From Candidatus Methylacidiphilales bacterium (GTDB lineage: Bacteria > Verrucomicrobiota > Verrucomicrobiia > Methylacidiphilales > CAZTYG01): a DNA stretch of 64,000 nucleotides. The stretch lies in contig JANRJG010000041.1 of assembly GCA_033875315.1 (NCBI GenBank), forward strand, positions 1-64,000, written 5' to 3'. The notes under the pieces were generated by a model that was given only the letters and a program-made list of their open reading frames with translations, was not told where the DNA came from and searched no databases. This document shows positions 1-64,000 of the stretch, in pieces (the first letter of the stretch is position 1; every line of letters starts with the position of its first letter). A program made the translations under genes and the position numbers.

Positions 1-69
1 GACGATACGGTGGCCTTTTTTACGCGCTGCAATGATCCGCTTCCTTAAATCTGCACTCAATGGGTTCAT
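1..69 (-). CDS. IS630-type transposase N-terminus (partial, cut by window edge)
   Basis: Reading leftwards from an ATG at 69, 23 codons stay open to the window edge: the protein begins MNPLSADLRKRIIAARKKGH. The pattern S-x-D-L-R-x-R-I-I-x-A is the usual opening of the helix-turn-helix domain of IS630-family (DDE) transposases. Only the first turn of this domain is visible, so family assignment rests on that motif alone and intactness of the element cannot be judged. The neighbouring 370 bases are noncoding and repeat-rich, which fits an insertion site. Alternative: a stand-alone HTH protein of the same fold. Confidence 0.55.
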   Translation of the reverse strand, partial: MNPLSADLRKRIIAARKKGHRIV

Positions 70-446
70 CCCCAGTTTGGTACGGCATCGGACAGGGATT
101 GTACAGTCTATTGTGCCTATCTAATCCGGAATTGCTCTAGCACTCGTTCTCATACACTTTTTCATTCTCGTGCTCTTTGAATGGGAGAGAACGAGCACGA
201 GATCGAGTAAGAGAGACGATATGAAACCACTGCCCATTCAACGCAATGGGCCAAGACTAAAAATTCAGTTCATCCACCTGGGCGGAAAGGGCGCTAGATT
301 TGGGGGAGTTGGATAATGCAGAAATCCAATTCACCAATCGGTGAGATTGAATCCAAGGGCAATACGATTGGGTCGCTCTGTATTGCATTCATATCCAACT
401 ATTTCGACTTCGCGAATTTCGTGGTGAACAACTGCTGCGTTACGGC
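70..446. other. Noncoding, repeat-bearing interval
   Basis: No convincing gene is present in these 377 bases. They hold the CTCGT-type inverted repeat (142-202, listed separately) and, at about 402-435, a stretch ending in TTCGTGGTGAACAACTGC that looks like a short dispersed repeat. Any terminal inverted repeat of the IS630 element should lie just right of position 69, but it cannot be delimited from one end only. Confidence 0.5.
142..202. repeat. Degenerate CTCGT/ACGAG inverted repeat
   Basis: The left part is built from CTCGTTCTC- and CTCGTGCTC-like units, and the right part reads GAGAACGAGCACGAGATCGAG. The core is a perfect 10-bp inverted repeat, TCTCGTGCTC at 166-175 and GAGCACGAGA at 193-202, with a 17-base loop. 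Low-complexity CTCGTN-type tracts like this recur in noncoding DNA of several Verrucomicrobiota, Lentisphaerae and Bacteroidota genomes, from memory. Function unknown. It could fold into a long hairpin in RNA. Confidence 0.5.
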
Positions 447-1430
447 TCAGCCATAAGCTGACAGCGCCTGCCGCAAGGCCTCCTGGATACTGCGGCGCAG
501 TTCGAGCGGGGCCATCACCCGGGCGTGGGCCCCCCAACTCAGTATCCAGCGCTCCACCTCGGGCAGACTGGTCAGGGTCATCTCCACTTCGATCCCGTCC
601 TTCCATTCACGGATGCGCTGCGAGGGATGCCACTGGCGTTCCCGCACCAACTGTGAGGCAAAGGCGTCGAAACGCACCCGGACCAAGCGCGGCTTGTCCC
701 CGCTGAAAACGCCGAAGCTGCCAGCGAGCAATTTGGCCGGGGAAAAGTCCGCCGGCCGGCGGAAAGCCCGTCCGGTCGACCGCACCGGCCCCATGCGTCC
801 GAGCACAAAGGTCCGCACCCCGTCGCGGGACAGATCGCGCCCGAAGAGATACCACTGGTTTTCCACGCAGGCGAGGTGGTAGGGCTCGACGCGGCGTTCT
901 TCGGCCTCACGGCTGCGCAGTTTCCGATAAGGAAACACCACCTCCAGGGATTCGCGCAGACACCGTCCCAGGATCTCGAATTGTTCCAGGTCGGAAACCG
1001 GAGCCCCGCTCGAGCGAAAGGAATAGAACGATTCCCAATCCGAGGCTTCGAACGACACCTGGTCTTTCAGTCCCTGGGTGAGTTTGCGGAAAGCCGCGGC
1101 CAACGGCTTCTCGAAAGGCGTTCCGCGATACTGCAACATCGCCTTCTGGGCCACAAACAGGGCCACCATTTCCCCCTCGCTCACCTGGATCGAAGGGAAG
1201 GCCGTCACCGCTTCGGTGTAACGGAAGCCGAACTTCTCCGGCACATATTCCAACGGCAACCCCAGTTGGTCGCGCATGAAATCGAAGTCCCGCTGGATGG
1301 TTTTGTCCGATACCTCGAACTCCCGGGCCATCGACCGGCAGTTCGGGTGGCGTCCGGCGGACAACTCCTCATGCAGGCGGAGCATGCGGGCCAGCGGGGG
1401 GCGGGAATGGCGGGAGGGGGAGGTCTTCAT
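447..1430 (-). CDS. WYL-domain transcriptional regulator
   Basis: 327-residue protein with an N-terminal DeoR-like winged HTH (about residues 10-65; motif SMAREFEVSDKTIQRDFDFM) followed by a WYL domain (about 150-230), whose signature is seen in the segment around YHLACVENQWYLFGRD, and a C-terminal WCX-type extension (to 325). Such proteins are ligand-sensing repressors or activators. The WYL domain is thought to bind nucleic acid or nucleotide ligands. It is divergent from two tiny genes starting at 1526, with a 15-bp dyad at 1465-1479 between them, so autoregulation plus control of that pair is plausible. The ATG at 1430 gives the full HTH. Neighbouring mobile DNA leaves open a role in controlling acquired genes, but no defence genes are in view. 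Confidence 0.85.
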   Translation of the reverse strand: MKTSPSRHSRPPLARMLRLHEELSAGRHPNCRSMAREFEVSDKTIQRDFDFMRDQLGLPLEYVPEKFGFRYTEAVTAFPSIQVSEGEMVALFVAQKAMLQYRGTPFEKPLAAAFRKLTQGLKDQVSFEASDWESFYSFRSSGAPVSDLEQFEILGRCLRESLEVVFPYRKLRSREAEERRVEPYHLACVENQWYLFGRDLSRDGVRTFVLGRMGPVRSTGRAFRRPADFSPAKLLAGSFGVFSGDKPRLVRVRFDAFASQLVRERQWHPSQRIREWKDGIEVEMTLTSLPEVERWILSWGAHARVMAPLELRRSIQEALRQALSAYG

Positions 1431-1464
1431 GATGTTTTAATTTTTTATTCTGGCCGCAGGCATA

Positions 1465-1479
1465 GGACATCCAGTGTCC
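1465..1479. promoter_or_regulatory. 15-bp dyad, candidate operator
   Basis: GGACA-TCCAG-TGTCC is a perfect 5-bp inverted repeat with a 5-base spacer, sitting in the 95-base gap between the divergent WYL regulator and the zinc-ribbon gene. A GACCCCATGTC half-related copy follows immediately (1480-1490). The position suits an operator for the WYL protein. No direct evidence of binding. Confidence 0.3.
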
Positions 1480-1525
1480 GACCCCATGTCGTACGCTGGT
1501 TTCCACAACCAAGAAAGGAAAAAAC

Positions 1526-1735
1526 ATGGAAACCCTCATCCAATGCCCCCACTGCCAGGAAGACAGCAACTCCGCCGACGTCGACGCCCTCCACGGGCAC
1601 TGCCCGCATTGCGGCCTCGGGATCGATCACGGCTGGGAAGCGGCCTTCACGGGACGACGCCATCCCCTGGCCCGTCTGCGCCAGCGCCTCGAACTCCAAC
1701 CCCTACTCCGGAGCCGCGCCGTCTATGTCTCCTGA
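1526..1735 (+). CDS. Small zinc-ribbon protein
   Basis: 69 residues. Two CPHC knuckles (about residues 8-11 and 27-30: QCPHCQED and HCPHCGLG) make a rubredoxin-like zinc ribbon, and the rest is arginine-rich. The start is supported by a purine-rich ribosome-binding site (AAGAAAGGAAAAAAC just before the ATG). Its last 11 bases overlap the start of a membrane-protein gene in another frame, the usual sign of translational coupling. I do not recognise a named family; it may be a metal-binding adaptor or simply a conserved hypothetical. Confidence 0.6.
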   Translation: METLIQCPHCQEDSNSADVDALHGHCPHCGLGIDHGWEAAFTGRRHPLARLRQRLELQPLLRSRAVYVS

Positions 1736-1934
1736 CCAGCGGCGACGCAAATCATGGATGGCTGCCTGCGAACGTGGGGGCCTGGCCGGGGGCGCGGTCT
1801 TGATGGCTGTCGTCTGCATGTGTGCCGCCCTCTGGGCCGCCCCCCACCTACCCACCGGAGGGTGGCTGTGCTACCTCCTGAGTCTCGGCTGGAGCGTGAT
1901 CGGTTGCACCTGCTACTCCCTGACCAAAAACTAA
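1725..1934 (+). CDS. Small membrane protein with two hydrophobic helices
   Basis: 69 residues starting at the ATG at 1725, 11 bases inside the preceding zinc-ribbon gene. A positively charged N-terminus (SPDQRRRKSW) is followed by two hydrophobic helices, about residues 21-38 (GGAVLMAVVCMCAALW) and 46-64 (GWLCYLLSLGWSVIGCTCY). This predicts a two-span inner-membrane protein with a cytoplasmic basic end. The tight overlap suggests the two small proteins work together. No family recognised. The same frame is open far upstream, antisense to the regulator, but that extension is judged a shadow. Confidence 0.5.
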   Translation: MSPDQRRRKSWMAACERGGLAGGAVLMAVVCMCAALWAAPHLPTGGWLCYLLSLGWSVIGCTCYSLTKN

Positions 1935-1950
1935 AAGTTTCTATCCGAGT

Positions 1951-3345
1951 TCAGAATGTCCGCGAGTAAGCCGTCGGTTGGACCGCCGCGTGGGCGTCGA
2001 AGACCCGGGCAATGCGGCGGATGAAGAAACGTCCGGGACCCAAGACCCGGAGACCGTACGGGTCGTGTTCCAGGAGGCCGTCGCGGGCCATCCCGTCCAA
2101 CGCCGCCAGTTCTGCAGGACCGGGCCGGAACCCGGTCGCCCCCCAATCAACGGCAAAATGACACATCAGTTCCATGATCACTTCGCGCCGCACCAGGTCA
2201 TCATCGCTCAGGCGCAGGCCCCGCACCGTGGCCCGTCCGTTCTCGCGCACCAAGCGCCCGTAGCGGGGCAGGTCTTTTTCGTTTTGGGCATAGCACCGGC
2301 CCAGGCTGCTGATCGCCGAAACCCCGAAACCCAACAAGTCACACCCACCATGGGTGCTGTATCCCTGGAAATTGCGCTGGAGTGTCCCCCCGTCCTGGGC
2401 CCGGCAGAGGTCGTCGTCCGGACGGGCGAAGTGATCCATCCCAACGTGGCGGTAACCGGCCGCGGCCAGTTGTGACACCGCGTCAGCCCACATCGCGAGG
2501 CGCTCCTCCGGAGCGGGCAGCTCCGCCGGATCGATGGCCCTCTGGTGGCGGATACGCTCTGGAAGGTAGGCAAAGGCAAAGAGCGAAATCCGGTCGGGTG
2601 CCATGGCCACCACGGCATCGACGGTTTGCCGGAATCCCGCCCGCGTTTGCCGGGGAAGTCCATGGATCAGGTCGATCGACACGCTGGTGAACCCATGTGC
2701 CCGCACCCGGGCCACCACTGCCTCGGTCATTTCCCGGGGCTGGATACGGTGGACTGCCTGCTGCACCGCCGGGTCGAGATCCTGCACCCCGAGGGAAACC
2801 CGCTTGAACCCCTCGCTCCGCAGGACTTCCAACTGCGCGTCACAGACCACCCGCGGGTCGATTTCAATGCCGCACTCCGCGCCGGCATCGAAGGCAAAAT
2901 GGGTGCGGAGGAGGCGGGAAAGCACGGCCATCTCATCAGGGCCCAGAAACGTCGGCGTGCCGCCACCCCAATGCAATTGTACCACCGGGCGCGCACCGTC
3001 CAGGCGCGCGGCGGTGGCAACGATCTCTCGTTCCAGGTCGGCCAGGTAGGGACCGGATCGCCTTTCATCCCGCGTGTGAACGGCATGGCAGCCACAGAAC
3101 AGGCAGACATCGCGGCAAAAGGGCAGGTGGACATAGAGCGATAGCGGCCGGGCGGGCATCTCCCTCCACGCAGATTGCTCCTGGTCCGGGGTGAAGTCCG
3201 TGAAACATGGGGCTGTGGGGTAGCTGGTGTAGCGGGGTGCCTCACCACCGTAACGCGCCAGCAATTCCTTCCCGGGAAGGGCTTCCGGCAGGATACTTTC
3301 CTCGACAACTTGCACCCCGCCATCGTGTCCCGCGGCGTGTGTCAT
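1951..3345 (-). CDS. hemN: Oxygen-independent coproporphyrinogen III oxidase
   Basis: 464 residues, the usual HemN length. The radical-SAM motif CRDVCLFCGC (CX3CX2CXC, about residues 78-87) binds the [4Fe-4S] cluster. GGGTPTFL and a conserved NFQGYSTHGG-type segment, typical of true HemN rather than HemW, are also present. The enzyme oxidatively decarboxylates coproporphyrinogen III to protoporphyrinogen IX in the cytoplasm using two S-adenosylmethionines, so haem can be made without oxygen. It starts 48 bases after the DUF2721 gene and may be co-transcribed with it. No clear FNR-type box was found in that short gap. Confidence 0.95.
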   Translation of the reverse strand: MTHAAGHDGGVQVVEESILPEALPGKELLARYGGEAPRYTSYPTAPCFTDFTPDQEQSAWREMPARPLSLYVHLPFCRDVCLFCGCHAVHTRDERRSGPYLADLEREIVATAARLDGARPVVQLHWGGGTPTFLGPDEMAVLSRLLRTHFAFDAGAECGIEIDPRVVCDAQLEVLRSEGFKRVSLGVQDLDPAVQQAVHRIQPREMTEAVVARVRAHGFTSVSIDLIHGLPRQTRAGFRQTVDAVVAMAPDRISLFAFAYLPERIRHQRAIDPAELPAPEERLAMWADAVSQLAAAGYRHVGMDHFARPDDDLCRAQDGGTLQRNFQGYSTHGGCDLLGFGVSAISSLGRCYAQNEKDLPRYGRLVRENGRATVRGLRLSDDDLVRREVIMELMCHFAVDWGATGFRPGPAELAALDGMARDGLLEHDPYGLRVLGPGRFFIRRIARVFDAHAAVQPTAYSRTF

Positions 3346-3393
3346 GGAAAGTCGATTCCACTATCAGGGGCCCTCAAACGGCCGCCAGAACTC

Positions 3394-3804
3394 CTAATGA
3401 CCCTTGTTGGCTTCGCCCGATTCCAAATCGCGCAGCAGGATCTCCAAAGTGGTGGTGGAGATGTGGATCTCCCACACGGAAAGCAGGAGCGACAGGGCCA
3501 TCAGGGCCAGACTCAAACCGAAGAACACCGCCCCCGTCATGTCCCAGCCGAGGTAAAACGCACCCATGCTGAGCGTGCAGAGCAGGAGGCTGAGGACACC
3601 ACTCCCCTGCATGTTGCGGATGAGATACAAGCGGCCGCGGATGTGGTGGATCTGCTCCAACAAGCGGGCCTCCCGGTCGCGCTCATAGGCCATGTGCAAT
3701 TGGCGGATCAGCGTGGCCAGGGCGAGGAACCGGTTGGTGTAGGCCAGCAGGAGGAGGCTGACCGCCGGAAAAAGCAGTGCCGGTGTGGAAAGGGTGATGT
3801 CCAT
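3394..3804 (-). CDS. DUF2721 family membrane protein
   Basis: 136 residues with an N-terminal helix (TPALLFPAVSLLLLAYTNRF), a charged cytoplasmic stretch with heptad character (about 30-65: RQLHMAYERDREARLLEQIHHIRGR), then two further helices (about 68-88 and 90-110). This layout and the LLAYTNRFLALATLIR segment match DUF2721. Function unknown. It lies 3 bases after the NamZ-type gene and before hemN, so it is probably the middle gene of a short run trailing the dcw operon. Confidence 0.8.
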   Translation of the reverse strand: MDITLSTPALLFPAVSLLLLAYTNRFLALATLIRQLHMAYERDREARLLEQIHHIRGRLYLIRNMQGSGVLSLLLCTLSMGAFYLGWDMTGAVFFGLSLALMALSLLLSVWEIHISTTTLEILLRDLESGEANKGH

Positions 3805-3807
3805 AGT

Positions 3808-5037
3808 TCAAGGATACATCAGGTAGGGCAGGCGATCACGCTTCCATTGCGCCTCAGTTCCAGCCCAGGATCGCCGCACATCAGCCGCGCCGGCACCCCG
3901 CACCCAACGCTTGCGGTTGGCCGGTCCGCCGTTGATTTTATCGAACATCGCCCGCCCGTCTTCCTGCAAACGCGCGGTGAATTTCTTGCTTGGCTGGAGC
4001 GTGCGCAGGACATCCAACAGGTAAAAATTCAAACCGACCAGGGTTTCCGCCGTCCGCGGGTCGACCCGCAACCGCACGCCCGAATAGGTCACCCGGCTGT
4101 AGGGACCGGACGGCGGACGGAAGGAATACGGTTCGAACCGGACCCCGGCCAATCCCAGTCCATTCAACAGGGCGGCCATCCGGCCCGCATCCACATTCTC
4201 AGAGGCCACCACTTCGAACGGGATGGGGGTGACATTGGCCCCGTTGCTCACGCCCAGATCACCTACCAATCCGGTCGCCGCATAGCCCCAGGTTGATCCG
4301 GACGAGGGAATGTTGGGTGAAGTCGGTACCCAGGTCAGACCGGTATCGGCCCAGACCATGGACCGGTTCCACCCGCCCATTTTGAAGACATGAAGGTTGC
4401 AGGGGTGCGGCAGCCACTTGTCATTGATCCACCAGGCCAGTTCACCGACGGTCAGACCGTAGACATAGGGGATGTCGTACTGGGCGACGAAACTTTTCCA
4501 AGAAGGATCGACCCCCGGGCCCTCGACACGCAGGCCCCCGAGCGGGTTGGGGCGGTCCAGAACGACAACCGGTATCCCGGCTTCGGAGGCCGCCTCCATC
4601 ACCAACCCAAGGGTACTGATGAACGTGTAACTGCGACATCCGACATCCTGCATGTCGTAGACCAGAACCTCAATGCCCCGCAACATCTCCGGGGTCGGTT
4701 TGCGTGTCTTTCCGTAGAGGGAATGCACCCAGATTCCGGTGCGCGCGTCCCGATGGCTGTCAACGTAACGGCCAGCGGCCACCTTCCCGTCCACTCCGTG
4801 TTCCGGCGCAAACAGCGCCACCAATCGGAATGATTTCTGCCCGGCCAGGATCTGGGAAGTGCGGACGCCCGCCGCATTGACCCCGGAGGGATTGGTCACC
4901 AAGCCGACACGTTTTCCAGTCAGGATCGGATATCCCTGTGCGGCCAGGGTGTCGATTCCCAATGTCACCGCTGCAGACGATGACTCCAACGCCAGAAAGG
5001 GACCGACCAGGACACCCAACAACAGCCTAATCCACAT
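3808..5037 (-). CDS. namZ: Exo-beta-N-acetylmuramidase NamZ-like (DUF1343)
   Basis: 409 residues from the ATG at 5037, two bases after the ftsZ stop; a TTG two codons upstream is less likely. A signal peptide (WIRLLLGVLVGPFLALESSSAA) is followed by the DUF1343 (GH171) fold, with characteristic segments VGLVTNPSG, FAPEHG, YDMQDVGCRSYTF and DRPNPLGG. In Bacillus, NamZ releases terminal MurNAc from peptidoglycan fragments during cell-wall recycling. Here a periplasmic protein is expected. Placement directly behind ftsZ suggests co-expression with division genes. The exact substrate is inferred from the family. Confidence 0.85.
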   Translation of the reverse strand: MWIRLLLGVLVGPFLALESSSAAVTLGIDTLAAQGYPILTGKRVGLVTNPSGVNAAGVRTSQILAGQKSFRLVALFAPEHGVDGKVAAGRYVDSHRDARTGIWVHSLYGKTRKPTPEMLRGIEVLVYDMQDVGCRSYTFISTLGLVMEAASEAGIPVVVLDRPNPLGGLRVEGPGVDPSWKSFVAQYDIPYVYGLTVGELAWWINDKWLPHPCNLHVFKMGGWNRSMVWADTGLTWVPTSPNIPSSGSTWGYAATGLVGDLGVSNGANVTPIPFEVVASENVDAGRMAALLNGLGLAGVRFEPYSFRPPSGPYSRVTYSGVRLRVDPRTAETLVGLNFYLLDVLRTLQPSKKFTARLQEDGRAMFDKINGGPANRKRWVRGAGAADVRRSWAGTEAQWKRDRLPYLMYP

Positions 5038-5039
5038 CC

Positions 5040-6353
5040 TCAAACCTTGATCTTCATGTTCAGACGCATGAAAGTGGGGACATCGAGGTCTTCACCATCC
5101 ACCATGGTTGGCTCGGTGTTTTCGAATATTCCCCGCTGCCTTCTCTGGTCCAGCGGCAGTTCTTCCTGTCTGGCAAAGTATCGTTGCGGCGTCTCGCCTT
5201 CTTCCTCCGCATCCAGTCGGAAGAGGGAATCGGCCGGTTCGACAGCAACACTTTCTTCCTCCTGACCCTTGTCTTCCAGGACATCAAGTTCGGGCACGCC
5301 GGCCATGATCTCATCGGCCTTGTCGACCAGGGTGTCCGCCTGGGCGATGTCGCCTGACCCGGCGGACAAAAGAACCGTGATCTGGAGGCGGTCATGGGCT
5401 TTGGCCTCCATCGTTGCACTGCCCCGGACCGGAATATCGACCGGGATGAGCGCCTGGAGGGACTTGACCACTTTATGGTATTCCGACACGGTGAAATCCG
5501 GGCCGGCCACCACACTCAGGAGGGCGGATTCGGCCAGTTTCCACGCATCGCCATCTTCCAACAAGGGGCTGGCCATCACTTGCTCGAGGGCGCGGTCGAT
5601 CCGGTCGGGGCCGCTGGCACTCCCCGAGCCCACCCAGCAGTTTTCCAGGCAGGCTGAGCCCACATAGTCGCGCATCTCGGACAGGGAGAGCGGGGAAGTT
5701 CCGTTTTCGCACACAAGTCGCTGGATTCCCGTGCAGGCCCGCCCCATCAAGGCATTCATGTGGCGGAAGACTTCCCGGATATCCTCCTTGGATTCGGGCA
5801 GATGCAGCAGACGTCCGTTGGAAAAGGTCAGCAGCAAATCGCACTCCCGCTGAAGATCGGCCAGAACAGCGGTCGCAAGGTCGCGGCGACGGCGGCCCTC
5901 GAATTCAAATGGTGTCGAGGCCAGGACAATGGTGCGAACGCCACGCTGCCGCAGTTCACGCGTCCAGACCGGCAACAAGCCGGTGGCGGTTCCCCCGCCC
6001 AACCCGGCAGCGAAAATCACCGTGCGGATGCCCGCCATCTGGCCGAGAAAGGCCTCCATCTCCCAAAGAGCAAGGTCCACGCCCAAGTCGCGATCCCCGC
6101 CGGTCCCGAGTCCGCGCAAGCGGCTTCTTCCCATGAGGTGTTTGTGGGGCGCCACTGAGCCGCGAATTTTCTGGTCGTCGGCATCGAAGGCAAAGACATT
6201 TTTCCAAGTGCTGTTTTCGAGCACGAGGTGGTCGACGATGTTGACCCCGGCCGAACCGACGCCGACGATGGCGTAGCCGGACCCGTCCCCGGCCCGCGGG
6301 ACTGCGAAGGGGCCGTCTTCTTTGAACTGGATCATGTTCTTGTCCTTTTTCAT
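5040..6353 (-). CDS. ftsZ: Divergent FtsZ, last gene of the dcw operon
   Basis: 437 residues from the ATG at 6353; a later ATG at 6335 has the better ribosome site (AAGGA, 7 bases upstream) and a TTG at 6371 is possible. Tubulin/FtsZ fold by position and by GVGSAGVN (31-38), AAGLGGGTATG (115-125), TPFEFEG (147-153) and GSGSASGPDR followed by ASPLLED (242-267). The tail EDLDVPTFMR (421-430) matches the conserved C-terminal peptide that binds FtsA. Odd features: the tubulin signature is GGGTATG, not GGGTGTG, and the synergy loop reads SPLSLSEMR (220-228), so by my alignment the residues equivalent to E. coli N207, D209 and D212 are P, S and E. Very likely the division tubulin, with altered GTPase chemistry. 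Confidence 0.9.
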   Translation of the reverse strand: MKKDKNMIQFKEDGPFAVPRAGDGSGYAIVGVGSAGVNIVDHLVLENSTWKNVFAFDADDQKIRGSVAPHKHLMGRSRLRGLGTGGDRDLGVDLALWEMEAFLGQMAGIRTVIFAAGLGGGTATGLLPVWTRELRQRGVRTIVLASTPFEFEGRRRRDLATAVLADLQRECDLLLTFSNGRLLHLPESKEDIREVFRHMNALMGRACTGIQRLVCENGTSPLSLSEMRDYVGSACLENCWVGSGSASGPDRIDRALEQVMASPLLEDGDAWKLAESALLSVVAGPDFTVSEYHKVVKSLQALIPVDIPVRGSATMEAKAHDRLQITVLLSAGSGDIAQADTLVDKADEIMAGVPELDVLEDKGQEEESVAVEPADSLFRLDAEEEGETPQRYFARQEELPLDQRRQRGIFENTEPTMVDGEDLDVPTFMRLNMKIKV

Positions 6354-6377
6354 GGATGGTTCCACCCGCAAGGATGG

Positions 6378-7616
6378 TCAGAGCAAATTCATGGCCGAGA
6401 GCAAGTCCCGGAACGAGCGTCCGATCCGGGCCAGGCCCCGCGGGCGTTCACTCTGGCGCATCACAATCTGGGCGTAGCGCAGCAGGCCCAATACGGTGGA
6501 AAGGTCGGAGCGGCGGTTGTAGGTCTGGTCCCCTTCGAACCGGAATTCATTCACCACCGAACACGGCACGGGGAAAATCTTGGCCGCCATCGTGCCCAGT
6601 CCCTTCATGCGCGAGGCACCCCCGGTAAAGTATATCTTCGAGCCGATCTGTCCCCACAGTCCCTTGTTTTCCAGATCATTGCGGATCAACTCGAGAATTT
6701 CACGCTGGCGGACGTGGAGGATGTCGGTCACCGATTGCAGCCAGACCGTGCGCTCGGCGAAGCTGTCCTCGCGCGGCAGGGTGATTTTTTCATCCCGCGC
6801 ACGCGGATCAAGGAACAGGTCCCCGTGGCGTATTTTCATTTCTTCGCCCTGCCGGGTCGGCATCTTCAGGCCAAGGGTGAGATCCTGGGTCAGGTGGTCG
6901 CCGCCCAGCCCGATGACGCCCGAATGCACAATGGCACCACCCACGTACACGATGTAATCGGTCACCCCGGCCCCGAGGTCGACCAGGACCGCACCGTTGT
7001 TTTTGTCCTCTGCTGTCAGAACGGATTGCGCGGACACATAGGAGGCCAGGGCCACCCCCGCCACTTCGACTCCAAGCTCGGCCACACAGCGCACTTGGGT
7101 TTCGAGGCAGGTGCGGAGCCCGTGCACCAGATGGTAACCGGCTTCCAGGCTCCGTGAACTGAGTCCGACCGGATCGGTTGTGCGCGTGCGATTATCGAGG
7201 TGGTAGAACTGCAACAATTCATGCACCAATTCATGGTCGGACGGGATCGGGCTTTGGAAGGCCATTTCGCCCAAGGTCTGGATGTGCTCCGGAGTGACCG
7301 TGCCTTCCTCCTCCTCGATCGAGGTGCGGACCATGACATTGCGGGAACACAGATGTGTGCCACTGACGGACAGGAATACCTGGCCGATTTCAACCTCGGT
7401 TTTTTGTTCGGCATCGAGCAATGCCGCTTTGACGGCTTCCTGTGCCCGGTTGAAGTCACGGATCAATCCTTTGCGCACGCCAACAGCGTTGGATTCCCCC
7501 ACCCCGAGCAGGGCGAGCGAGCCATCCTGCCGGAGTTCGGCCACAGCCACGGCCACCTTGTGGGTTCCGATTTCCAGTGCGGCAATCACCTCGGGTTCAT
7601 TTTTCCAGAATATCAT
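6378..7616 (-). CDS. ftsA: Cell-division protein FtsA
   Basis: 412 residues, an actin-like ATPase. Visible are the first phosphate loop (ALEIGTHKVAVAVAE, 13-27), the SHS2/1C region with GTHLCSRN (about 86-93), the second phosphate loop VDLGAGVTDY (about 215-224), and an adenosine motif YFTGGASRMKG (about 330-340). The C-terminal segment LARIGRSFRDLLSAM is amphipathic and fits the membrane-targeting helix. FtsA tethers FtsZ polymers to the inner membrane and recruits later divisome proteins. It is followed 24 bases later by ftsZ and preceded by ftsQ (15-base gap), the standard ftsQAZ order. Confidence 0.95.
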   Translation of the reverse strand: MIFWKNEPEVIAALEIGTHKVAVAVAELRQDGSLALLGVGESNAVGVRKGLIRDFNRAQEAVKAALLDAEQKTEVEIGQVFLSVSGTHLCSRNVMVRTSIEEEEGTVTPEHIQTLGEMAFQSPIPSDHELVHELLQFYHLDNRTRTTDPVGLSSRSLEAGYHLVHGLRTCLETQVRCVAELGVEVAGVALASYVSAQSVLTAEDKNNGAVLVDLGAGVTDYIVYVGGAIVHSGVIGLGGDHLTQDLTLGLKMPTRQGEEMKIRHGDLFLDPRARDEKITLPREDSFAERTVWLQSVTDILHVRQREILELIRNDLENKGLWGQIGSKIYFTGGASRMKGLGTMAAKIFPVPCSVVNEFRFEGDQTYNRRSDLSTVLGLLRYAQIVMRQSERPRGLARIGRSFRDLLSAMNLL

Positions 7617-7631
7617 GGGACTCCTTGCGGG

Positions 7632-8492
7632 TTAGAAGTAGGTCACCGGAACGTTGCGCTCCGGGGTCAGGTCGACCGTTCGTACAAAAAGGTTGTTCTC
7701 CCGGGCATGGTCCAGGATGACCCGCAGGCGCTGGATCTGTTCCTGGAGGTAGTCGGTGCGGAAACAAATCATGCCCTGGTCGCGCGTCCGCAAAATCAGG
7801 TATCCCCGGCTCTGGACCTCGATCTCGGTCAGGTCGAGTTCGCTCTTGAGCGTGGTGTAGTCGGCCAGACGCAGGAGATTGAGCGCACCCAGCAATTCGG
7901 CCCGTTCCGTCCGCTCGCCCTCGCGGATGTATTCATGGGCCACTCCTTTGATCACCGGCAGGGGCTTCAGCCGCTCACCGGCTTTGGGCCGCATGACGTA
8001 GCCCTGCCCATCGACATAGTACACCGACTGCGCGAGTTGGTGACCGGCGCTGGAGTAGGGCAGCAGCTTGGCCATCGGTTGTCTCTCGACCACTTCGATG
8101 CGGAGGGTCGAAGGAAGGCGGCGTTCGATCACTACAGAAGCGATGTAAGGCATTCGCTGGAGTCGCTCACGGACGTCGGGCAGTTTCAGGATCATCAGGT
8201 TGCTCCCCATCCGCACTCCGGCCCATTCGATGACCTCGGAGCGGCTCACCCCTCCGGTGACCTTGATTTCGATGTTTTTGATCTGAAAGTCGTCGTTCCG
8301 GAAAAAGGCGTGGTGGAGGATGCTGCGCGTGGCGAAATGGGTGCCCAAGGCGATGACCCCGAGCACCACGACCCCGATCCCGACCATGGTCAGATGCCCC
8401 TGCAATTTCTTGTTCTGCGTGCGCTGGTGGACTTCGGCCAGCAGAACATGGCGTTTATTGCGACGCGGCCCGCGCGATCCGAAACGGCTCAT
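7632..8492 (-). CDS. ftsQ: Cell-division protein FtsQ/DivIB
   Basis: 286 residues from the ATG at 8492, which overlaps the ddl stop codon in ATGA; the open frame runs further upstream but that part is antisense to nothing useful and overlaps ddl. A basic cytoplasmic N-terminus (FGSRGPRRNKR) is followed by one membrane helix (about 35-55, VGIGVVVLGVIALGTHF), then a POTRA domain (FQIKNIEIKVTGGVSRSEV) and the FtsQ beta domain. In the divisome it links FtsL/FtsB and the FtsWI synthase in the periplasm. The sequence is divergent, as is usual for FtsQ, but topology and position are decisive. Confidence 0.9.
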   Translation of the reverse strand: MSRFGSRGPRRNKRHVLLAEVHQRTQNKKLQGHLTMVGIGVVVLGVIALGTHFATRSILHHAFFRNDDFQIKNIEIKVTGGVSRSEVIEWAGVRMGSNLMILKLPDVRERLQRMPYIASVVIERRLPSTLRIEVVERQPMAKLLPYSSAGHQLAQSVYYVDGQGYVMRPKAGERLKPLPVIKGVAHEYIREGERTERAELLGALNLLRLADYTTLKSELDLTEIEVQSRGYLILRTRDQGMICFRTDYLQEQIQRLRVILDHARENNLFVRTVDLTPERNVPVTYF

Positions 8493-9382
8493 CGGCGTGC
8501 CTCCAGCGAAAGTTCCACGATGCGGCGGCAAAGTTCCGGGAAGGAAATGCCATCGGCGGCGGCGGCCTCTGGAAAGAGACTCAGGTCGGTCATGCCGGGG
8601 AGCGCATTCAGCTCGAGCACCACTGGTGCACTTCCGTCGTCGGGCAGGATGACATCGACCCTCGCATACACACTGCAGCCCACGGCCCGGTAGGCAGCGG
8701 CGGCGGCAGCTTCCACCGAAGCACGCTCTTCCGGCGTGAGAGGGGCCGGACATAGGTGCTGGGTCCGTCCCGCCGTGTATTTGTTGGTGTAATCGTAAAA
8801 TCCTTCGAGCGGGCGCATCTCCACCACGGGCAATGGTCGGCCATCCAAAAGGCCGACAGTCAACTCGCGCCCGGCGATGAATTCTTCCACCATCATGGGC
8901 CTGCCAAATGCCGCGGCGGCCTCACGGGCCTGCTCCACTTCCCCGTCCGTCCGGGCGATGGATACACCCACGCTCGATCCATCCGCCACCGGTTTGAGCA
9001 CGAAGGGCGCGGGCCATTCCGTCTCCGGCGTCCACGCGCCACCCCTCGCAATGCGCACACCACCTTGTTGGAATTTTTCCCGCGCCAAAAGCTTGTCAAA
9101 GGACAGACGACAGGCCTCGGCTCCCGGGCCGGTGTAGATCCTGCCCGCTTCATCCAACCGGCGCTGCAACATCCCGTCCTCACCGAATGTTCCATGCAGA
9201 CCAATGAACAACACCCGCCCGGGTGCCGGCAGATCAAAGGCAACGGTCGTGATGTCCAGCTCGTCCACTTCGCATCCCGCCTCCCGAAGGGCACGGGCCA
9301 CAGCCGCACCGGAACGCAAGGACACCTCACGCTCCGAGGATATACCGCCTTTCAGGACGGTGATGGGTGGGAGTGGGTTCAT
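8489..9382 (-). CDS. ddl: D-alanine--D-alanine ligase
   Basis: 297 residues, the short (DdlB-like) length. ATP-grasp enzyme with a start VLKGGISSEREVSLRSG, the HGTFGEDG segment (about 64-71), the ATP lysine segment FVLKPVADGSSVGV, a VEEFIAGREL motif, and the metal/substrate end VVLELNALPGMTDLS. It joins two D-alanines for the peptidoglycan stem. The ATG overlaps the stop of murC-murB by 4 bases, and its own stop overlaps ftsQ, so translation is coupled. Confidence 0.96.
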   Translation of the reverse strand: MNPLPPITVLKGGISSEREVSLRSGAAVARALREAGCEVDELDITTVAFDLPAPGRVLFIGLHGTFGEDGMLQRRLDEAGRIYTGPGAEACRLSFDKLLAREKFQQGGVRIARGGAWTPETEWPAPFVLKPVADGSSVGVSIARTDGEVEQAREAAAAFGRPMMVEEFIAGRELTVGLLDGRPLPVVEMRPLEGFYDYTNKYTAGRTQHLCPAPLTPEERASVEAAAAAAYRAVGCSVYARVDVILPDDGSAPVVLELNALPGMTDLSLFPEAAAADGISFPELCRRIVELSLEARR

Positions 9383-11658
9383 GTCACATCCTCCCCGACG
9401 ACCTGGACTTCCAGTTCCAGTTCTATCCCTCGCTCCTTGAGGGCGGTTTCACGGATTTCCCCAATGAGCGTCAGCATGTCCGAGGCCGTCGCACCACCGT
9501 CGTTGACCAGGAAGTTGGCATGAACGGGTGATACACGGGCTCCACCCACCCGGCGGTCCTTAAGACCCAGCTCATCGATCAAACGTCCAGCCGGTATGGA
9601 GTCGGTGTTTTTGAACGTGCAGCCCGCACTGGGGGCTGCCGGCTGGGAGTCCCACCGCTTGCGGCTGTAAGCCGCCAGTCGCGCCTCGATTTCCGAGGGG
9701 GCCTCCGGCCTGCCCAGCAAAGTTGCTCCAAGGACAATGTGATTTTGCAAGAGCGGCACGTGCCGGTAACCGGCCTCGATTTTTTCCCGGGGCAGTTCAA
9801 ACACCTTCCCCCCCAGATCCATCAAACGTACGGACTCAACCACCTCGAACATCCAGGATTGCATCGCCCCCGCGTTCATCTTCAGTGACCCGCCGAGATT
9901 GCCAGGAATCCCTTCCATGAATTCCATTCCTGCCAGGCCGTGTTTTTTGGCCATGTAGGCGATCTCACGCAACCGGACCCCGGCCCCGGCAACCAGGCGG
10001 CCGTTCTCCACCCGCAGACCCGTGAATGCCGCACGTCCCAAGTGGAGGCACAGCCCGCGGATGCCGCCATCGCGCACCAGGAGGTTGCTGCCCCGGCCGA
10101 TGACGGTCACGGGAATACCCTCGGAACGGCAACAGGCCAGGACGCGGGACAATTCTTCCTCACTCGTAGGCTCCAGCCACATTTGGGCCGGCCCTCCGAC
10201 CCGCAGGGTGGTGTGTTTGCGCATGGGTTCGAAGCAGCGGAACACCGAGGCGGATTCCAGATGGGGGCGCAACAGATCGGCTTGCTTCAGGTCGGCGGCT
10301 ATCTGCCCGGCCACCAGATGAACGTTCCCAGCCCCCATGGTCACCAACACATCGCCGGGGACGAGTTGCTCGGCCACCAAGGCCTTTGCGTGCTCAAGAT
10401 TCCAGGCAAAGAGGGGTTTATCACGGTGTCCTGATCCCTCGCAGAGTGTCCGTGCGGACAACCCGGTGGGATTGTCTTCACCCGCGCCATATATCTCTGT
10501 CACCACGACCCGGTCGGCATCTTCGAAGGCGTTCGTGAACTGGCCGAGAAGATGGGCCGTGCGCGAATAACGGTGCGGCTGAAAGAGGGCCAGCACGCGC
10601 TTGCGCGGTAGTCGGCGGGCCGCTGCGAGCGTCGCGCGGATCTCCGAAGGATGGTGTGCATAGTCGTCGACGATGTGATAGTCCTGGCCAAGGTAACGGG
10701 TTTCAAACCGGCGTCCGGGGCCCACCAAGGCGGCCAGGGCCCGCTGGCAGTCGCCGAATTCCACATCAAGCGAGAGCGCAACCGCAATCACTCCGAGGGC
10801 ATTGCTGACGTTGTGGCGTCCGGGCAGGGACAAGGTGATGTCACCAAGGACGCGTTCGCGGTGGTGGACGGTGAAGCGTGACATCCCTGCCGCCAAATCG
10901 ATCCCGGTGGCGCGAAAGTCGGCATCATGGTCGAGGGCGTAGGATATGGAAAGGGGGTTGGCCGGAGCCAGAAGGCGGCACACGGGATCATCGGCACAAA
11001 GCACCGGAACCCGGTCCACACGGGAAATGACCCCGCGGAAGGTTTCGACGATTGCGGCGAAATTTCCATAGTGGTCGAGGTGGTCCTCTTCGATGTTCAG
11101 CACGAGTGCGGCATGGGGCTGGTAGCAGGCGATGGTTCCATCGCTCTCGTCCGCTTCGACCACGACTTCCGGACCGGTACCGAGGGCGGCATTGCGGCCG
11201 AGGGACGGTACTTCGGCTCCGATATAATAGCCCGGGTCTCGCCCTGCTTCCATGAAGAGACGGGAGAGCATCAGACTCGACGTGGTTTTACCATGCGTGC
11301 CGGCGACCAGGATGGCCTTTCTGGATTGGATAAGGTTCGCCAGCATTTCCGCCCTTTTTAGGACGGGCACCCTGTTTTGTACAGCGTAAATTAGCTCCGA
11401 ATTGTTCGTACGGATCGCCGAGGAATAAACCACGATATCAGCGGAGCGCACCGCCCCGGGCTCGTGGTCCTGTTGGAACAGCATGCCCCGCTCCTCCAGC
11501 GCACGCACCGCCGTTCCTCGTTGGAGGTCGGATCCGCTGACCCGGCAACCGGCATCCAGGAGCATGTGGGCCAGCGCGCTCATGCCGCTGCCTCCGACAC
11601 CAAGAAGGTGCACCCGACTGCCCGGACCGGGGGGCTTGATTTTTTCAGAAGAGGGCAT
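9379..11658 (-). CDS. murC-murB: MurC-MurB fusion: UDP-MurNAc--L-alanine ligase / UDP-GlcNAc-enolpyruvate reductase
   Basis: 759 residues from the ATG at 11658, 14 bases inside murG. The first half (about 1-455) is MurC: Rossmann start HLLGVGGSGMSALAHML, ATP loop VAGTHGKTTSS (about 109-119), EADESDGT, and NIEEDHLDHYG. The second half (about 470-759) is MurB: FAD-binding segment LRVGGPAQ, VIGRGSNLLVRDGG, IPGNLGGSLKMNAGA, and SAGCTFKN carrying the catalytic serine/cysteine region; its length fits the compact type of MurB. MurB makes UDP-MurNAc and MurC adds L-alanine, so the fusion couples two consecutive steps. No stop or frameshift separates them. Confidence 0.95.
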   Translation of the reverse strand: MPSSEKIKPPGPGSRVHLLGVGGSGMSALAHMLLDAGCRVSGSDLQRGTAVRALEERGMLFQQDHEPGAVRSADIVVYSSAIRTNNSELIYAVQNRVPVLKRAEMLANLIQSRKAILVAGTHGKTTSSLMLSRLFMEAGRDPGYYIGAEVPSLGRNAALGTGPEVVVEADESDGTIACYQPHAALVLNIEEDHLDHYGNFAAIVETFRGVISRVDRVPVLCADDPVCRLLAPANPLSISYALDHDADFRATGIDLAAGMSRFTVHHRERVLGDITLSLPGRHNVSNALGVIAVALSLDVEFGDCQRALAALVGPGRRFETRYLGQDYHIVDDYAHHPSEIRATLAAARRLPRKRVLALFQPHRYSRTAHLLGQFTNAFEDADRVVVTEIYGAGEDNPTGLSARTLCEGSGHRDKPLFAWNLEHAKALVAEQLVPGDVLVTMGAGNVHLVAGQIAADLKQADLLRPHLESASVFRCFEPMRKHTTLRVGGPAQMWLEPTSEEELSRVLACCRSEGIPVTVIGRGSNLLVRDGGIRGLCLHLGRAAFTGLRVENGRLVAGAGVRLREIAYMAKKHGLAGMEFMEGIPGNLGGSLKMNAGAMQSWMFEVVESVRLMDLGGKVFELPREKIEAGYRHVPLLQNHIVLGATLLGRPEAPSEIEARLAAYSRKRWDSQPAAPSAGCTFKNTDSIPAGRLIDELGLKDRRVGGARVSPVHANFLVNDGGATASDMLTLIGEIRETALKERGIELELEVQVVGEDVT

Positions 11659-12742
11659 CTTCCACCTCCCTGGCCACCCGCGCGGCGGCCCCGCCTGTTT
11701 GGAATTTTCCTGCGGCACTGGCCATGACTTCGCGTCGTCCGGGTTCTTCCATCAATTCCCTGATCCAACGGGCCAGGGCGGACGAACCTTCGTCGTTTTC
11801 GCGGGCCACCCTGGCCGCGCCCCCCTTGGCGTAGGCCTGGGCGTTGCGTGTCTGGTGGTCTTCCGCCGCATGTGGATACGGAACCAGGAATGAGGGCAGG
11901 CGGTAAAAGGCCAATTCGGTCAGGGAGGAGGCTCCGGAGCGGGCGACCACCGCGTCGGCCAGGCTGTAGACAGTTTCCATGCGGTCGCAAAAATCGCGGA
12001 CTTCGGCCCGGATGCCGTCACGCTGGTAGTTGTAATGGAGCAAATTGACATCCTGCGGTCCGGCCAGATGGATGATCTGGATTTTGTCGGACAGGTTCTT
12101 CCATTCAGCCGCGGCACGCGCCACCAATCGGTTCAGGCCAGCGGCTCCCTGGCTACCGCCCATGACCGCGATGGTGAATCGGTCGGGATCCAGGCCCCAT
12201 TCGGCGGCTGCCTCGCGCCGGTCCATGACCTTCAGGGTTGAACGAACCGGAGTTCCGGTGACCTTCAGGACCGAGGCTTCAAGATGGGCCGCGCACTCCG
12301 AGAAGCCCAGGAGGACCCGGGTGCTGCGGGAAGCCATCCAGCGGGTGACCTTGCCAGGAATGGCGTTGGATTCATGCAGAAGAGTCGGGATACGACGCCT
12401 TGAGGCGGCCAGCAGGATCGGGGCCGAGGTGAACCCCCCCATCCCCAGGACCGCGTCGGGGGTGTATTCACGCAGTTCGGCAACCGACTGGCGATAAGCC
12501 TTCCAGAAGGCCACGAAAAACGAGGGCGTGCGCGGGCCGAGCCCCGGCCATCCTAACACAGGTAGAGCCACTCTTTCAAATTCGGGGTAGGCCGCGAGCG
12601 CGCGGCGGTCGATTTCCTTGTTCGAAACATACAGCCGCACCTGGTGGCCGGACCGGCGCAGTTCCTCGGCCACTGCCAGTCCAGGGAACAGGTGCCCGCC
12701 GGTTCCCCCACATGCGATGCAGATTCGGGCCGAGGTGCTCAC
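11645..12742 (-). CDS. murG: MurG lipid II synthase (UDP-GlcNAc transferase)
   Basis: 365 residues starting at a GTG at 12742 that overlaps the ftsW stop (GTGA). The N-terminal Rossmann motif CIACGGTGGHLFPGLAVAEEL, the middle GGFTSAPILLAA, then GGSQGAAGLNRLV and the acceptor-side RSGASSLTELAFYRLPSFLVPYP with EDHQTRNA are diagnostic. It transfers GlcNAc to lipid I on the cytoplasmic face of the membrane. A longer in-frame extension upstream overlaps ftsW and is rejected. Cotranscribed between ftsW and murC-murB. Confidence 0.96.
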   Translation of the reverse strand: MSTSARICIACGGTGGHLFPGLAVAEELRRSGHQVRLYVSNKEIDRRALAAYPEFERVALPVLGWPGLGPRTPSFFVAFWKAYRQSVAELREYTPDAVLGMGGFTSAPILLAASRRRIPTLLHESNAIPGKVTRWMASRSTRVLLGFSECAAHLEASVLKVTGTPVRSTLKVMDRREAAAEWGLDPDRFTIAVMGGSQGAAGLNRLVARAAAEWKNLSDKIQIIHLAGPQDVNLLHYNYQRDGIRAEVRDFCDRMETVYSLADAVVARSGASSLTELAFYRLPSFLVPYPHAAEDHQTRNAQAYAKGGAARVARENDEGSSALARWIRELMEEPGRREVMASAAGKFQTGGAAARVAREVEDALF

Positions 12743-13878
12743 ATGCGGGCGGATTGTGCCGCCGGGAGAACGCTCCTGTGGCGGCGGGGTTTGAAGGCGG
12801 AGTTGCTGTGGATATTCAGCAGAATGCCCACACCGGCAAGGCAAAGCAGCAGGTTGGAGCCGCCGTAGCTGATGAACGGAAGGCCGATGCCCTTGGCCGG
12901 CACCATGGCGGTGACCACAGCAATATTGAGCGCGGCCTGCAGGCAGATGGCGCAGGTGATGCCAATACCCAACAGCAGGCCGGTGGCATCCGGCGCATGG
13001 CACGCAATCATGCCACCCGACAGGGCGAAGAAGAGGAAGAACAGGACCACACCCAGGGTGAAGATCAACCCGAGTTCTTCACCGATGATCGGGAAAATGA
13101 AATCGTTGTGGGCCTCGGGCAAATAAAACATCTTCTGCACCCCCTCGCCGAGTCCACGGCCGCTCAAGCCACCGGAGCCGAAAGCAATGAGGGCCTGCCA
13201 TACCTGGTATCCCGCGTCCTCCTTGTGGCCCTCGGGATCGAGGAAGGCCAGGAGCCGCGTGCGACGCTCGGGCATGGTCAGGGCCAGGACGAGAATGCCC
13301 ACAAGGCCGAGCACCGGCACCGGGACAATGAATTGCCAGCGGGTCCCGGCGACAAACATCAGAATGAAAGACAGGAGCACGAGGATCGCGGAGGTTCCGA
13401 GGTCCTTTTGCAGGATGCAGAGGCCGATGGCCAGGGCCAACACCCCCATGGGGATGGCGAAACCGTCTTGAAAGCGCGAGACAGTTTTCTGGTGCAAACC
13501 CAACCACCAACCCATGAACACCACCACGGATAGCTTGAGCATTTCCACGGGCTGGAAGTTCATCGGGCCGAGATCGATCCAGCGGCTGGCCCCCTTGACC
13601 TTCACGCCGAGGCCAGGAACAAAACAGGACAGCATGAGCAGCGAAGCCACGCCGACAATCCACCAGGCATAGCGCGTCCAATGCCGGTAATCCCATTTAG
13701 CCAGCAAGACGCATACGACCACCCCGGCCGCAAGCGCGGCGGCCTGACGTTTGAGAAAAAAGGCCTGGTCGCCATTGTTGGCCGGGGCAAAAGCGCTCAC
13801 ACTGGACAACATCACCAGCCCAAGGGAGACCAACCCCAGGACGGCGATGAGGAGGAAGTAAGCACTGTTGCGGGCCAT
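12739..13878 (-). CDS. ftsW: FtsW, septal SEDS glycosyltransferase
   Basis: 379 residues, about ten membrane helices. SEDS-family motifs include KGASRWIDLGPMNFQPVEMLKL (middle), LQKDLGTS, and near the end AKGIGLPFISYGGSNLL. With the FtsI transpeptidase it polymerises lipid II at the septum. SEDS glycosyltransferase activity and the PBP partner are established for the family. It ends in a GTGA overlap with murG and starts 11 bases after the LysM gene. The conserved acidic residue in the KEDAGYQVWQAL to AHNDFIFPIIGEELG region is retained, as in active SEDS proteins. Confidence 0.95.
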   Translation of the reverse strand: MARNSAYFLLIAVLGLVSLGLVMLSSVSAFAPANNGDQAFFLKRQAAALAAGVVVCVLLAKWDYRHWTRYAWWIVGVASLLMLSCFVPGLGVKVKGASRWIDLGPMNFQPVEMLKLSVVVFMGWWLGLHQKTVSRFQDGFAIPMGVLALAIGLCILQKDLGTSAILVLLSFILMFVAGTRWQFIVPVPVLGLVGILVLALTMPERRTRLLAFLDPEGHKEDAGYQVWQALIAFGSGGLSGRGLGEGVQKMFYLPEAHNDFIFPIIGEELGLIFTLGVVLFFLFFALSGGMIACHAPDATGLLLGIGITCAICLQAALNIAVVTAMVPAKGIGLPFISYGGSNLLLCLAGVGILLNIHSNSAFKPRRHRSVLPAAQSARM

Positions 13879-13889
13879 GGCAGGACGGG

Positions 13890-14792
13890 TCAGTTCTTGG
13901 GAACCATCGCCATGTCCGTATTGACCGGGGCGGGTTCGGGACGGGACGGGGGTTGGGCCAAATCCTGTTTTTCCACACCGCCCGGAAGACGGAGCACCAT
14001 GCCCACCTTGAGCTTGGAGGGATCCGTTATCCCATTGGAGTTGGCGAGTTGCTGGGGATTGACATTGAACTTACGGGCGATTTTCCAGAGGGTATCCCCC
14101 TTGCCAACGGTATAGCTGCCTCCCACCACTTCGGCGCGTCGCACAACAGGCGCAGCCTGCGGAGGCAAAGCCGGGGCGGCTGAAGCCGCGACCGTACGGC
14201 CCGCCGGAATCCGGATCACTTGACCGATGCGGATGGTGTCATTGGTCATGCCATTGACGGAACGAAGGTCGGCCACCGATACCCCATAGTTGCGGGAGAT
14301 ACGGGCCAGTGAATCCCCTTTGGCCACGGTGTAGGTTTTATTGCTGTCGACCGTCTGCACATTGGCCGGCTTTTCACTGGCAACGACAGGTGCCGGATTC
14401 GGAGCCGGGTTGGCAATGGCGGGCCGCTCGGTGGTTGACGGAACGCGCGTCCAAATCGGGTCATTGCTGGCCGGCATGGGCAGCGGCGCGGCTTCCGCCG
14501 GGACGGGTTCTGCCTCTGCCGGGGAAGGGCTGGGAGCGGTCCCGGCCTGCTGAGTTTCCACGGTGGGATGTTCCTCCGTGGCAGCCCAGGCGGGCTCATC
14601 TGCGTTCGGGCTTTTTTCGGTGGTGCTGCTGACTTCCTCTACCGGTTTTTCGCTCGAGGAATCCCCCTTGAGCAGGTGGTAGGCACTGAAGGCAACGATC
14701 AGCACAATGTGCAGTCCGAGGACCACGAGGAAAATCGTGGATAGTTTGCTCCCACCCATCGGGGCAGGCTTGGGGTTCTGGTTTTCATTCAT
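13890..14792 (-). CDS. Membrane-anchored double-LysM protein within the dcw operon
   Basis: 300 residues: short cytoplasmic N-terminus, one membrane helix (about 19-40, IFLVVLGLHIVLIVAFSAYHLL), a proline/alanine/glutamate-rich periplasmic linker (about 45-150), then two LysM domains (about 152-197, YTVAKGDSLARISRNYGVS; and about 227-270, YTVGKGDTLWKIARKFNVN), and a short tail. LysM binds glycan strands, so the protein probably ties the inner membrane to nascent peptidoglycan. No catalytic domain is visible. Its place between murD and ftsW implies a division or wall-synthesis role. Confidence 0.85.
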   Translation of the reverse strand: MNENQNPKPAPMGGSKLSTIFLVVLGLHIVLIVAFSAYHLLKGDSSSEKPVEEVSSTTEKSPNADEPAWAATEEHPTVETQQAGTAPSPSPAEAEPVPAEAAPLPMPASNDPIWTRVPSTTERPAIANPAPNPAPVVASEKPANVQTVDSNKTYTVAKGDSLARISRNYGVSVADLRSVNGMTNDTIRIGQVIRIPAGRTVAASAAPALPPQAAPVVRRAEVVGGSYTVGKGDTLWKIARKFNVNPQQLANSNGITDPSKLKVGMVLRLPGGVEKQDLAQPPSRPEPAPVNTDMAMVPKN

Positions 14793-14840
14793 GGTCTTTT
14801 ATTCTCCTGTTGTTTTGTTGGTTTGTTAGAAGTTCTTGAT

Positions 14841-16157
14841 TCAGGCCAGATCTTTCACGAGCTCACGGAACAACTGCCCGCGTTCCTCGAAATTTTTGAA
14901 CATGTCGTAACTGGAGCACCCGGGTGAGAGCAGCACAGTCTGACCGGGACGGGCCAAGCGTCGCGCGGTCTGCACCGCATCGGCCAGATCCACGGCCCGA
15001 TGACAGCGGGTGCGCTGCCCCCAGGCCTCGACCATGCGCGACTGCGCCTCGCCGATCAGAACCGCATGGGCCACATGGCGCCCGACCAGGTCCTTGATGG
15101 CGGCATAGTCAAATCCCTTGTCCTTGCCGCCCGCGATCAGAACACAGGGTGTGCTCATTCCCTGGAGGGCACTTTCGAGGGAGTGAAGGTTGGTGGCCTT
15201 GGAGTCATTGACGTAGTCCACCCCTTCGATTTGGCGGACCAGTTCACAACGATGCGGCAGGGCACGGTAAGAGGCGAAGACGCCCGCGACTGTTTCATGG
15301 TCGATACCGTAGAGGTCGCCCAGCGCCAGCGCGGCCAGTTGGTTTTCAGCATTGTGAGGCCCGCGCAGGCTGGTCTTGGATTGCTCGATGATCTTCTTGT
15401 CATGGCGGCAGAGCCAGCCGTCGCGGAATGTGTATTCGGCCTCGCGGCCATACGCATTGAAAGTGATCCGGCGGGCCGCCAGAAACGGAAGGGACAGATC
15501 CGAATTGACCAGGGCGAAGTCATCAGGCCCCTGATTTTCAAAGATGCGCAGCTTGGCTTTCCAATACTCGTCCATATCGCGGTAACGGTCGAGATGGTCG
15601 GGGGCAAAGTTTAGGAAAACGGCCATTCTTGGACGGAAGGTTTCAATGGCCTCCAATTGGAACGAACTCACTTCCAAGGTGATCACATCCAGGTCCTCGG
15701 CGTTCCGGGCCACATCACTGAAGGGCTTGCCAATGTTGCCACATGCCTCGGTCCGCTTTCCCCCTGCGGTCAAGACGGCGGCGATGAGCTCGGTGGTCGT
15801 GCTTTTGCCGTTCGTGCCGGTGATGGCGACCACGGGTTTTTCGCAGAAACGGAAGGCCAGTTCTATTTCCGAGATGATCGGCACCTTGTCTGCGCGGAGT
15901 TGGCTGACCAGGGGCACGGAAGGATCGATACCAGGGCTGAGGACACCCAGATCAATACGGCACGGATGAAAAGGCCGGGGCTGGACCTCCACCCGCACAC
16001 CCTGGGGACGGAGCCGCTCAGCGACGCGCTCGATCCTCTCGTTCATTTTGCTATCTCGTATGATCACATCCGCTCCTTTCGTTACCAACAATTCGGCCGC
16101 AGCCCTTCCGCTTTCTCCCATGCCAAGGACCACGACCTGTTTTCCAGTCACATTCAC
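14841..16157 (-). CDS. murD: UDP-MurNAc-L-Ala--D-glutamate ligase
   Basis: 438 residues from a GTG at 16157, six bases after mraY. N-terminal UDP-binding VVLGMGESGRAAAELL, ATP loop AITGTNGKSTTTEL (about 109-122), GNIGKPFSDVA, EVSSFQLE, the metal-binding FLNFAPDHLDRY, the LPHRCELV segment, VNDSKATN, and the C-terminal LLSPGCSSYDMFKNFEERG are all hallmarks of MurD. It adds D-glutamate to UDP-MurNAc-L-alanine in the cytoplasm. 48 noncoding bases separate it from the LysM gene, the widest gap in this part of the operon. Confidence 0.97.
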   Translation of the reverse strand: MNVTGKQVVVLGMGESGRAAAELLVTKGADVIIRDSKMNERIERVAERLRPQGVRVEVQPRPFHPCRIDLGVLSPGIDPSVPLVSQLRADKVPIISEIELAFRFCEKPVVAITGTNGKSTTTELIAAVLTAGGKRTEACGNIGKPFSDVARNAEDLDVITLEVSSFQLEAIETFRPRMAVFLNFAPDHLDRYRDMDEYWKAKLRIFENQGPDDFALVNSDLSLPFLAARRITFNAYGREAEYTFRDGWLCRHDKKIIEQSKTSLRGPHNAENQLAALALGDLYGIDHETVAGVFASYRALPHRCELVRQIEGVDYVNDSKATNLHSLESALQGMSTPCVLIAGGKDKGFDYAAIKDLVGRHVAHAVLIGEAQSRMVEAWGQRTRCHRAVDLADAVQTARRLARPGQTVLLSPGCSSYDMFKNFEERGQLFRELVKDLA

Positions 16158-16163
16158 GTTTTT

Positions 16164-17264
16164 TCATCTCAGTTTGAGGGTGGCCAGGCCGATGAGGGCC
16201 AGAACCAGGCCGGCGATCCAGAATCGGATCACCACGGTGGATTCATTCCAGCCCTTGAGTTCGAAATGGTGGTGCAGGGGCGACATGGCGAAGATGCGCT
16301 TGCCCGTAGTTTTGAACGAGGCCACTTGAAGGATGACGGAGAGGGCCTCGATGACGAATACCCCGCCGACAATGACCAAAAGCAGTTCCTGGTTGACGCA
16401 GATAGATACCAAAGCGATGGCGCCACCAATCGCCAGCGATCCGGTGTCCCCCATGAAAACCCGGGCCGGGTGGCAGTTGTACCACAGGAAACCAAGGCAG
16501 GAACCGGCCATGGCCGCACAGAAGACCGATAATTCCCCAACACCTGGGGCATAGGGAAGCAGGAGGTAGTCCGAGGCAATCTTATTGCCGGATAGGTAGG
16601 CAAAGATGGCAAAGACCGAGACCACACTGACGGTGCAACCTGTGGCCAGGCCATCCAACCCGTCCGTCAAATTCACGGCGTTGCTGGAGCCGACGATGAC
16701 CAGGGCAAAGAAGATCAAGGCGAACGGGCCAAGATTGTCCACCACCGGGGTCTTGAAGAAAGGCAGTTGCAGGCTCCGCGCATGTTCCCTTGTTTCCGGG
16801 TGGTAGATCAAAAAGATCCCGACCGCCACCGCAATGAGCACCTGCCCGAGGAATTTTTGCCTGCTGCTGATGCCACCGGAATTCTTTTTGCGGATCTTCT
16901 GGTAGTCGTCGAGAAAACCCAGTCCGCCAAAGGCCAGGGTGGGCACGAGCACGACCCAAAGATACAGCCCGTCCAAGCGGGCCCAGAGCAGGCAGCCGAG
17001 GGTGAGGGAGACCAGAATGAGCAGCCCACCCATGGTCGGGGTGCCCTTCTTGCTTCCGTGCAGTTCGGCCAGCTTGTGTACTTCCTCTTTGCCCCGGATC
17101 GGTTGGCCCAGTTTCAACCGGGTCAGGGCCGCGATCATTTTTGGACCGGACCAAAGGGTGAAAACAAAGGTGCTTACAGCGGCAGCGATCGCCCGGAAAG
17201 TCAGGGCCTCAAAGACCCGCAGCGGTCCGATCCATTCGGCCAAGTGGTGAAGGTAGTAGAGCAT
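16164..17264 (-). CDS. mraY: MraY phospho-MurNAc-pentapeptide translocase
   Basis: 366 residues with about ten membrane helices. Signature motifs: KKGTPTMGG, the catalytic FLDDYQKIRKKNSGG, NAVNLTDGLDGLATG, and HHHFELKGWNE near the C-terminus. It transfers phospho-MurNAc-pentapeptide from UDP to undecaprenyl phosphate, making lipid I. The ATG directly abuts the murF stop (TGAATG) with no gap. Confidence 0.97.
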   Translation of the reverse strand: MLYYLHHLAEWIGPLRVFEALTFRAIAAAVSTFVFTLWSGPKMIAALTRLKLGQPIRGKEEVHKLAELHGSKKGTPTMGGLLILVSLTLGCLLWARLDGLYLWVVLVPTLAFGGLGFLDDYQKIRKKNSGGISSRQKFLGQVLIAVAVGIFLIYHPETREHARSLQLPFFKTPVVDNLGPFALIFFALVIVGSSNAVNLTDGLDGLATGCTVSVVSVFAIFAYLSGNKIASDYLLLPYAPGVGELSVFCAAMAGSCLGFLWYNCHPARVFMGDTGSLAIGGAIALVSICVNQELLLVIVGGVFVIEALSVILQVASFKTTGKRIFAMSPLHHHFELKGWNESTVVIRFWIAGLVLALIGLATLKLR

Positions 17265-18638
17265 TCAGTTCTCCAGATTGGGCAGGATTTTTTCCATCTC
17301 GGCGCTCCGCGAACCTTTGACGACCACACGGTCATCATCCCGGGCGGTCTCCAGGTAGCCCCGGACCAGGGATTCGTGGTCATTCCAGACCGAGACGTTT
17401 TCCATCCCCCGCGATTTTGCGCCCTCGACCAAGTCGTCGGCCCCGTGCCCAATGGCGTGGAGACAGCGGATACCCGCATCGGCGGCGGCGGCTCCGACCC
17501 AATGGTGCAATTCGCCGGTCCTTATGCCCAATTCGCCCATGCTGCCCAGAAGGGCGACACCACGGCCCTTGCCGGGCAGGGCCATGAGGGTGGCGAATGC
17601 CGCCGCCATAGAGTCGGGATTGGCGTTGTAAGAATCATCCATGATCCAGCCGGACCGCCTTTTCCGGAGGGCCATGCGGCCTTTCGGCAAGCAGGCTTCC
17701 TCCAGACACGCACGGATCAGTTCCGGAGCTATTCCTAGCCGGACCGCCACCGCCACTGCCAGTGCCGCATTATGTGCCATATGGCTGCCCGGGACCCGGA
17801 TGGTGAATCGTTCTATTCGATTTCCTATTTGGACATCGAACGAGGAGCGCTCCGGTTGCACAACGATTCCGCTTATTTGGAAAGTGTTGTCCGGGCCTGA
17901 ACCCACCCAGGCGACGGGAACCGGGATCCGAGGGGCCAGTGCCCTCAGTCGTGGATTATCCCCCTGCAATACGGCAAATCCATTCTCGGGCAGATGGTAG
18001 GCCACCTCGCCTTTTTCCGCCGCTATGGCCTCGCGATCGGAGAAATGTTCGATGTGCGCCCAACCGGCCTGGGTGATCACGCCGATTTCCGGCCGGGCCA
18101 TTTCAACCAGCGGGCGAATTTCCCCGGGATGGTTCATGCCCATTTCCACCACCGCCCAATGGTGGGATTCGTCGATTTGGAGAAGGGTCAGGGGCACACC
18201 GATGTGGTTGTTCAGATTGCCCGACGTCTTGGCAACCGGTCCCAAGGGAGCCAGGACGGAAGACAGGAATTCCTTTGCACTGGTTTTTCCGTTGCTGCCG
18301 GTGACCGCCACCACGCGGACACCAAGACTTTGTCGGTAATGCGTGGCAAGTTTTTGCAGGCCCCGGAGGGTGTCATCGACCCGGATGACCCCACAGCCCG
18401 CGACCAAGGCACTGGGCGGGATTTCGCGGGATACCATCACCGCCAGCGCGCCCTGCCGGAACGCATCCGCGACGTAATCATGTCCATCGAAACGTTCCCC
18501 GGACAAAGCGACAAAAAGATCGCCCGGAAGGATGGCACGAGAGTCGGTCGTCACACGCGTCACGGTGCGCTCACCCTGTCCGTGGGCGAGGACTCCGCCA
18601 GACCATACGGCCAGACTGGAAAACGGGATCGGTTTCAC
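17265..18638 (-). CDS. murF: UDP-MurNAc-tripeptide--D-Ala-D-Ala ligase
   Basis: 457 residues if started at the GTG at 18638, which overlaps the murE stop as GTGA and has AGGGGG a few bases upstream; a GTG two codons earlier is the alternative. Mur ligase motifs: TTDSRAILPGDLFVAL near the start, ATP loop AVTGSNGKTSAKEF, EMGMNHPGEI, MAHNAALAVAV, and DDSYNANPDSM, typical of MurF. It completes the pentapeptide using the dipeptide made by Ddl. Part of the same coupled chain. Confidence 0.96.
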   Translation of the reverse strand: MKPIPFSSLAVWSGGVLAHGQGERTVTRVTTDSRAILPGDLFVALSGERFDGHDYVADAFRQGALAVMVSREIPPSALVAGCGVIRVDDTLRGLQKLATHYRQSLGVRVVAVTGSNGKTSAKEFLSSVLAPLGPVAKTSGNLNNHIGVPLTLLQIDESHHWAVVEMGMNHPGEIRPLVEMARPEIGVITQAGWAHIEHFSDREAIAAEKGEVAYHLPENGFAVLQGDNPRLRALAPRIPVPVAWVGSGPDNTFQISGIVVQPERSSFDVQIGNRIERFTIRVPGSHMAHNAALAVAVAVRLGIAPELIRACLEEACLPKGRMALRKRRSGWIMDDSYNANPDSMAAAFATLMALPGKGRGVALLGSMGELGIRTGELHHWVGAAAADAGIRCLHAIGHGADDLVEGAKSRGMENVSVWNDHESLVRGYLETARDDDRVVVKGSRSAEMEKILPNLEN

Positions 18639-20101
18639 GCGCACCCCCTTTGCCGGAGGGCCGCACGGGCCTGCTCCGCATCCGAAAAGGGAGTGAGGAC
18701 ACCCTTCACCTCCTGCGTGTTTTCGTGGCCCTTACCAGCCAATACGACCACGTCTCCCTCTTTGGCCAGGCTGATGATATGCGCGATGGCCGCCGCGCGA
18801 TCGGCCACGACTTCGTAGCCTTCCATGCCGGAGACTCCTCTCTCCATGTCGCGGAGTATGGCGGCGGGGTCTTCGCCCCGCGGGTTGTCCGACGTGAGCA
18901 CGGCCCAATCAGATTGTTCAACGGCCGCCCGGGCCATCAATGGTCGTTTGCCACGGTCGCGGTCCCCGCCACAACCGACCAGCACCAGCAGCCGGCCACG
19001 ACATAGCGGGCGCAGGGTCGACAGAACATGACGAATGGCATCGTCCGTGTGGGCGTAATCGACCAGGACAGAAAAACCACCAGTGGAGGGTATGCGCTCC
19101 ATGCGACCGGGAACGGGCGGGGCAGTCCGGAGTGAAGCCGCAACATGATCCGGCGCCAGGCCAAAGGCGCACGCGGCAGCGGCGGCGGCCAATGCGTTGG
19201 CGACATTGAAGCCTCCGACCCAGGGCATGACGACCTCATGTTCGAAGGCCGGTCCCTTCCACTTGAAAGTGGTCCCGGAAGCATGGAGGCAAACGTCCGT
19301 CGCTTGATGTTCGGCGGCCGCACCAAGGGAATAGCCGTGCAGATGCACGCCCGCGGGAAGCATCCCGGCCAGGCGCAGGCCGGCCCCGTCATCGAGGTTG
19401 ATCACGGCATGGCTTCCGTGCCGCAAGCTGGTGAAGAGCTTGGATTTGGCTTGGAAGTAGTTCTCCATCGAGCCGTGATAGTCCAGATGGTCCTGGGTGA
19501 GGTTGGTGAATACAGCCACTTCGAAACCCAGTCCCAGGGTGCGTTCTTGGTCCAGTGCGTGCGAAGAGACCTCCATGACCGCGGCCCGGCAATTTTCGTC
19601 GCGCATTTGGGCCAAGAGGCGTTGGAGGTCGAGGCATTCCGGTGTTGTGCGCGGAGACGCCATTTCTTTTTTGCCCGAGCGATAACAAATCGTACCCATC
19701 AGACCCGAACTGATTCCGGATGTTTCGAGGAGGTGATGGAGCAGATAGGCGGTCGAGGTTTTCCCGTTCGTGCCGGTGATCCCGGCAAGCCGGAGGGATG
19801 CCCCCGGATTCCCATACCAGCGGGACGAGGCACCCGCCAGGGCCCGGCGACCACTGGCCACCCTAACTTGGGGGACGGACGGGGCGGGATCCGCTTTCTC
19901 CTCGACCACGACGGCGGCAGCCCCCCGTTCCACGGCCAGACTCACGTAGCGGTGTCCGTCGGACTTGAGTCCCTTCCAAGTGAAGAAGGCATCACCGGGG
20001 TTGACCTCGTCCGCTCGGTAGGCCAGTCCGGAAACGGAGGCTTCTTTGGGACCGGACCACTCCAGCACTTCCAGTCCACTGAACAGGTCGCGCAGGGTCA
20101 T
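18635..20101 (-). CDS. murE: UDP-MurNAc-dipeptide--2,6-diaminopimelate ligase
   Basis: 488 residues. Motifs: ATP loop GITGTNGKTSTAYLL (about 108-122), EVSSHALDQERT, NLTQDHLDYHG, VDYAHTDDAIRHVL, GCGGDRDRGKRP, and DNPRGED (DNPR at about 405-408). DNPR is the recognised signature of ligases that use meso-diaminopimelate rather than lysine, so the wall is predicted to be DAP type. The ATG overlaps the ftsI stop by 4 bases and the end overlaps murF. Confidence 0.97.
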   Translation of the reverse strand: MTLRDLFSGLEVLEWSGPKEASVSGLAYRADEVNPGDAFFTWKGLKSDGHRYVSLAVERGAAAVVVEEKADPAPSVPQVRVASGRRALAGASSRWYGNPGASLRLAGITGTNGKTSTAYLLHHLLETSGISSGLMGTICYRSGKKEMASPRTTPECLDLQRLLAQMRDENCRAAVMEVSSHALDQERTLGLGFEVAVFTNLTQDHLDYHGSMENYFQAKSKLFTSLRHGSHAVINLDDGAGLRLAGMLPAGVHLHGYSLGAAAEHQATDVCLHASGTTFKWKGPAFEHEVVMPWVGGFNVANALAAAAAACAFGLAPDHVAASLRTAPPVPGRMERIPSTGGFSVLVDYAHTDDAIRHVLSTLRPLCRGRLLVLVGCGGDRDRGKRPLMARAAVEQSDWAVLTSDNPRGEDPAAILRDMERGVSGMEGYEVVADRAAAIAHIISLAKEGDVVVLAGKGHENTQEVKGVLTPFSDAEQARAALRQRGCA

Positions 20102-21879
20102 GGCTCCCTCCTGCTGGCCACTATGGCCCGGCTGGCGGCGGTCTGCGGGGCGGTCAGATTCAGGACTTGGACCACACCGGTGGCGATATTGCGGAAGGCA
20201 GGCGCGGCGACAGAGCCCCCGTAGATCTTCTCCCCCTCGGCGTCATCGACCACGATGGAGATCACCACCTCGGGTTTTTCCGCCGGCATGAAGCCAATGA
20301 ACGAGGAATAATAGCTGCCTTTTTCATAGCTGCCCTCGACAAACTTGCGTGATGTCCCGGTCTTGCCGGCCACGGTGAAAACATCCAAAGGTTTGGGTAG
20401 TTGTGCTTCCTTGCCCGTTCCGGTGGCCACCACCTCGCACATGGCCCGCGTGACCCGACGGGCCACATCCTGCGATACCGTCTGGCGGATGACCCGCGGA
20501 AGGAATTGTTTGACCACCTTGCCCTCCCCGTCGGTCACGGCCTGGACCAGATGCGGCTCCATCAACTTGCCCCCGTTGGCGATGGCCCCCACCGCGGCCG
20601 TCATCTGCAGGTTGCTGGTGGAAATTTCGTAACCAATGGGAACGCGGGTCTGGGATATTTTTGTCCAGCTTTGCGGGGGACGCAGGATTCCTTTTTGTTC
20701 CCCGCGCAGTGCCTGAACCGGGCTCTGTACCAGCTCACCGAACCCAAACTGGCGCAGGTAGCGGTAGATGCGCGAGTCGCCCAGCAGGAGTCCGATCTTG
20801 GCGAAGGCGATGTTGCTCGACTTGGCAAAGCCGTCTATGGTCCTTAGCGATCCGTAAGGGTGGACATCGGTCAACTCATGTCCGGCATACCAGAAACTGC
20901 CGTTGTCACAGAAGACCGGGGTGTCGAGGTCGACCACTCCCTCGCTGAGGGCGGCGGCCAGGGTGAAGATCTTGAAGGTGGAACCGGGCTCATAGAGATC
21001 GAGGATGGCGGCATTGCGGATGTTTTCCGGCTTCATCGTGGCACGGTCGTTGGGATCGTAGGTCGGACGATTGGTCAGGCCGAGGATTTCCCCGGTATCG
21101 GGGCGCATGACGATGATGTGCACGGCATCCGGATGAAATTCCGAAACGAGACGCTCGGCCTCGGTCTCAATGACGTGCTGCACACCCTGGTCGATGGTGA
21201 GGACGACGTTGAGCCCGTTGCGCGGCGGGCGGTCGTATTGGCGGTAGCCCGGGATTTCCTTGCGGCGGCCGTCGCGGACGATCCGGCGTTCGCCCGGGAT
21301 ACCGCAGAGGTATTTGTCCATGACCAACTCGATGCCGTCCATGCCCTTCTCGATCTCGACCGGGGCGCGCCATTCGGGGCTCTTCTGCTCGGTGGCGTTG
21401 GCAAACCCGATGACATGGCTGGCCTCGTGGGAATTCGGATAGACCCTCAACTGGCGGTCCCGGAAAATCAGTGACTTGGGCCGCAGGGCGCGCAGCGCAG
21501 TCTCGGCGGAATCGGGCAGGTCGCGGACGAGGAGCTGGTCGCGCCGTTCGGGGAAAAGATAGGCGGCAAGCTGGTTTTCTTCCCAGCCGAGGGCCTGGGC
21601 GATGGCGCTTTTTTCTTCCGGACGTTCCAAGGCAACCTTGCCATCGATGCGCAGGTCGGTGACCGTGATGGTCTGGGCCAAGACCCGCCCCTTGGCATCG
21701 AGGATGGCTCCGCGGCGGGGTGCGGTCGGCACGACGTCGGTGTGCATGCGCACGGCCTTTTCACGATAGTCCTCGTGGCTGACCAACTGGACGTAGATCA
21801 GCCTGGCGGAAATGGCGGTAAAGCCGCAGGCGAAGATCAGGATCACCACCAGGGCCCGGAATTGCAGGGGGGGTGTCAT
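20098..21879 (-). CDS. ftsI: FtsI/PBP3-type septal transpeptidase
   Basis: 593 residues. One N-terminal membrane helix (about 8-28), a PBP-dimer domain starting after RRGAILDAKGRVLA (about 56-69), then the transpeptidase domain with active-site GSTFKIF (Ser300, Lys303), SSN (354-356) and KTGTS (506-510). It cross-links septal peptidoglycan together with FtsW. There is no PASTA domain after the catalytic part, as in Gram-negative FtsI. Overlaps ftsL and murE by 4 bases on each side. Confidence 0.96.
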   Translation of the reverse strand: MTPPLQFRALVVILIFACGFTAISARLIYVQLVSHEDYREKAVRMHTDVVPTAPRRGAILDAKGRVLAQTITVTDLRIDGKVALERPEEKSAIAQALGWEENQLAAYLFPERRDQLLVRDLPDSAETALRALRPKSLIFRDRQLRVYPNSHEASHVIGFANATEQKSPEWRAPVEIEKGMDGIELVMDKYLCGIPGERRIVRDGRRKEIPGYRQYDRPPRNGLNVVLTIDQGVQHVIETEAERLVSEFHPDAVHIIVMRPDTGEILGLTNRPTYDPNDRATMKPENIRNAAILDLYEPGSTFKIFTLAAALSEGVVDLDTPVFCDNGSFWYAGHELTDVHPYGSLRTIDGFAKSSNIAFAKIGLLLGDSRIYRYLRQFGFGELVQSPVQALRGEQKGILRPPQSWTKISQTRVPIGYEISTSNLQMTAAVGAIANGGKLMEPHLVQAVTDGEGKVVKQFLPRVIRQTVSQDVARRVTRAMCEVVATGTGKEAQLPKPLDVFTVAGKTGTSRKFVEGSYEKGSYYSSFIGFMPAEKPEVVISIVVDDAEGEKIYGGSVAAPAFRNIATGVVQVLNLTAPQTAASRAIVASRREP

Positions 21880-22238
21880 GGCCGCCGGGGCGTTCGCGCC
21901 ATCATGGTGTCGGCATTGCGGGCCGGCACCGGGGCGTCATAGACCTTGATGTTGGGGTTGTTGATGTCGACCATGCCGAGGCGGAAGAGGACGATTTGCT
22001 TCTGCAGGGCGGCCGGGCTCTTGCCATGCTGGATCTGCACCATCAGGCCCTGGTTCTTGCGCTTCACATCCTCCAACGAGGATTCAAGCTTTTTGATCTC
22101 TTCGGCCGTGTTGATTATGCGGATCTGCAGGAAGACGAAAACCAGCCCGAAGATCGTGACGAGAATCCCGAGGGCAAGGAGTTTCCACAGGCGAGTGACC
22201 TGGAGGGTGTTGGTGGAACGAACGCGGTTGCGGGCCAT
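21876..22238 (-). CDS. ftsL: FtsL-like division protein
   Basis: 120 residues: basic cytoplasmic N-terminus (ARNRVRSTNTLQVTRLWK), one membrane helix (about 20-40, LLALGILVTIFGLVFVFLQ), then a coiled-coil segment (about 43-75, RIINTAEEIKKLESSLEDVKRKNQGL) and a short periplasmic tail. Topology, size and the position between rsmH and ftsI identify it as FtsL even though sequence similarity in this family is weak. It bridges FtsQ/FtsB and FtsWI. The first codon shares a base with the rsmH stop. Confidence 0.85.
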   Translation of the reverse strand: MARNRVRSTNTLQVTRLWKLLALGILVTIFGLVFVFLQIRIINTAEEIKKLESSLEDVKRKNQGLMVQIQHGKSPAALQKQIVLFRLGMVDINNPNIKVYDAPVPARNADTMMARTPRRP

Positions 22239-23149
22239 CAGATCCTTTCCGCCACCCGCAGGCGGGCGCTCCGGGCACGTGGGTTTTGCGCAACTTCCTC
22301 CTCCGAGGGGAGATGGCGTCCAATTTTTCGCAGGCAGTACTCCGGGTTCGGCTGGCCGAAGGGCGAGGCCGGACCGCGCAATTCCTCCTGGCTGTGCGAC
22401 TCGATGAACTGCTTCACCCGGCGGTCCTCCAGGGAATGAAAACTGATGACAGCCATCCGGCCTCCGACGGCCAGGGCGTTGGGCATGGCCGCGAGGGCCC
22501 GGTCCAAGGCCCCCATCTCGTCATTGACGGAAATGCGCAACGCTTGGAAAGACTTGGTCGCCGGATGGGTTTTACGGTCACGCCGTCCGCCAACGGCCTG
22601 GGCAATGACCCCGGCCAGATCGGTGGTCCGGAGGAAGGGGGATTTTTCCCGACGACGCACGATGGCCCGGGCGATGCCGCGGGCCTGGGGTTCGTCGCCG
22701 TATTCGAACAGGAGACGGGCCAGGGTCTGTTCGTCCAACTGGTTGACCCGGTCGGCCGCGGTGTCACCCCGGGTGGGATCCATGCGCATGTCGAGCGGGC
22801 CGTCGTGGAGGAAGCTGAAGCCGCGCTCCGCCTCGTCCAACTGTGGGGACGAAACGCCCAGATCAAGCAGGATCCCGTCAAAAGGACCCTGCCGTCCGGC
22901 CACCTGCTCCAATTGGTCGAAGTTATTCATTTCCAAAACAAACCTTGTGCCGAATTCCGATCGCAGTACGTGCGCGACGGGGGAATCGTGGGCGGCCGGA
23001 TCACGATCCAGTGCCACCACGGTTGCCCCCGCAGCCAACAGGGCCCGGCTGTGACCGCCGCGGCCGAAGGTCCCGTCCAGCATCCGGAGTCCCGGAGCCG
23101 GCTTGAGTGCCTCGACCACCTCGTTCAATAGGACCGGGCGGTGTTCCAC
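22238..23149 (-). CDS. rsmH: 16S rRNA (cytosine-1402-N4)-methyltransferase
   Basis: 303 residues from a GTG at 23149. Class I methyltransferase with HRPVLLNEVVEAL at the start, the SAM-binding DGTFGRGGHSRALL (about 21-34), DLGVSSPQLDEAERGFSF, GPLDMRMDP, FQALRISVNDE, and ISFHSLEDRRVKQF. It methylates C1402 in the ribosomal P site. Formerly mraW; almost always second in dcw clusters, but here two tiny genes stand between it and mraZ. The start lies 1 base after the stop of the second of these. Confidence 0.96.
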   Translation of the reverse strand: MEHRPVLLNEVVEALKPAPGLRMLDGTFGRGGHSRALLAAGATVVALDRDPAAHDSPVAHVLRSEFGTRFVLEMNNFDQLEQVAGRQGPFDGILLDLGVSSPQLDEAERGFSFLHDGPLDMRMDPTRGDTAADRVNQLDEQTLARLLFEYGDEPQARGIARAIVRRREKSPFLRTTDLAGVIAQAVGGRRDRKTHPATKSFQALRISVNDEMGALDRALAAMPNALAVGGRMAVISFHSLEDRRVKQFIESHSQEELRGPASPFGQPNPEYCLRKIGRHLPSEEEVAQNPRARSARLRVAERI

Positions 23150-23150
23150 A

Positions 23151-23327
23151 TCACATCAATTTCAATCGCAGCCCAGCTTCCTTGGCCGGCCTTCTCAGAC
23201 CGATCAACTGGTAGGCGTTTCTCCGCGGCAAGATCAGCGTTCCATGTCCCTGCATCATCCCGCTGTTGTCTTTCGTCGGAGAAAATCCCACCGGGAATTT
23301 TCTGCGGCTGCAGGATTTCGCTTCCAT
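23151..23327 (-). CDS. Tiny unknown gene between mraZ and rsmH (second)
   Basis: 58 codons from an ATG at 23327, four bases after the stop of the preceding tiny gene, to a stop one base before rsmH. The product is basic (ends RRPAKEAGLRLKLM) with the segment HGTLILPRRNAYQLIGLRR in the middle; no membrane helix or known motif. A longer version starting at 23402 would overlap the upstream gene by 71 bases. Tight packing on both sides is the main evidence that it is translated. I do not recognise the family. Confidence 0.4.
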   Translation of the reverse strand: MEAKSCSRRKFPVGFSPTKDNSGMMQGHGTLILPRRNAYQLIGLRRPAKEAGLRLKLM

Positions 23328-23331
23328 GTGT

Positions 23332-23535
23332 TCAGTGCCTCGCGTCTTCCTGCTCTCTTGGCCCATTCGGTGCCAATGGCGGCCGGGCCGACCGCCATTC
23401 AAAATCCAAAGCCGGGCGGGACTGCAACAGGTCCCAGGTCCGGTTCATCCGCTCGCGGAAACGCCGCCGGTGTTCCTGTTCCGACGGGAGAGCCATCCGG
23501 CTGCCCACCAGATAGTCGGCGGGCCGGGGGATCAC
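23332..23535 (-). CDS. Tiny unknown gene between mraZ and rsmH (first)
   Basis: 67 residues from a GTG at 23535 that overlaps the mraZ stop in the same GTGA arrangement used at murG and murF. The product is charged and polar (QEHRRRFRERMNRTWDLL, then DFEWRSARPPLAPNGPREQE), predicted to have one amphipathic helix (about 18-35) and a disordered end. No family recognised. The mraZ ribosome context plus the overlap make it a credible coupled gene; a role in division or in rRNA methylation control would be guesswork. Confidence 0.45.
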   Translation of the reverse strand: MIPRPADYLVGSRMALPSEQEHRRRFRERMNRTWDLLQSRPALDFEWRSARPPLAPNGPREQEDARH

Positions 23536-23981
23536 AAGCCCACCTCGCGCATGACCTGCTCGATGGTCGGCACAGACGATTGCAGGTTTTGGAAGTGGTC
23601 CGGGTTCCACAACTGGAAGTGGTCGCCCGCGCCCATCAAGACGGCGGATTTGTCCAGATCCGCGCTCCGGCGCAGGTCCTCCCGCAAGGCCACACGGTTC
23701 TGCGTGTCCATGATCAACATTTGTCCCGCGGCGTAGAGATTGCCCAACGACACCCGGCGGGGGTCGTCCAACGGCATCGTGGCCAGTTTTTCAAATTGAC
23801 GCGTCAGGTACGAACCCGGGAAGACACGCAACAAACGGCCGCGCCCGTCGTGCGCCGGCAGCGCCACCAAACGGGACTCAAAGCCCTCCCCGCGCCACTC
23901 CTTGGGCACGGTCAGCCGGCCTTTTTCATCAAAAGCATGGGTAAAGGTCCCCAAATACGGCAGGTTGAAGATGTTGCTCAT
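23532..23981 (-). CDS. mraZ: MraZ transcriptional regulator of the dcw operon
   Basis: 149 residues from the ATG at 23981, which has GGAG five bases upstream; an open extension to 24044 is rejected because it reads through the promoter. Two AbrB-like (SpoVT/MraZ) repeats are visible: GTFTHAFDEKGRLTVPKEWR (about 11-30) and LIMDTQNRVALREDLR (about 89-104). MraZ forms a ring-shaped oligomer that binds TGGGN-type repeats in front of its own gene. Matching 10-bp-phased repeats lie upstream (23987-24040). Confidence 0.95.
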   Translation of the reverse strand: MSNIFNLPYLGTFTHAFDEKGRLTVPKEWRGEGFESRLVALPAHDGRGRLLRVFPGSYLTRQFEKLATMPLDDPRRVSLGNLYAAGQMLIMDTQNRVALREDLRRSADLDKSAVLMGAGDHFQLWNPDHFQNLQSSVPTIEQVMREVGL

Positions 23982-23986
23982 TTCAC

Positions 23987-24040
23987 TCCGCTGCGACCCG
24001 GTCCGGACCACAACGCCCCTTTTTAAACCACAATGACCCA
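23987..24040 (-). promoter_or_regulatory. Candidate MraZ operator: GGG-type repeats every 10 bp
   Basis: On the minus strand, from 24040 down to 23987, units begin every 10 bases: TGGG (24040), TGGT (24030), AGGG (24020), TGGT (24010), CGGG (24000), CGGA (23990). Known MraZ boxes are TGGGN repeats at 10-bp spacing near the mraZ promoter, so this is the expected place and phase, though only the first unit is a perfect match. It overlaps the spacer and -10 region of the promoter and continues to the start codon. Confidence 0.5.
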
Positions 24041-24051
24041 CCAACCGTCAA
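24022..24051 (-). promoter_or_regulatory. Promoter of the dcw operon
   Basis: Sigma-70-like: TTGACG (-35, positions 24051-24046 read on the minus strand), an 18-base spacer and TTTAAA (-10, 24027-24022). Transcription would start around 24015, about 35 bases before the mraZ ATG. It is the only clear promoter in the 19-kb operon, consistent with the near absence of intergenic space downstream. Confidence 0.5.
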
Positions 24052-24177
24052 TCGTTTTCCTAAGTTTGTTGATTGGAAGCACTTCCCCCAATTCTCCCAT
24101 CCACCTCGATCCTGCGGGAGAACCTTGCTTGGAGAAGAGCCTTGCCAGCCCCCACATCTCCGCGCTACTGATGACAC

Positions 24178-25491
24178 ATGAAGCAGGACATCCTTGCCGG
24201 AGCCGCCCTCTTCCTGCCCCCCGAACCGGAGGATTTCACCACCCTCGACATCGAACCCGTCATGGTCGAGGGCCTCATCCTCAAAGCCCTGGCCATGCGC
24301 AGTTCCATGGTCGCCCAGGAAGTGGCCGAGCTCCTCTGCCTGCCCTACTTCGGCATCGTCGAACCCATCATCGAACAACTCCGCGCCTCCCGTCTCATCG
24401 AGGTGGCCCGCGGCGACCTACAGGCCATCTCCTATGTCCTGGCCATCTCCGATGCCGGACGCGAGCGCGCCAACCAATTCTTCGCCCAATCCACCTATGT
24501 CGGACCGGCCCCCGTCGCTCTGGAAAGCTACACCAAGGCCATCAAGGCCCAGACCATCCGCAACATCCAGGTCAACTCCCGCCGCCTCATCAACGCCTTC
24601 AAGGGCCTGGTCTTCGACCAGGAAATCCTCACCCAGGTCGGGCCGGCGGTGAACTCCGGCCAGTCCATCTTCCTGTACGGCCCCCCCGGCAACGGCAAAA
24701 CCTCCATCTCCGAGCGCATCGTCGAGGCCTTCGGTGGCGCCATTTTCATCCCCTCCTGCATCGAGGTCAACGGCTCCATCATCCGCCTCTTCGACGACTA
24801 CAACCACCACCCGGTCGCGACCGAGGACGACCCCCGCCTGAACCAAAAATACGACCGCCGCTGGCGCCTCATCAAACGCCCCGTCATCATCGTCGGCGGC
24901 GAGCTGACCATGCAGTCCCTCGATCTGATCTGGAGCGAAGAATCCCGCACCTACGAGGCCCCCTTCCAGATGAAGGCCAACGGCGGCGCATTCATGATCG
25001 ACGACTTTGGCCGCCAGCGCATGGACCCCAAGGAACTGCTCAACCGATGGATCGTCCCCTTGGAAAAAAAGGCGGACTACCTCGCCCTCCACACCGGCGT
25101 CAAGATCGAGGTCCCCTTCGACCAGCTCATCATCTTCTCCACCAACCTCGACCCCAAAGACCTGGTCGACGAGGCCTTCCTGCGACGCATCCGCTACAAG
25201 ATCCCCATCAGCAACCCCTCGGAGGACAATTTCAAAAAAATCTGGTCCATCATGAGCGGGGTCAAGGGATTGCCCTACAGCGACGAGGTGGTGGACTACT
25301 TCGTGGAAAAACACATGCGCCCGCTCCACCGTCCCTTCCGCGGGTGCATCCCCCGCGACATCCTCGACCTCGTCATCGACTCCTGCCGTTACCACCAAAC
25401 CGAGCCGACCATCACGCCGGAACTGCTCGACGAGGCCGCCGACGCCTACTTCGTGAAGCTGGAAGACCGCCTGAAAAACCAGACGATCTGA
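24178..25491 (+). CDS. AAA+ ATPase with N-terminal winged helix
   Basis: 437 residues. The first about 110 residues form a winged-helix-like domain (VEGLILKALAMRSSMVAQEVAELL). An AAA+ core follows, with Walker A YGPPGNGKTS (about 169-178), a Walker-B-like MIDDFGRQRMDP (about 280-291), sensor 1 IIFSTNLDP (about 321-329) and an arginine-rich FLRRIRYKI. The combination resembles the 'predicted ATPase with chaperone activity' group seen in soil bacteria; the role is unknown. It is transcribed alone, divergent from the dcw operon. No VWA-domain partner, as for MoxR proteins, lies nearby. Confidence 0.75.
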   Translation: MKQDILAGAALFLPPEPEDFTTLDIEPVMVEGLILKALAMRSSMVAQEVAELLCLPYFGIVEPIIEQLRASRLIEVARGDLQAISYVLAISDAGRERANQFFAQSTYVGPAPVALESYTKAIKAQTIRNIQVNSRRLINAFKGLVFDQEILTQVGPAVNSGQSIFLYGPPGNGKTSISERIVEAFGGAIFIPSCIEVNGSIIRLFDDYNHHPVATEDDPRLNQKYDRRWRLIKRPVIIVGGELTMQSLDLIWSEESRTYEAPFQMKANGGAFMIDDFGRQRMDPKELLNRWIVPLEKKADYLALHTGVKIEVPFDQLIIFSTNLDPKDLVDEAFLRRIRYKIPISNPSEDNFKKIWSIMSGVKGLPYSDEVVDYFVEKHMRPLHRPFRGCIPRDILDLVIDSCRYHQTEPTITPELLDEAADAYFVKLEDRLKNQTI

Positions 25492-25553
25492 TCACCTCGA
25501 AGTGATGCCTAGTATTTCCCGGAGTCCACGCACGCCTCATACCTGCCTTGCTC

Positions 25554-25571
25554 CGTTACCTTCGTTATCTT
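25554..25571. repeat. Two tandem CGTTAYCTT units
   Basis: CGTTACCTT and CGTTATCTT stand head to tail between the converging AAA+ and ACT genes, followed by CTGTTCACA. The phrasing resembles short dispersed repeats common in noncoding DNA of such genomes (from memory), not a gene or terminator. Confidence 0.3.
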
Positions 25572-25587
25572 CTGTTCACATTTCCAC

Positions 25588-26046
25588 CTACCGCGAAATA
25601 TCGCGCTGCCCGAGGACATTGTAATGGCCCCGGCTCAGGGCCTGGGCGGCGATGTCGATGTCTTCCAAATGGATGCCGAGGGCCGGCTTGCCGTTGGGCT
25701 GGGTCAGGAAAGCATAGGCGTAGTGGATGTTGATCTCCGCCTGCAAGATGAAACAGAGCACCGCCTGGACATCCTCGGCCCCGTTCAATTCCACCACCAA
25801 GACCTCGGTCTCCGTATGGGCGATGGCATGCTCCAGGAAGAGGGCGCGCGCGCCGTCTGGGTCGTCGACAACCAAACGCAGGATGGTGCTGTCGGAAGTG
25901 TCCAGGGTCATGAGCGCAACCACGTGGATGTGTTCATCACCGAGCAGCTTGATGATCTCCAGCATCTTCCCCACTTTGTTCTCGAGGAAGATGGAAAACT
26001 GTTTCACCGGCTCATAGAGCCCCGACTTTTCCAACTGCTTGGCCAT
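25588..26046 (-). CDS. Tandem ACT-domain protein
   Basis: 152 residues. Two ACT-like beta-alpha-beta-beta-alpha-beta units: about 14-75 (KQFSIFLENKVGKMLEIIKLL, with HIHVVALMTLDTSD) and about 80-145 (EVLVVELNGAEDVQAVLCFIL, with EINIHYAYAFLTQ). Stand-alone double-ACT proteins bind amino acids and are thought to act as small regulatory subunits. No enzyme domain is fused and no amino-acid biosynthetic gene is adjacent, so the target is unknown. Confidence 0.7.
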   Translation of the reverse strand: MAKQLEKSGLYEPVKQFSIFLENKVGKMLEIIKLLGDEHIHVVALMTLDTSDSTILRLVVDDPDGARALFLEHAIAHTETEVLVVELNGAEDVQAVLCFILQAEINIHYAYAFLTQPNGKPALGIHLEDIDIAAQALSRGHYNVLGQRDISR

Positions 26047-26163
26047 GGGAAAATCCTAGGCCATTTCCGTCACAAGTCTGCACGATTTTCACCCCCCGCC
26101 TCCCCAGCCGGTTTAGCCGACCTCCCTGCTTGGCTTGGTCATATCGGATGTCCTTGATGATGA

Positions 26164-26388
26164 TTACACATCCACACAGACCCACTTCATCCTTCCCAAG
26201 GCCCCGCCCTTGATCGTCACGACCGACTTCGGGCATCGGAAATGGCCGGCCACAAGGCTGATGAGCTCCTGATTGGCCTTGCCATCCACCGGCGGAGACT
26301 TCAATCGCGCGACCCACGTGCCATCCGCCTCCTGAGCCAGAGAAGAGACCCGGGCATTCGGCTTCACTTTGACTTGGAGGAGGGGCAT
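26164..26388 (-). CDS. DUF167 (YggU-type) protein
   Basis: 74 residues from the ATG at 26388. The family core is clear: LLQVKVKPNARVSSLAQ, VARLKSPPVDGKANQELISLVAGHF, and SVVTIKGGALGRMKWVCV. The open frame starts earlier (26460) but family members begin at this point and the extension would overlap the next gene. Function unknown; small conserved cytoplasmic proteins. Confidence 0.85.
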   Translation of the reverse strand: MPLLQVKVKPNARVSSLAQEADGTWVARLKSPPVDGKANQELISLVAGHFRCPKSVVTIKGGALGRMKWVCVDV

Positions 26389-26456
26389 GGGCTTTGAAAT
26401 CAGGCGATGGCGCAGCGGGCTTTCCATACCTGAGAAAAACAAATCCTTCCCCAAGC

Positions 26457-28022
26457 TCAACGATCGGCCAACACGACTTTGGCCGTGTTGTGACCACTGG
26501 CGCCGAAGACCCCTCCTCCGGGGTGCGTACTCGATCCGGTCAAATACAAGCCGGGCAACGGTGTTTTGTATTCGGCCAGTTCGGGCAGGGGGCGGAACAT
26601 GAACATCTGATCCAGGCTCATTTCCAGATGCATCACGTTCGCCCGCAACAACCCGTGCATGCGCTCGATCTGCACCGGAGTCTGGATGAAGCGGTCGATC
26701 ATTTTCCCCCGCATGTTGGGGGCATAGCGGCAGACCAATTCATAAAGCTTGTCCGCCTCGCGCTCCTGGATCTCGTCCCAGTTTTCGCCGTTCGACAGTT
26801 CATACGGGTGATACTGCCCCCAGGTGAATAGGGTGTGTTTGCCCCCCGGGGCCAGGGTGGGATCGATCGCGGAAAAGGTCATGGCCACCACCGAGGGCTC
26901 GCGCGGGGGCAGGCCGAAGGAGAAATCGCGGAAGGAGCTTCTCAAATAATCCTCGCCCGGACACAACAACTGCATGGAGCTGTGGTAGGGAAGGGCGCCG
27001 GATGACGGATGGCGGACGACGGAATTATACACCGGCAATTCCTCGACCGCGTGGCGGACGATCATGCCGAAGCCGTTGCCGACGCGCGTGCGCAGGGTGC
27101 GTCTTTTCAGTTCCTCCGGTGGATTCTCCAGCAGTTTTCCAAAAAGCGTGTGCAGGTGGCAGGCGGAAACGACTTTCCTGGTTTCGAACGACCGCCCCCC
27201 GGCCTGGATTTCCCAGCCACCGGGCACCTGGCAAACGGATTCGACCGCGCAGTCGGTGTGGATTTCCCCACCGTGCGACTCGAGGCAACGCGCCAGCGCA
27301 GTGCTGAGTGAACCGGAGCCGCCCTTGGCCCGCCAGGCCCCGCACTTGTGGATCATGGCGTTCCAACCGAACATGTCGCCCGCCGCGACCTCGTCAGGCC
27401 CCGGACCGGACTGGGCGGAGAGCCAGAGCATGGCGGAACGGAGGTGTTCGTTCTCGAAGGTCTCCTTGATCACCTGTCCGTAGGGCGCCATGAGCTGGCG
27501 GGACGTGTCGAGGGACGACCAGAGTTTGCGCGACTTCCCCATGCGGAGGTTGCGCTTGAACATGGTCCAGAACAGCCGCCCGGGATTGGGGGGCTGGAGG
27601 AAGGTTTCAAAAACCCCCTCGTTCAATTCCATCCAGTGCCGCACAAACGCGCGGTAACGGTCGGCATCGGCGGGAGAGAAGGCGGCAATGCTGGCACAGG
27701 TTTTATCGACATCGCGGTAGAAGGTGATGCCCAGGTCGGTGCCGAGGACGGGGTAATGGGCCCAGGGGTCCATTTCGATGTATTCCAATCCATGGCGGGT
27801 GCAGAGATCCAGGTCGCGCAGGACCGGGGTGAGATGGATCATGATGTGGACGGAGGACCCGACATCGATGCGGTAGCCGGGGATCAAGTCGGTCTGGGTG
27901 CAGACGGCTCCGCCGACGACGGGTCGCCGTTCGAGGACGGCAACCTTCTTTCCCGCTTTGGCGAGGTAGGCGGCGCAGACCAGGCCGTTGTGCCCGGCCC
28001 CGATGACCACAACATCATGCAT
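26457..28022 (-). CDS. FAD-dependent phytoene-dehydrogenase-like oxidoreductase
   Basis: 521 residues from the ATG at 28022 (DVVVIGAGHNGLVCAAYLAKAG is the dinucleotide-binding fold right at the start; the 12 codons further upstream are not needed). Later segments KGGSGSLSTALARCLESHGG and a C-terminal PGLYLTGSSTHPGGGVFGASG bind FAD, as in the CrtI/CrtO and PYROXD2 group. Members desaturate, isomerise or ketolate carotenoids; others are of unknown use. There is no crtB or other carotenoid gene nearby, so substrate cannot be assigned. Confidence 0.85.
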   Translation of the reverse strand: MHDVVVIGAGHNGLVCAAYLAKAGKKVAVLERRPVVGGAVCTQTDLIPGYRIDVGSSVHIMIHLTPVLRDLDLCTRHGLEYIEMDPWAHYPVLGTDLGITFYRDVDKTCASIAAFSPADADRYRAFVRHWMELNEGVFETFLQPPNPGRLFWTMFKRNLRMGKSRKLWSSLDTSRQLMAPYGQVIKETFENEHLRSAMLWLSAQSGPGPDEVAAGDMFGWNAMIHKCGAWRAKGGSGSLSTALARCLESHGGEIHTDCAVESVCQVPGGWEIQAGGRSFETRKVVSACHLHTLFGKLLENPPEELKRRTLRTRVGNGFGMIVRHAVEELPVYNSVVRHPSSGALPYHSSMQLLCPGEDYLRSSFRDFSFGLPPREPSVVAMTFSAIDPTLAPGGKHTLFTWGQYHPYELSNGENWDEIQEREADKLYELVCRYAPNMRGKMIDRFIQTPVQIERMHGLLRANVMHLEMSLDQMFMFRPLPELAEYKTPLPGLYLTGSSTHPGGGVFGASGHNTAKVVLADR

Positions 28023-28119
28023 AGGCACTGACAATGTCAGGTGGGCCGGACAAAGCAAACGGAAGACGGTGGACGCTTGGCCATGGGCGGATCCGCGTGT
28101 CCCGCCATGGGCAGAACGG

Positions 28120-28812
28120 TCAATTCCCTGCAGTTCCAGAAGACTTCCGCCACCAGTGGAACCCCGCGCAGGCCATGATCAGGGACATGACGATCCAAAA
28201 GATCCCGTGGCTGAGATGGAGCTGCTCGGCATAGAAGCCCTGGTTGCACAGTCCCTGGAGGGTCAGCTTGACCCCGATCCAAGAGACCAGGACGTAAGCA
28301 TAGATGTTGAGTTCGGGGAACTTCTCCAGAACCTTGAGCACGGCCATGGCGGCGAAGCGCATGGCGATGAGGCCGATGACCGCCCCGGCGTAGATGATCC
28401 AGATGTTGCTGGTCAGGGCGACCGCGGCAAGGACCGAGTCCACGGCGAAGGCCAGGTCGGTCAACTCGATCACCAGAACGGTGGCCCAGAATCCGCGTTG
28501 GCGAACGGGCCGACCCCCGGCATCCGGACAACCTTCGGAAGGTGCCGTGAGATGGTTGAGACCTAGCCAGATGAGGTAGCCGCCACCGAGGACTTGGAGG
28601 AACCAAAACTTGATGATCCAGGCGGCGGAGAGGATGGCCAGGCCGCGCAGGACAAAGGCGCCCAGGATGCCATAGAAGAGGGCGCGGCGCCGTTGGTCCG
28701 GCGGCAGGCCGTTGGCCAGGGCCCCGAGGACGATGGCGTTGTCGGCCGAAAGAACGATCTCCAGACCCACCAGGGTCGCGATCATGACCGGCGCTTCCAT
28801 CATGGCGTTCAT
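28120..28812 (-). CDS. TerC-family integral membrane protein
   Basis: 230 residues, about seven membrane helices. The family motif GLEIVLSADNAIVLGAL (about 16-32) and the repeat VIELTDLAFAVDSVLAAVAL (about 114-133) place acidic residues inside the membrane, as in the TerC/Alx/YkoY metal exporters. Manganese efflux is the established activity of several relatives; substrate here is inferred. Its stop lies beyond an ATGA overlap with the upstream aminotransferase, suggesting one transcript. Confidence 0.88.
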   Translation of the reverse strand: MNAMMEAPVMIATLVGLEIVLSADNAIVLGALANGLPPDQRRRALFYGILGAFVLRGLAILSAAWIIKFWFLQVLGGGYLIWLGLNHLTAPSEGCPDAGGRPVRQRGFWATVLVIELTDLAFAVDSVLAAVALTSNIWIIYAGAVIGLIAMRFAAMAVLKVLEKFPELNIYAYVLVSWIGVKLTLQGLCNQGFYAEQLHLSHGIFWIVMSLIMACAGFHWWRKSSGTAGN

Positions 28813-29984
28813 AGAGCTTTGACAAACTCCCCGATGCGTTCCACGGCCACTTCCAATTGGTCGTAGGCGGTGGCGTAACTGCAGCGGACATACCCCGCAC
28901 CTCCGGGCCCGAAGGCATCCCCGGGAACCACCGCCACTTTTTTATCTTCTAGCAACTTGAGAGCGAATTCGCGGCTGGTCAATCCGGTGCGCTTGATCGA
29001 GGGGAAGACATAGAACGCGCCCTTGGGTTCGTGGCAGTCCAAACCCATGGCGTTGAAGTGGTGGACGAGGAAGTTGCGGCGGCGTTCGTATTCGTCGCGC
29101 ATTTTTTCCATGGCCGGCATGCCGTTTTTAAGGGCCTCGAGGGCCGCCTCCTGGCTGATGATGGAGGCACAGAGCATGGAATACTGGTGGATGCGCATCA
29201 TGGCCTCGGTCAGGGCGGCGGGGGCGCAGGCGTAGCCGATGCGGAATCCGGTCATGGCAAAGGCTTTGCTGAACCCGTGGAGGAAGATGGTACGCTCGCG
29301 CATACCGGGAACCGTGGTGATGGACTGGTGCCCGCCGGCATAGGTCAACTCGGAGTAGATCTCGTCGGTCAAAACGATGAGATCGTGCTCGATGCAGACG
29401 CGGGCGATTTTTTCCTGCTCGCTGCGCGGAAGGGTCCCGCCGGTGGGGTTGGTGGGGAAGTTGAGCATGACCGCCTTGGTCCGCGGGGTGATGGCACGGA
29501 CCAGATCATCCGCCCGGAGAACAAAGCCCTCTTCCGCCCGGGTCGATACCGCCACCGCCTTGCCGTGGGCCAGCGCGATACTCGGGCTGTAGGAAACATA
29601 ACAGGGTTCGTGGTAGACGACCTCATCGCCGGGATTGAGAACCGCCCTCAGGGCCAGGTCGATGGCTTCGGAGACCCCGACGGAAACCAAAATCTCGCAG
29701 GTGGGGTCGTAACGAACCCCGAAGTGTTCCTGCACGTAACGGGAAATTTCCCGTCGGAGCGAGGGGGCCCCAAGGTTAGAGGTGTAGCCGGTGCGTCCAC
29801 GTTCCAGAGCAAAGATGGCGGCCTCACGAATGTGCCAAGGGGTGACAAAGTCCGGCTCACCGATGCCCAACGAGATGACATCCGACATCGATTGCACGAT
29901 CTCGAAAAAATCCCGGATGCCGGAGCGCGGAATTTTGCGGACATGTTCGGCGACGTAGTCGCGCGTATTCTGCTGGGTCTTCAT
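28809..29984 (-). CDS. Class I/II PLP-dependent aminotransferase
   Basis: 391 residues, fold type I. The PLP lysine lies in GFSKAFAMTGFRIGYACAP (about 235-253), with NFPTNPTGG and the substrate arginine region near RCSYATAYDQL. Closest to the AspC/alanine-type aminotransferases. An Lrp/AsnC regulator sits 23 bases upstream, an arrangement known from Bacillus alaR-alaT, so alanine or a related amino acid is a reasonable guess for the substrate. Confidence 0.88.
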   Translation of the reverse strand: MKTQQNTRDYVAEHVRKIPRSGIRDFFEIVQSMSDVISLGIGEPDFVTPWHIREAAIFALERGRTGYTSNLGAPSLRREISRYVQEHFGVRYDPTCEILVSVGVSEAIDLALRAVLNPGDEVVYHEPCYVSYSPSIALAHGKAVAVSTRAEEGFVLRADDLVRAITPRTKAVMLNFPTNPTGGTLPRSEQEKIARVCIEHDLIVLTDEIYSELTYAGGHQSITTVPGMRERTIFLHGFSKAFAMTGFRIGYACAPAALTEAMMRIHQYSMLCASIISQEAALEALKNGMPAMEKMRDEYERRRNFLVHHFNAMGLDCHEPKGAFYVFPSIKRTGLTSREFALKLLEDKKVAVVPGDAFGPGGAGYVRCSYATAYDQLEVAVERIGEFVKAL

Positions 29985-30007
29985 GGCGCGGAAGCCGTGG
30001 AAACAGC

Positions 30008-30487
30008 TCAGGGTGTGACCTTGAGGCGGTCGTCGAAGGTCTCCTCGGGGTAGAGTGTGCCCATTTCCTTGTAGGTCTTGAGCTGGAAATGGGTGGCGGT
30101 GGAAAGCACCCCCTGGATGGTGGAAAGTTTCTGGGAGACGAAACTGGCCACGGCTCGGAGATCCCCGCCCTCGACGACCACCAACAAGTCATAACCCCCG
30201 CTCATGAGACGGCAGGACTGGACTTCGTCGAAGCGGGAGATGCGGGAGGCGATACGGTCGAAGCCCCCATCGCGCTCCGGGGAAATGCGGACTTCAATGA
30301 CCGCCTGGACCAGTTTGCGGCCGGTCTTGTCGTCATTGACAATGGCCTTGTAGCCGAGGATGACCTTTTCTTCTTCCAGATGGCGGATTCTTTCCCGCAC
30401 CTGGTCGACCGTCATCTTGAGTTGGACGGCGATGGACTCGGGCGAAGCCAGGGCATTGGCCTCAAGGATGGAGAGGATGGGGTCCAT
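30008..30487 (-). CDS. Lrp/AsnC-family regulator
   Basis: 159 residues: winged HTH (about 1-60, SILEANALASPESIAVQLKMTVDQVRERIRHLEEEKVI) followed by an AsnC/RAM ligand-binding domain (about 70-150, VQAVIEVRISPERDGGFDR with SGGYDLLVVVEGGDL). Such regulators form octamers that sense amino acids. It most likely controls the aminotransferase directly downstream. Confidence 0.9.
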   Translation of the reverse strand: MDPILSILEANALASPESIAVQLKMTVDQVRERIRHLEEEKVILGYKAIVNDDKTGRKLVQAVIEVRISPERDGGFDRIASRISRFDEVQSCRLMSGGYDLLVVVEGGDLRAVASFVSQKLSTIQGVLSTATHFQLKTYKEMGTLYPEETFDDRLKVTP

Positions 30488-30579
30488 AAAAATAAGTTAG
30501 TAGGAAGGAATAAGGAAGGGAATCAGGAATCCCCCCCGGCGGTGGTGTTCCAGAGGCACCGCAGGGAAACTTTCAAGCC

Positions 30580-30996
30580 TCAGGGAACGATGAAGATTTT
30601 CCCGGTGTAGGGGCACTTGACCTGGGTGCCGGAGGCGATGCCTTTGACGTCGACTTCACCGGCGTAGCGGGCATAGGGACTCTTGACCAATCCGGGTTTG
30701 CCGGCGATTTTTTCGCCCAGCGGGTATTCCTGCTTGGCCGTTGGTTTGGCTCCACCACTTTCCCAGGGCTTGGGCTCGTTGCTGACCGTGCGGCGCGGAG
30801 CGTTGTTGGCCGGGGCGTTGGGTGCCGTTGGAGCGGTTGGAGAAGGCATGGCGTTGGGATCGAGCGGGGCGGGCTCCGTGTAGGGGGCGGTTTGCGAAGC
30901 GTCCGCATAACCGGTACCGGAACTGGAGCACCCCACCCAGGCCAAGGGCAGGACCCCGAGCAGGATTCGCGATAGGACAGGCAGGGCGGTTTTCAT
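30580..30996 (-). CDS. Small lipoprotein, proline/alanine-rich
   Basis: 138 residues with a lipoprotein signal peptide (ILLGVLPLAWVGC, Cys at about 22; the residue before it is glycine as required), a low-complexity Pro/Ala/Asn linker (about 35-90) and a compact end with GASGTQ-like and VKCPYTGKIFIVP segments. The final part (about 85-138) probably folds, since it holds a CPYTGKIF motif also seen in small secreted proteins of this phylum. Function unknown; it stands alone with gaps of 92 and 75 bases to its neighbours. Confidence 0.65.
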   Translation of the reverse strand: MKTALPVLSRILLGVLPLAWVGCSSSGTGYADASQTAPYTEPAPLDPNAMPSPTAPTAPNAPANNAPRRTVSNEPKPWESGGAKPTAKQEYPLGEKIAGKPGLVKSPYARYAGEVDVKGIASGTQVKCPYTGKIFIVP

Positions 30997-31071
30997 AGAG
31001 TTATCACACTAGAACAGCCCCGGGCTTCGGCAAACCCGAAATTCAGCGCCTTCAGTGCCGCAGGAGCGGGA

Positions 31072-33096
31072 TCAAACGACCGACCAGCGCGCGCAGAAGG
31101 TCACGGTGTCGGCTTCCCCGGGCGCCAAGTGGAGCGGGATGCCGGACACCACGGCACTGCCCTGGCGGATGGGGGTGGTTCCTTCCGCGGAATTACAGAC
31201 CACGGGATAGGACCAAAGCAACAACGGACGATCGGCCTGGAAATGAAAGGATGGGGTCCCGGGGACCGAACGGGCCCGCCAGACCGTGGCCGCCCCCTCA
31301 TACCAGGAATGCCCGGCGGCATACACCTGCTCCCCAACCACCCACTGCATGTGTTCATCCCCGCCGGGCAGGGCCAGGTTGACCTGGACACCAAGGACGG
31401 CCTGCACGGACAGCTTGCCCTGGTTTTCCAACCGGTAAGCGATGCGCAGTTCATCCGGCCGCTCCGGATGCCAAAGGAAGGACTTCTGCATCTTCACCGG
31501 CACGGGGGCGGTCATTTTGACCGAGCCGCGACGCAGGAACACCACCAGATGGCCTCCATCGGCTGTTTTTTCCTGCAAGCATTCGAAAGGTTGGCCGATG
31601 AAATCGCCCAATTCCGTGGCCCGTCCGGTGGCGAGTTCCTCGACGGTGGTTTGTTTGCGGAAGAAGATTTCCTGGAAGGCGTGACGGGTCCATGGGTCGA
31701 CCACGGCCGCGGCACCGCCCTCCGGAGCCGGCCCGGGACCGGACTCGCGGTAGCGGGTCATGGTGTTGCAGAGATTGAAACCGGTGCCGAGGTGGCTCCA
31801 TTCGAACAACGCCCCGCCCCGGGCGGAAGACCAGGCCAATGCGGTGGTGGGGCTTTCCAACAAAACTTCGGGTGAACCATCGGCATCGGAATCCGCCACC
31901 ACGATTTGCGCGGGCTGTCCCTGCAGGGCCAGGGACTGCGCGGAAAGGAGGCTTCGCCAAACGGCCTCGCGCAGATGGGGCGAATAAATCCCCCCGCTGG
32001 TGCCGTACCAATAGGCGGTATTGCACTGGGCCTCGTGCAGGTGCCGCTGGATCTCGGCCCGGTGGGGATGGTCAGAGGGCAGCCGCCGCTTCAACCATAA
32101 CCCCTTTTTATGCATCAAATTGGATTCCAGGTAGCGGGCACGGAAACCCGCCCATGAACCGGCGCGGAAATAAGGCAGGAATTGGTCGGCATCGAAGCGG
32201 GCCTGCAGATTCTGCCGTGCCTGTTGGAAAGCCAGGCGGGTTTCATCCGGCAATGACCACACCCCCAATTCCTTCGACACCCCCGGGGGCAGGTAGCAAT
32301 GCCCGGTGGGCGGGTTGGCGGCGAGTGTCTCGGAGAAGAAACCGAGACGGATCCAGTCGGCCTGTTCGCAGAAACGGGCCAGGAGCTGGCGCAGATGGCC
32401 GGAGTCGAGCAACCGCTCGCGGCTTCCCGGCCAAACCGACCAACGCTCGGCCTGGTCGGCACAGGTCAGGGCGATGTCGCCCCGGTTGGCCATGCGACGG
32501 AGGAAGGCGAACAACTCATCCGCCGGTGCAAAGGGGATCATCCGCAACAAAGTATCGTCGTTGGGGAAGAGGCGGCAGCAGTCGCCCATATGCTCGGTGA
32601 CGAGATGGCCATGGAGTGCGCCGCCCGGAACCCCGGCCTGGAGGAGGCGATCGCGGGTGACCACGGTGTAGGCCAGTCCGGCTTGGGCAAGGGTGCGGGG
32701 CAGATCGGTGGCCCAAACTCCCTCCGCCAACCAAAGCCCGGCAGGCCGCAGGCCGCGGGCGCTCCACCAATCCCGTGTGAGGGCCAGCTGGCCAAGGCGG
32801 TCGTCGTCTTCCAGGTCGGCCAGGATCGGCTCGTAGAATCCAGTGGCCAGGATCTCGACCCGCCCTTCACCGGCCATTCGCTGGAGGATTTCCAGGTACT
32901 CTGGGAAGTTTTCCGCCAGATAAAGGAGAAGGGGGCCCGAGTAGGAAAGATTGAACTTCAGGGGGGAGGCCTCTTCGAGCAAACGCAGCAACGGAAGGTA
33001 TCCATGACGGCAGCAATCCTCCAGGACCCCGGGCAGGTTGCCGAAGGGTTGGTGGTGGTGCAGGGCCAGATGGAGGGTGACAATACGCGAGGCCAT
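31072..33096 (-). CDS. GH57 4-alpha-glucanotransferase/amylase-like enzyme
   Basis: 674 residues from the ATG at 33096. The HLALHHHQPFGNLPGVLE start is the GH57 signature. GLWLAEGVWA holds the nucleophile (Glu125), and CADQAERWSVWPGS the acid/base (Asp214). The same spacing as in Thermococcus 4-alpha-glucanotransferase (659 residues) makes that activity the best guess, and the C-terminal half looks like the DUF1925/DUF1926 beta-domains of that enzyme. It acts on maltodextrin or glycogen branches. Directly follows a second GH57 gene. Confidence 0.85.
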   Translation of the reverse strand: MASRIVTLHLALHHHQPFGNLPGVLEDCCRHGYLPLLRLLEEASPLKFNLSYSGPLLLYLAENFPEYLEILQRMAGEGRVEILATGFYEPILADLEDDDRLGQLALTRDWWSARGLRPAGLWLAEGVWATDLPRTLAQAGLAYTVVTRDRLLQAGVPGGALHGHLVTEHMGDCCRLFPNDDTLLRMIPFAPADELFAFLRRMANRGDIALTCADQAERWSVWPGSRERLLDSGHLRQLLARFCEQADWIRLGFFSETLAANPPTGHCYLPPGVSKELGVWSLPDETRLAFQQARQNLQARFDADQFLPYFRAGSWAGFRARYLESNLMHKKGLWLKRRLPSDHPHRAEIQRHLHEAQCNTAYWYGTSGGIYSPHLREAVWRSLLSAQSLALQGQPAQIVVADSDADGSPEVLLESPTTALAWSSARGGALFEWSHLGTGFNLCNTMTRYRESGPGPAPEGGAAAVVDPWTRHAFQEIFFRKQTTVEELATGRATELGDFIGQPFECLQEKTADGGHLVVFLRRGSVKMTAPVPVKMQKSFLWHPERPDELRIAYRLENQGKLSVQAVLGVQVNLALPGGDEHMQWVVGEQVYAAGHSWYEGAATVWRARSVPGTPSFHFQADRPLLLWSYPVVCNSAEGTTPIRQGSAVVSGIPLHLAPGEADTVTFCARWSVV

Positions 33097-33105
33097 GGCG
33101 TGCAA

Positions 33106-35274
33106 TCAGATGAACCAATGGTTCAGGGTGAAACCCGGACTGGGTCCTTCAAATTCAATGAAGCCCCGTTCGGGGTAGCGTTCCTTTTCCACGCCGTCTT
33201 TCCAAATCTGGACAAAAAAGGCGACTTTTTCACCCCGGTCTTCCAATCCGATCGCGTTGAGGCCGATGGACAATTCCATCCGGTCCCCCCAACCGACCTC
33301 AACCATTCCTTCCTTCCTCACCTCGAAATGGACTCCATCCGGGCTGGCTTCCCACGACCCGCCTCCGTCCCGCAGGACCCGGGCCCGGGCGTGGCACGGA
33401 CGACAGAAGACCGCCATGATCTCATCGGGTTGCCCCGCACCAAAGTCGACCCGGAGGTAGAACCGCCCCCGGTCGAACCCGTAGTGGATGTCGGAAACCA
33501 TGCGGTCCGCCTGGAACATGGCCGTCTGTTGTTGGTGCACCAGGACGCGACCACTGCCCAGCCAGTCAAAATAACCCAGGGCCCAGCCGTCGATGCGGGG
33601 GGAAATGAAGGCCGTCGGACGGGTGAACCCGGCGGGACGTCCGCGTTGGCGCACCGGCACCTCGAGATACTGCGGAGGCGGACACCCCAGCAGGAGGTAG
33701 ACATTCTGCAGGTGCAAACGGAAAAGCTCGTCGAAGAGCATGTCCGAATCATTCTGGAAATCCGGTCCGTACCACCAGAACCAATCGCTGCCCTCGGCGG
33801 CATAGATCTCCAGCCAGGCGCGATCCGCCACCGCCGGGTCCAGGGCGTGCTCGCGCTGGTGGCGCAGGAGGAACTCGCGCGTTTGGGCCACCAGGTCCCA
33901 GGCGTTGTTTTCCTCGGGATCGCCGATCCAGATGTCAAAGTTCCCCCCGATCCATGAGCCACTGTGCAGGCGGGTGATTTCCGGCTCTCCGGCGGAGGCA
34001 TCCATGACCCCGCCCAGCAGGCAGGTGTTGAGCCGTTCACTGGCGAGAACACCCTCATAAAGCAGCGCGAGAAACCGCTCCCCGCCATCAGGGAAAGCCT
34101 CCCAGGCGTTTTCGCCATCAAGGGCCAGGAGGGCCACCGGCTGGCGGGTGGCGGCCACCCCGGCGATGTGCTCGAGGTGGTGGACCACGAAACCAGCCGC
34201 CTGTGCGGCCGAGTTGCGGGCGGCATTGAAACCGATGAAATCTGAAAGCGGGCGCTCGCGGAAAAGGGCCCTTACCCTTGCTCCTTCATGGCGACAAGCC
34301 CAGGGTTGGAAGAGTTCGAGGTGGTCGACGGTTTTGCCAGCCCATGCCGGGTCCCCGGAAAGGCTGCGGAACAGGATGTCCTCATCGGTGCAAAAGTACT
34401 CGATCCCGGCCTCCTGCATCAGGGGGAGGATCTCCGGGGCGACTGAACCCTCACTGGGCCACATGCCGCGGGCGGGCCTTCCGAAGGTGCTGGCGTGGAG
34501 TTCCTGGGCCAGGCGGAGATGGGCCCGGACATCCTCCGGGGCCCCGTAGGGCGCGGGAAATTCCCGCCCCGGCATGGCGCGGGCGGCGATGCGGTTGTCG
34601 TAGACCACGGGCATGATGGGATGGAAGAACGGCGTGGTCGTGATTTCCACCGCCCCCTGGTCCTGGGCCTCGCGGTAACGGCTGAGGACGGTGCGGACGA
34701 TCTCATAATGGATGTCGAGGACGCGGTTTTTCTCCTCCTCGGTGAACCCGCGGCCCTTGCGGCGGAGTTCCTCCAGTTCCGGGTAAAGGCGAAAGGCGCT
34801 GAAACCGCACCAGTTCAGGTTGTACCAGGTCTGGAGATCGAGCAGATCCTGGCTGGAGAAGAGGCGGGCCGCGCCGGACAGGCTGTCATGGTTCCAATCG
34901 CGTCCGCGCAACTCCAGCAATTCCCGGTAACGCGGGAAGGGGTCGATCAGGTTGGCCCAGTGTATTTTGAAGAAATGCTCGAGCAGGCGGCAGCGGTCGG
35001 TCAGATCCAGTTCGGCCGCGGGCTTGCGCGACCATTGTTCCCAGAGGTCGGACACGCTTCCGGAGGCCAGCTCCTGCAACTGCTGGACCAGGACGGGGGT
35101 GAAGTTGAAATTGGTCCGCAAAGCGGGATAGCGGCGGGCCATTTCGATCATGTCGAGGTAACCCTTGGCCGCATGCAGGCGGACCCAGGGCATCATGGCC
35201 GTCTTCGTCAAGGGATTGACGTAGTACGGCTGGTGCATGTGCCAGAGGAACACCACCTGGAGCGGCCCGGCCAT
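33106..35274 (-). CDS. GH57 alpha-amylase-like glycoside hydrolase
   Basis: 722 residues from the ATG at 35274, four bases after the galT-like stop. Begins VVFLWHMHQPYYVNP, the GH57 opening. GMWPSEGSVAPEIL holds the nucleophile glutamate and ALDGENAWEAFPDGG the catalytic aspartate region. A C-terminal beta-rich part (FYLRVDFGAGQPDEIM) resembles the accessory domain of GH57 amylopullulanases and amylases. Not closely similar to the neighbouring GH57 protein, so the two are probably ancient partners rather than a recent duplication. Cytoplasmic; no signal peptide. Confidence 0.82.
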   Translation of the reverse strand: MAGPLQVVFLWHMHQPYYVNPLTKTAMMPWVRLHAAKGYLDMIEMARRYPALRTNFNFTPVLVQQLQELASGSVSDLWEQWSRKPAAELDLTDRCRLLEHFFKIHWANLIDPFPRYRELLELRGRDWNHDSLSGAARLFSSQDLLDLQTWYNLNWCGFSAFRLYPELEELRRKGRGFTEEEKNRVLDIHYEIVRTVLSRYREAQDQGAVEITTTPFFHPIMPVVYDNRIAARAMPGREFPAPYGAPEDVRAHLRLAQELHASTFGRPARGMWPSEGSVAPEILPLMQEAGIEYFCTDEDILFRSLSGDPAWAGKTVDHLELFQPWACRHEGARVRALFRERPLSDFIGFNAARNSAAQAAGFVVHHLEHIAGVAATRQPVALLALDGENAWEAFPDGGERFLALLYEGVLASERLNTCLLGGVMDASAGEPEITRLHSGSWIGGNFDIWIGDPEENNAWDLVAQTREFLLRHQREHALDPAVADRAWLEIYAAEGSDWFWWYGPDFQNDSDMLFDELFRLHLQNVYLLLGCPPPQYLEVPVRQRGRPAGFTRPTAFISPRIDGWALGYFDWLGSGRVLVHQQQTAMFQADRMVSDIHYGFDRGRFYLRVDFGAGQPDEIMAVFCRPCHARARVLRDGGGSWEASPDGVHFEVRKEGMVEVGWGDRMELSIGLNAIGLEDRGEKVAFFVQIWKDGVEKERYPERGFIEFEGPSPGFTLNHWFI

Positions 35275-35278
35275 CGCG

Positions 35279-36316
35279 TCAGCCCTCCCCCTTGATCCCG
35301 CGCAGGAATTGGGCCGCACCCTCGGGCAGAACCGGATTGATGTAAAAGCCGGTGCCGAACTCGAAACCCGCCACACCGGTCAGCCGCGGCAGGATCTCGA
35401 TGTGCCAGCGGAAATCAAAGTCCAGGGTCTGCCAGTGGCCGGGCCGAGGCGAACGCAGGGGGGCGGTGTGGAGGACCAAGTTGTAATTGGGGCGGTCCAG
35501 GCCGAGACGGTAGGCCGTCAGCACACGCTTGAGCGCGTCCGCCAACAGGACCAGGTCGTGGTCGCCCACGCGGTGGAAATCCGCCTGCTGCTGGCGCGGC
35601 ATGATGCAGGTCTCAAAGGAAAAGCGGCTGGCGAACGGGCAGAATACGCCGAAGCCCGCATTTTCACAGACCATGCGGTCGCGTGCCTTGAGTTCATTGC
35701 GCAGGATGTCCTCGAACAGGTTGCGGTCCTTGGCCAGGAAGTATTCCCTCGCCGCCGTCAGTTTTTCCTTGAGTACAATGGGGGTGACCGGCAGGGCGAT
35801 GATCTGGGAATGGGCGTGGGTCTGCGAGGCTCCGGCCAACGGGCCGACATTCTTGAAAACCATGAGGTAGCGGAATCGTCCGTCCTTCATCAGGTCCTGC
35901 ATTCGGGCCCGCCAGGCCTTGAGGACATGGACCATCTGGGCCAGCTCTAGTTCGTCCAATTCTTTGTCAGGGAACGGGGTCTCGACCACGACCTCGTGGG
36001 CTCCGATGCCGTTCATGCGGTCGTAAAATCCGACCGCTTCCTTGTTGAGTTCTCCCTCCACGCGCAGGGCGGGGAAGCGGTTGGGGACGACACGGACGCT
36101 CCATCCGGGGGTGTCGGGGCCGCCGCCGTTCTCCCGCACGGCATAAACCTCCGGGGGGGTGAAGGACTCATTGCCTGCCAGGAAAGGGTCCTCGGTGGCG
36201 GCCTCGGGATGGGGCCGGGTGAAGGCATAGTCCATCGGTCGGTGGAGACGCTCGGGACAGAAGACGACCCAGCGGCCGACGACCGGGTCTTTGCGGATTT
36301 CAGGCATCGGGGTCAT
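35279..36316 (-). CDS. galT: GalT-like nucleotidyl (UDP-hexose/ADP-glucose) transferase
   Basis: 345 residues of the galactose-1-phosphate uridylyltransferase family: DPVVGRWVVFCPERLHRP, RVVPNRFPALRVEGE, VFKNVGPLAGASQTHAHSQI with the catalytic HAHSQ (the canonical form is HPHGQ), and the second domain ending EILPRLTGVAGFEFGTGFYIN. In this glycogen setting a role with ADP- or UDP-glucose, as for the plant GalT relative that is an ADP-glucose phosphorylase, is as likely as galactose use. The ATG overlaps the glgA stop (ATGA). Confidence 0.8.
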   Translation of the reverse strand: MTPMPEIRKDPVVGRWVVFCPERLHRPMDYAFTRPHPEAATEDPFLAGNESFTPPEVYAVRENGGGPDTPGWSVRVVPNRFPALRVEGELNKEAVGFYDRMNGIGAHEVVVETPFPDKELDELELAQMVHVLKAWRARMQDLMKDGRFRYLMVFKNVGPLAGASQTHAHSQIIALPVTPIVLKEKLTAAREYFLAKDRNLFEDILRNELKARDRMVCENAGFGVFCPFASRFSFETCIMPRQQQADFHRVGDHDLVLLADALKRVLTAYRLGLDRPNYNLVLHTAPLRSPRPGHWQTLDFDFRWHIEILPRLTGVAGFEFGTGFYINPVLPEGAAQFLRGIKGEG

Positions 36317-37794
36317 GGGTTTTCCGTGTTGAGTGGGTTGTTGGGGGTGGAGGCTTCGCTTTCCAAGCCGCAGACACGGCGGTAAATCTGTTCATAGGAC
36401 TTCGCGGCGGCGGACCAGGAAAAATCCCTGGCCATCGCCCGGCGACGGATGAGGTCCCAGGCTACCGGATCGCCGTAAACCAGGAAGGCCCGGCGGATGG
36501 CCTTGGAAAGGGCCGCCGTTGTGCAGGGAGCAAAAACAATGCCGGTCCCGGATTTCTTGCGTGGCCGCCAGTCCTCGACCGAATCGGCGAGCCCGCCGGT
36601 GCGGTGTACGATCGGAATGGTGCCGTAACGCTGGCTGTACATTTGGTTGAGCCCGCAGGGTTCGAAGCGGGAGGGCATGAGGAAAAAATCCGCCCCGGCC
36701 TCGATGCGATGGGCCAGCTTTTCGTTGAAACCGATTTCCACCGCCAAAGACTCCGGGTGTTCCGCGGCCAGGGCGAGGAATTTCTTTTCCAACTGGGGCA
36801 GACCGGAACCGAGCACGACGAGGGCGCCGCCCTGCGCGGCCAATTCGGGGGCCACTTTCGCCACCAGGTCCAATCCTTTTTGCGGGACGAGCCGGCTGAT
36901 GCAGGCGAAGACCGGGCCGGTCACGCGTTCCGCATCCAAACCGACCGCCTTGAGCAAGCGCGCACGGCAGGCTTTCTTCGCCTCCCAATCCCCGGGCCCG
37001 TACGTTTCACGGAGGAAGGCATCCGTGGCCGGGTTCCATGCCGCCTCGTCGATGCCATTGAGAATGCCATTCAGATCCTGCGACCGCCCACGGAGGACCC
37101 CCTCCAGCCCGCATCCGAATTCCGGGGTCTGGATCTCCGTCGCGTAGGAGGGACTGACGGTGGTGAGGGCGTCGGCGTGAACCAGGCCGGCCTTGAGCAG
37201 GTTGAGCCGCCCGTAAAACTCCATCCCGCCCGGATGAAACCAATCACCGGGCAGGTTGGTCAGGTCGAAATCCCAGGGGGCAAAGACGCCCTGATAGGCC
37301 AGGTTGTGGATGGTCAGGACGGTGCGCAGGGAGGGCCGTTTCTGCCGCACCACCGCGGCGGCGAAGGCGGTCTGCCAGTCGTTGAGGTGCAGGACCTCGG
37401 GGCGGGGGCGCAGATGCCCCGCCAGTTCCACCACCACCTTGCTAAAAAAAATGAAGCGGTGGGCATTGTCGGTGTAATCCCCCTCACTGTTCCCGTAAAG
37501 CCCGCGGCGGTCGAAAAATTCATCCTTGCCCACCAGCAACAGCTTCACTCCCTCACGAGTCCGTCCCTCTAAAATCCTGGCCGTGGCCCGGCCCGGTCCC
37601 AAGGGGACGGTGAGCCGCAGACCGGTATCACGGACCTCCGGCAGGGAATCGAAAACGGCCCGGTAGCCGGGCAGAACCACCGAAACACTGTGCCCGTTAT
37701 CGCGCAGACGGGCGGGCAGTGCGGCCAACACATCGCCCAGCCCGCCGGTCTTGGCCAGGGGGGTCAGTTCACTGGTGGCGAAAAGAATGTTCAT
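36313..37794 (-). CDS. glgA: Glycogen synthase
   Basis: 493 residues, GT5. MNILFATSELTPLAKTGGLGDVLAALP includes the KTGGL glucose-nucleotide motif; NDWQTA, GVFAPWDFDL and the C-terminal MPSRFEPCGLNQMYSQRYGTIPIVHRTGGLAD are standard. It extends alpha-1,4-glucan from ADP-glucose. It heads a four-gene run: glgA, galT-like, GH57, GH57. A branching enzyme and ADP-glucose pyrophosphorylase are not in the window. Confidence 0.95.
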   Translation of the reverse strand: MNILFATSELTPLAKTGGLGDVLAALPARLRDNGHSVSVVLPGYRAVFDSLPEVRDTGLRLTVPLGPGRATARILEGRTREGVKLLLVGKDEFFDRRGLYGNSEGDYTDNAHRFIFFSKVVVELAGHLRPRPEVLHLNDWQTAFAAAVVRQKRPSLRTVLTIHNLAYQGVFAPWDFDLTNLPGDWFHPGGMEFYGRLNLLKAGLVHADALTTVSPSYATEIQTPEFGCGLEGVLRGRSQDLNGILNGIDEAAWNPATDAFLRETYGPGDWEAKKACRARLLKAVGLDAERVTGPVFACISRLVPQKGLDLVAKVAPELAAQGGALVVLGSGLPQLEKKFLALAAEHPESLAVEIGFNEKLAHRIEAGADFFLMPSRFEPCGLNQMYSQRYGTIPIVHRTGGLADSVEDWRPRKKSGTGIVFAPCTTAALSKAIRRAFLVYGDPVAWDLIRRRAMARDFSWSAAAKSYEQIYRRVCGLESEASTPNNPLNTENP

Positions 37795-37821
37795 CCGTTC
37801 GGGTGGTGTTTAGCTTTGTCC

Positions 37822-39993
37822 ATGCCTGCAACCTCCCCCCTTGCACCCAAAGTGCTGAGGACCCTCGGTCACCCGGACTACCAACCAATAAACGAAGACG
37901 GCATCGCCCGTAAACTCAAACTTTCCGGACCGGCCCGCGACGAACTCGCCCAGACCCTCCGCGAACTGGCCGATTCCGGCAAAATCATCCGCGTGCGCGG
38001 CGACCGTTGGATTGTGCCCGAAAAAGCCGAATTGCTCACCGGGGTGATCAGTTTCAACCCCAAGGGCTTCGCCTTCCTGCTGAGTGAGACCGGTGATGAC
38101 GACGCCTACATCCCGGCCGAGGAAACCGGGACCGCCTTGCACCAGGATCTGGTGGTGGCCCAAAAGATCCCATCCCAGGCCGGACGCTTCCGCGAGCGGG
38201 TGCACGCTCGCGTCATCCGGGTGGTCAAGCGGCGGCGGGCCTCCCTGGTCGGCACCCTCCAATCCGGCGGACGCTTCTTCCATGTCGTCCCCGACGATCC
38301 ACGACACCTGCAAAACATCTACGTCACCGACCCCGCGGATTCACCCCTCGACCCCAAACCTGTACTTGGCGACAAGGTGGTGGTGCGCCCCGAGGACTGG
38401 AAGGACCGACACCTCAATCCAGAGGGCACCATCGTCGAAGTGCTGGGAAAACCCGGCGATCCCAACGTCGATATCCTGAGCGTCATCCGCAAATACGAAT
38501 TGCCGACGGAATTCCCCTCGGCCGCCCTGGCCGAAGTGGCGCAGTTCAGCCTGGACCCGCAGGGACACGCCTTCGACCCCGGACCGCGCCTCGACCTGCG
38601 GGGCGAGCGCGTCTTCACCATCGATCCCGACACGGCCAGGGATTTTGACGATGCCATCCACATCCGTCCCGCGGGCAAAGGCAAATGGGAGGTCGGCATC
38701 CACATTGCCGACGTCTCCTACTACGTCCGGGCAGGAGGGGCCCTCGATGAAGAAGCCTCCAAGCGCGGCAACAGCGTCTATCTGGTCAACCAGGTCATCC
38801 CCATGCTCCCGGAAGAATTGTCCAACGGCCTCTGCTCCCTCCTTCCCCACGTTGACCGCCTGACCCACTCCGTCATCGTCACCCTCACCGAAACCGGCCG
38901 GGTGGTCGAAGAACGCATCGCCCGCACCCTCATCCACTCGCAACGCCGTTTCACCTATCAAGAGGCCTTCGCCCGGCTCCAGGACCAGCCGCGCGATGAC
39001 ATGGACCGCGACCTGCACCAAGCCTGGGCCCTGGCCTCCAACCTGCGCAAGAACCGGATGAACAACGGATCGCTCGACCTCGACATGCCGGAGGTCAAGG
39101 TCCGCTTGAACGACCAGGGCGTGCCCGTCGCGCTGGAAAAAGTCGAACATGACATCTCCCACCAGTTGATCGAGGAATTCATGCTGCTGGCCAACGAGGT
39201 GGTGGCGCGCACATTGAAAAACAAACACATCCCCGCCCTCTACCGCGTGCATGAAGCCCCGGAGCCGGAAAAACTGGCCGAATTGCGCCAGACCCTGCTC
39301 ATCCAGGGCATCAAAGTCGGCGACCTGACCAAGCGCCATGAAATGCAGCGCGCCTCCAAAGCCATCGCCGCTTCCCCCGCCTCCTACGCGTTGAAAATCT
39401 CCCTGCTCAAGTCGCTCAAACGCGCCTGCTACCGCAGCCAACCCCTGGGCCACTACGGCCTGGCCAAAACCAACTACACCCACTTCACCTCGCCCATCCG
39501 CCGCTACGCCGATCTGGTGGTCCACCGATCGCTGCTCAAGCCATCCGAGCGTCCGAAATACAAAGCCGGGGAATTGGAGGAAGTGGCCGCGCGCATCTCC
39601 GCCACCGAACGCAACGCCGCCGAAGCCGAGCAGGACACGGTGCGCATCAAGAAGCTGGAATTCTTCCAACGCCAACTGACCAGTGGCACACCCCAGTCCT
39701 TCCCGGCGGTGGTCGTCGACGTGCAGAACTTCGGTCTCTTCGTCGAGGTGCCCGACTTCCTCGTCAGCGGCCTGATCCACATCTCCAGCCTGGGATCGGA
39801 TTTCTTCAACTACGACGAGCGCCAGCGCCGCATCATCGGCAACCGGAGCAAAAAATCCTTCAAAGTGGGGGATCGCCTCAACGTCCAAGTGGAAAAGATC
39901 GACACCCAGCGCCACCAGATCGATTTCAAGCTGGCGGGCGGCACGGAAGCCAAGCGCGACGAAAGAAGCAGTGGTCGGAGAGGCCGCCGGTAA
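37822..39993 (+). CDS. rnr: Ribonuclease R
   Basis: 723 residues from the ATG at 37822. Two cold-shock-type domains (GVISFNPKGFAFLL), the RNB catalytic domain with FTIDPDTARDFDDAIHI carrying the metal-binding aspartates, GNSVYLVNQVIPMLPEELSNGLCSL, and an S1 domain at the end (VVDVQNFGLFVEVPDFLVSGLIHISSL). It degrades structured RNA 3' to 5'. The long open frame continuing upstream overlaps glgA antisense and is discarded. A short basic tail ends the protein. Converges with a glycosyltransferase gene only nine bases away. Confidence 0.95.
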   Translation: MPATSPLAPKVLRTLGHPDYQPINEDGIARKLKLSGPARDELAQTLRELADSGKIIRVRGDRWIVPEKAELLTGVISFNPKGFAFLLSETGDDDAYIPAEETGTALHQDLVVAQKIPSQAGRFRERVHARVIRVVKRRRASLVGTLQSGGRFFHVVPDDPRHLQNIYVTDPADSPLDPKPVLGDKVVVRPEDWKDRHLNPEGTIVEVLGKPGDPNVDILSVIRKYELPTEFPSAALAEVAQFSLDPQGHAFDPGPRLDLRGERVFTIDPDTARDFDDAIHIRPAGKGKWEVGIHIADVSYYVRAGGALDEEASKRGNSVYLVNQVIPMLPEELSNGLCSLLPHVDRLTHSVIVTLTETGRVVEERIARTLIHSQRRFTYQEAFARLQDQPRDDMDRDLHQAWALASNLRKNRMNNGSLDLDMPEVKVRLNDQGVPVALEKVEHDISHQLIEEFMLLANEVVARTLKNKHIPALYRVHEAPEPEKLAELRQTLLIQGIKVGDLTKRHEMQRASKAIAASPASYALKISLLKSLKRACYRSQPLGHYGLAKTNYTHFTSPIRRYADLVVHRSLLKPSERPKYKAGELEEVAARISATERNAAEAEQDTVRIKKLEFFQRQLTSGTPQSFPAVVVDVQNFGLFVEVPDFLVSGLIHISSLGSDFFNYDERQRRIIGNRSKKSFKVGDRLNVQVEKIDTQRHQIDFKLAGGTEAKRDERSSGRRGRR

Positions 39994-40002
39994 GCGCCTC
40001 AC

Positions 40003-41004
40003 TCATTTCTCAGAAACCACGAAGGCAAAGGGATTGGCTTCCCGGGTCGGCCTGCGCTCATTTTCGAGCAACTTCCGAAAGTCTATTTTCTTGTGCAGGA
40101 GCGCCATGATCCTTGCGCTCCGGGAAATACTTCCGCCACGGGCCCGTCGTATCAAGCGGATGTTCCGCTTCAACTCACCGGAAGAAATGCGGCCATAATA
40201 AAGGTCCTCATAAAAACCCAATAAATCGCCCCGGATAAAGCCGCTTTTGTGGAAGGTTTTGACCCCCGCCCAGTGGATCAAAGCGGGGTAACCCTGGCGA
40301 TTCCGAATCCGGTCCAGTTCAATGTCCCAAACCATCTCCCGGTGGATCGACCAGCGGACAAAGTCGCACAAACCCAACGTGCATTCCCCCCTGCGTTGCA
40401 TTTGCACGAGGAGAAGATTGAGAAGGCTTTGGTCGAGATGGGTCAGGGCCTCGGGAAACCGGGCCGTCTGCAAGGGCGGGGTTCCCATGAGCCAAGTTTC
40501 AACTTCCCCCCTCACCAGGAGGGATGAGGTCAAGACCATCTGGCCGGCATTGAAGAAAAAATCGGGAAGCTCAAAGTCGGGCAACACGTTTCGCAGCTTT
40601 TCCGGATTGTAATAACCATCAAGCGCGTATTGTTTTTTCTTTTCCGCGGACAAAGGTTTCGTGCCCCCCCAGTTGACGACGAAATCCTCATCATGCCGCT
40701 CCAGCTTTTCCAAAACCCGGCCGAGGAAAATGATGTCCGAGTCCAAGAGCAGAATCCGTTCACGGCCGGGGAAATAAAAGGCCTCCAGCTTGGTGAAGTA
40801 ACCCCGGGGCGGATCAGGCACAGCCGCCACGGATACATCCCAGTAGCCTTCCATTTCCCGGGTGTCAAAATCTCCCAAAGAGACATCCTTGATGATCCCA
40901 ATGGGAATCTCCGGATACCAATACCGGATGCTGGCGACACAGATCCGGGTCAGCCAGAAATCGCGCTTACAACACAAGACGATGATCCGATCGATGGACT
41001 TCAT
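40003..41004 (-). CDS. Family-8-like (DxD) glycosyltransferase, paralogue 1
   Basis: 333 residues. RIIVLCCKRDFWLTRICVASIRYWYPEIP opens a GT-A fold. ILLLDSDIIF (about 103-112) carries the DxD metal-binding motif and HWAGVKTFHKSGFIRG resembles the HxxGxxK end of family 8-type transferases. It is related to the gene directly upstream (SIRxxYPEIPI, LLILDSDIV, and HWAGTKS recur), so the pair arose by duplication. Substrate unknown; probably surface glycan. Likely in one transcript with its paralogue (13-base gap). Confidence 0.7.
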   Translation of the reverse strand: MKSIDRIIVLCCKRDFWLTRICVASIRYWYPEIPIGIIKDVSLGDFDTREMEGYWDVSVAAVPDPPRGYFTKLEAFYFPGRERILLLDSDIIFLGRVLEKLERHDEDFVVNWGGTKPLSAEKKKQYALDGYYNPEKLRNVLPDFELPDFFFNAGQMVLTSSLLVRGEVETWLMGTPPLQTARFPEALTHLDQSLLNLLLVQMQRRGECTLGLCDFVRWSIHREMVWDIELDRIRNRQGYPALIHWAGVKTFHKSGFIRGDLLGFYEDLYYGRISSGELKRNIRLIRRARGGSISRSARIMALLHKKIDFRKLLENERRPTREANPFAFVVSEK

Positions 41005-41017
41005 GGGCGGATTTTAT

Positions 41018-41902
41018 TCAAGATGCGACTGGCTGCGGCATCCGTTTGCGATATTGGGCCACCATGCCTTGGTAAATCCCACGGTAGAATTCGAGCAGCC
41101 GTCCATTCGGCATCGTGCTGAAATCCACACTTTTTGTCCCCGCCCAATGGACCAATACTCGGTGGAGGGAGGACTGCGCCATCGACTCAGGAGTTAGGTG
41201 CGGCAAATCGTTTCCATTCGCCCACTGCATGAACGAATGGCGTCGCAAGGTCAGCCTGCCTTCCTTCTCCCATTTGGACAGGAGGTAATTGAGCAGGCCT
41301 TGGTCATTGCATTTGAACACCTCCGGCTGTTTCAAATGCCACTCCGGCGTATCGCCCACCCAAGGATCAAAATCCCGCATGTTCATCAGGCCGGTCGTGG
41401 CCACGAATTGTCCCGAGTTGAAATTCATGCCGGACTCGACCCAATCCGGATCCATCAACTGCAGCTTGGCCAAATCATAATAAAACTCCCTTTGAGATTC
41501 CGGGGTGAATCGCTCCAAAACGACCACAAAATCCTCCTCGAAAACCTCGAGGGAGCGCAACAGTGGACCCGCCAGCACAATGTCACTGTCCAGAATGAGC
41601 AATCGCCTGCTTGGCTGGCTGGAAAGGATTTCCAATTTGGCCCAACCCCAACCGTAAGCTTCCCGATCGGTGGGCCACAACTCCACCCGACAGGCGGACT
41701 CCAATTCGCTCGTGTCATAGTCACCCAGCCGTCTGTCCTTGAACAGGTAGATGGGGATTTCAGGATAAAAATGCCGGATACTGGCCACACAACACTGGGT
41801 GTAGGGCACATCGTCCGGTCCGGAAACCGCACAGATCCCCTCGATTCTTCTTCCGCCTAACTTTCGTCTCAAAGCCTGGCGGATTCTGGATAAAAAGCCC
41901 AT
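41018..41902 (-). CDS. Family-8-like (DxD) glycosyltransferase, paralogue 2
   Basis: 294 residues. Shares with its neighbour CVASIRHFYPEIPIYLFKD, the RRLLILDSDIVLAGPLL metal-binding strand and LVHWAGTKSVDFS. A basic N-terminus (LSRIRQALRRKLGGRR) may associate with membrane. It starts the short left-pointing operon, divergent from the PqqD/HPr-kinase gene set, with 207 bases between. Confidence 0.7.
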   Translation of the reverse strand: MGFLSRIRQALRRKLGGRRIEGICAVSGPDDVPYTQCCVASIRHFYPEIPIYLFKDRRLGDYDTSELESACRVELWPTDREAYGWGWAKLEILSSQPSRRLLILDSDIVLAGPLLRSLEVFEEDFVVVLERFTPESQREFYYDLAKLQLMDPDWVESGMNFNSGQFVATTGLMNMRDFDPWVGDTPEWHLKQPEVFKCNDQGLLNYLLSKWEKEGRLTLRRHSFMQWANGNDLPHLTPESMAQSSLHRVLVHWAGTKSVDFSTMPNGRLLEFYRGIYQGMVAQYRKRMPQPVAS

Positions 41903-42066
41903 GAGTGCGGAGAGGGGGATATGTTCGATTGGTGGAAGTATCCGTTTCCAGAAACATACCCTCGATACCGGAAAGAGTGCAAATGAGAAGACTGCTCCGC
42001 AAGCGCCCCTTCCCCGTGCCTTGGCCCTTCCGTATCACCAATACCCGAGAATCCCGGAGACGGATT

Positions 42067-42096
42067 TTGACATTGTGCTTGCCTCGGATCTGTATC
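42067..42096 (+). promoter_or_regulatory. Candidate promoter of the PqqD/HPr-kinase gene set
   Basis: A perfect TTGACA (42067-42072) is followed 18 bases later by TGTATC (42091-42096), or 20 bases later by TATCAT (42093-42098). The start codon is at 42110, with AAGG at 42103-42106. The -10 fit is modest. Confidence 0.35.
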
Positions 42097-42109
42097 ATTT
42101 TCAAGGTTA

Positions 42110-42547
42110 ATGACCGCCAACGCCGCCCGCTACTATGCGGTATTTGAAAAGGACATCGCCCACGAAATCATCGATGGCGAGGCCATCATCATCCATTTCG
42201 ACACCGGCAATTACTACAGCCTGAACACGGCCGGTGCCATGGTCTGGTCCTGGCTGGATGCCGGGGCCAGCCAAGAGGAAATCCTGGATGCCTTCCCCGG
42301 CCTCAGTCCGGATGAGATCGCGGAAATCGAAGAATTTATCAAGGGGCTGGTCTCGGAAAAAATCCTCCATCAGGTGGAGGCCCCGGCACGGCGTGACGAG
42401 GCTTCGCTTCCGACCAAGGGAGGCGGCCCATACTTGGCACCCCGTTTCGAGAAGTTCAACGACATGCAACAACTCCTTCTCTCGGACCCGATTCACGAGG
42501 TGGATGAAAAGGGGTGGCCGCCCGCTCCGGCTGATCCGTCGGGATGA
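42110..42547 (+). CDS. PqqD-family (RiPP-recognition-element) protein with peptide-like tail
   Basis: 145 residues. Residues about 5-92 are a PqqD/RRE winged helix (AIIIHFDTGNYYSLNTAGAMVWSWLDAG). After a polar linker, residues 111-139 read PRFEKFNDMQQLLLSDPIHE then VDEKGWPP, the aromatic-K-x-x-D-M-x-x-LLL-x-D-P-x-H-x-V-D-E-x-GWP pattern that I recall from short peptides or tails accompanying such genes. PqqD domains bind leader peptides for modification. The next gene, an HPr-kinase-like protein, overlaps by 4 bases. Probably a protein handling or itself being a modified peptide; not part of PQQ synthesis since pqqA-E are absent. Confidence 0.75.
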   Translation: MTANAARYYAVFEKDIAHEIIDGEAIIIHFDTGNYYSLNTAGAMVWSWLDAGASQEEILDAFPGLSPDEIAEIEEFIKGLVSEKILHQVEAPARRDEASLPTKGGGPYLAPRFEKFNDMQQLLLSDPIHEVDEKGWPPAPADPSG

Positions 42548-43620
42548 GCGGGACTCATCCTCCGGGGCGCCGTTTCAGCAAGGTCTTTGAAGGCATTCCC
42601 GGAGCTTACTACCGAGAGGCCGCCGGGGCTTTTCAAGAAGCCCGTGCACAGACGGGTTGCCGGGCGTCAACCACCCTGCGGGTGGCCGGGGTGACTTTCC
42701 GCCTCGAATTTGCCGATGACCAAACCCCCGGAATCATTCTCCCCACTCTGGCGCACTCAACCTCTGCGGACGATCCAGCGGCAGACTGGACTATCCGGTG
42801 TTGGGAAGATGCCTCCACGGGCGGCACCATGCCCCTGCCCACACCGGTTATGCTAACCGGCCAGCGGCACAACTGCCTCTTCACGGTCAGCGACCAGCGC
42901 TACCGGACTTTTTACCACGGATGGATGGAAACCCTGATGTTCATCGACCGGGAGGGGGAGGGTTACGCCTGTTATCTCGATGCCGCCCAATTGCCGATGT
43001 ATGAAAAAGCCGCACCTCTGCGCCAGATTTTCAACACCGCGCTCAACCTCCGCGGACGGCAGATCGTCCATGCAGCGGCGGTCGGCCACCCCCACGGGAG
43101 CCTGCTTTTGGCCGGTCCCCCGCGCTCCGGAAAATCCACCCTCGCCGTCCAGTGCCTCCTACAGGGCATGGGCTTCCAGTCCGACGACCTCTGTGTGATT
43201 TCCCAGGACGATCCGCCGCGGTCTTGGAGCATTTACAATGTGGCCAAGTTGCGCGACGACAGCCTTTCCCGCGTACCCTCCGGCTTGCCCCTGCAATCCT
43301 TCATCGAAGGAACGGAAAAAAAACACTTTTTCCATGTCAACCGGGTGTTCCCCGAACGACTGCTCCCTTCCGCTCCGCTCAAGGCCATCGTCATTCCCAC
43401 CATCACCGGGGAATCAACCAGCCGCCTCCTCCAAGCCACCCGTCTGGAAGCCATGAAGGCCCTCATCCCCTGGTCGGTGCACGAAGTGCCCACATCCGAC
43501 AACCTGGGAGAAAAAATCATGCTGAAGGCTCTCAGCCGGTTGCCCGCATACCGACTGGAATTGGGTGGAAACGCAGAACAGACTTTTACCCTACTGCAAA
43601 CATTACTCCATGAAGCTTGA
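42544..43620 (+). CDS. HPr-kinase-like protein (HprK-related)
   Basis: 358 residues. The C-terminal half carries a P-loop LLLAGPPRSGKSTLAVQ (about 187-203), a conserved histidine stretch IVHAAAVG just before it and FQSDDLCVI (Asp214/Asp215) after it, as in HPr kinase/phosphorylase. The first 160 residues are unlike HprK's sensory domain. HprK-related proteins next to PqqD genes occur as the HPr-rel-A set and in RiPP clusters, where some phosphorylate a peptide serine. No HPr gene is in view, so the target is probably not HPr. Confidence 0.75.
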   Translation: MSGTHPPGRRFSKVFEGIPGAYYREAAGAFQEARAQTGCRASTTLRVAGVTFRLEFADDQTPGIILPTLAHSTSADDPAADWTIRCWEDASTGGTMPLPTPVMLTGQRHNCLFTVSDQRYRTFYHGWMETLMFIDREGEGYACYLDAAQLPMYEKAAPLRQIFNTALNLRGRQIVHAAAVGHPHGSLLLAGPPRSGKSTLAVQCLLQGMGFQSDDLCVISQDDPPRSWSIYNVAKLRDDSLSRVPSGLPLQSFIEGTEKKHFFHVNRVFPERLLPSAPLKAIVIPTITGESTSRLLQATRLEAMKALIPWSVHEVPTSDNLGEKIMLKALSRLPAYRLELGGNAEQTFTLLQTLLHEA

Positions 43621-44839
43621 CCCACAAATGCCCCGCCGGCGCATCCTGTTTCTCTCCTACCTCTACCCGTCGTTTAACGGCTCGGGCACGCAGATCCGTG
43701 CCGCCGCACTTGTCCGCATGCTCGCCTCCCGTGACGATGTTTTTCTTTTGGCGGCCAACCACTACGACCGTCTTCCGGGCCCGACCGACCCGGAGTTGGA
43801 GGCCTTCTGCCATAAGATCCTTTACGTGCGTTTGGTCCCTGGTGAAGCTACCAGGCAAGCATGGCACCCCGTCGAATACTTGGCCGATTGGGCAAAGTTC
43901 CCTCATTTGGATTGCCAAACGGGCCACGTCGCCGCAGCCATCCAAGATTTTTACCAACAGAACAACCTGGATAAACTCTTCGTATTCCGGATGGAATCGT
44001 TCTTCCTTCTGGAAGGCTCGCTGGACCAGTTTCCCGGAGCGTGGCTGGACCTCGATGAATCCACTTTCCGCCGGAATCAGCAAATCGAACAACTCAAATC
44101 ACAAGCCAGGGGCATCCGCCTGGATCCGGAACAGTGCCGGGCCAATGCCGTCATCCGGGTCATTGAAAACAAAGTCATTCCACGTTTTGAAAAAGTCTTT
44201 GTTTCATCCGAGGAGGAGGCCCGGGATGCCCGCCGGGTCCGGCCGCAGGGAGGGATCGAGGTTATGCCCAATGTCTTTCCCGATCGCACCGCATTGACCG
44301 GCTCCCCCGCGGACAAGCCCAGGGAAATCTTATTCGTCGGAACCCTGTCCTACTACCCGAACGAGGATGCGGTGCGTTACTTTTGCCGGGACATTTTTCC
44401 CCTCATCCGACGTGTCCTGGGTGATTCGATCCTTTTCCGGATTGTGGGATTCGGCTGCCCTCCCGGTCTCCGGGAGGTGGGCGAGGAACCGGGCGTTTCC
44501 CTGATGGGTTTTCAGGAATTTTTGGAACCCTACTATGCCCAGGCCTCCCTCGTCGTCGTCCCACTCCGGGCCGGGACCGGAACCCGTCTCAAGATCCTCG
44601 AGTCGTTCGTATACGGGCGTCCGGTGGTCTCCACCTCCATCGGGGCCGAGGGACTGGATGTAACCGACGGGGATAACATCCTGCTACGCGACCAACCAGA
44701 AACCTTTGCCCAAGCCTGCCTCCAACTACTGGATCAACCGGAACTCGCCCAACGCCTTGTCGAGGGCGGGAGATGCTTGCACCGGAACCGTTACTCGCTG
44801 GATCATTTGCTCCGTTGCTACGGCCAATCTCTTTCCTGA
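43610..44839 (+). CDS. GT4-type glycosyltransferase
   Basis: 409 residues from the ATG at 43610, overlapping the preceding gene by 11 bases (an ATG at 43628 is also possible). N-terminal RRRILFLSYLYPSFNGSGTQIR, then in the C-terminal Rossmann domain ILFVGTLSYYPNEDAVRYF, VVPLRAGTGTRLKILESFVYGRPVVSTSIGAEGL, with the glutamate of the GT4 EX7E region. It should build a sugar polymer or glycolipid. Sits inside the PqqD/HPr-kinase set. Confidence 0.8.
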   Translation: MKLDPQMPRRRILFLSYLYPSFNGSGTQIRAAALVRMLASRDDVFLLAANHYDRLPGPTDPELEAFCHKILYVRLVPGEATRQAWHPVEYLADWAKFPHLDCQTGHVAAAIQDFYQQNNLDKLFVFRMESFFLLEGSLDQFPGAWLDLDESTFRRNQQIEQLKSQARGIRLDPEQCRANAVIRVIENKVIPRFEKVFVSSEEEARDARRVRPQGGIEVMPNVFPDRTALTGSPADKPREILFVGTLSYYPNEDAVRYFCRDIFPLIRRVLGDSILFRIVGFGCPPGLREVGEEPGVSLMGFQEFLEPYYAQASLVVVPLRAGTGTRLKILESFVYGRPVVSTSIGAEGLDVTDGDNILLRDQPETFAQACLQLLDQPELAQRLVEGGRCLHRNRYSLDHLLRCYGQSLS

Positions 44840-44861
44840 AGATGTGTTTACTTCCAACACG

Positions 44862-45557
44862 ATGACACCCACCGAAGCACCCATCTCCGTCATCATTCCG
44901 GCCTTCAACCGGGAACAATACCTCGGGGAAGCCATCCGCAGCGCCTTGGAGCAAACCCTTCCCCCGGGGGAAATCATCGTGGTGGACGACGGCTCGACCG
45001 ACGGCACGGCGGCCGTGGCCCGTTCATTTGGCGGGATCGTGCGCTGTCTGTCCCAGAAGAACCAGGGCGCGGGTCCGGCGCGAAATTGGGGAGTGGAATC
45101 CGCCCGCGGTCCCTGGCTGGCTTTTTTGGACAGCGACGATCTGTGGCTCCCGGAAAAGTTGGAATGGCAGATCCGGCACCTCGGAACCCATCCAGCAACG
45201 GATCTGGTCTTCGGTCACAGACAGTCCTTCATCAGTCCGGAACTCCTTCACAGCCTGGATCTGAAAGTGGACACCACGATCCAACCAAGTATTTACAGCA
45301 GCTGCCTGATGCTCCGCAAAGATACCTTCGAAAAAGTCGGGCCTTTCGATCCGAAAGAGCGGGTCACGGAATTCGTCGAATGGTTCAGCCGGGCCCAAGA
45401 GATGGGTTGCACCAACTTTGTTCTTCCGCAGTTGCTTTGTAAACGCCGGGTCCATTTGCATAATACTGTAAGGGACCGCGCACACATGAACCGTCAGTAC
45501 ACCCGTGTCCTCAAGACCATCTTGGACCGCCGTCGCGGACAGCTTCCCGCATCCTGA
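44862..45557 (+). CDS. GT2 glycosyltransferase
   Basis: 231 residues from the ATG at 44862. APISVIIPAFNREQYLGEAIRSAL, VVDDGSTDGT and LAFLDSDDLWLPEKLEWQ (DxD-type SDD) define the GT-A fold. Short for the family, with no membrane helices; cytoplasmic. The frame is open further upstream but the earlier part lies inside the GT4 gene. Follows GT4 with a 22-base gap. Confidence 0.85.
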   Translation: MTPTEAPISVIIPAFNREQYLGEAIRSALEQTLPPGEIIVVDDGSTDGTAAVARSFGGIVRCLSQKNQGAGPARNWGVESARGPWLAFLDSDDLWLPEKLEWQIRHLGTHPATDLVFGHRQSFISPELLHSLDLKVDTTIQPSIYSSCLMLRKDTFEKVGPFDPKERVTEFVEWFSRAQEMGCTNFVLPQLLCKRRVHLHNTVRDRAHMNRQYTRVLKTILDRRRGQLPAS

Positions 45558-45574
45558 CCCGGCCTCGCAACCCT

Positions 45575-47155
45575 ATGTCGCAAAAACGTTTTTGGCCCGA
45601 TCCCGACCAAATGCTCCTGCTGCATTTGTGCCTGCAAAAGGATCCCGCTGCCGCAAAACGGACCTGGGTCCAATGGAAGAGGCGGGTCAATCTCGACGAC
45701 CTCGACCATGCCTCCTTTCGCATCATGAGCCTGGCCTACAACCGGTTGGTTTCCCTGCGGATCGACGACCCCGATATGGGCCGAATCAAAGGCATCTACC
45801 GTTACCAATGGACCAAGAACAAACTGGCCTTCCGCGGCAAGGCGGATTTGATCCGGGCCTTCAACCAGGCTTCGATCCCCACCCTCCTCCTCAAGGGCGC
45901 GGCCCTTTGCCAGTCGGTCTACCAGGACCCGACCACCCGCCCCATGCACGATTTGGATTTACTCGTTCCCGTCGCCGATGCCCCCAAAGTCGTCCGGCTC
46001 CTGCAAGAGCGGAAATGGACCGCCCAACACTTCGACCCGGATGCCATCATCGCAAACCTCCACGCCTGTTCCTTTCTCCACCCCCAGTTTGGCGAACTTG
46101 ATCTCCACTGGCATGTTTTTCGTTCGCACTGTAGCGCCGAAAGGGATGCCGAACTATGGGCGGCAGCAGTCGACCATCGTTTTGAAGGAGCCCCGACCAA
46201 AATCCTCTGTCCCGCAGACCAATTCCTGCACGCCTGCGAACACGGCACCCATTACTCCCCTAGTTCTTCCCTACAGTGGTTGGTGGACGCCTGTTTCATC
46301 CTGCGCCGGTCTTCGACCCGAATGGATTGGGACCGTCTCCTGGAGCAAACCGGTAAATTCAGCCTCACCCTTCCCGTCCGCCACACACTGGCCTTCCTGG
46401 CCGAACAGTTTGATGAAAGCATTCCCGGGCATGTGATGCGCCAGCTTGCCCGGAGTCCGGTGGGATGGGTCGGCCACCTCGAGTACTTCCTTGCCGGACG
46501 CAAGGAAACCACCGAACAAACCTTTCTCCACCGTTCCCTCACTCTTTTGTGCCACTACGTAAGAGCCAAACAGGGACGTTCAGCCTGGGATCTTGCCCTC
46601 GGCTTCCCCGATTATGTCCGACTGGCACACCATTACGACGGGTCCCTGGGGGGCTTTCTGCTGGACAGGCTCCTCGCCGCCCTCGTTTGGACCAAGCTCA
46701 AGCTCTGCGATTTCCTTCTGTGCGGGATTTGCCGGTTGTCCGGAAGCCCCCCTCTGGAAAAAAAAGACCTGGCCGTACTTTGCAAACACGGCACCACCGG
46801 CCTCCATGCTGCGGAATCCGTGCTCAGCCAAACGTTCATGTGGTCAAAGGTGGAGGGCTCGATCCAACTGCAACTGCCTGAAAAAGACTGTCTATTGATC
46901 TGGGAATTCCCCGAATGCTGCCGAAGCCGGCACGTTTGGCGGCGACATCCCGTCTTCCGCCTGAATGGCCGTACACTTTCCGCACAAAAAAACCCATGGA
47001 CCCAGCCCGGCGTGGCCCTGGGTGTTGCCCAAAAGCTTATCCAACCCGGGGCCCTGCAAACGCTTTCATGGTCGGTGGAACCCTTCATTCCAGGCGGTAA
47101 AGACCCCAGAACCCTGGGGCTGCCGGTTTACCGGGTGTGGGTGTTTCCCCAGTAA
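45575..47155 (+). CDS. Family-5 nucleotidyltransferase-like protein
   Basis: 526 residues. TLLLKGAALCQSVYQDPTTR (about 103-122) and PMHDLDLLVP (the DxD at 126-128, H125) match the uncharacterised nucleotidyltransferase family (NTP_transf_5), which typically keeps company with PqqD and HPr-kinase-like genes. The C-terminal 150 residues are distinct (QLPEKDCLLIWEFPECC) and of unknown fold. Role unknown: possible targets are the PqqD-tail or a sugar phosphate. Starts 17 bases after the GT2 gene. Confidence 0.75.
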   Translation: MSQKRFWPDPDQMLLLHLCLQKDPAAAKRTWVQWKRRVNLDDLDHASFRIMSLAYNRLVSLRIDDPDMGRIKGIYRYQWTKNKLAFRGKADLIRAFNQASIPTLLLKGAALCQSVYQDPTTRPMHDLDLLVPVADAPKVVRLLQERKWTAQHFDPDAIIANLHACSFLHPQFGELDLHWHVFRSHCSAERDAELWAAAVDHRFEGAPTKILCPADQFLHACEHGTHYSPSSSLQWLVDACFILRRSSTRMDWDRLLEQTGKFSLTLPVRHTLAFLAEQFDESIPGHVMRQLARSPVGWVGHLEYFLAGRKETTEQTFLHRSLTLLCHYVRAKQGRSAWDLALGFPDYVRLAHHYDGSLGGFLLDRLLAALVWTKLKLCDFLLCGICRLSGSPPLEKKDLAVLCKHGTTGLHAAESVLSQTFMWSKVEGSIQLQLPEKDCLLIWEFPECCRSRHVWRRHPVFRLNGRTLSAQKNPWTQPGVALGVAQKLIQPGALQTLSWSVEPFIPGGKDPRTLGLPVYRVWVFPQ

Positions 47156-47254
47156 CCAGCGTCCAGAACCCGTAGACAGCCAAGCGGCTACCCCCAACCG
47201 AAATGGCCTACAGACATGCTTGCCTCACCCTTCCCCGTGATGGATTCTTGATGC

Positions 47255-47890
47255 TTGGACTTTCTGTATCAAATCGACATCGCTGTCCTCCGTTGGATCA
47301 ACACCACGGCGACCCATCCCATTCTGGATTATGTCCTCAGCCTCATTGCGGACACGGATACCATGATCTGGTTGTTGGCTCCGACGGTGATTGCCGTGGC
47401 GGTTTGGGGCGGATTCAAGGGCCGGGTTTTTCTGGTCCTGATGATTCTTTGCCTGCTCATCGGGGACGCCGGCATCAACTGGGCCATCAAGACCACCGTC
47501 AACCGCCCGCGTCCCCACCAAACCCTGGAAAACGTACGCCGGGTCAAGCTGACTTCCCCCACCACCTACCGGGTGCAATGGTCCGAACCCGGCCCGGTCA
47601 AAAACGGACGCTCCATGACCTCAGGTCACACCTGCAACAATGTCGCCCTCGCCCTTCTGCTCACCCTGCTCTACGGACGATGGGGGGCGCTGGCCTGGAT
47701 CTGGGCCGCGGCCATGGGCTATTCCCGTATTTATTCCGGGGACCACTACCCCAGTGATGTGCTTGTCTCCGCTCTGGTGGCCTGTGCTTACACCGGGTTA
47801 ATTTGTTGCGCTGCCTGCTGGCTCTGGCACAAAGGGGCGCCCCGTTTACTGCCCAAAACCTATGCCCGACATCCCCACCTCCTCCACTGA
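47255..47890 (+). CDS. PAP2-superfamily membrane phosphatase
   Basis: 211 residues, about five or six membrane helices. The three PAP2 motifs are intact: KTTVNRPRPH (KX6RP), GRSMTSGH (SGH) and SRIYSGDHYPSD (SRX5H). The start is a TTG at 47255; an ATG at 47240 in frame hits a stop. It removes phosphate from lipid phosphates such as undecaprenyl pyrophosphate or lipid A. Overlaps the next gene by 29 bases. Confidence 0.88.
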   Translation: MDFLYQIDIAVLRWINTTATHPILDYVLSLIADTDTMIWLLAPTVIAVAVWGGFKGRVFLVLMILCLLIGDAGINWAIKTTVNRPRPHQTLENVRRVKLTSPTTYRVQWSEPGPVKNGRSMTSGHTCNNVALALLLTLLYGRWGALAWIWAAAMGYSRIYSGDHYPSDVLVSALVACAYTGLICCAACWLWHKGAPRLLPKTYARHPHLLH

Positions 47891-49409
47891 AGACCCCAAG
47901 GTGGCCGGGTGGAAGACCTTCCTCAACCTCGTCCGACCCAGGATCGACAGCTACGCCCACGCAGCCGCATGGCTGCTCGTCGTCATCACCCTTTTCCGTT
48001 TCTGGTATGCCACCCAAATCGAACTGGTCGGCGACGAGGCCTACTATTGGCTCTGGTCCAAGAATCTCGACATCGGCTATTACAGCAAAGGACCCGGCAT
48101 TGCCTGGACCATCGCCCTCGGGCGCAGCCTTTGGGGCGATACGGAATTCGGCATCCGCTTCTGCGCCGTCCTGCTTTCTGCGGGCACGGGCCTTCTGACC
48201 TTCCTTCTGGCCCGCCGTTTGTTCCAGGAACGAGTGGCCTTCTGGGTTCTGGTCACGCTGCTCGGCATCCCACTCTATGCCGTGGGCAGCATCCTGATGA
48301 CCATCGACCCACTGAGCGTGTTCTTTTGGACCGCTTCCGCCTTGTTGTTTTGGCGCGCCAAGGACAGCCCAAACAACGGTCCATGGGCCGCCACGGGCCT
48401 GCTGATCGGTTTGGGCATGCTTTGCAAATACACCAACGTGGCCGAACTGATCTGCTTTGCCCTCTTTTGCGGCCTCTTCCCTGAATTGCGCTCCCATTTC
48501 CGCCGACGCTTCTGGATCATGACCGGGGTCGCTCTCCTCTGTCTGGCCCCTGTTCTGATCTGGAACGCCCGTCACGACTGGATCACCTTCCAGCACCTCT
48601 GGCAGCGGGGTGAATTGAACCGACCCTGGCGTTTTTCTCCCAGCGAATGCTTCCAATTTCTGGCCAGCCAGTTCCTGGTCCTGGGTCCCTTTCTCGCGGC
48701 AGGCTTGGTGGCCGCGGTTGTCTGGACTTTCCGTCGCGGCCTGGTCACGGCCCACCGCAAGGAACTCGCGTTCCTGCTCTGCCTCACCCTGCCACTGATC
48801 CTGTTCTACACCTTCCTCAGTTTCAACGATGCCGCCGAAGCCAACTGGACCGCCCCCAGCTGGATCAGTGGCATCATCCTCCTCGTCGCCGTGGCCCAGC
48901 CCTGGATGGACCGCTCGGCGGCCGCCCGCAGGACCGGGCAAGCGGTTCTGGCCGTCTCCCTCCTGGTGACCGTGCTCTTCCATGCCGCTTCCCTCAGCCG
49001 CACCGGTTTCGGCCCCCTGGACAGCCTCTTCGACCGCGCCCGCGGTTCCGCCGATCTGGCCCGCCAAGTCGCCGCATTACAACAGCAGCATGGCGCTACA
49101 TTTCTGATCGCCAATAAATACCCCACCGCCAGCCTGATTTCCTTCTACCACCCGTCCCATCCCATGGTCTACCTGCCCAACGACCCGAAACGGCGCAACC
49201 AGTTCAGCTACTGGCCGGACTACACGGACGGCTACGCCATGGAAACCGCGCTCTTCGTGACCGACAGCCGTGAGTTTCCCGAAGGACTGAGCCGAAGCTT
49301 TTCTGCGGTCGAACTGATCAAGAACCTTGATGTCCTCCACAGCGGCCAGTCCATCCGCAATTTCCGCATCTACCTGCTCAAAGAATACGGCCTCCCAGCC
49401 CACCCCTGA
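47862..49409 (+). CDS. ArnT-like GT39 membrane glycosyltransferase
   Basis: 515 residues, about 10-12 membrane helices. The first loop ELVGDEAYYWLWSKNLDIGYYSKGP (D-E pair) is the catalytic acidic site of polyprenyl-phosphate-sugar dependent transferases. Such enzymes move a sugar from a polyprenyl carrier to lipid A or protein on the periplasmic side. The GT2 and LAB_N genes behind it supply the carrier sugar and flank lipid A, so lipid A modification is likely. Confidence 0.82.
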   Translation: MPDIPTSSTEDPKVAGWKTFLNLVRPRIDSYAHAAAWLLVVITLFRFWYATQIELVGDEAYYWLWSKNLDIGYYSKGPGIAWTIALGRSLWGDTEFGIRFCAVLLSAGTGLLTFLLARRLFQERVAFWVLVTLLGIPLYAVGSILMTIDPLSVFFWTASALLFWRAKDSPNNGPWAATGLLIGLGMLCKYTNVAELICFALFCGLFPELRSHFRRRFWIMTGVALLCLAPVLIWNARHDWITFQHLWQRGELNRPWRFSPSECFQFLASQFLVLGPFLAAGLVAAVVWTFRRGLVTAHRKELAFLLCLTLPLILFYTFLSFNDAAEANWTAPSWISGIILLVAVAQPWMDRSAAARRTGQAVLAVSLLVTVLFHAASLSRTGFGPLDSLFDRARGSADLARQVAALQQQHGATFLIANKYPTASLISFYHPSHPMVYLPNDPKRRNQFSYWPDYTDGYAMETALFVTDSREFPEGLSRSFSAVELIKNLDVLHSGQSIRNFRIYLLKEYGLPAHP

Positions 49410-49411
49410 CC

Positions 49412-50104
49412 ATGCCCCAGCTTTCCATCATCATCCCCTTCTACAACGAGGAAGAAAACGTCGCCCCGGTTCTGGAAGAAGTCTTGCGCTGCCAACCGGA
49501 GGCCGAGGTGATTGCCGTCGACGACGGAAGCCGCGACACCACCGCTGACAAAATACGGGGCTTTCCCGGCGTGGTTCTGCTCTCCTTCCCGCGCAACCTG
49601 GGCCAGAGCGCGGCCTTCTACCACGGGCTCCACCGTGCCAAGGGCGGGATCTGTGTCATGATGGATGGCGACGGACAGAATGACCCCGCCGACATTGATG
49701 CCCTTGTCGCGGCACTCGCCCATGGGGATGTGGCCTGCGGCTACCGCCGCACGCGCAGGGATTCGTTCAGCAAACGCCTCGCCTCAAGAATCGCCAACCA
49801 CATCCGCAAATCCGTGCTGGGTGACGGCATCCGCGACACCGGCTGCAGCCTCAAGGCGTTGCGGCGCGAACATGTGAAATACCTCGTGCCCTTCAACGCC
49901 ATGCACCGCTTCATTCCCGCGTTGTTGGTGAATTGCGGGCTGAAAGTGGTGGAAGTCCCCGTGAACCACCGGCACCGCACACGGGGGGTTTCGAAATACA
50001 CCGTGGCCGGCCGGGCCTGGCGCGGGCTGCGCGATTTGCTGGGCGTGCGTTGGTTTATGTCTCGACAAATCCGCTGGGATTTGGACCCTCACCGGGATGA
50101 TTGA
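49412..50104 (+). CDS. Polyprenyl-phosphate GT2 glycosyltransferase (dolichol-phosphate-mannose-synthase-like)
   Basis: 230 residues. LSIIIPFYNEEENVAPVLEEVL, VDDGSRDTT, VMMDGDGQNDPADI (DxD-containing) and RDTGCSLKALRR match the DPM1/GtrB/ArnC type. There is no C-terminal membrane anchor of the GtrB kind. It should load a sugar onto undecaprenyl phosphate for the ArnT-like enzyme. Starts two bases after the GT39 gene. Confidence 0.86.
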   Translation: MPQLSIIIPFYNEEENVAPVLEEVLRCQPEAEVIAVDDGSRDTTADKIRGFPGVVLLSFPRNLGQSAAFYHGLHRAKGGICVMMDGDGQNDPADIDALVAALAHGDVACGYRRTRRDSFSKRLASRIANHIRKSVLGDGIRDTGCSLKALRREHVKYLVPFNAMHRFIPALLVNCGLKVVEVPVNHRHRTRGVSKYTVAGRAWRGLRDLLGVRWFMSRQIRWDLDPHRDD

Positions 50105-50468
50105 TTCCCCGGCTTCATTTTTTGACAGTGTCACGGCCTTCTACAACATCGAGATCAAGGACATCCACATCTTCGGTTGGGTTTGGAACCTGAAGGTGGG
50201 CAAGCTGGTGGGATTCATCGGCACCTTTCTTTTCGCCGGACGCTGGGTGGTACAGTTGGGGGCCTCGAAAATCAAAGGGCGGCCCGTGCTGCCGCTGCTT
50301 TTCTGGTACATGAGCATCTCGGGCAGCCTCCTGCTGCTCAGTTATTTTGTCTTCGGCCAAAACGACTCGGTCGGGATCGTCAACAACCTCTTCCCGATGT
50401 TGATCGCCTTCTACAACCTCTACCTTGAACTGAAGCACCGCGCGAAAGCAAGCCGGGCGGAAGGCTGA
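50097..50468 (+). CDS. LAB_N-domain membrane protein
   Basis: 123 residues, three to four membrane helices. IFGWVWNLKVGKLVGFIGTFLFAGRWVVQLGASKIKG is the lipid-A-disaccharide-synthase N-terminal (LAB_N) domain occurring alone. Stand-alone LAB_N proteins accompany polyprenyl-sugar transferase operons; function unknown, possibly an EmrE-like flippase component. Overlaps the GT2 gene by eight bases. Confidence 0.85.
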   Translation: MIDSPASFFDSVTAFYNIEIKDIHIFGWVWNLKVGKLVGFIGTFLFAGRWVVQLGASKIKGRPVLPLLFWYMSISGSLLLLSYFVFGQNDSVGIVNNLFPMLIAFYNLYLELKHRAKASRAEG

Positions 50469-50524
50469 ACCAATCCATCATCCGGTATCCCGATCGCTCT
50501 CCCCCGCGGCAGATGAAGCAAAGC

Positions 50525-51436
50525 TCAGGGAAGCGGGGCGCCCGGAACCTGGGGCAGATGTGTCTCCGGCGGCAGGGGGACGGCACGCAAAATCTGGCGG
50601 ATTTCGAACTCACGCTCCACCCGGTTGAACGGCCCGAAGATCGGCTGTCCCGCAGCATCGAAGAGTTCGACCAACAAACGGTGGCGTCCCGGCTGGAGGT
50701 TGGCCCAGAGCACCGGGCCGGGCTCGGTCAGGGTGCCCTCGTAGACGTCCAGCTTGTAACGGAGCCTCACCGCATGTTCCCCAGAAAAGTCCACGTTGTG
50801 GACCCAATAATCAAAACAGAGACGCTCGTTGGCATCCAATGAAGCGGGCCCGCCCGCCGGAAGATTGACGGTGAGGAAAGGCAGCGTGGGATCGGTGTAA
50901 TTCTGGAAATCCTTCTTTTTGACAAAAAAATGCACCATGGCAAAGGCTCCCGGCTGCCGCAGGGATGTGCCATCCGGGCGAACCGCCAGGACCCGCACGG
51001 TGTGCCCGCCCTGGTTCAGGTTTTTCAATGGGAAGGGACGGGCCACGTCGTGCCAGGGCTGCGGGGGCTGGTTATCCACCAGGACATGAAGGCGGTTCCC
51101 CTCCTCGGCCAAAAGGTAGTTGTCCACTTGGAGGAAGACATCCACCGTGCTGGTGGGAATGATTTCCCGGCTGCGTGGTGAAAGAATGCGCACCTCAATC
51201 GGACGGGAAGGATCGGTCGGCTGGCCATCCCGCCCGGCTTCCGGATTGACCGCGGGGAGTGGCTGGGTTTCCGCCGACTGGGGGATGGGTAACGGAAGAT
51301 CGTCCGCCACAGGCTCGGCTCTCGGAGGCGTGGAGGGCGCGGACGCAGGTTCTTGGGCCCCCAGCGACACGACGGCCAGCAGGAGAGGAATCCCCATCCT
51401 ACAGCCCAATCCAGCCCAATGGCGCGTGATCTCCAC
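50525..51436 (-). CDS. Secreted protein of unknown function
   Basis: 303 residues from a GTG at 51436 (the ATG at 51397 is the alternative). A signal peptide with a basic n-region is likely (RMGIPLLLAVVSLGAQEP), followed by a Pro-rich linker (about 35-80) and at least two beta-rich stretches (VEVRILSPRSREIIP, then RLLVELFDAAGQPI). It resembles Ig-like or carbohydrate-binding folds, but no family motif is certain. Divergent from the OGG1-like gene. Confidence 0.6.
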   Translation of the reverse strand: MEITRHWAGLGCRMGIPLLLAVVSLGAQEPASAPSTPPRAEPVADDLPLPIPQSAETQPLPAVNPEAGRDGQPTDPSRPIEVRILSPRSREIIPTSTVDVFLQVDNYLLAEEGNRLHVLVDNQPPQPWHDVARPFPLKNLNQGGHTVRVLAVRPDGTSLRQPGAFAMVHFFVKKKDFQNYTDPTLPFLTVNLPAGGPASLDANERLCFDYWVHNVDFSGEHAVRLRYKLDVYEGTLTEPGPVLWANLQPGRHRLLVELFDAAGQPIFGPFNRVEREFEIRQILRAVPLPPETHLPQVPGAPLP

Positions 51437-51493
51437 TCTCGGTTGTTAAAACGGGCTGGGCAGAAGTCAAGGGAAGGGTGCAGCATCTCGCCC

Positions 51494-52363
51494 ATGTTCC
51501 GGATCGAGGCCCCTGACTTCGACCTCCATGCCACGCTGGATTGCGGCCAGACATTCAGTTGGGAATGTCTTCCGGACCGGACATGGCAAGGCTGGATCCA
51601 CGGCATCCCATGCCTGATCCGGCAATGCGGAGATGAACTGGAAATTGAGGGGACCATAGACCCTGGGGTCGTGCGGTCGTATTTCGCACTCGATGATTCT
51701 TGGGCCTCCTGGATGGAACTCCTACCGGCAGACCCGGTGGTCCGCGCGGCAGCAGAAGCCTGCCGCGGTCTGCGCTGCATCCAGGACCCCTGGTGGGAAT
51801 GCACCGCCAATTTTATCTGTTCGTCCCTCAAACAAATCCCTCAAATCCGCCGCATCCACCGGGCCCTGCGCGCCGCCTATTCGCCGGGAATTCCAGTCTG
51901 GCCGGGGGCCCCCTTCCCCGGACCGGCCACCATCGCCACCGCCCCCGAATCCATCCTGCGCGCGGCCGGTTTGGGTTACCGGGCCCGCCACCTCCACCGT
52001 GCCGCCACCCACCTCACGGAAAAGGGCTTTGACTTTGCTTCCACTGCCGGAATGCCCATCGAAGTCGCGGCCCGGAAGTTGTGCGAACTCCCCGGCGTCG
52101 GCGACAAGGTGGCGCATTGCATCCTGCTTTATGCGGGAAGACGTTACGACGCCTTCCCACTGGATGTCTGGATGATCCGTTTAATCCGGCAACACTACCG
52201 CCGGCCGGGACGACGATTGAACCGCATGGCCGATCTGCATCGCTTCGCCCTCCGCCATCTGGGACCCCACCGGGGCTTGGCCCAACTTTACCTCTTCCAT
52301 GACGGTCGCAGTCGTTCCATCCGGCAACGCGCCCATGAACGCCCTCGGGCCCAGTCCTTGTGA
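51494..52363 (+). CDS. OGG1-type 8-oxoguanine DNA glycosylase/AP lyase
   Basis: 289 residues from the ATG at 51494. An N-terminal OGG_N part (FDLHATLDCGQTFSW) precedes the HhH-GPD domain. The hairpin and catalytic lysine lie in LCELPGVGDKVAHCILL (compare LPGVGTKVADC in human OGG1) and the aspartate in FPLDVWMIRLIRQHY. It excises 8-oxoguanine opposite cytosine. This is the eukaryote-like OGG1 clade, uncommon in bacteria compared with MutM. Placed alone between a secreted protein and bamD. Confidence 0.88.
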   Translation: MFRIEAPDFDLHATLDCGQTFSWECLPDRTWQGWIHGIPCLIRQCGDELEIEGTIDPGVVRSYFALDDSWASWMELLPADPVVRAAAEACRGLRCIQDPWWECTANFICSSLKQIPQIRRIHRALRAAYSPGIPVWPGAPFPGPATIATAPESILRAAGLGYRARHLHRAATHLTEKGFDFASTAGMPIEVAARKLCELPGVGDKVAHCILLYAGRRYDAFPLDVWMIRLIRQHYRRPGRRLNRMADLHRFALRHLGPHRGLAQLYLFHDGRSRSIRQRAHERPRAQSL

Positions 52364-52467
52364 ACGGAAAAACACGCCCCCACACCTATTGATGCACCCC
52401 GCCGTGAAACACTCGGAAGATCATGGAGGCCGACCGGGATGGTCTGAAATGCCGAATGAGTCGGCAA

Positions 52468-52498
52468 CTGCAAGGCCCTTTTCCAAAAGGGTTTGCAG
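52468..52498. other. Long hairpin in the ogg-bamD gap
   Basis: CTGCAA-GG-CCCTTTT-CC-AAAAGGG-T-TTGCAG folds with a near-complete stem of about 13 pairs and a two-base turn. A second short hairpin (GCCGA-ATGAG-TCGGC, 52451-52465) lies immediately before it. No U-run follows, so a simple terminator is unlikely; an RNA element or a protein-binding palindrome are alternatives. Confidence 0.4.
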
Positions 52499-52575
52499 CA
52501 GGGTGCGGATCCCAGGCCTTATTGCCATGCGAGATAAGCTGGCTAAACCCTCCTGCCAGAAGAGGATGTGAACCC

Positions 52576-52604
52576 TTGACCTGCAACCTTGCTGACCATA
52601 GGTT
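52576..52604 (+). promoter_or_regulatory. Candidate promoter of bamD
   Basis: TTGACC (52576-52581), 17-base spacer, TAGGTT (52599-52604). The -10 ends seven bases before the bamD ATG, so a transcript from here would be almost leaderless; a promoter farther upstream cannot be excluded. Confidence 0.35.
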
Positions 52605-52611
52605 GAGACGC

Positions 52612-53655
52612 ATGAAGCGCGTCTTTTCCGCCCTGCTCCTTGCGGGGGCCTTGGCCTGTCCGGTTGAGGCCGCTCTGGTTTGGCGACCCGGTGAAGGCTG
52701 GGTGAACGAAAGCAGCGGCGAAACCCTGGCCGCGAGCGACGCCAAGGCCGCGCTGCAGATGTCCCGCGATTTTGAATCCAAGGAAGCTTGGAAAGATGCG
52801 CTCGCCGGATACCGCACCATCATCCGCCGGTGGCCCCTCTCCTCCGCCGCAGGCGAAGCCCAATTCAAAGCCGGCCTCATGCAGGAAAAGATGGGGGACT
52901 TCTGGAACGCGAACAAATCTTACCAGGAAGTGGTTAAGAAATACGCCGGCAGCCAATACTTCGATTTGGCCATTGAGCGCCAATACAACATCGGCAACCT
53001 CTTCCTGGCCGGTGAACCCCAACGCATCTGGAAAATCCCCCTCTTCCCCTCGATGGAAAAAACCATCCAGATTTTCCAGGGCGTGATCAAGAACGCCCCC
53101 TATGGAAAATACGCGCCGGCCTCGCAGTTCAAGATCGGCCTGGCCAATGAACAGCAAAAGAAATGGACCGCAGCCATCGATGCCTATAACAAGCTCCTCG
53201 ACCGCTACCCCAAGAGCGACTACGCCGACGATGCCCAATACCAGATCGGTTACGCGTGGTACCAGGCCTCCAGCCAACCGGAATACGACCAGAGTGCGGC
53301 CCAGAAATCCATCGAAGCCTTCCAGGATTTCAGCGTTCGCTTCCCCAACAGCGAAAAGGCCGCCCAAGCCCGCGAGTATGTCCAAGAATTGAGCGAACGC
53401 CGCATCAAGGGCTCCATCAATATCGCTCGTTTTTACGAGCAACAAAAAAACTACAAAGCGGCGATCATCTATTACGGAGAAGTGGTGCAGCAAAACCCGG
53501 ACTCGCCCGACGCCACCGAAGCCAAGCAAAAGATGGAAGCGCTGCGCTCCAAAGTGGAAAAAGCCTCCCGCCCTGGACAAGCCCCCTCAGAAGCAGATGT
53601 GCCACCCCCCATCGATTCCAAACAACCCCCCATCGAAGACGCCCCGCCCTTATGA
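52612..53655 (+). CDS. bamD: BamD-like outer-membrane assembly factor (TPR)
   Basis: 347 residues from the ATG at 52612, with a signal peptide (MKRVFSALLLAGALACPVEA). The cysteine context ALAC is a weak lipobox, so lipid anchoring is uncertain. Five or so TPR-like repeats follow (KEAWKDALAGYRTIIRRWP, GDFWNANKSYQEVVKKY, WTAAIDAYNKLLDRYPKSDYADDA, AQKSIEAFQDFSVRFPNSEKA), the layout of BamD/YfiO, with a proline-rich tail. It is longer than the enterobacterial protein. BamD helps insert beta-barrels into the outer membrane. Overlaps lptE. Confidence 0.85.
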   Translation: MKRVFSALLLAGALACPVEAALVWRPGEGWVNESSGETLAASDAKAALQMSRDFESKEAWKDALAGYRTIIRRWPLSSAAGEAQFKAGLMQEKMGDFWNANKSYQEVVKKYAGSQYFDLAIERQYNIGNLFLAGEPQRIWKIPLFPSMEKTIQIFQGVIKNAPYGKYAPASQFKIGLANEQQKKWTAAIDAYNKLLDRYPKSDYADDAQYQIGYAWYQASSQPEYDQSAAQKSIEAFQDFSVRFPNSEKAAQAREYVQELSERRIKGSINIARFYEQQKNYKAAIIYYGEVVQQNPDSPDATEAKQKMEALRSKVEKASRPGQAPSEADVPPPIDSKQPPIEDAPPL

Positions 53656-54188
53656 AACGCCCCACCACCACCTTTGGCATCTGGATCGCCTCAGTCGTAT
53701 TGATTCCCCTCCTCACTCTGTCGGGATGTTCCGGCTACCGGTTGGGCAATGTGCCCTACAAGGAAATGGAAGGCGTCCGCAGCATTTACGTGCCCACGGT
53801 CAAAAACAAAACCCTCGAACCCAGCCTGCAGATCGCGGCCACCAACGCCATCCTGCGCGCCATCGACAACGACGGCACCTACCATTCCGCCCGCTCATCC
53901 GCGGCTGACGCCACCCTGGAAGTCACCCTGTCCCAATTCTCACGCAAGCCCATACGCTCCAACCGGGAAAACCTCACCACCACCATCCAATACCGCCTGA
54001 CCATCGTCGCCACCGGCACGCTCACCAACCACCGGACCGGTCAAAAGGTCTTTTCCGAACTGACCGCCACGGGGGAGACCGATTTCTTCGTGCAGGACGA
54101 CCTCCAAGAGAGCGAACGCCAGGCCGCCCCGACCGCGCTGGATCAAATGGCGCAGCGGTTGGTCAACCAAATCACCGAAGGCTGGTAA
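53652..54188 (+). CDS. lptE: LPS-assembly lipoprotein LptE
   Basis: 178 residues. Lipoprotein signal LLTLSGCSGYRLG gives Cys at about 24. The YRLG opening after the cysteine, IYVPTVKNKTLEPSLQIAATNAI and the C-terminal AAPTALDQMAQRLVNQI fit LptE. It plugs LptD to deliver LPS to the cell surface, so this organism makes LPS. Coupled to bamD through an ATGA overlap. Confidence 0.88.
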   Translation: MKRPTTTFGIWIASVVLIPLLTLSGCSGYRLGNVPYKEMEGVRSIYVPTVKNKTLEPSLQIAATNAILRAIDNDGTYHSARSSAADATLEVTLSQFSRKPIRSNRENLTTTIQYRLTIVATGTLTNHRTGQKVFSELTATGETDFFVQDDLQESERQAAPTALDQMAQRLVNQITEGW

Positions 54189-54213
54189 TTCCCGGGGACC
54201 CCCACACCGGGAA
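54189..54213. terminator. Weak inverted repeat after lptE
   Basis: TTCCCGG, an 11-base loop, then CCGGGAA form a 7-bp stem directly after the lptE stop. No U-tract follows, so termination is uncertain; the next gene starts 28 bases later. Confidence 0.3.
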
Positions 54214-54240
54214 CAGTCCGAAGGCCGGGAGAATGCGGGC

Positions 54241-54927
54241 GTGAAGTTCCTCAAAGCCCTGCTCGCTTGTCTGCTGCTGCCCTGCTTCCATGCCCTCTTT
54301 TCCTTTGCCAGGGAAATCGCGCTGGCTGTCGATGTATCCCGTGTGCCCTGGATACCCTTGGCGGTTTTCTTCCTTGGCATGAGTGCCTGGTGCCTGGTTT
54401 TTTTTCTTTTTCCCAGACCGACCTGGTTCTACGTCCTCGGACATGAAATCACCCACGCCGTCGCCGTGGTGGCCAGCGGAGGCCGCGTCAGCGGTTTCAA
54501 AGTCCGGTCCGACGGCGGCCATGTGGTGGCCGACCGGACCTCATGCTTCATTGCCCTCAGCCCCTACTTGATCCCTTTTTACCCCATTGTCTTGGGCGTG
54601 ATCTGGGCTCTGGTCGTCCATTTCCTGCCAGATTGGCAGCGTTACACCATCCTCTTCCTCCCCTTTTGGGGGGCCAGCTGGGGATTCCACTTCACGTTCA
54701 CCGGCAGTCTGCTCAAAAGCGGCCAATCAGACTTCGAGAGCCAGGGCTATTTTTTCAGCTGGGTGATCATCCTGCTGGGCAATCTGGGCTTCCTCGTTTG
54801 TATGGCCTACTTCTGGACCCAACCCTTCCCCCTGCCGGAGGCCCTCGCCCTTCTGGCCCGCTCCCTGTTGAATTCGTATGAATTGTGCGGGCAGGTATTG
54901 CAGGACTGGAAAGACATGATTAACTGA
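54241..54927 (+). CDS. Membrane protein with HEITH motif (M50-like peptidase?)
   Basis: 228 residues from a GTG at 54241. About six membrane helices. YVLGHEITHAVAVVASGGRVSGFKV carries an HExxH zinc motif in the M50B style, with HAVAVVASGG corresponding to the HALA-type repeat. The NPxxD-like third-ligand motif of true site-2 proteases is not obvious; LSPYLIPFYPIVLG occupies a similar place. Either a small M50-like protease or an inactive relative. Sits between lptE and an EIIA gene. Confidence 0.6.
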   Translation: MKFLKALLACLLLPCFHALFSFAREIALAVDVSRVPWIPLAVFFLGMSAWCLVFFLFPRPTWFYVLGHEITHAVAVVASGGRVSGFKVRSDGGHVVADRTSCFIALSPYLIPFYPIVLGVIWALVVHFLPDWQRYTILFLPFWGASWGFHFTFTGSLLKSGQSDFESQGYFFSWVIILLGNLGFLVCMAYFWTQPFPLPEALALLARSLLNSYELCGQVLQDWKDMIN

Positions 54928-54934
54928 TGCGCGC

Positions 54935-55381
54935 ATGGAAACCGTGGATATTCGTCCGAAAACCATCCTGGGCAGCCTGCGGGCCTGCAGCCGGGCGGAG
55001 GTGTTCCGGGAAATGGTTGACCATCTGGTTGAAACCAAGCTCCTTCCCCAAGACCTGCGCGAGCCCGTGATCCAGGCGCTGGAAATTCGCGAACAGAAAC
55101 TGACCACCGCCATCGGCAACTCCCTGGCCCTGCCGCATGCCTCCATCCCCCACCTGCCCACCAGTGTCACTGCTCTGGCCCGTTCCGTCGAAGGCATCGA
55201 TTGCCAGGCCCCCGATGGCCGCCCCGTCCACCTTTTTTATCTCGTCTTGGTGCCGACAGAGGACTATGCGGTCCACTTGCGCACCGTGGCCGCAGTCACC
55301 CGGTTCTTCCGTGACCCGGGCATCTTCGAGAAACTCCATGCCTGCGGGAACGACCAAGAATTGATGGCCGTCTTCAGCTGA
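54935..55381 (+). CDS. PTS EIIA (PtsN/fructose-type)-like protein
   Basis: 148 residues, single EIIA domain. AIGNSLALPHASIPHLP includes the phospho-accepting histidine region (LPHA). VLVPTEDYAVHLRTVAAVTRFF matches the second conserved region. No sugar-specific EIIB or EIIC genes are nearby, so a regulatory PtsN-like role is more likely than transport. Starts seven bases after the M50-like gene. Confidence 0.82.
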   Translation: METVDIRPKTILGSLRACSRAEVFREMVDHLVETKLLPQDLREPVIQALEIREQKLTTAIGNSLALPHASIPHLPTSVTALARSVEGIDCQAPDGRPVHLFYLVLVPTEDYAVHLRTVAAVTRFFRDPGIFEKLHACGNDQELMAVFS

Positions 55382-55454
55382 GTCTTTCCCTTCCCGGAGT
55401 GGTCCCCACGCCATCCTTGAAGCCCGGGCGCCTGGCCGCTATGGTGCATCCGCC

Positions 55455-57212
55455 ATGGCTTCTGTTTCCCTGCTTGCCACCCTAGAGGAACTCCTCACCG
55501 TCTGGGTCGGACGACACGCCCCGGCTTGCGGCAAAGGTCCCTGGGTCAAGGCCTGCCAGGATGAACGATTCGGGCATTTCCAAACCAACCTGGCCATGGT
55601 GGCCGGCAAATCCCTCGGCATCAATCCGCGTGAACTGGCCGTCCAGATTGCGGATTTCACCGGACAGGATCCACGGCTGGAAAAACCGGAAATCGCCGGC
55701 CCCGGTTTCGTCAATTTCCGTTTCCGCCTGAGCGCCATCGAAGAACGCACCCAAGCCCTCTGGGACCACCCACGCACCGGACTCTCGACCACGCTCCACC
55801 CCAAGACCATCGTGGTCGACTACAGCGGCCCCAACGTGGCCAAGGAGATGCACGTCGGCCATATCCGCAGCACCATCCTCGGCGATGCCCTCTCCCGCAT
55901 CCTCGCCGCGCGCGGGCACTTCGTCATCCGGGACAATCATCTCGGAGACTGGGGAACCCAGTTCGGCAAAATGATCCTGGGCTACAAAATGGCCGGCAAG
56001 CCCGCCCTCTCCCCCGAAAATGCCGTGGCCGACATGCAGCGCTTCTACCAGCAAACCCATGAGGCCTGCGAGAAAGACCCCCAGTTGCTGGAACGTGCAC
56101 GCCAGGAACTGGCCCAGCTCCAGGATGGCGACCTGGAGAATGTCTCCATCTGGATGGAATTCCGCAAATTGTCCCAATCCGCCTTCGATGAAATTTATGC
56201 ACGGCTGGGCGTGGAATTCGACCAGACGTTGGCGGAGAGTTTCTACAATCCATGGCTCAAAGAAGTGGTGCGGGACTTACTGGACAAAGGGGTGGCCCGC
56301 GAAAGCCAGGGTGCGGTCGGCGTGTTCCACGATCCAGCACAGCCGCGGGAAAAAAGCCCGTTCCTGGTCCGCAATAAAGAGGAGTGGACGGATGTCCCCA
56401 TGCTCATCCAAAAAAAGGACGGGGCCGCATTGTATGCCACAACCGACCTGGCCACCGTTCGTTACCGGGCGGAAGAATGGAAGTCCGAAGCCATCCTCTA
56501 CGTCACCGACGGACGCCAACAGCAGCACTTCAACCAGCTCTTCGATGTTTGCCGCCGCTGGGGCTACCGGGTCGAATTCCACCACGTCTGGTTCGGTGCC
56601 GTGCTCGGTGCCGACGGGAAACCGCTGAAAACCCGCGACGGCAATCCCATCCGCTTGCGCGACCTTCTGGATGAAGCCGAGCAGCGCGCTGCCGCCATCT
56701 TGCGGGAGAAACGACCCGGGGCAAGCGAGACGGACATCCGGGCTGCGGCGCGGATCATCGGTATTGGGTCGCTCAAATACGCTGATCTGAGCCAGAACCG
56801 CAACCTGGACTACGTCTTCGATTGGGACAAGCTGCTGGCTTTCGACGGCAACACGGCGCCGTATCTGCTCAACGCCTATGTCCGCACCCGTTCCATCCTC
56901 CGGAAGGCTGACGGGCCGAGCGGGAAACCGCGCTTCATACTCCGGGAAACCGTCGAATCCGATCTCGCCCGCCGGCTGCTGGCTTTCGAGGATGCCCTGG
57001 ATTCGGTCGTCCAGGACCACCGGCCACATCTCCTGTGTGCCTATCTCTATGAAACCGCCGTGCTCTTCCACCGATTCTTCGAACACTGCCCGGTGCTGAA
57101 GGCGGAAAATGAGGAATTGAAACAGTCCCGGCTGGCACTGTGTGAGCTGACCGGGCGCGTGTTGCGCGAGGGGCTGGGCCTGCTTGGGATCGGGACACTG
57201 GAAGAAATGTAA
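55455..57212 (+). CDS. argS: Arginyl-tRNA synthetase
   Basis: 585 residues, class Ia. YSGPNVAKEMHVGHIRSTILGDAL contains the HIGH-type motif (HVGH); RDNHLGDWGTQFGKMI, DLATVRYRAEEW, LKYADLSQNRNLDYVFDWDKLLAFDGNTAPYLLNAY in the middle, and the anticodon-binding C-terminal domain (LYETAVLFHRFFEHCPVL) are standard. N-terminal Arg_tRNA_synt_N domain is present. Charges tRNA-Arg. Converges with rsfS across a 164-base gap with an inverted repeat. Confidence 0.96.
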   Translation: MASVSLLATLEELLTVWVGRHAPACGKGPWVKACQDERFGHFQTNLAMVAGKSLGINPRELAVQIADFTGQDPRLEKPEIAGPGFVNFRFRLSAIEERTQALWDHPRTGLSTTLHPKTIVVDYSGPNVAKEMHVGHIRSTILGDALSRILAARGHFVIRDNHLGDWGTQFGKMILGYKMAGKPALSPENAVADMQRFYQQTHEACEKDPQLLERARQELAQLQDGDLENVSIWMEFRKLSQSAFDEIYARLGVEFDQTLAESFYNPWLKEVVRDLLDKGVARESQGAVGVFHDPAQPREKSPFLVRNKEEWTDVPMLIQKKDGAALYATTDLATVRYRAEEWKSEAILYVTDGRQQQHFNQLFDVCRRWGYRVEFHHVWFGAVLGADGKPLKTRDGNPIRLRDLLDEAEQRAAAILREKRPGASETDIRAAARIIGIGSLKYADLSQNRNLDYVFDWDKLLAFDGNTAPYLLNAYVRTRSILRKADGPSGKPRFILRETVESDLARRLLAFEDALDSVVQDHRPHLLCAYLYETAVLFHRFFEHCPVLKAENEELKQSRLALCELTGRVLREGLGLLGIGTLEEM

Positions 57213-57263
57213 GATCGCCCGCCAAGTCGCACACCCAATCCGATTGACTGGGCGACGGGTCTT

Positions 57264-57340
57264 CGGGAGGGCGAGGCTCCCGCCGAGCCAAGTTAAGGTC
57301 AGCATGCCACACGCGGCTCAGCAGGAGCTTCGCCCTCCCG
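57264..57340. repeat. 26-bp imperfect inverted repeat between argS and rsfS
   Basis: CGGGAGGGCGAGGCTCCCGC-CGAGCC (57264-57289) is repeated inverted at 57315-57340 with 23 of 26 positions matching and a 25-base loop; the mismatches are G-T-type pairs that would still pair in RNA. The GGGAGGGCGA...GAGCC wording resembles an abundant REP-like element of Verrucomicrobiota genomes, from memory. It lies between convergent genes and may act as a bidirectional terminator or mobile palindrome. Confidence 0.6.
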
Positions 57341-57376
57341 TAAGGCGCTTTATCGCCTACTGAATGTGAAATGGTC

Positions 57377-57721
57377 TCACTTGATACGGGGGGCGTCCTT
57401 CCAAAGATTCTCCAAGTCGTAAAAGGCGCGCTTCTGTTCGTGCATGATGTGTACCAAGACATCGCCGTAATCGAGGACGATCCATTGGCTTCCAGAGCGC
57501 CCATCTCGGGCCAGCGGCTTCATCCCGGCTTTTTCCCTCAGCCCCTCCTCAACGGATTCGGCGATGGCTTTGAGGTGGGGTTCGGACTGGCCCGAGCAAA
57601 CCATGAAGCACAAGGCAGGTCCCTCGATCTTCTCCAAGTCGAGCAGGACCGGATCGAGGGCTTTTTTTTCCAATGCCCATTCCCGGCAAAGGAGGGCGGT
57701 TTTTCGGGTGGAGGGGTTCAT
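57377..57721 (-). CDS. rsfS: Ribosomal silencing factor RsfS
   Basis: 114 residues from the ATG at 57721, overlapping the nadD stop by ATGA. CREWALEKKALDPVLLDLEKI, CFMVCSGQSEPHLKAIAESVEEGL and WIVLDYGDVLVHIMHEQKRAFYDLENLW are the RsfS (Iojap) hallmarks. It binds the large ribosomal subunit protein L14 and blocks subunit joining during starvation. A common neighbour of nadD. Confidence 0.95.
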   Translation of the reverse strand: MNPSTRKTALLCREWALEKKALDPVLLDLEKIEGPALCFMVCSGQSEPHLKAIAESVEEGLREKAGMKPLARDGRSGSQWIVLDYGDVLVHIMHEQKRAFYDLENLWKDAPRIK

Positions 57722-58311
57722 GGGCGATGGGGTTGGTTCTGGATATAACGCGCGACGGGGTCCGGCACCAGACCTTTGATCGGCAGACGACGGCGCAGCC
57801 GCTCGCGTATCCGGGTGGCAGATATGTCGTAACGCGAAGGCAGGATGTGAAGTGCCATCCCGCGGCGAGGCCGCGGCACTTCGGTCCGGGGAAAGACGGC
57901 GAAATGAACGACCGCCGCCAGACGATCGGGGTGCTTCCAGCGGGGCAGGGCCTCCCACTGGTCTGAGCCCATGATCCAGAACAACTCCGCCCCGGGATAA
58001 AGGCCGGAAAAGGCTTCCGCCGTCAGATAGGAATAACAGACCCCGGGACGATCCATGTCCCAGCGTGAAATTTCCGCCCATTTTTCACCCCGCAGCATGG
58101 CCTTGAGCATGCGAAGACGACCTGCGGCTGGGGTGGGGCGGGTGCCGGATTTGTGGGGAGAAAGCCTACAGGGCAGAAAAATCACCCGGTCGAGAGAGAG
58201 CGCTTCCAAGGCATCCCGGGCGGCAAGGTAGTGTCCCCAGTGCGGAGGATCAAAGGTTCCCCCAAACAGGCCGAGGCGGACCTTGGAGAAGGCAGACGTG
58301 TGCGCAGGCAT
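57718..58311 (-). CDS. nadD: Nicotinate-nucleotide adenylyltransferase
   Basis: 197 residues. GLFGGTFDPPHWGHYLAARDAL (GGTFDPxHxGH nucleotide-binding motif), FLPCRLSPHKS, FWIMGSDQWEALPRW and ISATRIRERL near the end identify NadD of the NAD pathway. Starts three bases after the Wza-like stop, so it may be read with the export operon, which is unusual for such a housekeeping gene. Confidence 0.95.
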   Translation of the reverse strand: MPAHTSAFSKVRLGLFGGTFDPPHWGHYLAARDALEALSLDRVIFLPCRLSPHKSGTRPTPAAGRLRMLKAMLRGEKWAEISRWDMDRPGVCYSYLTAEAFSGLYPGAELFWIMGSDQWEALPRWKHPDRLAAVVHFAVFPRTEVPRPRRGMALHILPSRYDISATRIRERLRRRLPIKGLVPDPVARYIQNQPHRP

Positions 58312-58314
58312 GCG

Positions 58315-58938
58315 CTAAAAAATACTGCGGTCGACTTGGATGATGTCGTCCGGCAGCAAAGGCACATCTTTGGAGGGATCTTTGAGAACTTCCACCGCAT
58401 TGATGAGCATGATTTCCTTGCCCCGCAGCAGCTTGACCGCCCGCTTGTTTGAATAGTCGGTGAATCCGCCACAGGTGGCGATCGCGCCCATGACGGTCAG
58501 GTCCTTTGCGTAGAAAATACGCTGGGGCGAGCGCACATCCCCGGTGACATTGATGAAGCGGGACTGCTGGCTTGTGACCGTGACGTTCGGGGTGGTGTAA
58601 AACCGGCCAAGTTTGTAGAGAGTTTCGATGCGTTCCTTGACCATGACAGTCGTCATGCCCGTGACTTTGATCCCGCCGATGTAGGGCAGGGAGATCGAGC
58701 CGCTTTCGTCCACCTTCATCTGCTGGACATAGGCTTCCTCGGCCGGCACACCACTGAGTTGGACTGAGAGCGAGTCCCCGACGCGGAGAAGATCGTTGCC
58801 CTCGGAGTCCTGGCCGACTGTAGGCGTGACGGTAGGGAAACTTGAGCTCGAGTCCCGGGATGCACCGCCGCCGAGCCCGGCGCAGCCAGAGAACAGCACC
58901 ATCAGCAAAACCCAAGCGATACCAAGGGGAGGTTTCAT
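58315..58938 (-). CDS. Wza-like polysaccharide export lipoprotein
   Basis: 207 residues. Lipoprotein signal VLLMVLFSGCAGLG (Cys about 19), a polysaccharide-export domain (RVGDSLSVQLSG to ISLPYIGGIKVTG, about 52-94) and one SLBB-like domain (about 120-200, INVTGDVRSPQRIF). Shorter than Wza of E. coli, which has more domains. It forms the outer-membrane or periplasmic part of the exporter. Five bases after the Wzc-like gene. Confidence 0.85.
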   Translation of the reverse strand: MKPPLGIAWVLLMVLFSGCAGLGGGASRDSSSSFPTVTPTVGQDSEGNDLLRVGDSLSVQLSGVPAEEAYVQQMKVDESGSISLPYIGGIKVTGMTTVMVKERIETLYKLGRFYTTPNVTVTSQQSRFINVTGDVRSPQRIFYAKDLTVMGAIATCGGFTDYSNKRAVKLLRGKEIMLINAVEVLKDPSKDVPLLPDDIIQVDRSIF

Positions 58939-58943
58939 GAGTA

Positions 58944-61190
58944 TTAAAAATCTTCGTTAACCGTGCCACCGGGTGCGGGAGCAGGCGGGCTATCGCCGGA
59001 GGCTGGAGGCTCGACGGCGGAAGCTTGGTTCTTTTTGACCTTCTTCTCCAACTGCCGTTTGTTTTCTCTGGCCTTCTTCTTGGCCTCACCGCGTGATCCT
59101 GACTTGTAATAACCGTAGTAGCCGTAGTAGCTGGTGTAGTAATAGTAGGAATCGTCGCTCCGGAGGTGGACCTTGTTCAGGATAACCCCGCCGAAACGCC
59201 CCCCGACTTCTTCAACCACTTTCTTGGCCCGCCAGGAGATGTTTCGGGGATAGCGGCGGTGCTGGATGGCAAGCAAGGTGGTGTCGACTTCATGTACGAT
59301 GACCGCGGCGTCCGAAATGCCCAGGATCGGGGGGGCGTCGAAGAGGATGACGTCGTAGTGCGGCTTGAGGGTCTCGACGACCTCCGACATCTTGGCCGGA
59401 CTGAGCGCACCCATGCATTGGGGCGGCAGCTTGCCCGCGCTGATGACATGCAGGTTGGGGATCTCGGTGGCACGGATGTATTCATGCAGCGGGCCGTAGC
59501 CGAGGAGAAAGTCCGCCAGACCCTGGTCGTTGGAGATACCCAGGATCGAATTGAGGGAATGACGCCGGAAGTCGGTGTCCACAATCAGGGTGTTGATGCC
59601 GCTGTAGGCACAGACATAGGCCAGATTGAAGAGCGTGGTCGTCTTTCCCTCGCCGGGCCCCCCGCTGACGACGGTGAGGGTGTGGGCCCCATCCGGTTTG
59701 GCCTTGAGGTCGATTTTTGCACGTAAGATACGATAGGCTTCGGCATTGGGAGAATCCGGCCCCTCCAAGTTGAGGGCGCTGACCCCTTCGGGCACCACGC
59801 CCACCACGGTCGTGTTGAGGTAGCGTTCGACGTCGTCGAGCGACTTCACACTGGTGTCGAGGTATTCGATGAAGAAAGCCAGGGACACGCCCAGGACCAA
59901 ACCGACCAGCGCGGCCAGGGAAATGTTGAGGGTGAGATTGGGGCGGATCGGTCGCAGATTTTCCTCGGCGGCGTTGACCAGGGTCACCGGACGGGAGGTG
60001 ATCTGGGCATCGACCGATTCCTGCTTGTAACGGGCCACCAGCAGGGAATAGAGCGAGCTTTGTGTCTCCATCTCGCGAATGGCGTCCTCATAGGGAGCCA
60101 GCTTTTCGGAACGGTTGCTTCGGCTGTTGTCGCGCAGTTTCAACACCTCGGCCTCGACACCAGCCACCTTGGCCTCCGAGACACCCAGATCAATCTCGAG
60201 GGAGCGCTTCACCCCAACCAAAAGATCATCCAATTGGTTGCGCAGTTTTTTGATCTGGGCCAGGGTGGATTTGATCCTTGGGTGCTCCGATTCGAAGCCC
60301 TGCTTTTCCAAGGATTTCAAGTAGGTTTCGTTGGCGTAGAGGTTTTGCTTGGTTTGGGAAATGGTGCCATCTTCCAGACCGAGAGAAGCGATGACCGACT
60401 CCATTTCCTGGGGGCTGAGGTCCTTGATTTTATCCAAACGGACCTTGCGCGCCAGCACATCGGACTTCATCTCGCTGAGCATTGCCTCTTTGCGCTGGAG
60501 TTCCATGTCCTGCATGGTGGCGACATCGTTGGTGTTGGACATGCCGCCGGGTATATAAGAGTCGGGACCGAGTTCCTTGCGGAGTTTTTCGACTTTGGCC
60601 TTGGCCCGGTCGAATTCGGCCTTTTGCTTGTCCATTTCATTCTTGAGCGAGGACAGGCCGGACTCCGAACGTATTTGGATCTCCTCCAGCCGGTAGACCT
60701 CGTATTCGTCAGCGATCGTATTGGCGATGAGCTTGCAAAGGGCGGGGTCGGTGCTGTTAACGGCAATTTCGATCAGCTTGGTGTTGCGGTAGGGCTGAAC
60801 TGCCAGCATACCCCTGCGGAGCATGACGTAAGTCTGGTCCTCCGTCATGAGTTGGTCACCGGTCATGCCGTTCATCTGCGAGAACTTGCGCTGGAGGTCG
60901 AGTCGCTTGATGATGCGGTTGAGGACTTTTTTGGATTGGATGAGCTCGAATTCCGTCTGGAAGAAAATGGCGTCGAAGCCCTGCATGCTCGCGCCAAAGA
61001 CACTCATGTCCTTGTTCTCCATGTCGACCTTGATGACGGACGAGGAGGTGTAGATCTTCGGGAGGGTCTTGGTGTAGAAATAGGCCGTCGTGACCACGAG
61101 AACGAAGATGGTCAGGATGATGGGCCAGCGGTTTTTGACGACGCGCCAGTAATCACTGAAATGGAGATTTACCTCCGGGGTCTCGGCCAT
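58944..61190 (-). CDS. Wzc-like polysaccharide copolymerase and tyrosine autokinase
   Basis: 748 residues. N-terminal Wzz domain (start VNLHFSDYWRVVKNRWPII), helix 1 about 19-38, long coiled coil (about 170-380), helix 2 (about 425-445, SLAALVGLVLGVSLAFFIEYLD), then a BY-kinase domain with Walker A VVSGGPGEGKTTTLF, Walker A' LIVDTDFRRHS and Walker B VILFDAPPILGISD. A tyrosine cluster (DDSYYYYTSYYGYYGYYKSG, ten tyrosines) is followed by a lysine-rich and proline-rich tail of about 45 residues, which most such kinases lack. It controls polymer length. Confidence 0.9.
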   Translation of the reverse strand: MAETPEVNLHFSDYWRVVKNRWPIILTIFVLVVTTAYFYTKTLPKIYTSSSVIKVDMENKDMSVFGASMQGFDAIFFQTEFELIQSKKVLNRIIKRLDLQRKFSQMNGMTGDQLMTEDQTYVMLRRGMLAVQPYRNTKLIEIAVNSTDPALCKLIANTIADEYEVYRLEEIQIRSESGLSSLKNEMDKQKAEFDRAKAKVEKLRKELGPDSYIPGGMSNTNDVATMQDMELQRKEAMLSEMKSDVLARKVRLDKIKDLSPQEMESVIASLGLEDGTISQTKQNLYANETYLKSLEKQGFESEHPRIKSTLAQIKKLRNQLDDLLVGVKRSLEIDLGVSEAKVAGVEAEVLKLRDNSRSNRSEKLAPYEDAIREMETQSSLYSLLVARYKQESVDAQITSRPVTLVNAAEENLRPIRPNLTLNISLAALVGLVLGVSLAFFIEYLDTSVKSLDDVERYLNTTVVGVVPEGVSALNLEGPDSPNAEAYRILRAKIDLKAKPDGAHTLTVVSGGPGEGKTTTLFNLAYVCAYSGINTLIVDTDFRRHSLNSILGISNDQGLADFLLGYGPLHEYIRATEIPNLHVISAGKLPPQCMGALSPAKMSEVVETLKPHYDVILFDAPPILGISDAAVIVHEVDTTLLAIQHRRYPRNISWRAKKVVEEVGGRFGGVILNKVHLRSDDSYYYYTSYYGYYGYYKSGSRGEAKKKARENKRQLEKKVKKNQASAVEPPASGDSPPAPAPGGTVNEDF

Positions 61191-61283
61191 GTTTTATGTT
61201 CGCACCGGCACCACCGGTTGTAAAATAGATAAGTTCGGGACAGGAACGGGGAGCAGGAAGTTCCGGAAGGACGAAGCCGGGAA

Positions 61284-62492
61284 TCAGTATTTGCCGGTGA
61301 TCCCAAAATAGATCTGATTTCTCCAGTATTCCCGGGAGGCGTCATCAGAATCAACCCCCGATAGGGTGTATCCGACATTGGCGGAGAGGTAGTTGGTGAT
61401 GGTGTAGCTCAAGCCAAGCGAGGTGGTATAGCTGGTTTCATCGATGGCATCCGAATTAACAGCGCCAAGAGCGCTGGATCGGTCCAGACTTTGAAATTGG
61501 CCACGGACGGAACCCGTTGCGGTTAGCTTGGGCGTGATGGCGTGCTGAATTTCCAAGGCCAGGGTGTGTCCGGTGCTGGTACCGGATTGGGCATCATCCG
61601 TCAGGTTGGTTGCGTAATTGTAGCTGGCACGGAGGCGGCTACCGGGCAGATAGGTCCAGGCCGTGCTGAGGTCCACGTAGGGGTTGGCCCCATCACTCAG
61701 CGCGGTATTGGCACGGTCGACGTATTCACCCCCGAATCGTCCGGTGATCAGCCAGTTGGTGAGGATGTAATGATCGGCCCCAACCGTCCCGCGGTAGACG
61801 TCGAAATCACGAGTACCCAAGATATTTCCATCCGTGTAATCGGTGGTGCTGTAATTGAAAGCCGCCACAGCAGTGGTGGTCGGCAAGACAGAAAACTGGA
61901 AATCCTGCCTCACACCGTGGGTCATCTGGTCGTTGACCAGATTGATGGAGGAGTCGTCATAGCGGTCAAGGGTATTGGAATAGCCGGTCACGGTCGAAAA
62001 CCGGTCTGTCCATTTGGCGGTGCCATCGATGCTTGCACTGTTGGAGAAGCCATCACCAAGGAAGCGCTGAATGGCGGTGCCGGAGCGACCCTCAGCTTCC
62101 TGGGCGAAGCGGAACTGTTCGCGCAAATCTAACTGAAAGCGGTCGGAAAAATTGTGGCTCACACGGCCCGTGAAAAGTTGGTTGTAATCGAAATCATCGC
62201 CAGGACGGTCCCAGTAAAAGATAAGCCCGAAATCGGCGCCGAAGGAGATGGAAGTGTTTTCCATGGGGTAATTGAAAACCACGGAGGGATTGACGATGGT
62301 TTTCCATGATCCCTGCTCGTTGTTAGACGAGGTAAAAATGTTGTCGTCATATTCCTGCCTCAGACCCACTGAGATCGTGTAAGGCTTGCCAGAGCCCTCC
62401 ACGCCCGCACGCAGATTCGCCTGGGCATTCGCCTCACACAGGTCGATCAGCAGCAAAACGAGCAGCGCGAAAAGAGCAGAAAGTCTGTTCAT
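61284..62492 (-). CDS. Outer-membrane beta-barrel protein of the export operon
   Basis: 402 residues with a signal peptide (ALFALLVLLLIDLCEANA) and alternating hydrophobic beta-strands ending in a typical outer-membrane closing strand, NQIYFGITGKY (Y/F-x-x-Y-type C-terminus). Repeated GLRQEYDDNIF and SVGLSYTITNYLSANVGYTLSG segments fit a barrel of the kind found at the head of exopolysaccharide loci in this phylum. It likely forms the export channel. 93 bases before the kinase gene. Confidence 0.8.
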   Translation of the reverse strand: MNRLSALFALLVLLLIDLCEANAQANLRAGVEGSGKPYTISVGLRQEYDDNIFTSSNNEQGSWKTIVNPSVVFNYPMENTSISFGADFGLIFYWDRPGDDFDYNQLFTGRVSHNFSDRFQLDLREQFRFAQEAEGRSGTAIQRFLGDGFSNSASIDGTAKWTDRFSTVTGYSNTLDRYDDSSINLVNDQMTHGVRQDFQFSVLPTTTAVAAFNYSTTDYTDGNILGTRDFDVYRGTVGADHYILTNWLITGRFGGEYVDRANTALSDGANPYVDLSTAWTYLPGSRLRASYNYATNLTDDAQSGTSTGHTLALEIQHAITPKLTATGSVRGQFQSLDRSSALGAVNSDAIDETSYTTSLGLSYTITNYLSANVGYTLSGVDSDDASREYWRNQIYFGITGKY

Positions 62493-62550
62493 GGAGGTTT
62501 AGTATGGCGAAAGTTTCAAAATTCGTAAGTTACGATTGTGCAATTAAAGA

Positions 62551-62579
62551 ATTTAAGTGACATGCACCTAATAAGTCAA
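62551..62579 (-). promoter_or_regulatory. Promoter of the export operon
   Basis: Minus strand: TTGACT (-35, 62579-62574), 17-base spacer, TTAAAT (-10, 62556-62551). It drives the beta-barrel gene, with the start codon about 60 bases farther at 62492. Confidence 0.45.
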
Positions 62580-62648
62580 CCGGGAATTTATTCCACTTAA
62601 GTCTCAGAATCATAGCACTTAACAGTTCTTTTTAAGTCCAAAACCATA
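62553..62648. repeat. Four TTAAGTG/CACTTAA repeats in the export-operon promoter
   Basis: TTAAGTG at 62553-62559, CACTTAAGT at 62594-62602, CACTTAA at 62626-62632 and TTAAGTC at 62642-62648 (both orientations) lie in an AT-rich 164-base gap in otherwise GC-rich DNA. The first overlaps the -10 box. The arrangement suggests binding sites for a regulator, which is not identified. Confidence 0.45.
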
Positions 62649-62656
62649 AGAAAAGA

Positions 62657-64000
62657 TCAACGCCAGCGAATCTTGTCGGAGAAATACATGTAGTCGTCCT
62701 TGTTGGGCGGCAGGACGGTGACCTGGGGAAGAGGCAATTCACGGAAATCGGAGCGGCGGATCAGGGGCGCCCAATCACGGAACTCTCCGGTATTGACCTC
62801 GGAATAGAGTTTTTTCTCAGAGCTATACGGGGTCAAAAGCATGGCGGAGATTTTCACAGTGAAATCGTTCAACGCGAAGAAATCCTCGCGTTTCAGGGGC
62901 AACCATATCGTGGTCCGGTTGGAATACCAAGCCCCGGCCCAAGGGACATCCATGGCTTGGATTTCTTTTTCATCCAGCCATGAACCGACGAGGACAAAAA
63001 CCGGCGGAAAGTACGGTGGGTAAGAGTATGGAGGCGCGGGTCGCTGGATCAACCTCACTCCCAGCGGGATAATCTGCAGGAGGCAAACCACGGCAAAGAT
63101 CGGAATCACCAGAATGGTCGAGGGAAGCTGCAGCCTGTTGATCATGACAAAAAGAAAGGCCACGCCGTAGCCGGCCAACACGGGCAGAAAGACCAGGAGC
63201 AGGTTGAGATGAAGATGTTCTTCGACAGGGCGCAACTTGATGATGGCGGCATTGCAAAGAATCACGGCAGTGAGTGACGCCACCCAGAACCAGCGAGATT
63301 GTTGGCAATGGGATCTGCGGAAAACATGGATCAACCCGGCCAAGAAAAGACACGGAATCACAGCACCTCCAAAAAAGGCGGAAAAGTTCGTGGAAATGTT
63401 GGCCAACCCGAGGGCCAAAGCCCGAAGTAATGGCTTCAATCCGTAGGCCCGGGATGGATCTTCCCCAAAAACCCGCCAAATCGAGTCCCCAGGCATGGAT
63501 CCGTTGTCGACAAAAATTTCGACCCAGGCAAAACCGAACGGATTTCCGGTCAGGTTGATGTTCCGGATGATCCAGGGTATACAGACAAGCACGGGCAGCA
63601 CCAGGGCAATGGCCACCATGAGGTTGCGGCGCACAAAAACCAAGAAGGCGAAACCCACCATGGCCGGAACGAGCACGAGCATGGGGTAACTGGTCATACC
63701 CATGCCCGAAACGGCCAGCGCTGCCGTCGCCCACCATGCGGCCGCTGACGTCTGGGCATCGCTTTCCTCGGCAAGGAGGGATTCGTTGATGCAAAAACCC
63801 GCCAAGCACAACAGGAACATCAGAGGAGCAAGAGGTAGGCCGGAAATGGTCAGATCCCATACGAGATCGGAAGCAACGAGCAGACCGCAGGAGATGATGG
63901 CCACGCGGTCGTCAAAAGAACGCAACATCCACAAGTAGAAAACAACCACCGCCAGCACCAAAAACAGGATATTGGTGAAAATGATGACTTTCTCGGGCGG
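62657..64000 (-). CDS. Multi-pass glycosyltransferase-like membrane protein (partial, runs off window end)
   Basis: At least 447 residues are visible with no start codon inside the window; the frame is open to 64000. About eight membrane helices (for example LVLAVVVFYLW and LLLVFLPVLAGYGVAFLFVM) and the layout of GT39-type polyprenyl-sugar transferases, with a periplasmic C-terminal domain (about 130 residues). The catalytic acidic loop should lie upstream, outside the view. It is next to the export operon, so a role in its glycan is likely. Confidence 0.65.
   Translation of the reverse strand, partial: PPEKVIIFTNILFLVLAVVVFYLWMLRSFDDRVAIISCGLLVASDLVWDLTISGLPLAPLMFLLCLAGFCINESLLAEESDAQTSAAAWWATAALAVSGMGMTSYPMLVLVPAMVGFAFLVFVRRNLMVAIALVLPVLVCIPWIIRNINLTGNPFGFAWVEIFVDNGSMPGDSIWRVFGEDPSRAYGLKPLLRALALGLANISTNFSAFFGGAVIPCLFLAGLIHVFRRSHCQQSRWFWVASLTAVILCNAAIIKLRPVEEHLHLNLLLVFLPVLAGYGVAFLFVMINRLQLPSTILVIPIFAVVCLLQIIPLGVRLIQRPAPPYSYPPYFPPVFVLVGSWLDEKEIQAMDVPWAGAWYSNRTTIWLPLKREDFFALNDFTVKISAMLLTPYSSEKKLYSEVNTGEFRDWAPLIRRSDFRELPLPQVTVLPPNKDDYMYFSDKIRWR

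Follow-up and report, generated by a model that had tools for sequence, protein, structure and literature searches.

The ftsZ gene at 5040..6353 on the minus strand of the window (the whole 64,000-nucleotide stretch of DNA analysed here) encodes an FtsZ in which P221, S223 and E226 stand in place of the canonical N/D/D residues of the T7 (synergy) loop. We consider it probable, at about 0.6, that its host divides with this protein as its one functional FtsZ and that GTP is hydrolysed by a single tubulin-like glutamate, E226, probably slowly. The change is not peculiar to the host genome, a point that the original prediction overlooked: it extends through the order, and FtsZs lacking one T7 acid occur throughout the phylum.

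Identity and genomic context of the gene

The reading frame opens with an ATG at 6353, ends with a stop codon at 5040-5042, and specifies 437 amino acids; a conserved methionine, M7 (MIQFKEDG), is a possible alternative start. The product matches Tubulin (PF00091, 82 bits) and FtsZ_C (PF12327, 40.4 bits), both above the gathering scores, and these are its only Pfam matches. Against the FtsZ equivalog TIGR00065 it scores 158 bits, below the cut-off of 295.2, which the FtsZ of only 24 of 139 class genomes passes. Many solved FtsZs match it (HMMER, best E 4e-39), and its identity to solved FtsZs is 23-30%. The predicted structure (AlphaFold, pLDDT 72.6, with a high-scoring core) has the FtsZ fold, with Z 35.6 over 303 residues (25-332) against B. 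subtilis FtsZ (2vam), and all 50 of the structural matches listed are FtsZ.

The C-terminal FtsA-binding peptide, DLDVPTFMR (aa 422-430; 5064..5090, minus strand), is kept in order relatives down to M. infernorum. It lies within an extended conserved module, QEELPLD...RGIFEN...DGEDLDVPTFMR (5043..5168, minus strand), recognized from the consensus of relatives (QEELPLD..RGxFEKS..T...GENLDQPTF). The module, of about 40 residues, precedes and includes the peptide and exceeds the usual peptide length; it may serve another binding partner.

The gene closes a dcw cluster that is intact and lies wholly on the minus strand. Directly upstream is ftsA (6378..7616; TIGR01174, 282 bits against a cut-off of 176), followed by ftsQ (7632..8681) and the remainder of the cluster (ddl, fused murC-murB, murG, ftsW, murD, mraY, murE, ftsI and mraW, 8489..23149), with murF expected at 17265-18644. 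The fused murC-murB is a single gene (window 9379-11718), a fusion also known from V. spinosum. The original prediction gave the tail EDLDVPTFMR and the order of ftsA and ftsZ as intact, which is correct, and its view that the protein is still the division tubulin is backed by the fold, the synteny, the tail, and purifying selection in relatives.

A second FtsZ was sought in the host genome, which is 95.65% complete, and none was found: the single PF00091 match is the window gene, and the Tubulin_2/FtsZ-like family (PF13809) has no match anywhere in that genome. MreB gave two strong matches there, and ZapA was looked for and not found. The 62 genomes of the order usually have one PF00091 match each, with two in one genome and none in ten (mostly incomplete). 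The genome with two is G031 (6.6 Mb), whose ftsZ genes are L017 (G031:C11) and L044 (G031:C50), the latter also with an ftsA match; the canonical T7 loop is absent from both products. Elsewhere in the phylum, three genomes from other classes have a second FtsZ/tubulin-like match that is short and very divergent (L222 in G208, L200 in G235 and L220 in G216).

The T7 loop and the GTP pocket

HMMER pairs GTSPLSLSEMR of the window protein with GLMNVDFADVR of Klebsiella/E. coli FtsZ, so that E. coli N207 corresponds to P221, D209 to S223 and D212 to E226, and places a two-residue insertion a few residues beyond. The same pairing is obtained in MAFFT alignments of up to 188 FtsZs. The two programs agree on the P, S, E assignment that had been proposed for this loop, and the proposed insertion is seen in the HMMER pairing. 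An alternative alignment that would restore N-x-D-x-x-D can be ruled out, since the T7/H8 stretch has just one Asp, D229, which lies three positions beyond E226. The loop and the start of H8 (TSPLSLSEMR, aa 219-228) are encoded at 5670..5699 on the minus strand, as placed by HMMER, MAFFT and the predicted structure, in which the changed residues fall in T7 (216-223) and at the start of helix H8 (224-231), in its first turn. The codon for E226, the only acid remaining at the catalytic positions 209 and 212, is at 5676..5678 (minus strand, derived from the translation).

The GTP pocket is kept, with the equivalents of D45, Q47, G71, GGGT, E138, R142, N165 and N186 present. E138 and R142 are found in FEGRRRR (aa 151-157; 5883..5903, minus strand), and N165, a guanine contact, in TFSNGR (aa 176-181; 5811..5828, minus strand). 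The differences in the pocket are G109A, N43D and T44A. Across families, the change of N43 to D goes together with the loss of N207 (Fisher p = 0.002, without tree correction), and it is possible that it compensates for that loss. The tubulin signature in the phosphate-binding T4 loop reads GGGTATG (aa 119-125; 5979..5999, minus strand). This deviation, also pointed out in the original prediction, is real but minor and was rejected as diagnostic, since Ala occurs at that Gly in 26 of the 183 sampled FtsZs of the phylum.

N207 is the K+ ligand of the T7 loop. In some or all sampled members of 11 other families (f10, f12, f16, f17, f27, f29, f30, f32, f35, f37 and f52) Lys or Arg takes its place, as though a positively charged side chain did the work of the ion. 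Such a replacement was rejected as an explanation for the window protein, which has Pro at that position.

Distribution of the T7 residues

FtsZ sequences were taken from samples of the order, class and phylum, and 183 were tallied; the sampling is uneven, some families being represented by one genome only. N/D/D is kept in 16 of the 183, namely in 0 of 41 from the order, 10 of 99 from the rest of the class, and 6 of 43 from the rest of the phylum; for other phyla, the prevalence of N/D/D is taken from the literature (PMC8936486). N207 is kept by no sampled FtsZ of the Methylacidiphilales, the order of the host. Outside the family Methylacidiphilaceae, position 212 is always D or E in the alignable members of the order, and in one family (f5) D209 is also kept. 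In most Methylacidiphilaceae the T7 loop is unalignable; in L032-L042 of that family both it and the domain after H7 have diverged too far to be aligned, with the FtsA-binding tail kept. By family majority, 31 families have an acid at 212 only, 17 at both positions, 16 at 209 only, and one at neither. In a genome of the same genus as Verrucomicrobium sp. BvORR034, probably that of V. spinosum, the T7 sequence is PGIVRMGIADL, that is, N207R with D209G. The order-wide FtsZ alignment offers no stretch conserved enough to serve as a query, and a single-protein scan of genome contigs found no relative; a scan with FtsZs of the Verrucomicrobium type returned named loci.

The two acids do not appear to change independently. 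By parsimony, D209 and D212 have each changed at least 15 times. Independent losses should have made double losses common, whereas both acids are lost in 5 of 175 alignable sequences. The two positions are associated at the family level (Fisher p = 3e-5), and a four-state model on the FtsZ gene tree, which is deep and of limited support, prefers dependence, with the two losses mutually exclusive (LRT 25.4). The rate of loss is about 0.55-0.63 with the other acid present and 0.03-0.09 once the other acid is gone. The T7 columns were excluded in building the tree, and the T7 states of Methylacidiphilaceae, whose loop is unalignable, were treated as missing. Among 60 random column pairs of similar conservation, used as a control, the maximum LRT was 16.6 and the fewest double losses 14, which places the 209/212 pair beyond all of them. 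We rely on this rank, and not on the nominal p of 4e-5, because the control pairs exceed the chi-square expectation. It seems from these comparisons that either T7 acid can be lost, though rarely both, one acid being enough and at least one being required.

Selection and divergence

FtsZ dN/dS ranged from 0.04 to 0.35 among the pairs of order relatives with a usable estimate, and was highest in Methylacidiphilaceae (0.24-0.35). The FtsA values were lower (0.017 and 0.030 in the two pairs tested). The window gene is outside this set, with no dN/dS of its own, because its nearest family (f4) is only 34-39% identical. Judged from the sequences, FtsZ is under purifying selection in the order relatives. 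FtsA is the better conserved of the two proteins in all comparisons within the order; for the closest family the identities are 34-39% for FtsZ vs 50-52% for FtsA. This faster divergence agrees with two earlier accounts. For M. infernorum, Hou et al. (2008; PMC2474590) stated, without data, an "accelerated evolution" of ftsZ, and they also reported a degraded division machinery; in phylogenetic trees the FtsZs of Verrucomicrobiota are among the most divergent (PMC9871819).

A possible mechanism and its alternatives

In S. aureus FtsZ, N208 binds the T7 K+, D210 swings round and so positions the catalytic water, and D213 keeps that water in place (PMC8936486). The T7 loop completes the active site of the neighbouring subunit; in the window protein it would do so with neither the K+-binding Asn nor the water-positioning Asp, leaving one acid, E226. 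We propose that the protein would bind GTP and polymerize head to tail, that E226 alone would hydrolyse the GTP, probably slowly, without a T7 K+ site, and that the long-lived filaments would still recruit FtsA and the septal machinery. E226 is thought to act alone and slowly because the residue of alpha-tubulin at that place is Glu254, whose change to Asp makes hydrolysis about four times slower and whose change to Ala blocks it (PMC7018511). The activity of E254D also implies that D and E both work at position 212. Since D or E is kept there order-wide outside Methylacidiphilaceae (alignable members), and the catalytic residue of alpha-tubulin is Glu, E226 is a conservative change. The slower or different hydrolysis suggested in the original prediction is plausible.

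Slow hydrolysis has precedents. FtsZ84 supports division with about 7% of the wild-type GTPase in vitro (PMC4603965), and natural FtsZs of low GTPase are found in Ca. Thiosymbion oneisti (PMC8953583) and Spiroplasma (PMC11987601), both with the catalytic residues kept. The ftsZ gene is essential in V. spinosum (PMC12283558), and if the N207R/D209G protein is, as is probable, that of V. spinosum, division in that species most probably depends on a T7-altered FtsZ. Counting against slow hydrolysis by E226 is the mutant record. In S. aureus, any one of N208L, D210N and D213N is enough to prevent assembly, and the corresponding E. coli mutants fail to complement (PMC8936486); by that standard an FtsZ changed at all three positions should be dead, any compensation being hypothetical.

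A more radical possibility, which we hold to be doubtful, is that the protein forms a static scaffold, a GTP-bound polymer with hardly any hydrolysis and no treadmilling, septum synthesis proceeding on stable FtsZ. The change of all three T7 residues would fit, as would the behaviour of mutants: E. coli D212G, with GTPase cut about tenfold, still assembles static rings (PMC7320174), and B. subtilis with D213A alongside the wild type still constricts (PMC8079713). The unalignable T7 loop of Methylacidiphilaceae, in proteins that keep the FtsA-binding tail, points the same way. However, the selection against losing both acids implies that hydrolysis, or an acid-dependent assembly, still matters, and there is an acid at 212 in every alignable member of the order outside Methylacidiphilaceae. 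We think it unlikely that a whole order of walled bacteria divides with a non-hydrolysing, non-treadmilling FtsZ scaffold, the T7 loop having gone altogether in Methylacidiphilaceae. Nor is it at all probable that the role of FtsZ is fading and that the lineage is heading for division without FtsZ, as in the sister phyla Planctomycetota and Chlamydiota. The lower conservation of FtsZ than of FtsA, the raised dN/dS in Methylacidiphilaceae, and the account of M. infernorum by Hou et al. (2008) would all suit such decay, but dN/dS is well below 1 throughout, the dcw cluster is whole, neither reading frames nor tails are broken, and V. spinosum depends on its ftsZ.

It is very improbable that the window copy is a paralogue and that division relies on another, canonical FtsZ encoded in a part of the genome missing from the assembly. 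The incompleteness of the assembly and the two genes of G031 leave some room for this, but the window copy follows ftsA in the dcw operon, complete genomes of the order (e.g. M. infernorum V4, G021) each give a single, non-canonical match, and neither G031 copy is canonical. An error of assembly or sequencing in the T7 loop can be given almost no weight. Although the sequence comes from a single assembly of 42 contigs, the 437-residue frame is open, and N207 and D209 are absent from related families in independent assemblies.

Comparison with known systems

That FtsZ is divergent in this phylum is already known. Losses in the T7 loop, or a rule that one acid be kept, find no mention for Verrucomicrobiota in the open-access papers searched, and priority is uncertain. 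N207, D209 and D212 are usually held to be conserved and individually indispensable (PMC8936486), yet most single-copy FtsZs of the phylum are without at least one of them, though almost none is without both acids. The phylum thus amounts to a natural mutagenesis experiment on the need for GTP hydrolysis, the need for treadmilling, and the rebuilding of an active site with one acid, and FtsZ is here seen changing in a phylum that adjoins phyla that have lost it. The one-acid question can be put to the test in V. spinosum, which needs its ftsZ and for which targeted mutagenesis is available.

With the canonical FtsZs of E. coli, B. subtilis and S. aureus, the window protein shares the fold, the GTP pocket, FtsZ_C, the FtsA-binding tail, the place in dcw by ftsA, and the single copy; it differs in having P/S/E vs N/D/D in T7 and in its low identity to solved FtsZs (23-30%). 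Other Verrucomicrobiota FtsZs (Verrucomicrobium/Prosthecobacter etc.) are likewise usually single-copy and mostly without one T7 acid (VRMGIADL, LDFATL), but most keep Asp at 212 or 209, whereas in the window protein position 212 is Glu and position 207 is Pro. The FtsZ of M. infernorum belongs to the same order, also evolves fast and keeps the tail; unlike the window protein, to which it is 25% identical, it has an unalignable T7 loop and is far more diverged. Alpha-tubulin, with E254 as its catalytic residue, resembles the window protein in that the T7/H8 acid that acts in trans is a Glu. N249 and D251 are retained in alpha-tubulin. The window protein, in contrast, has no equivalents of these two residues, and by fold, tail and synteny it is an FtsZ.
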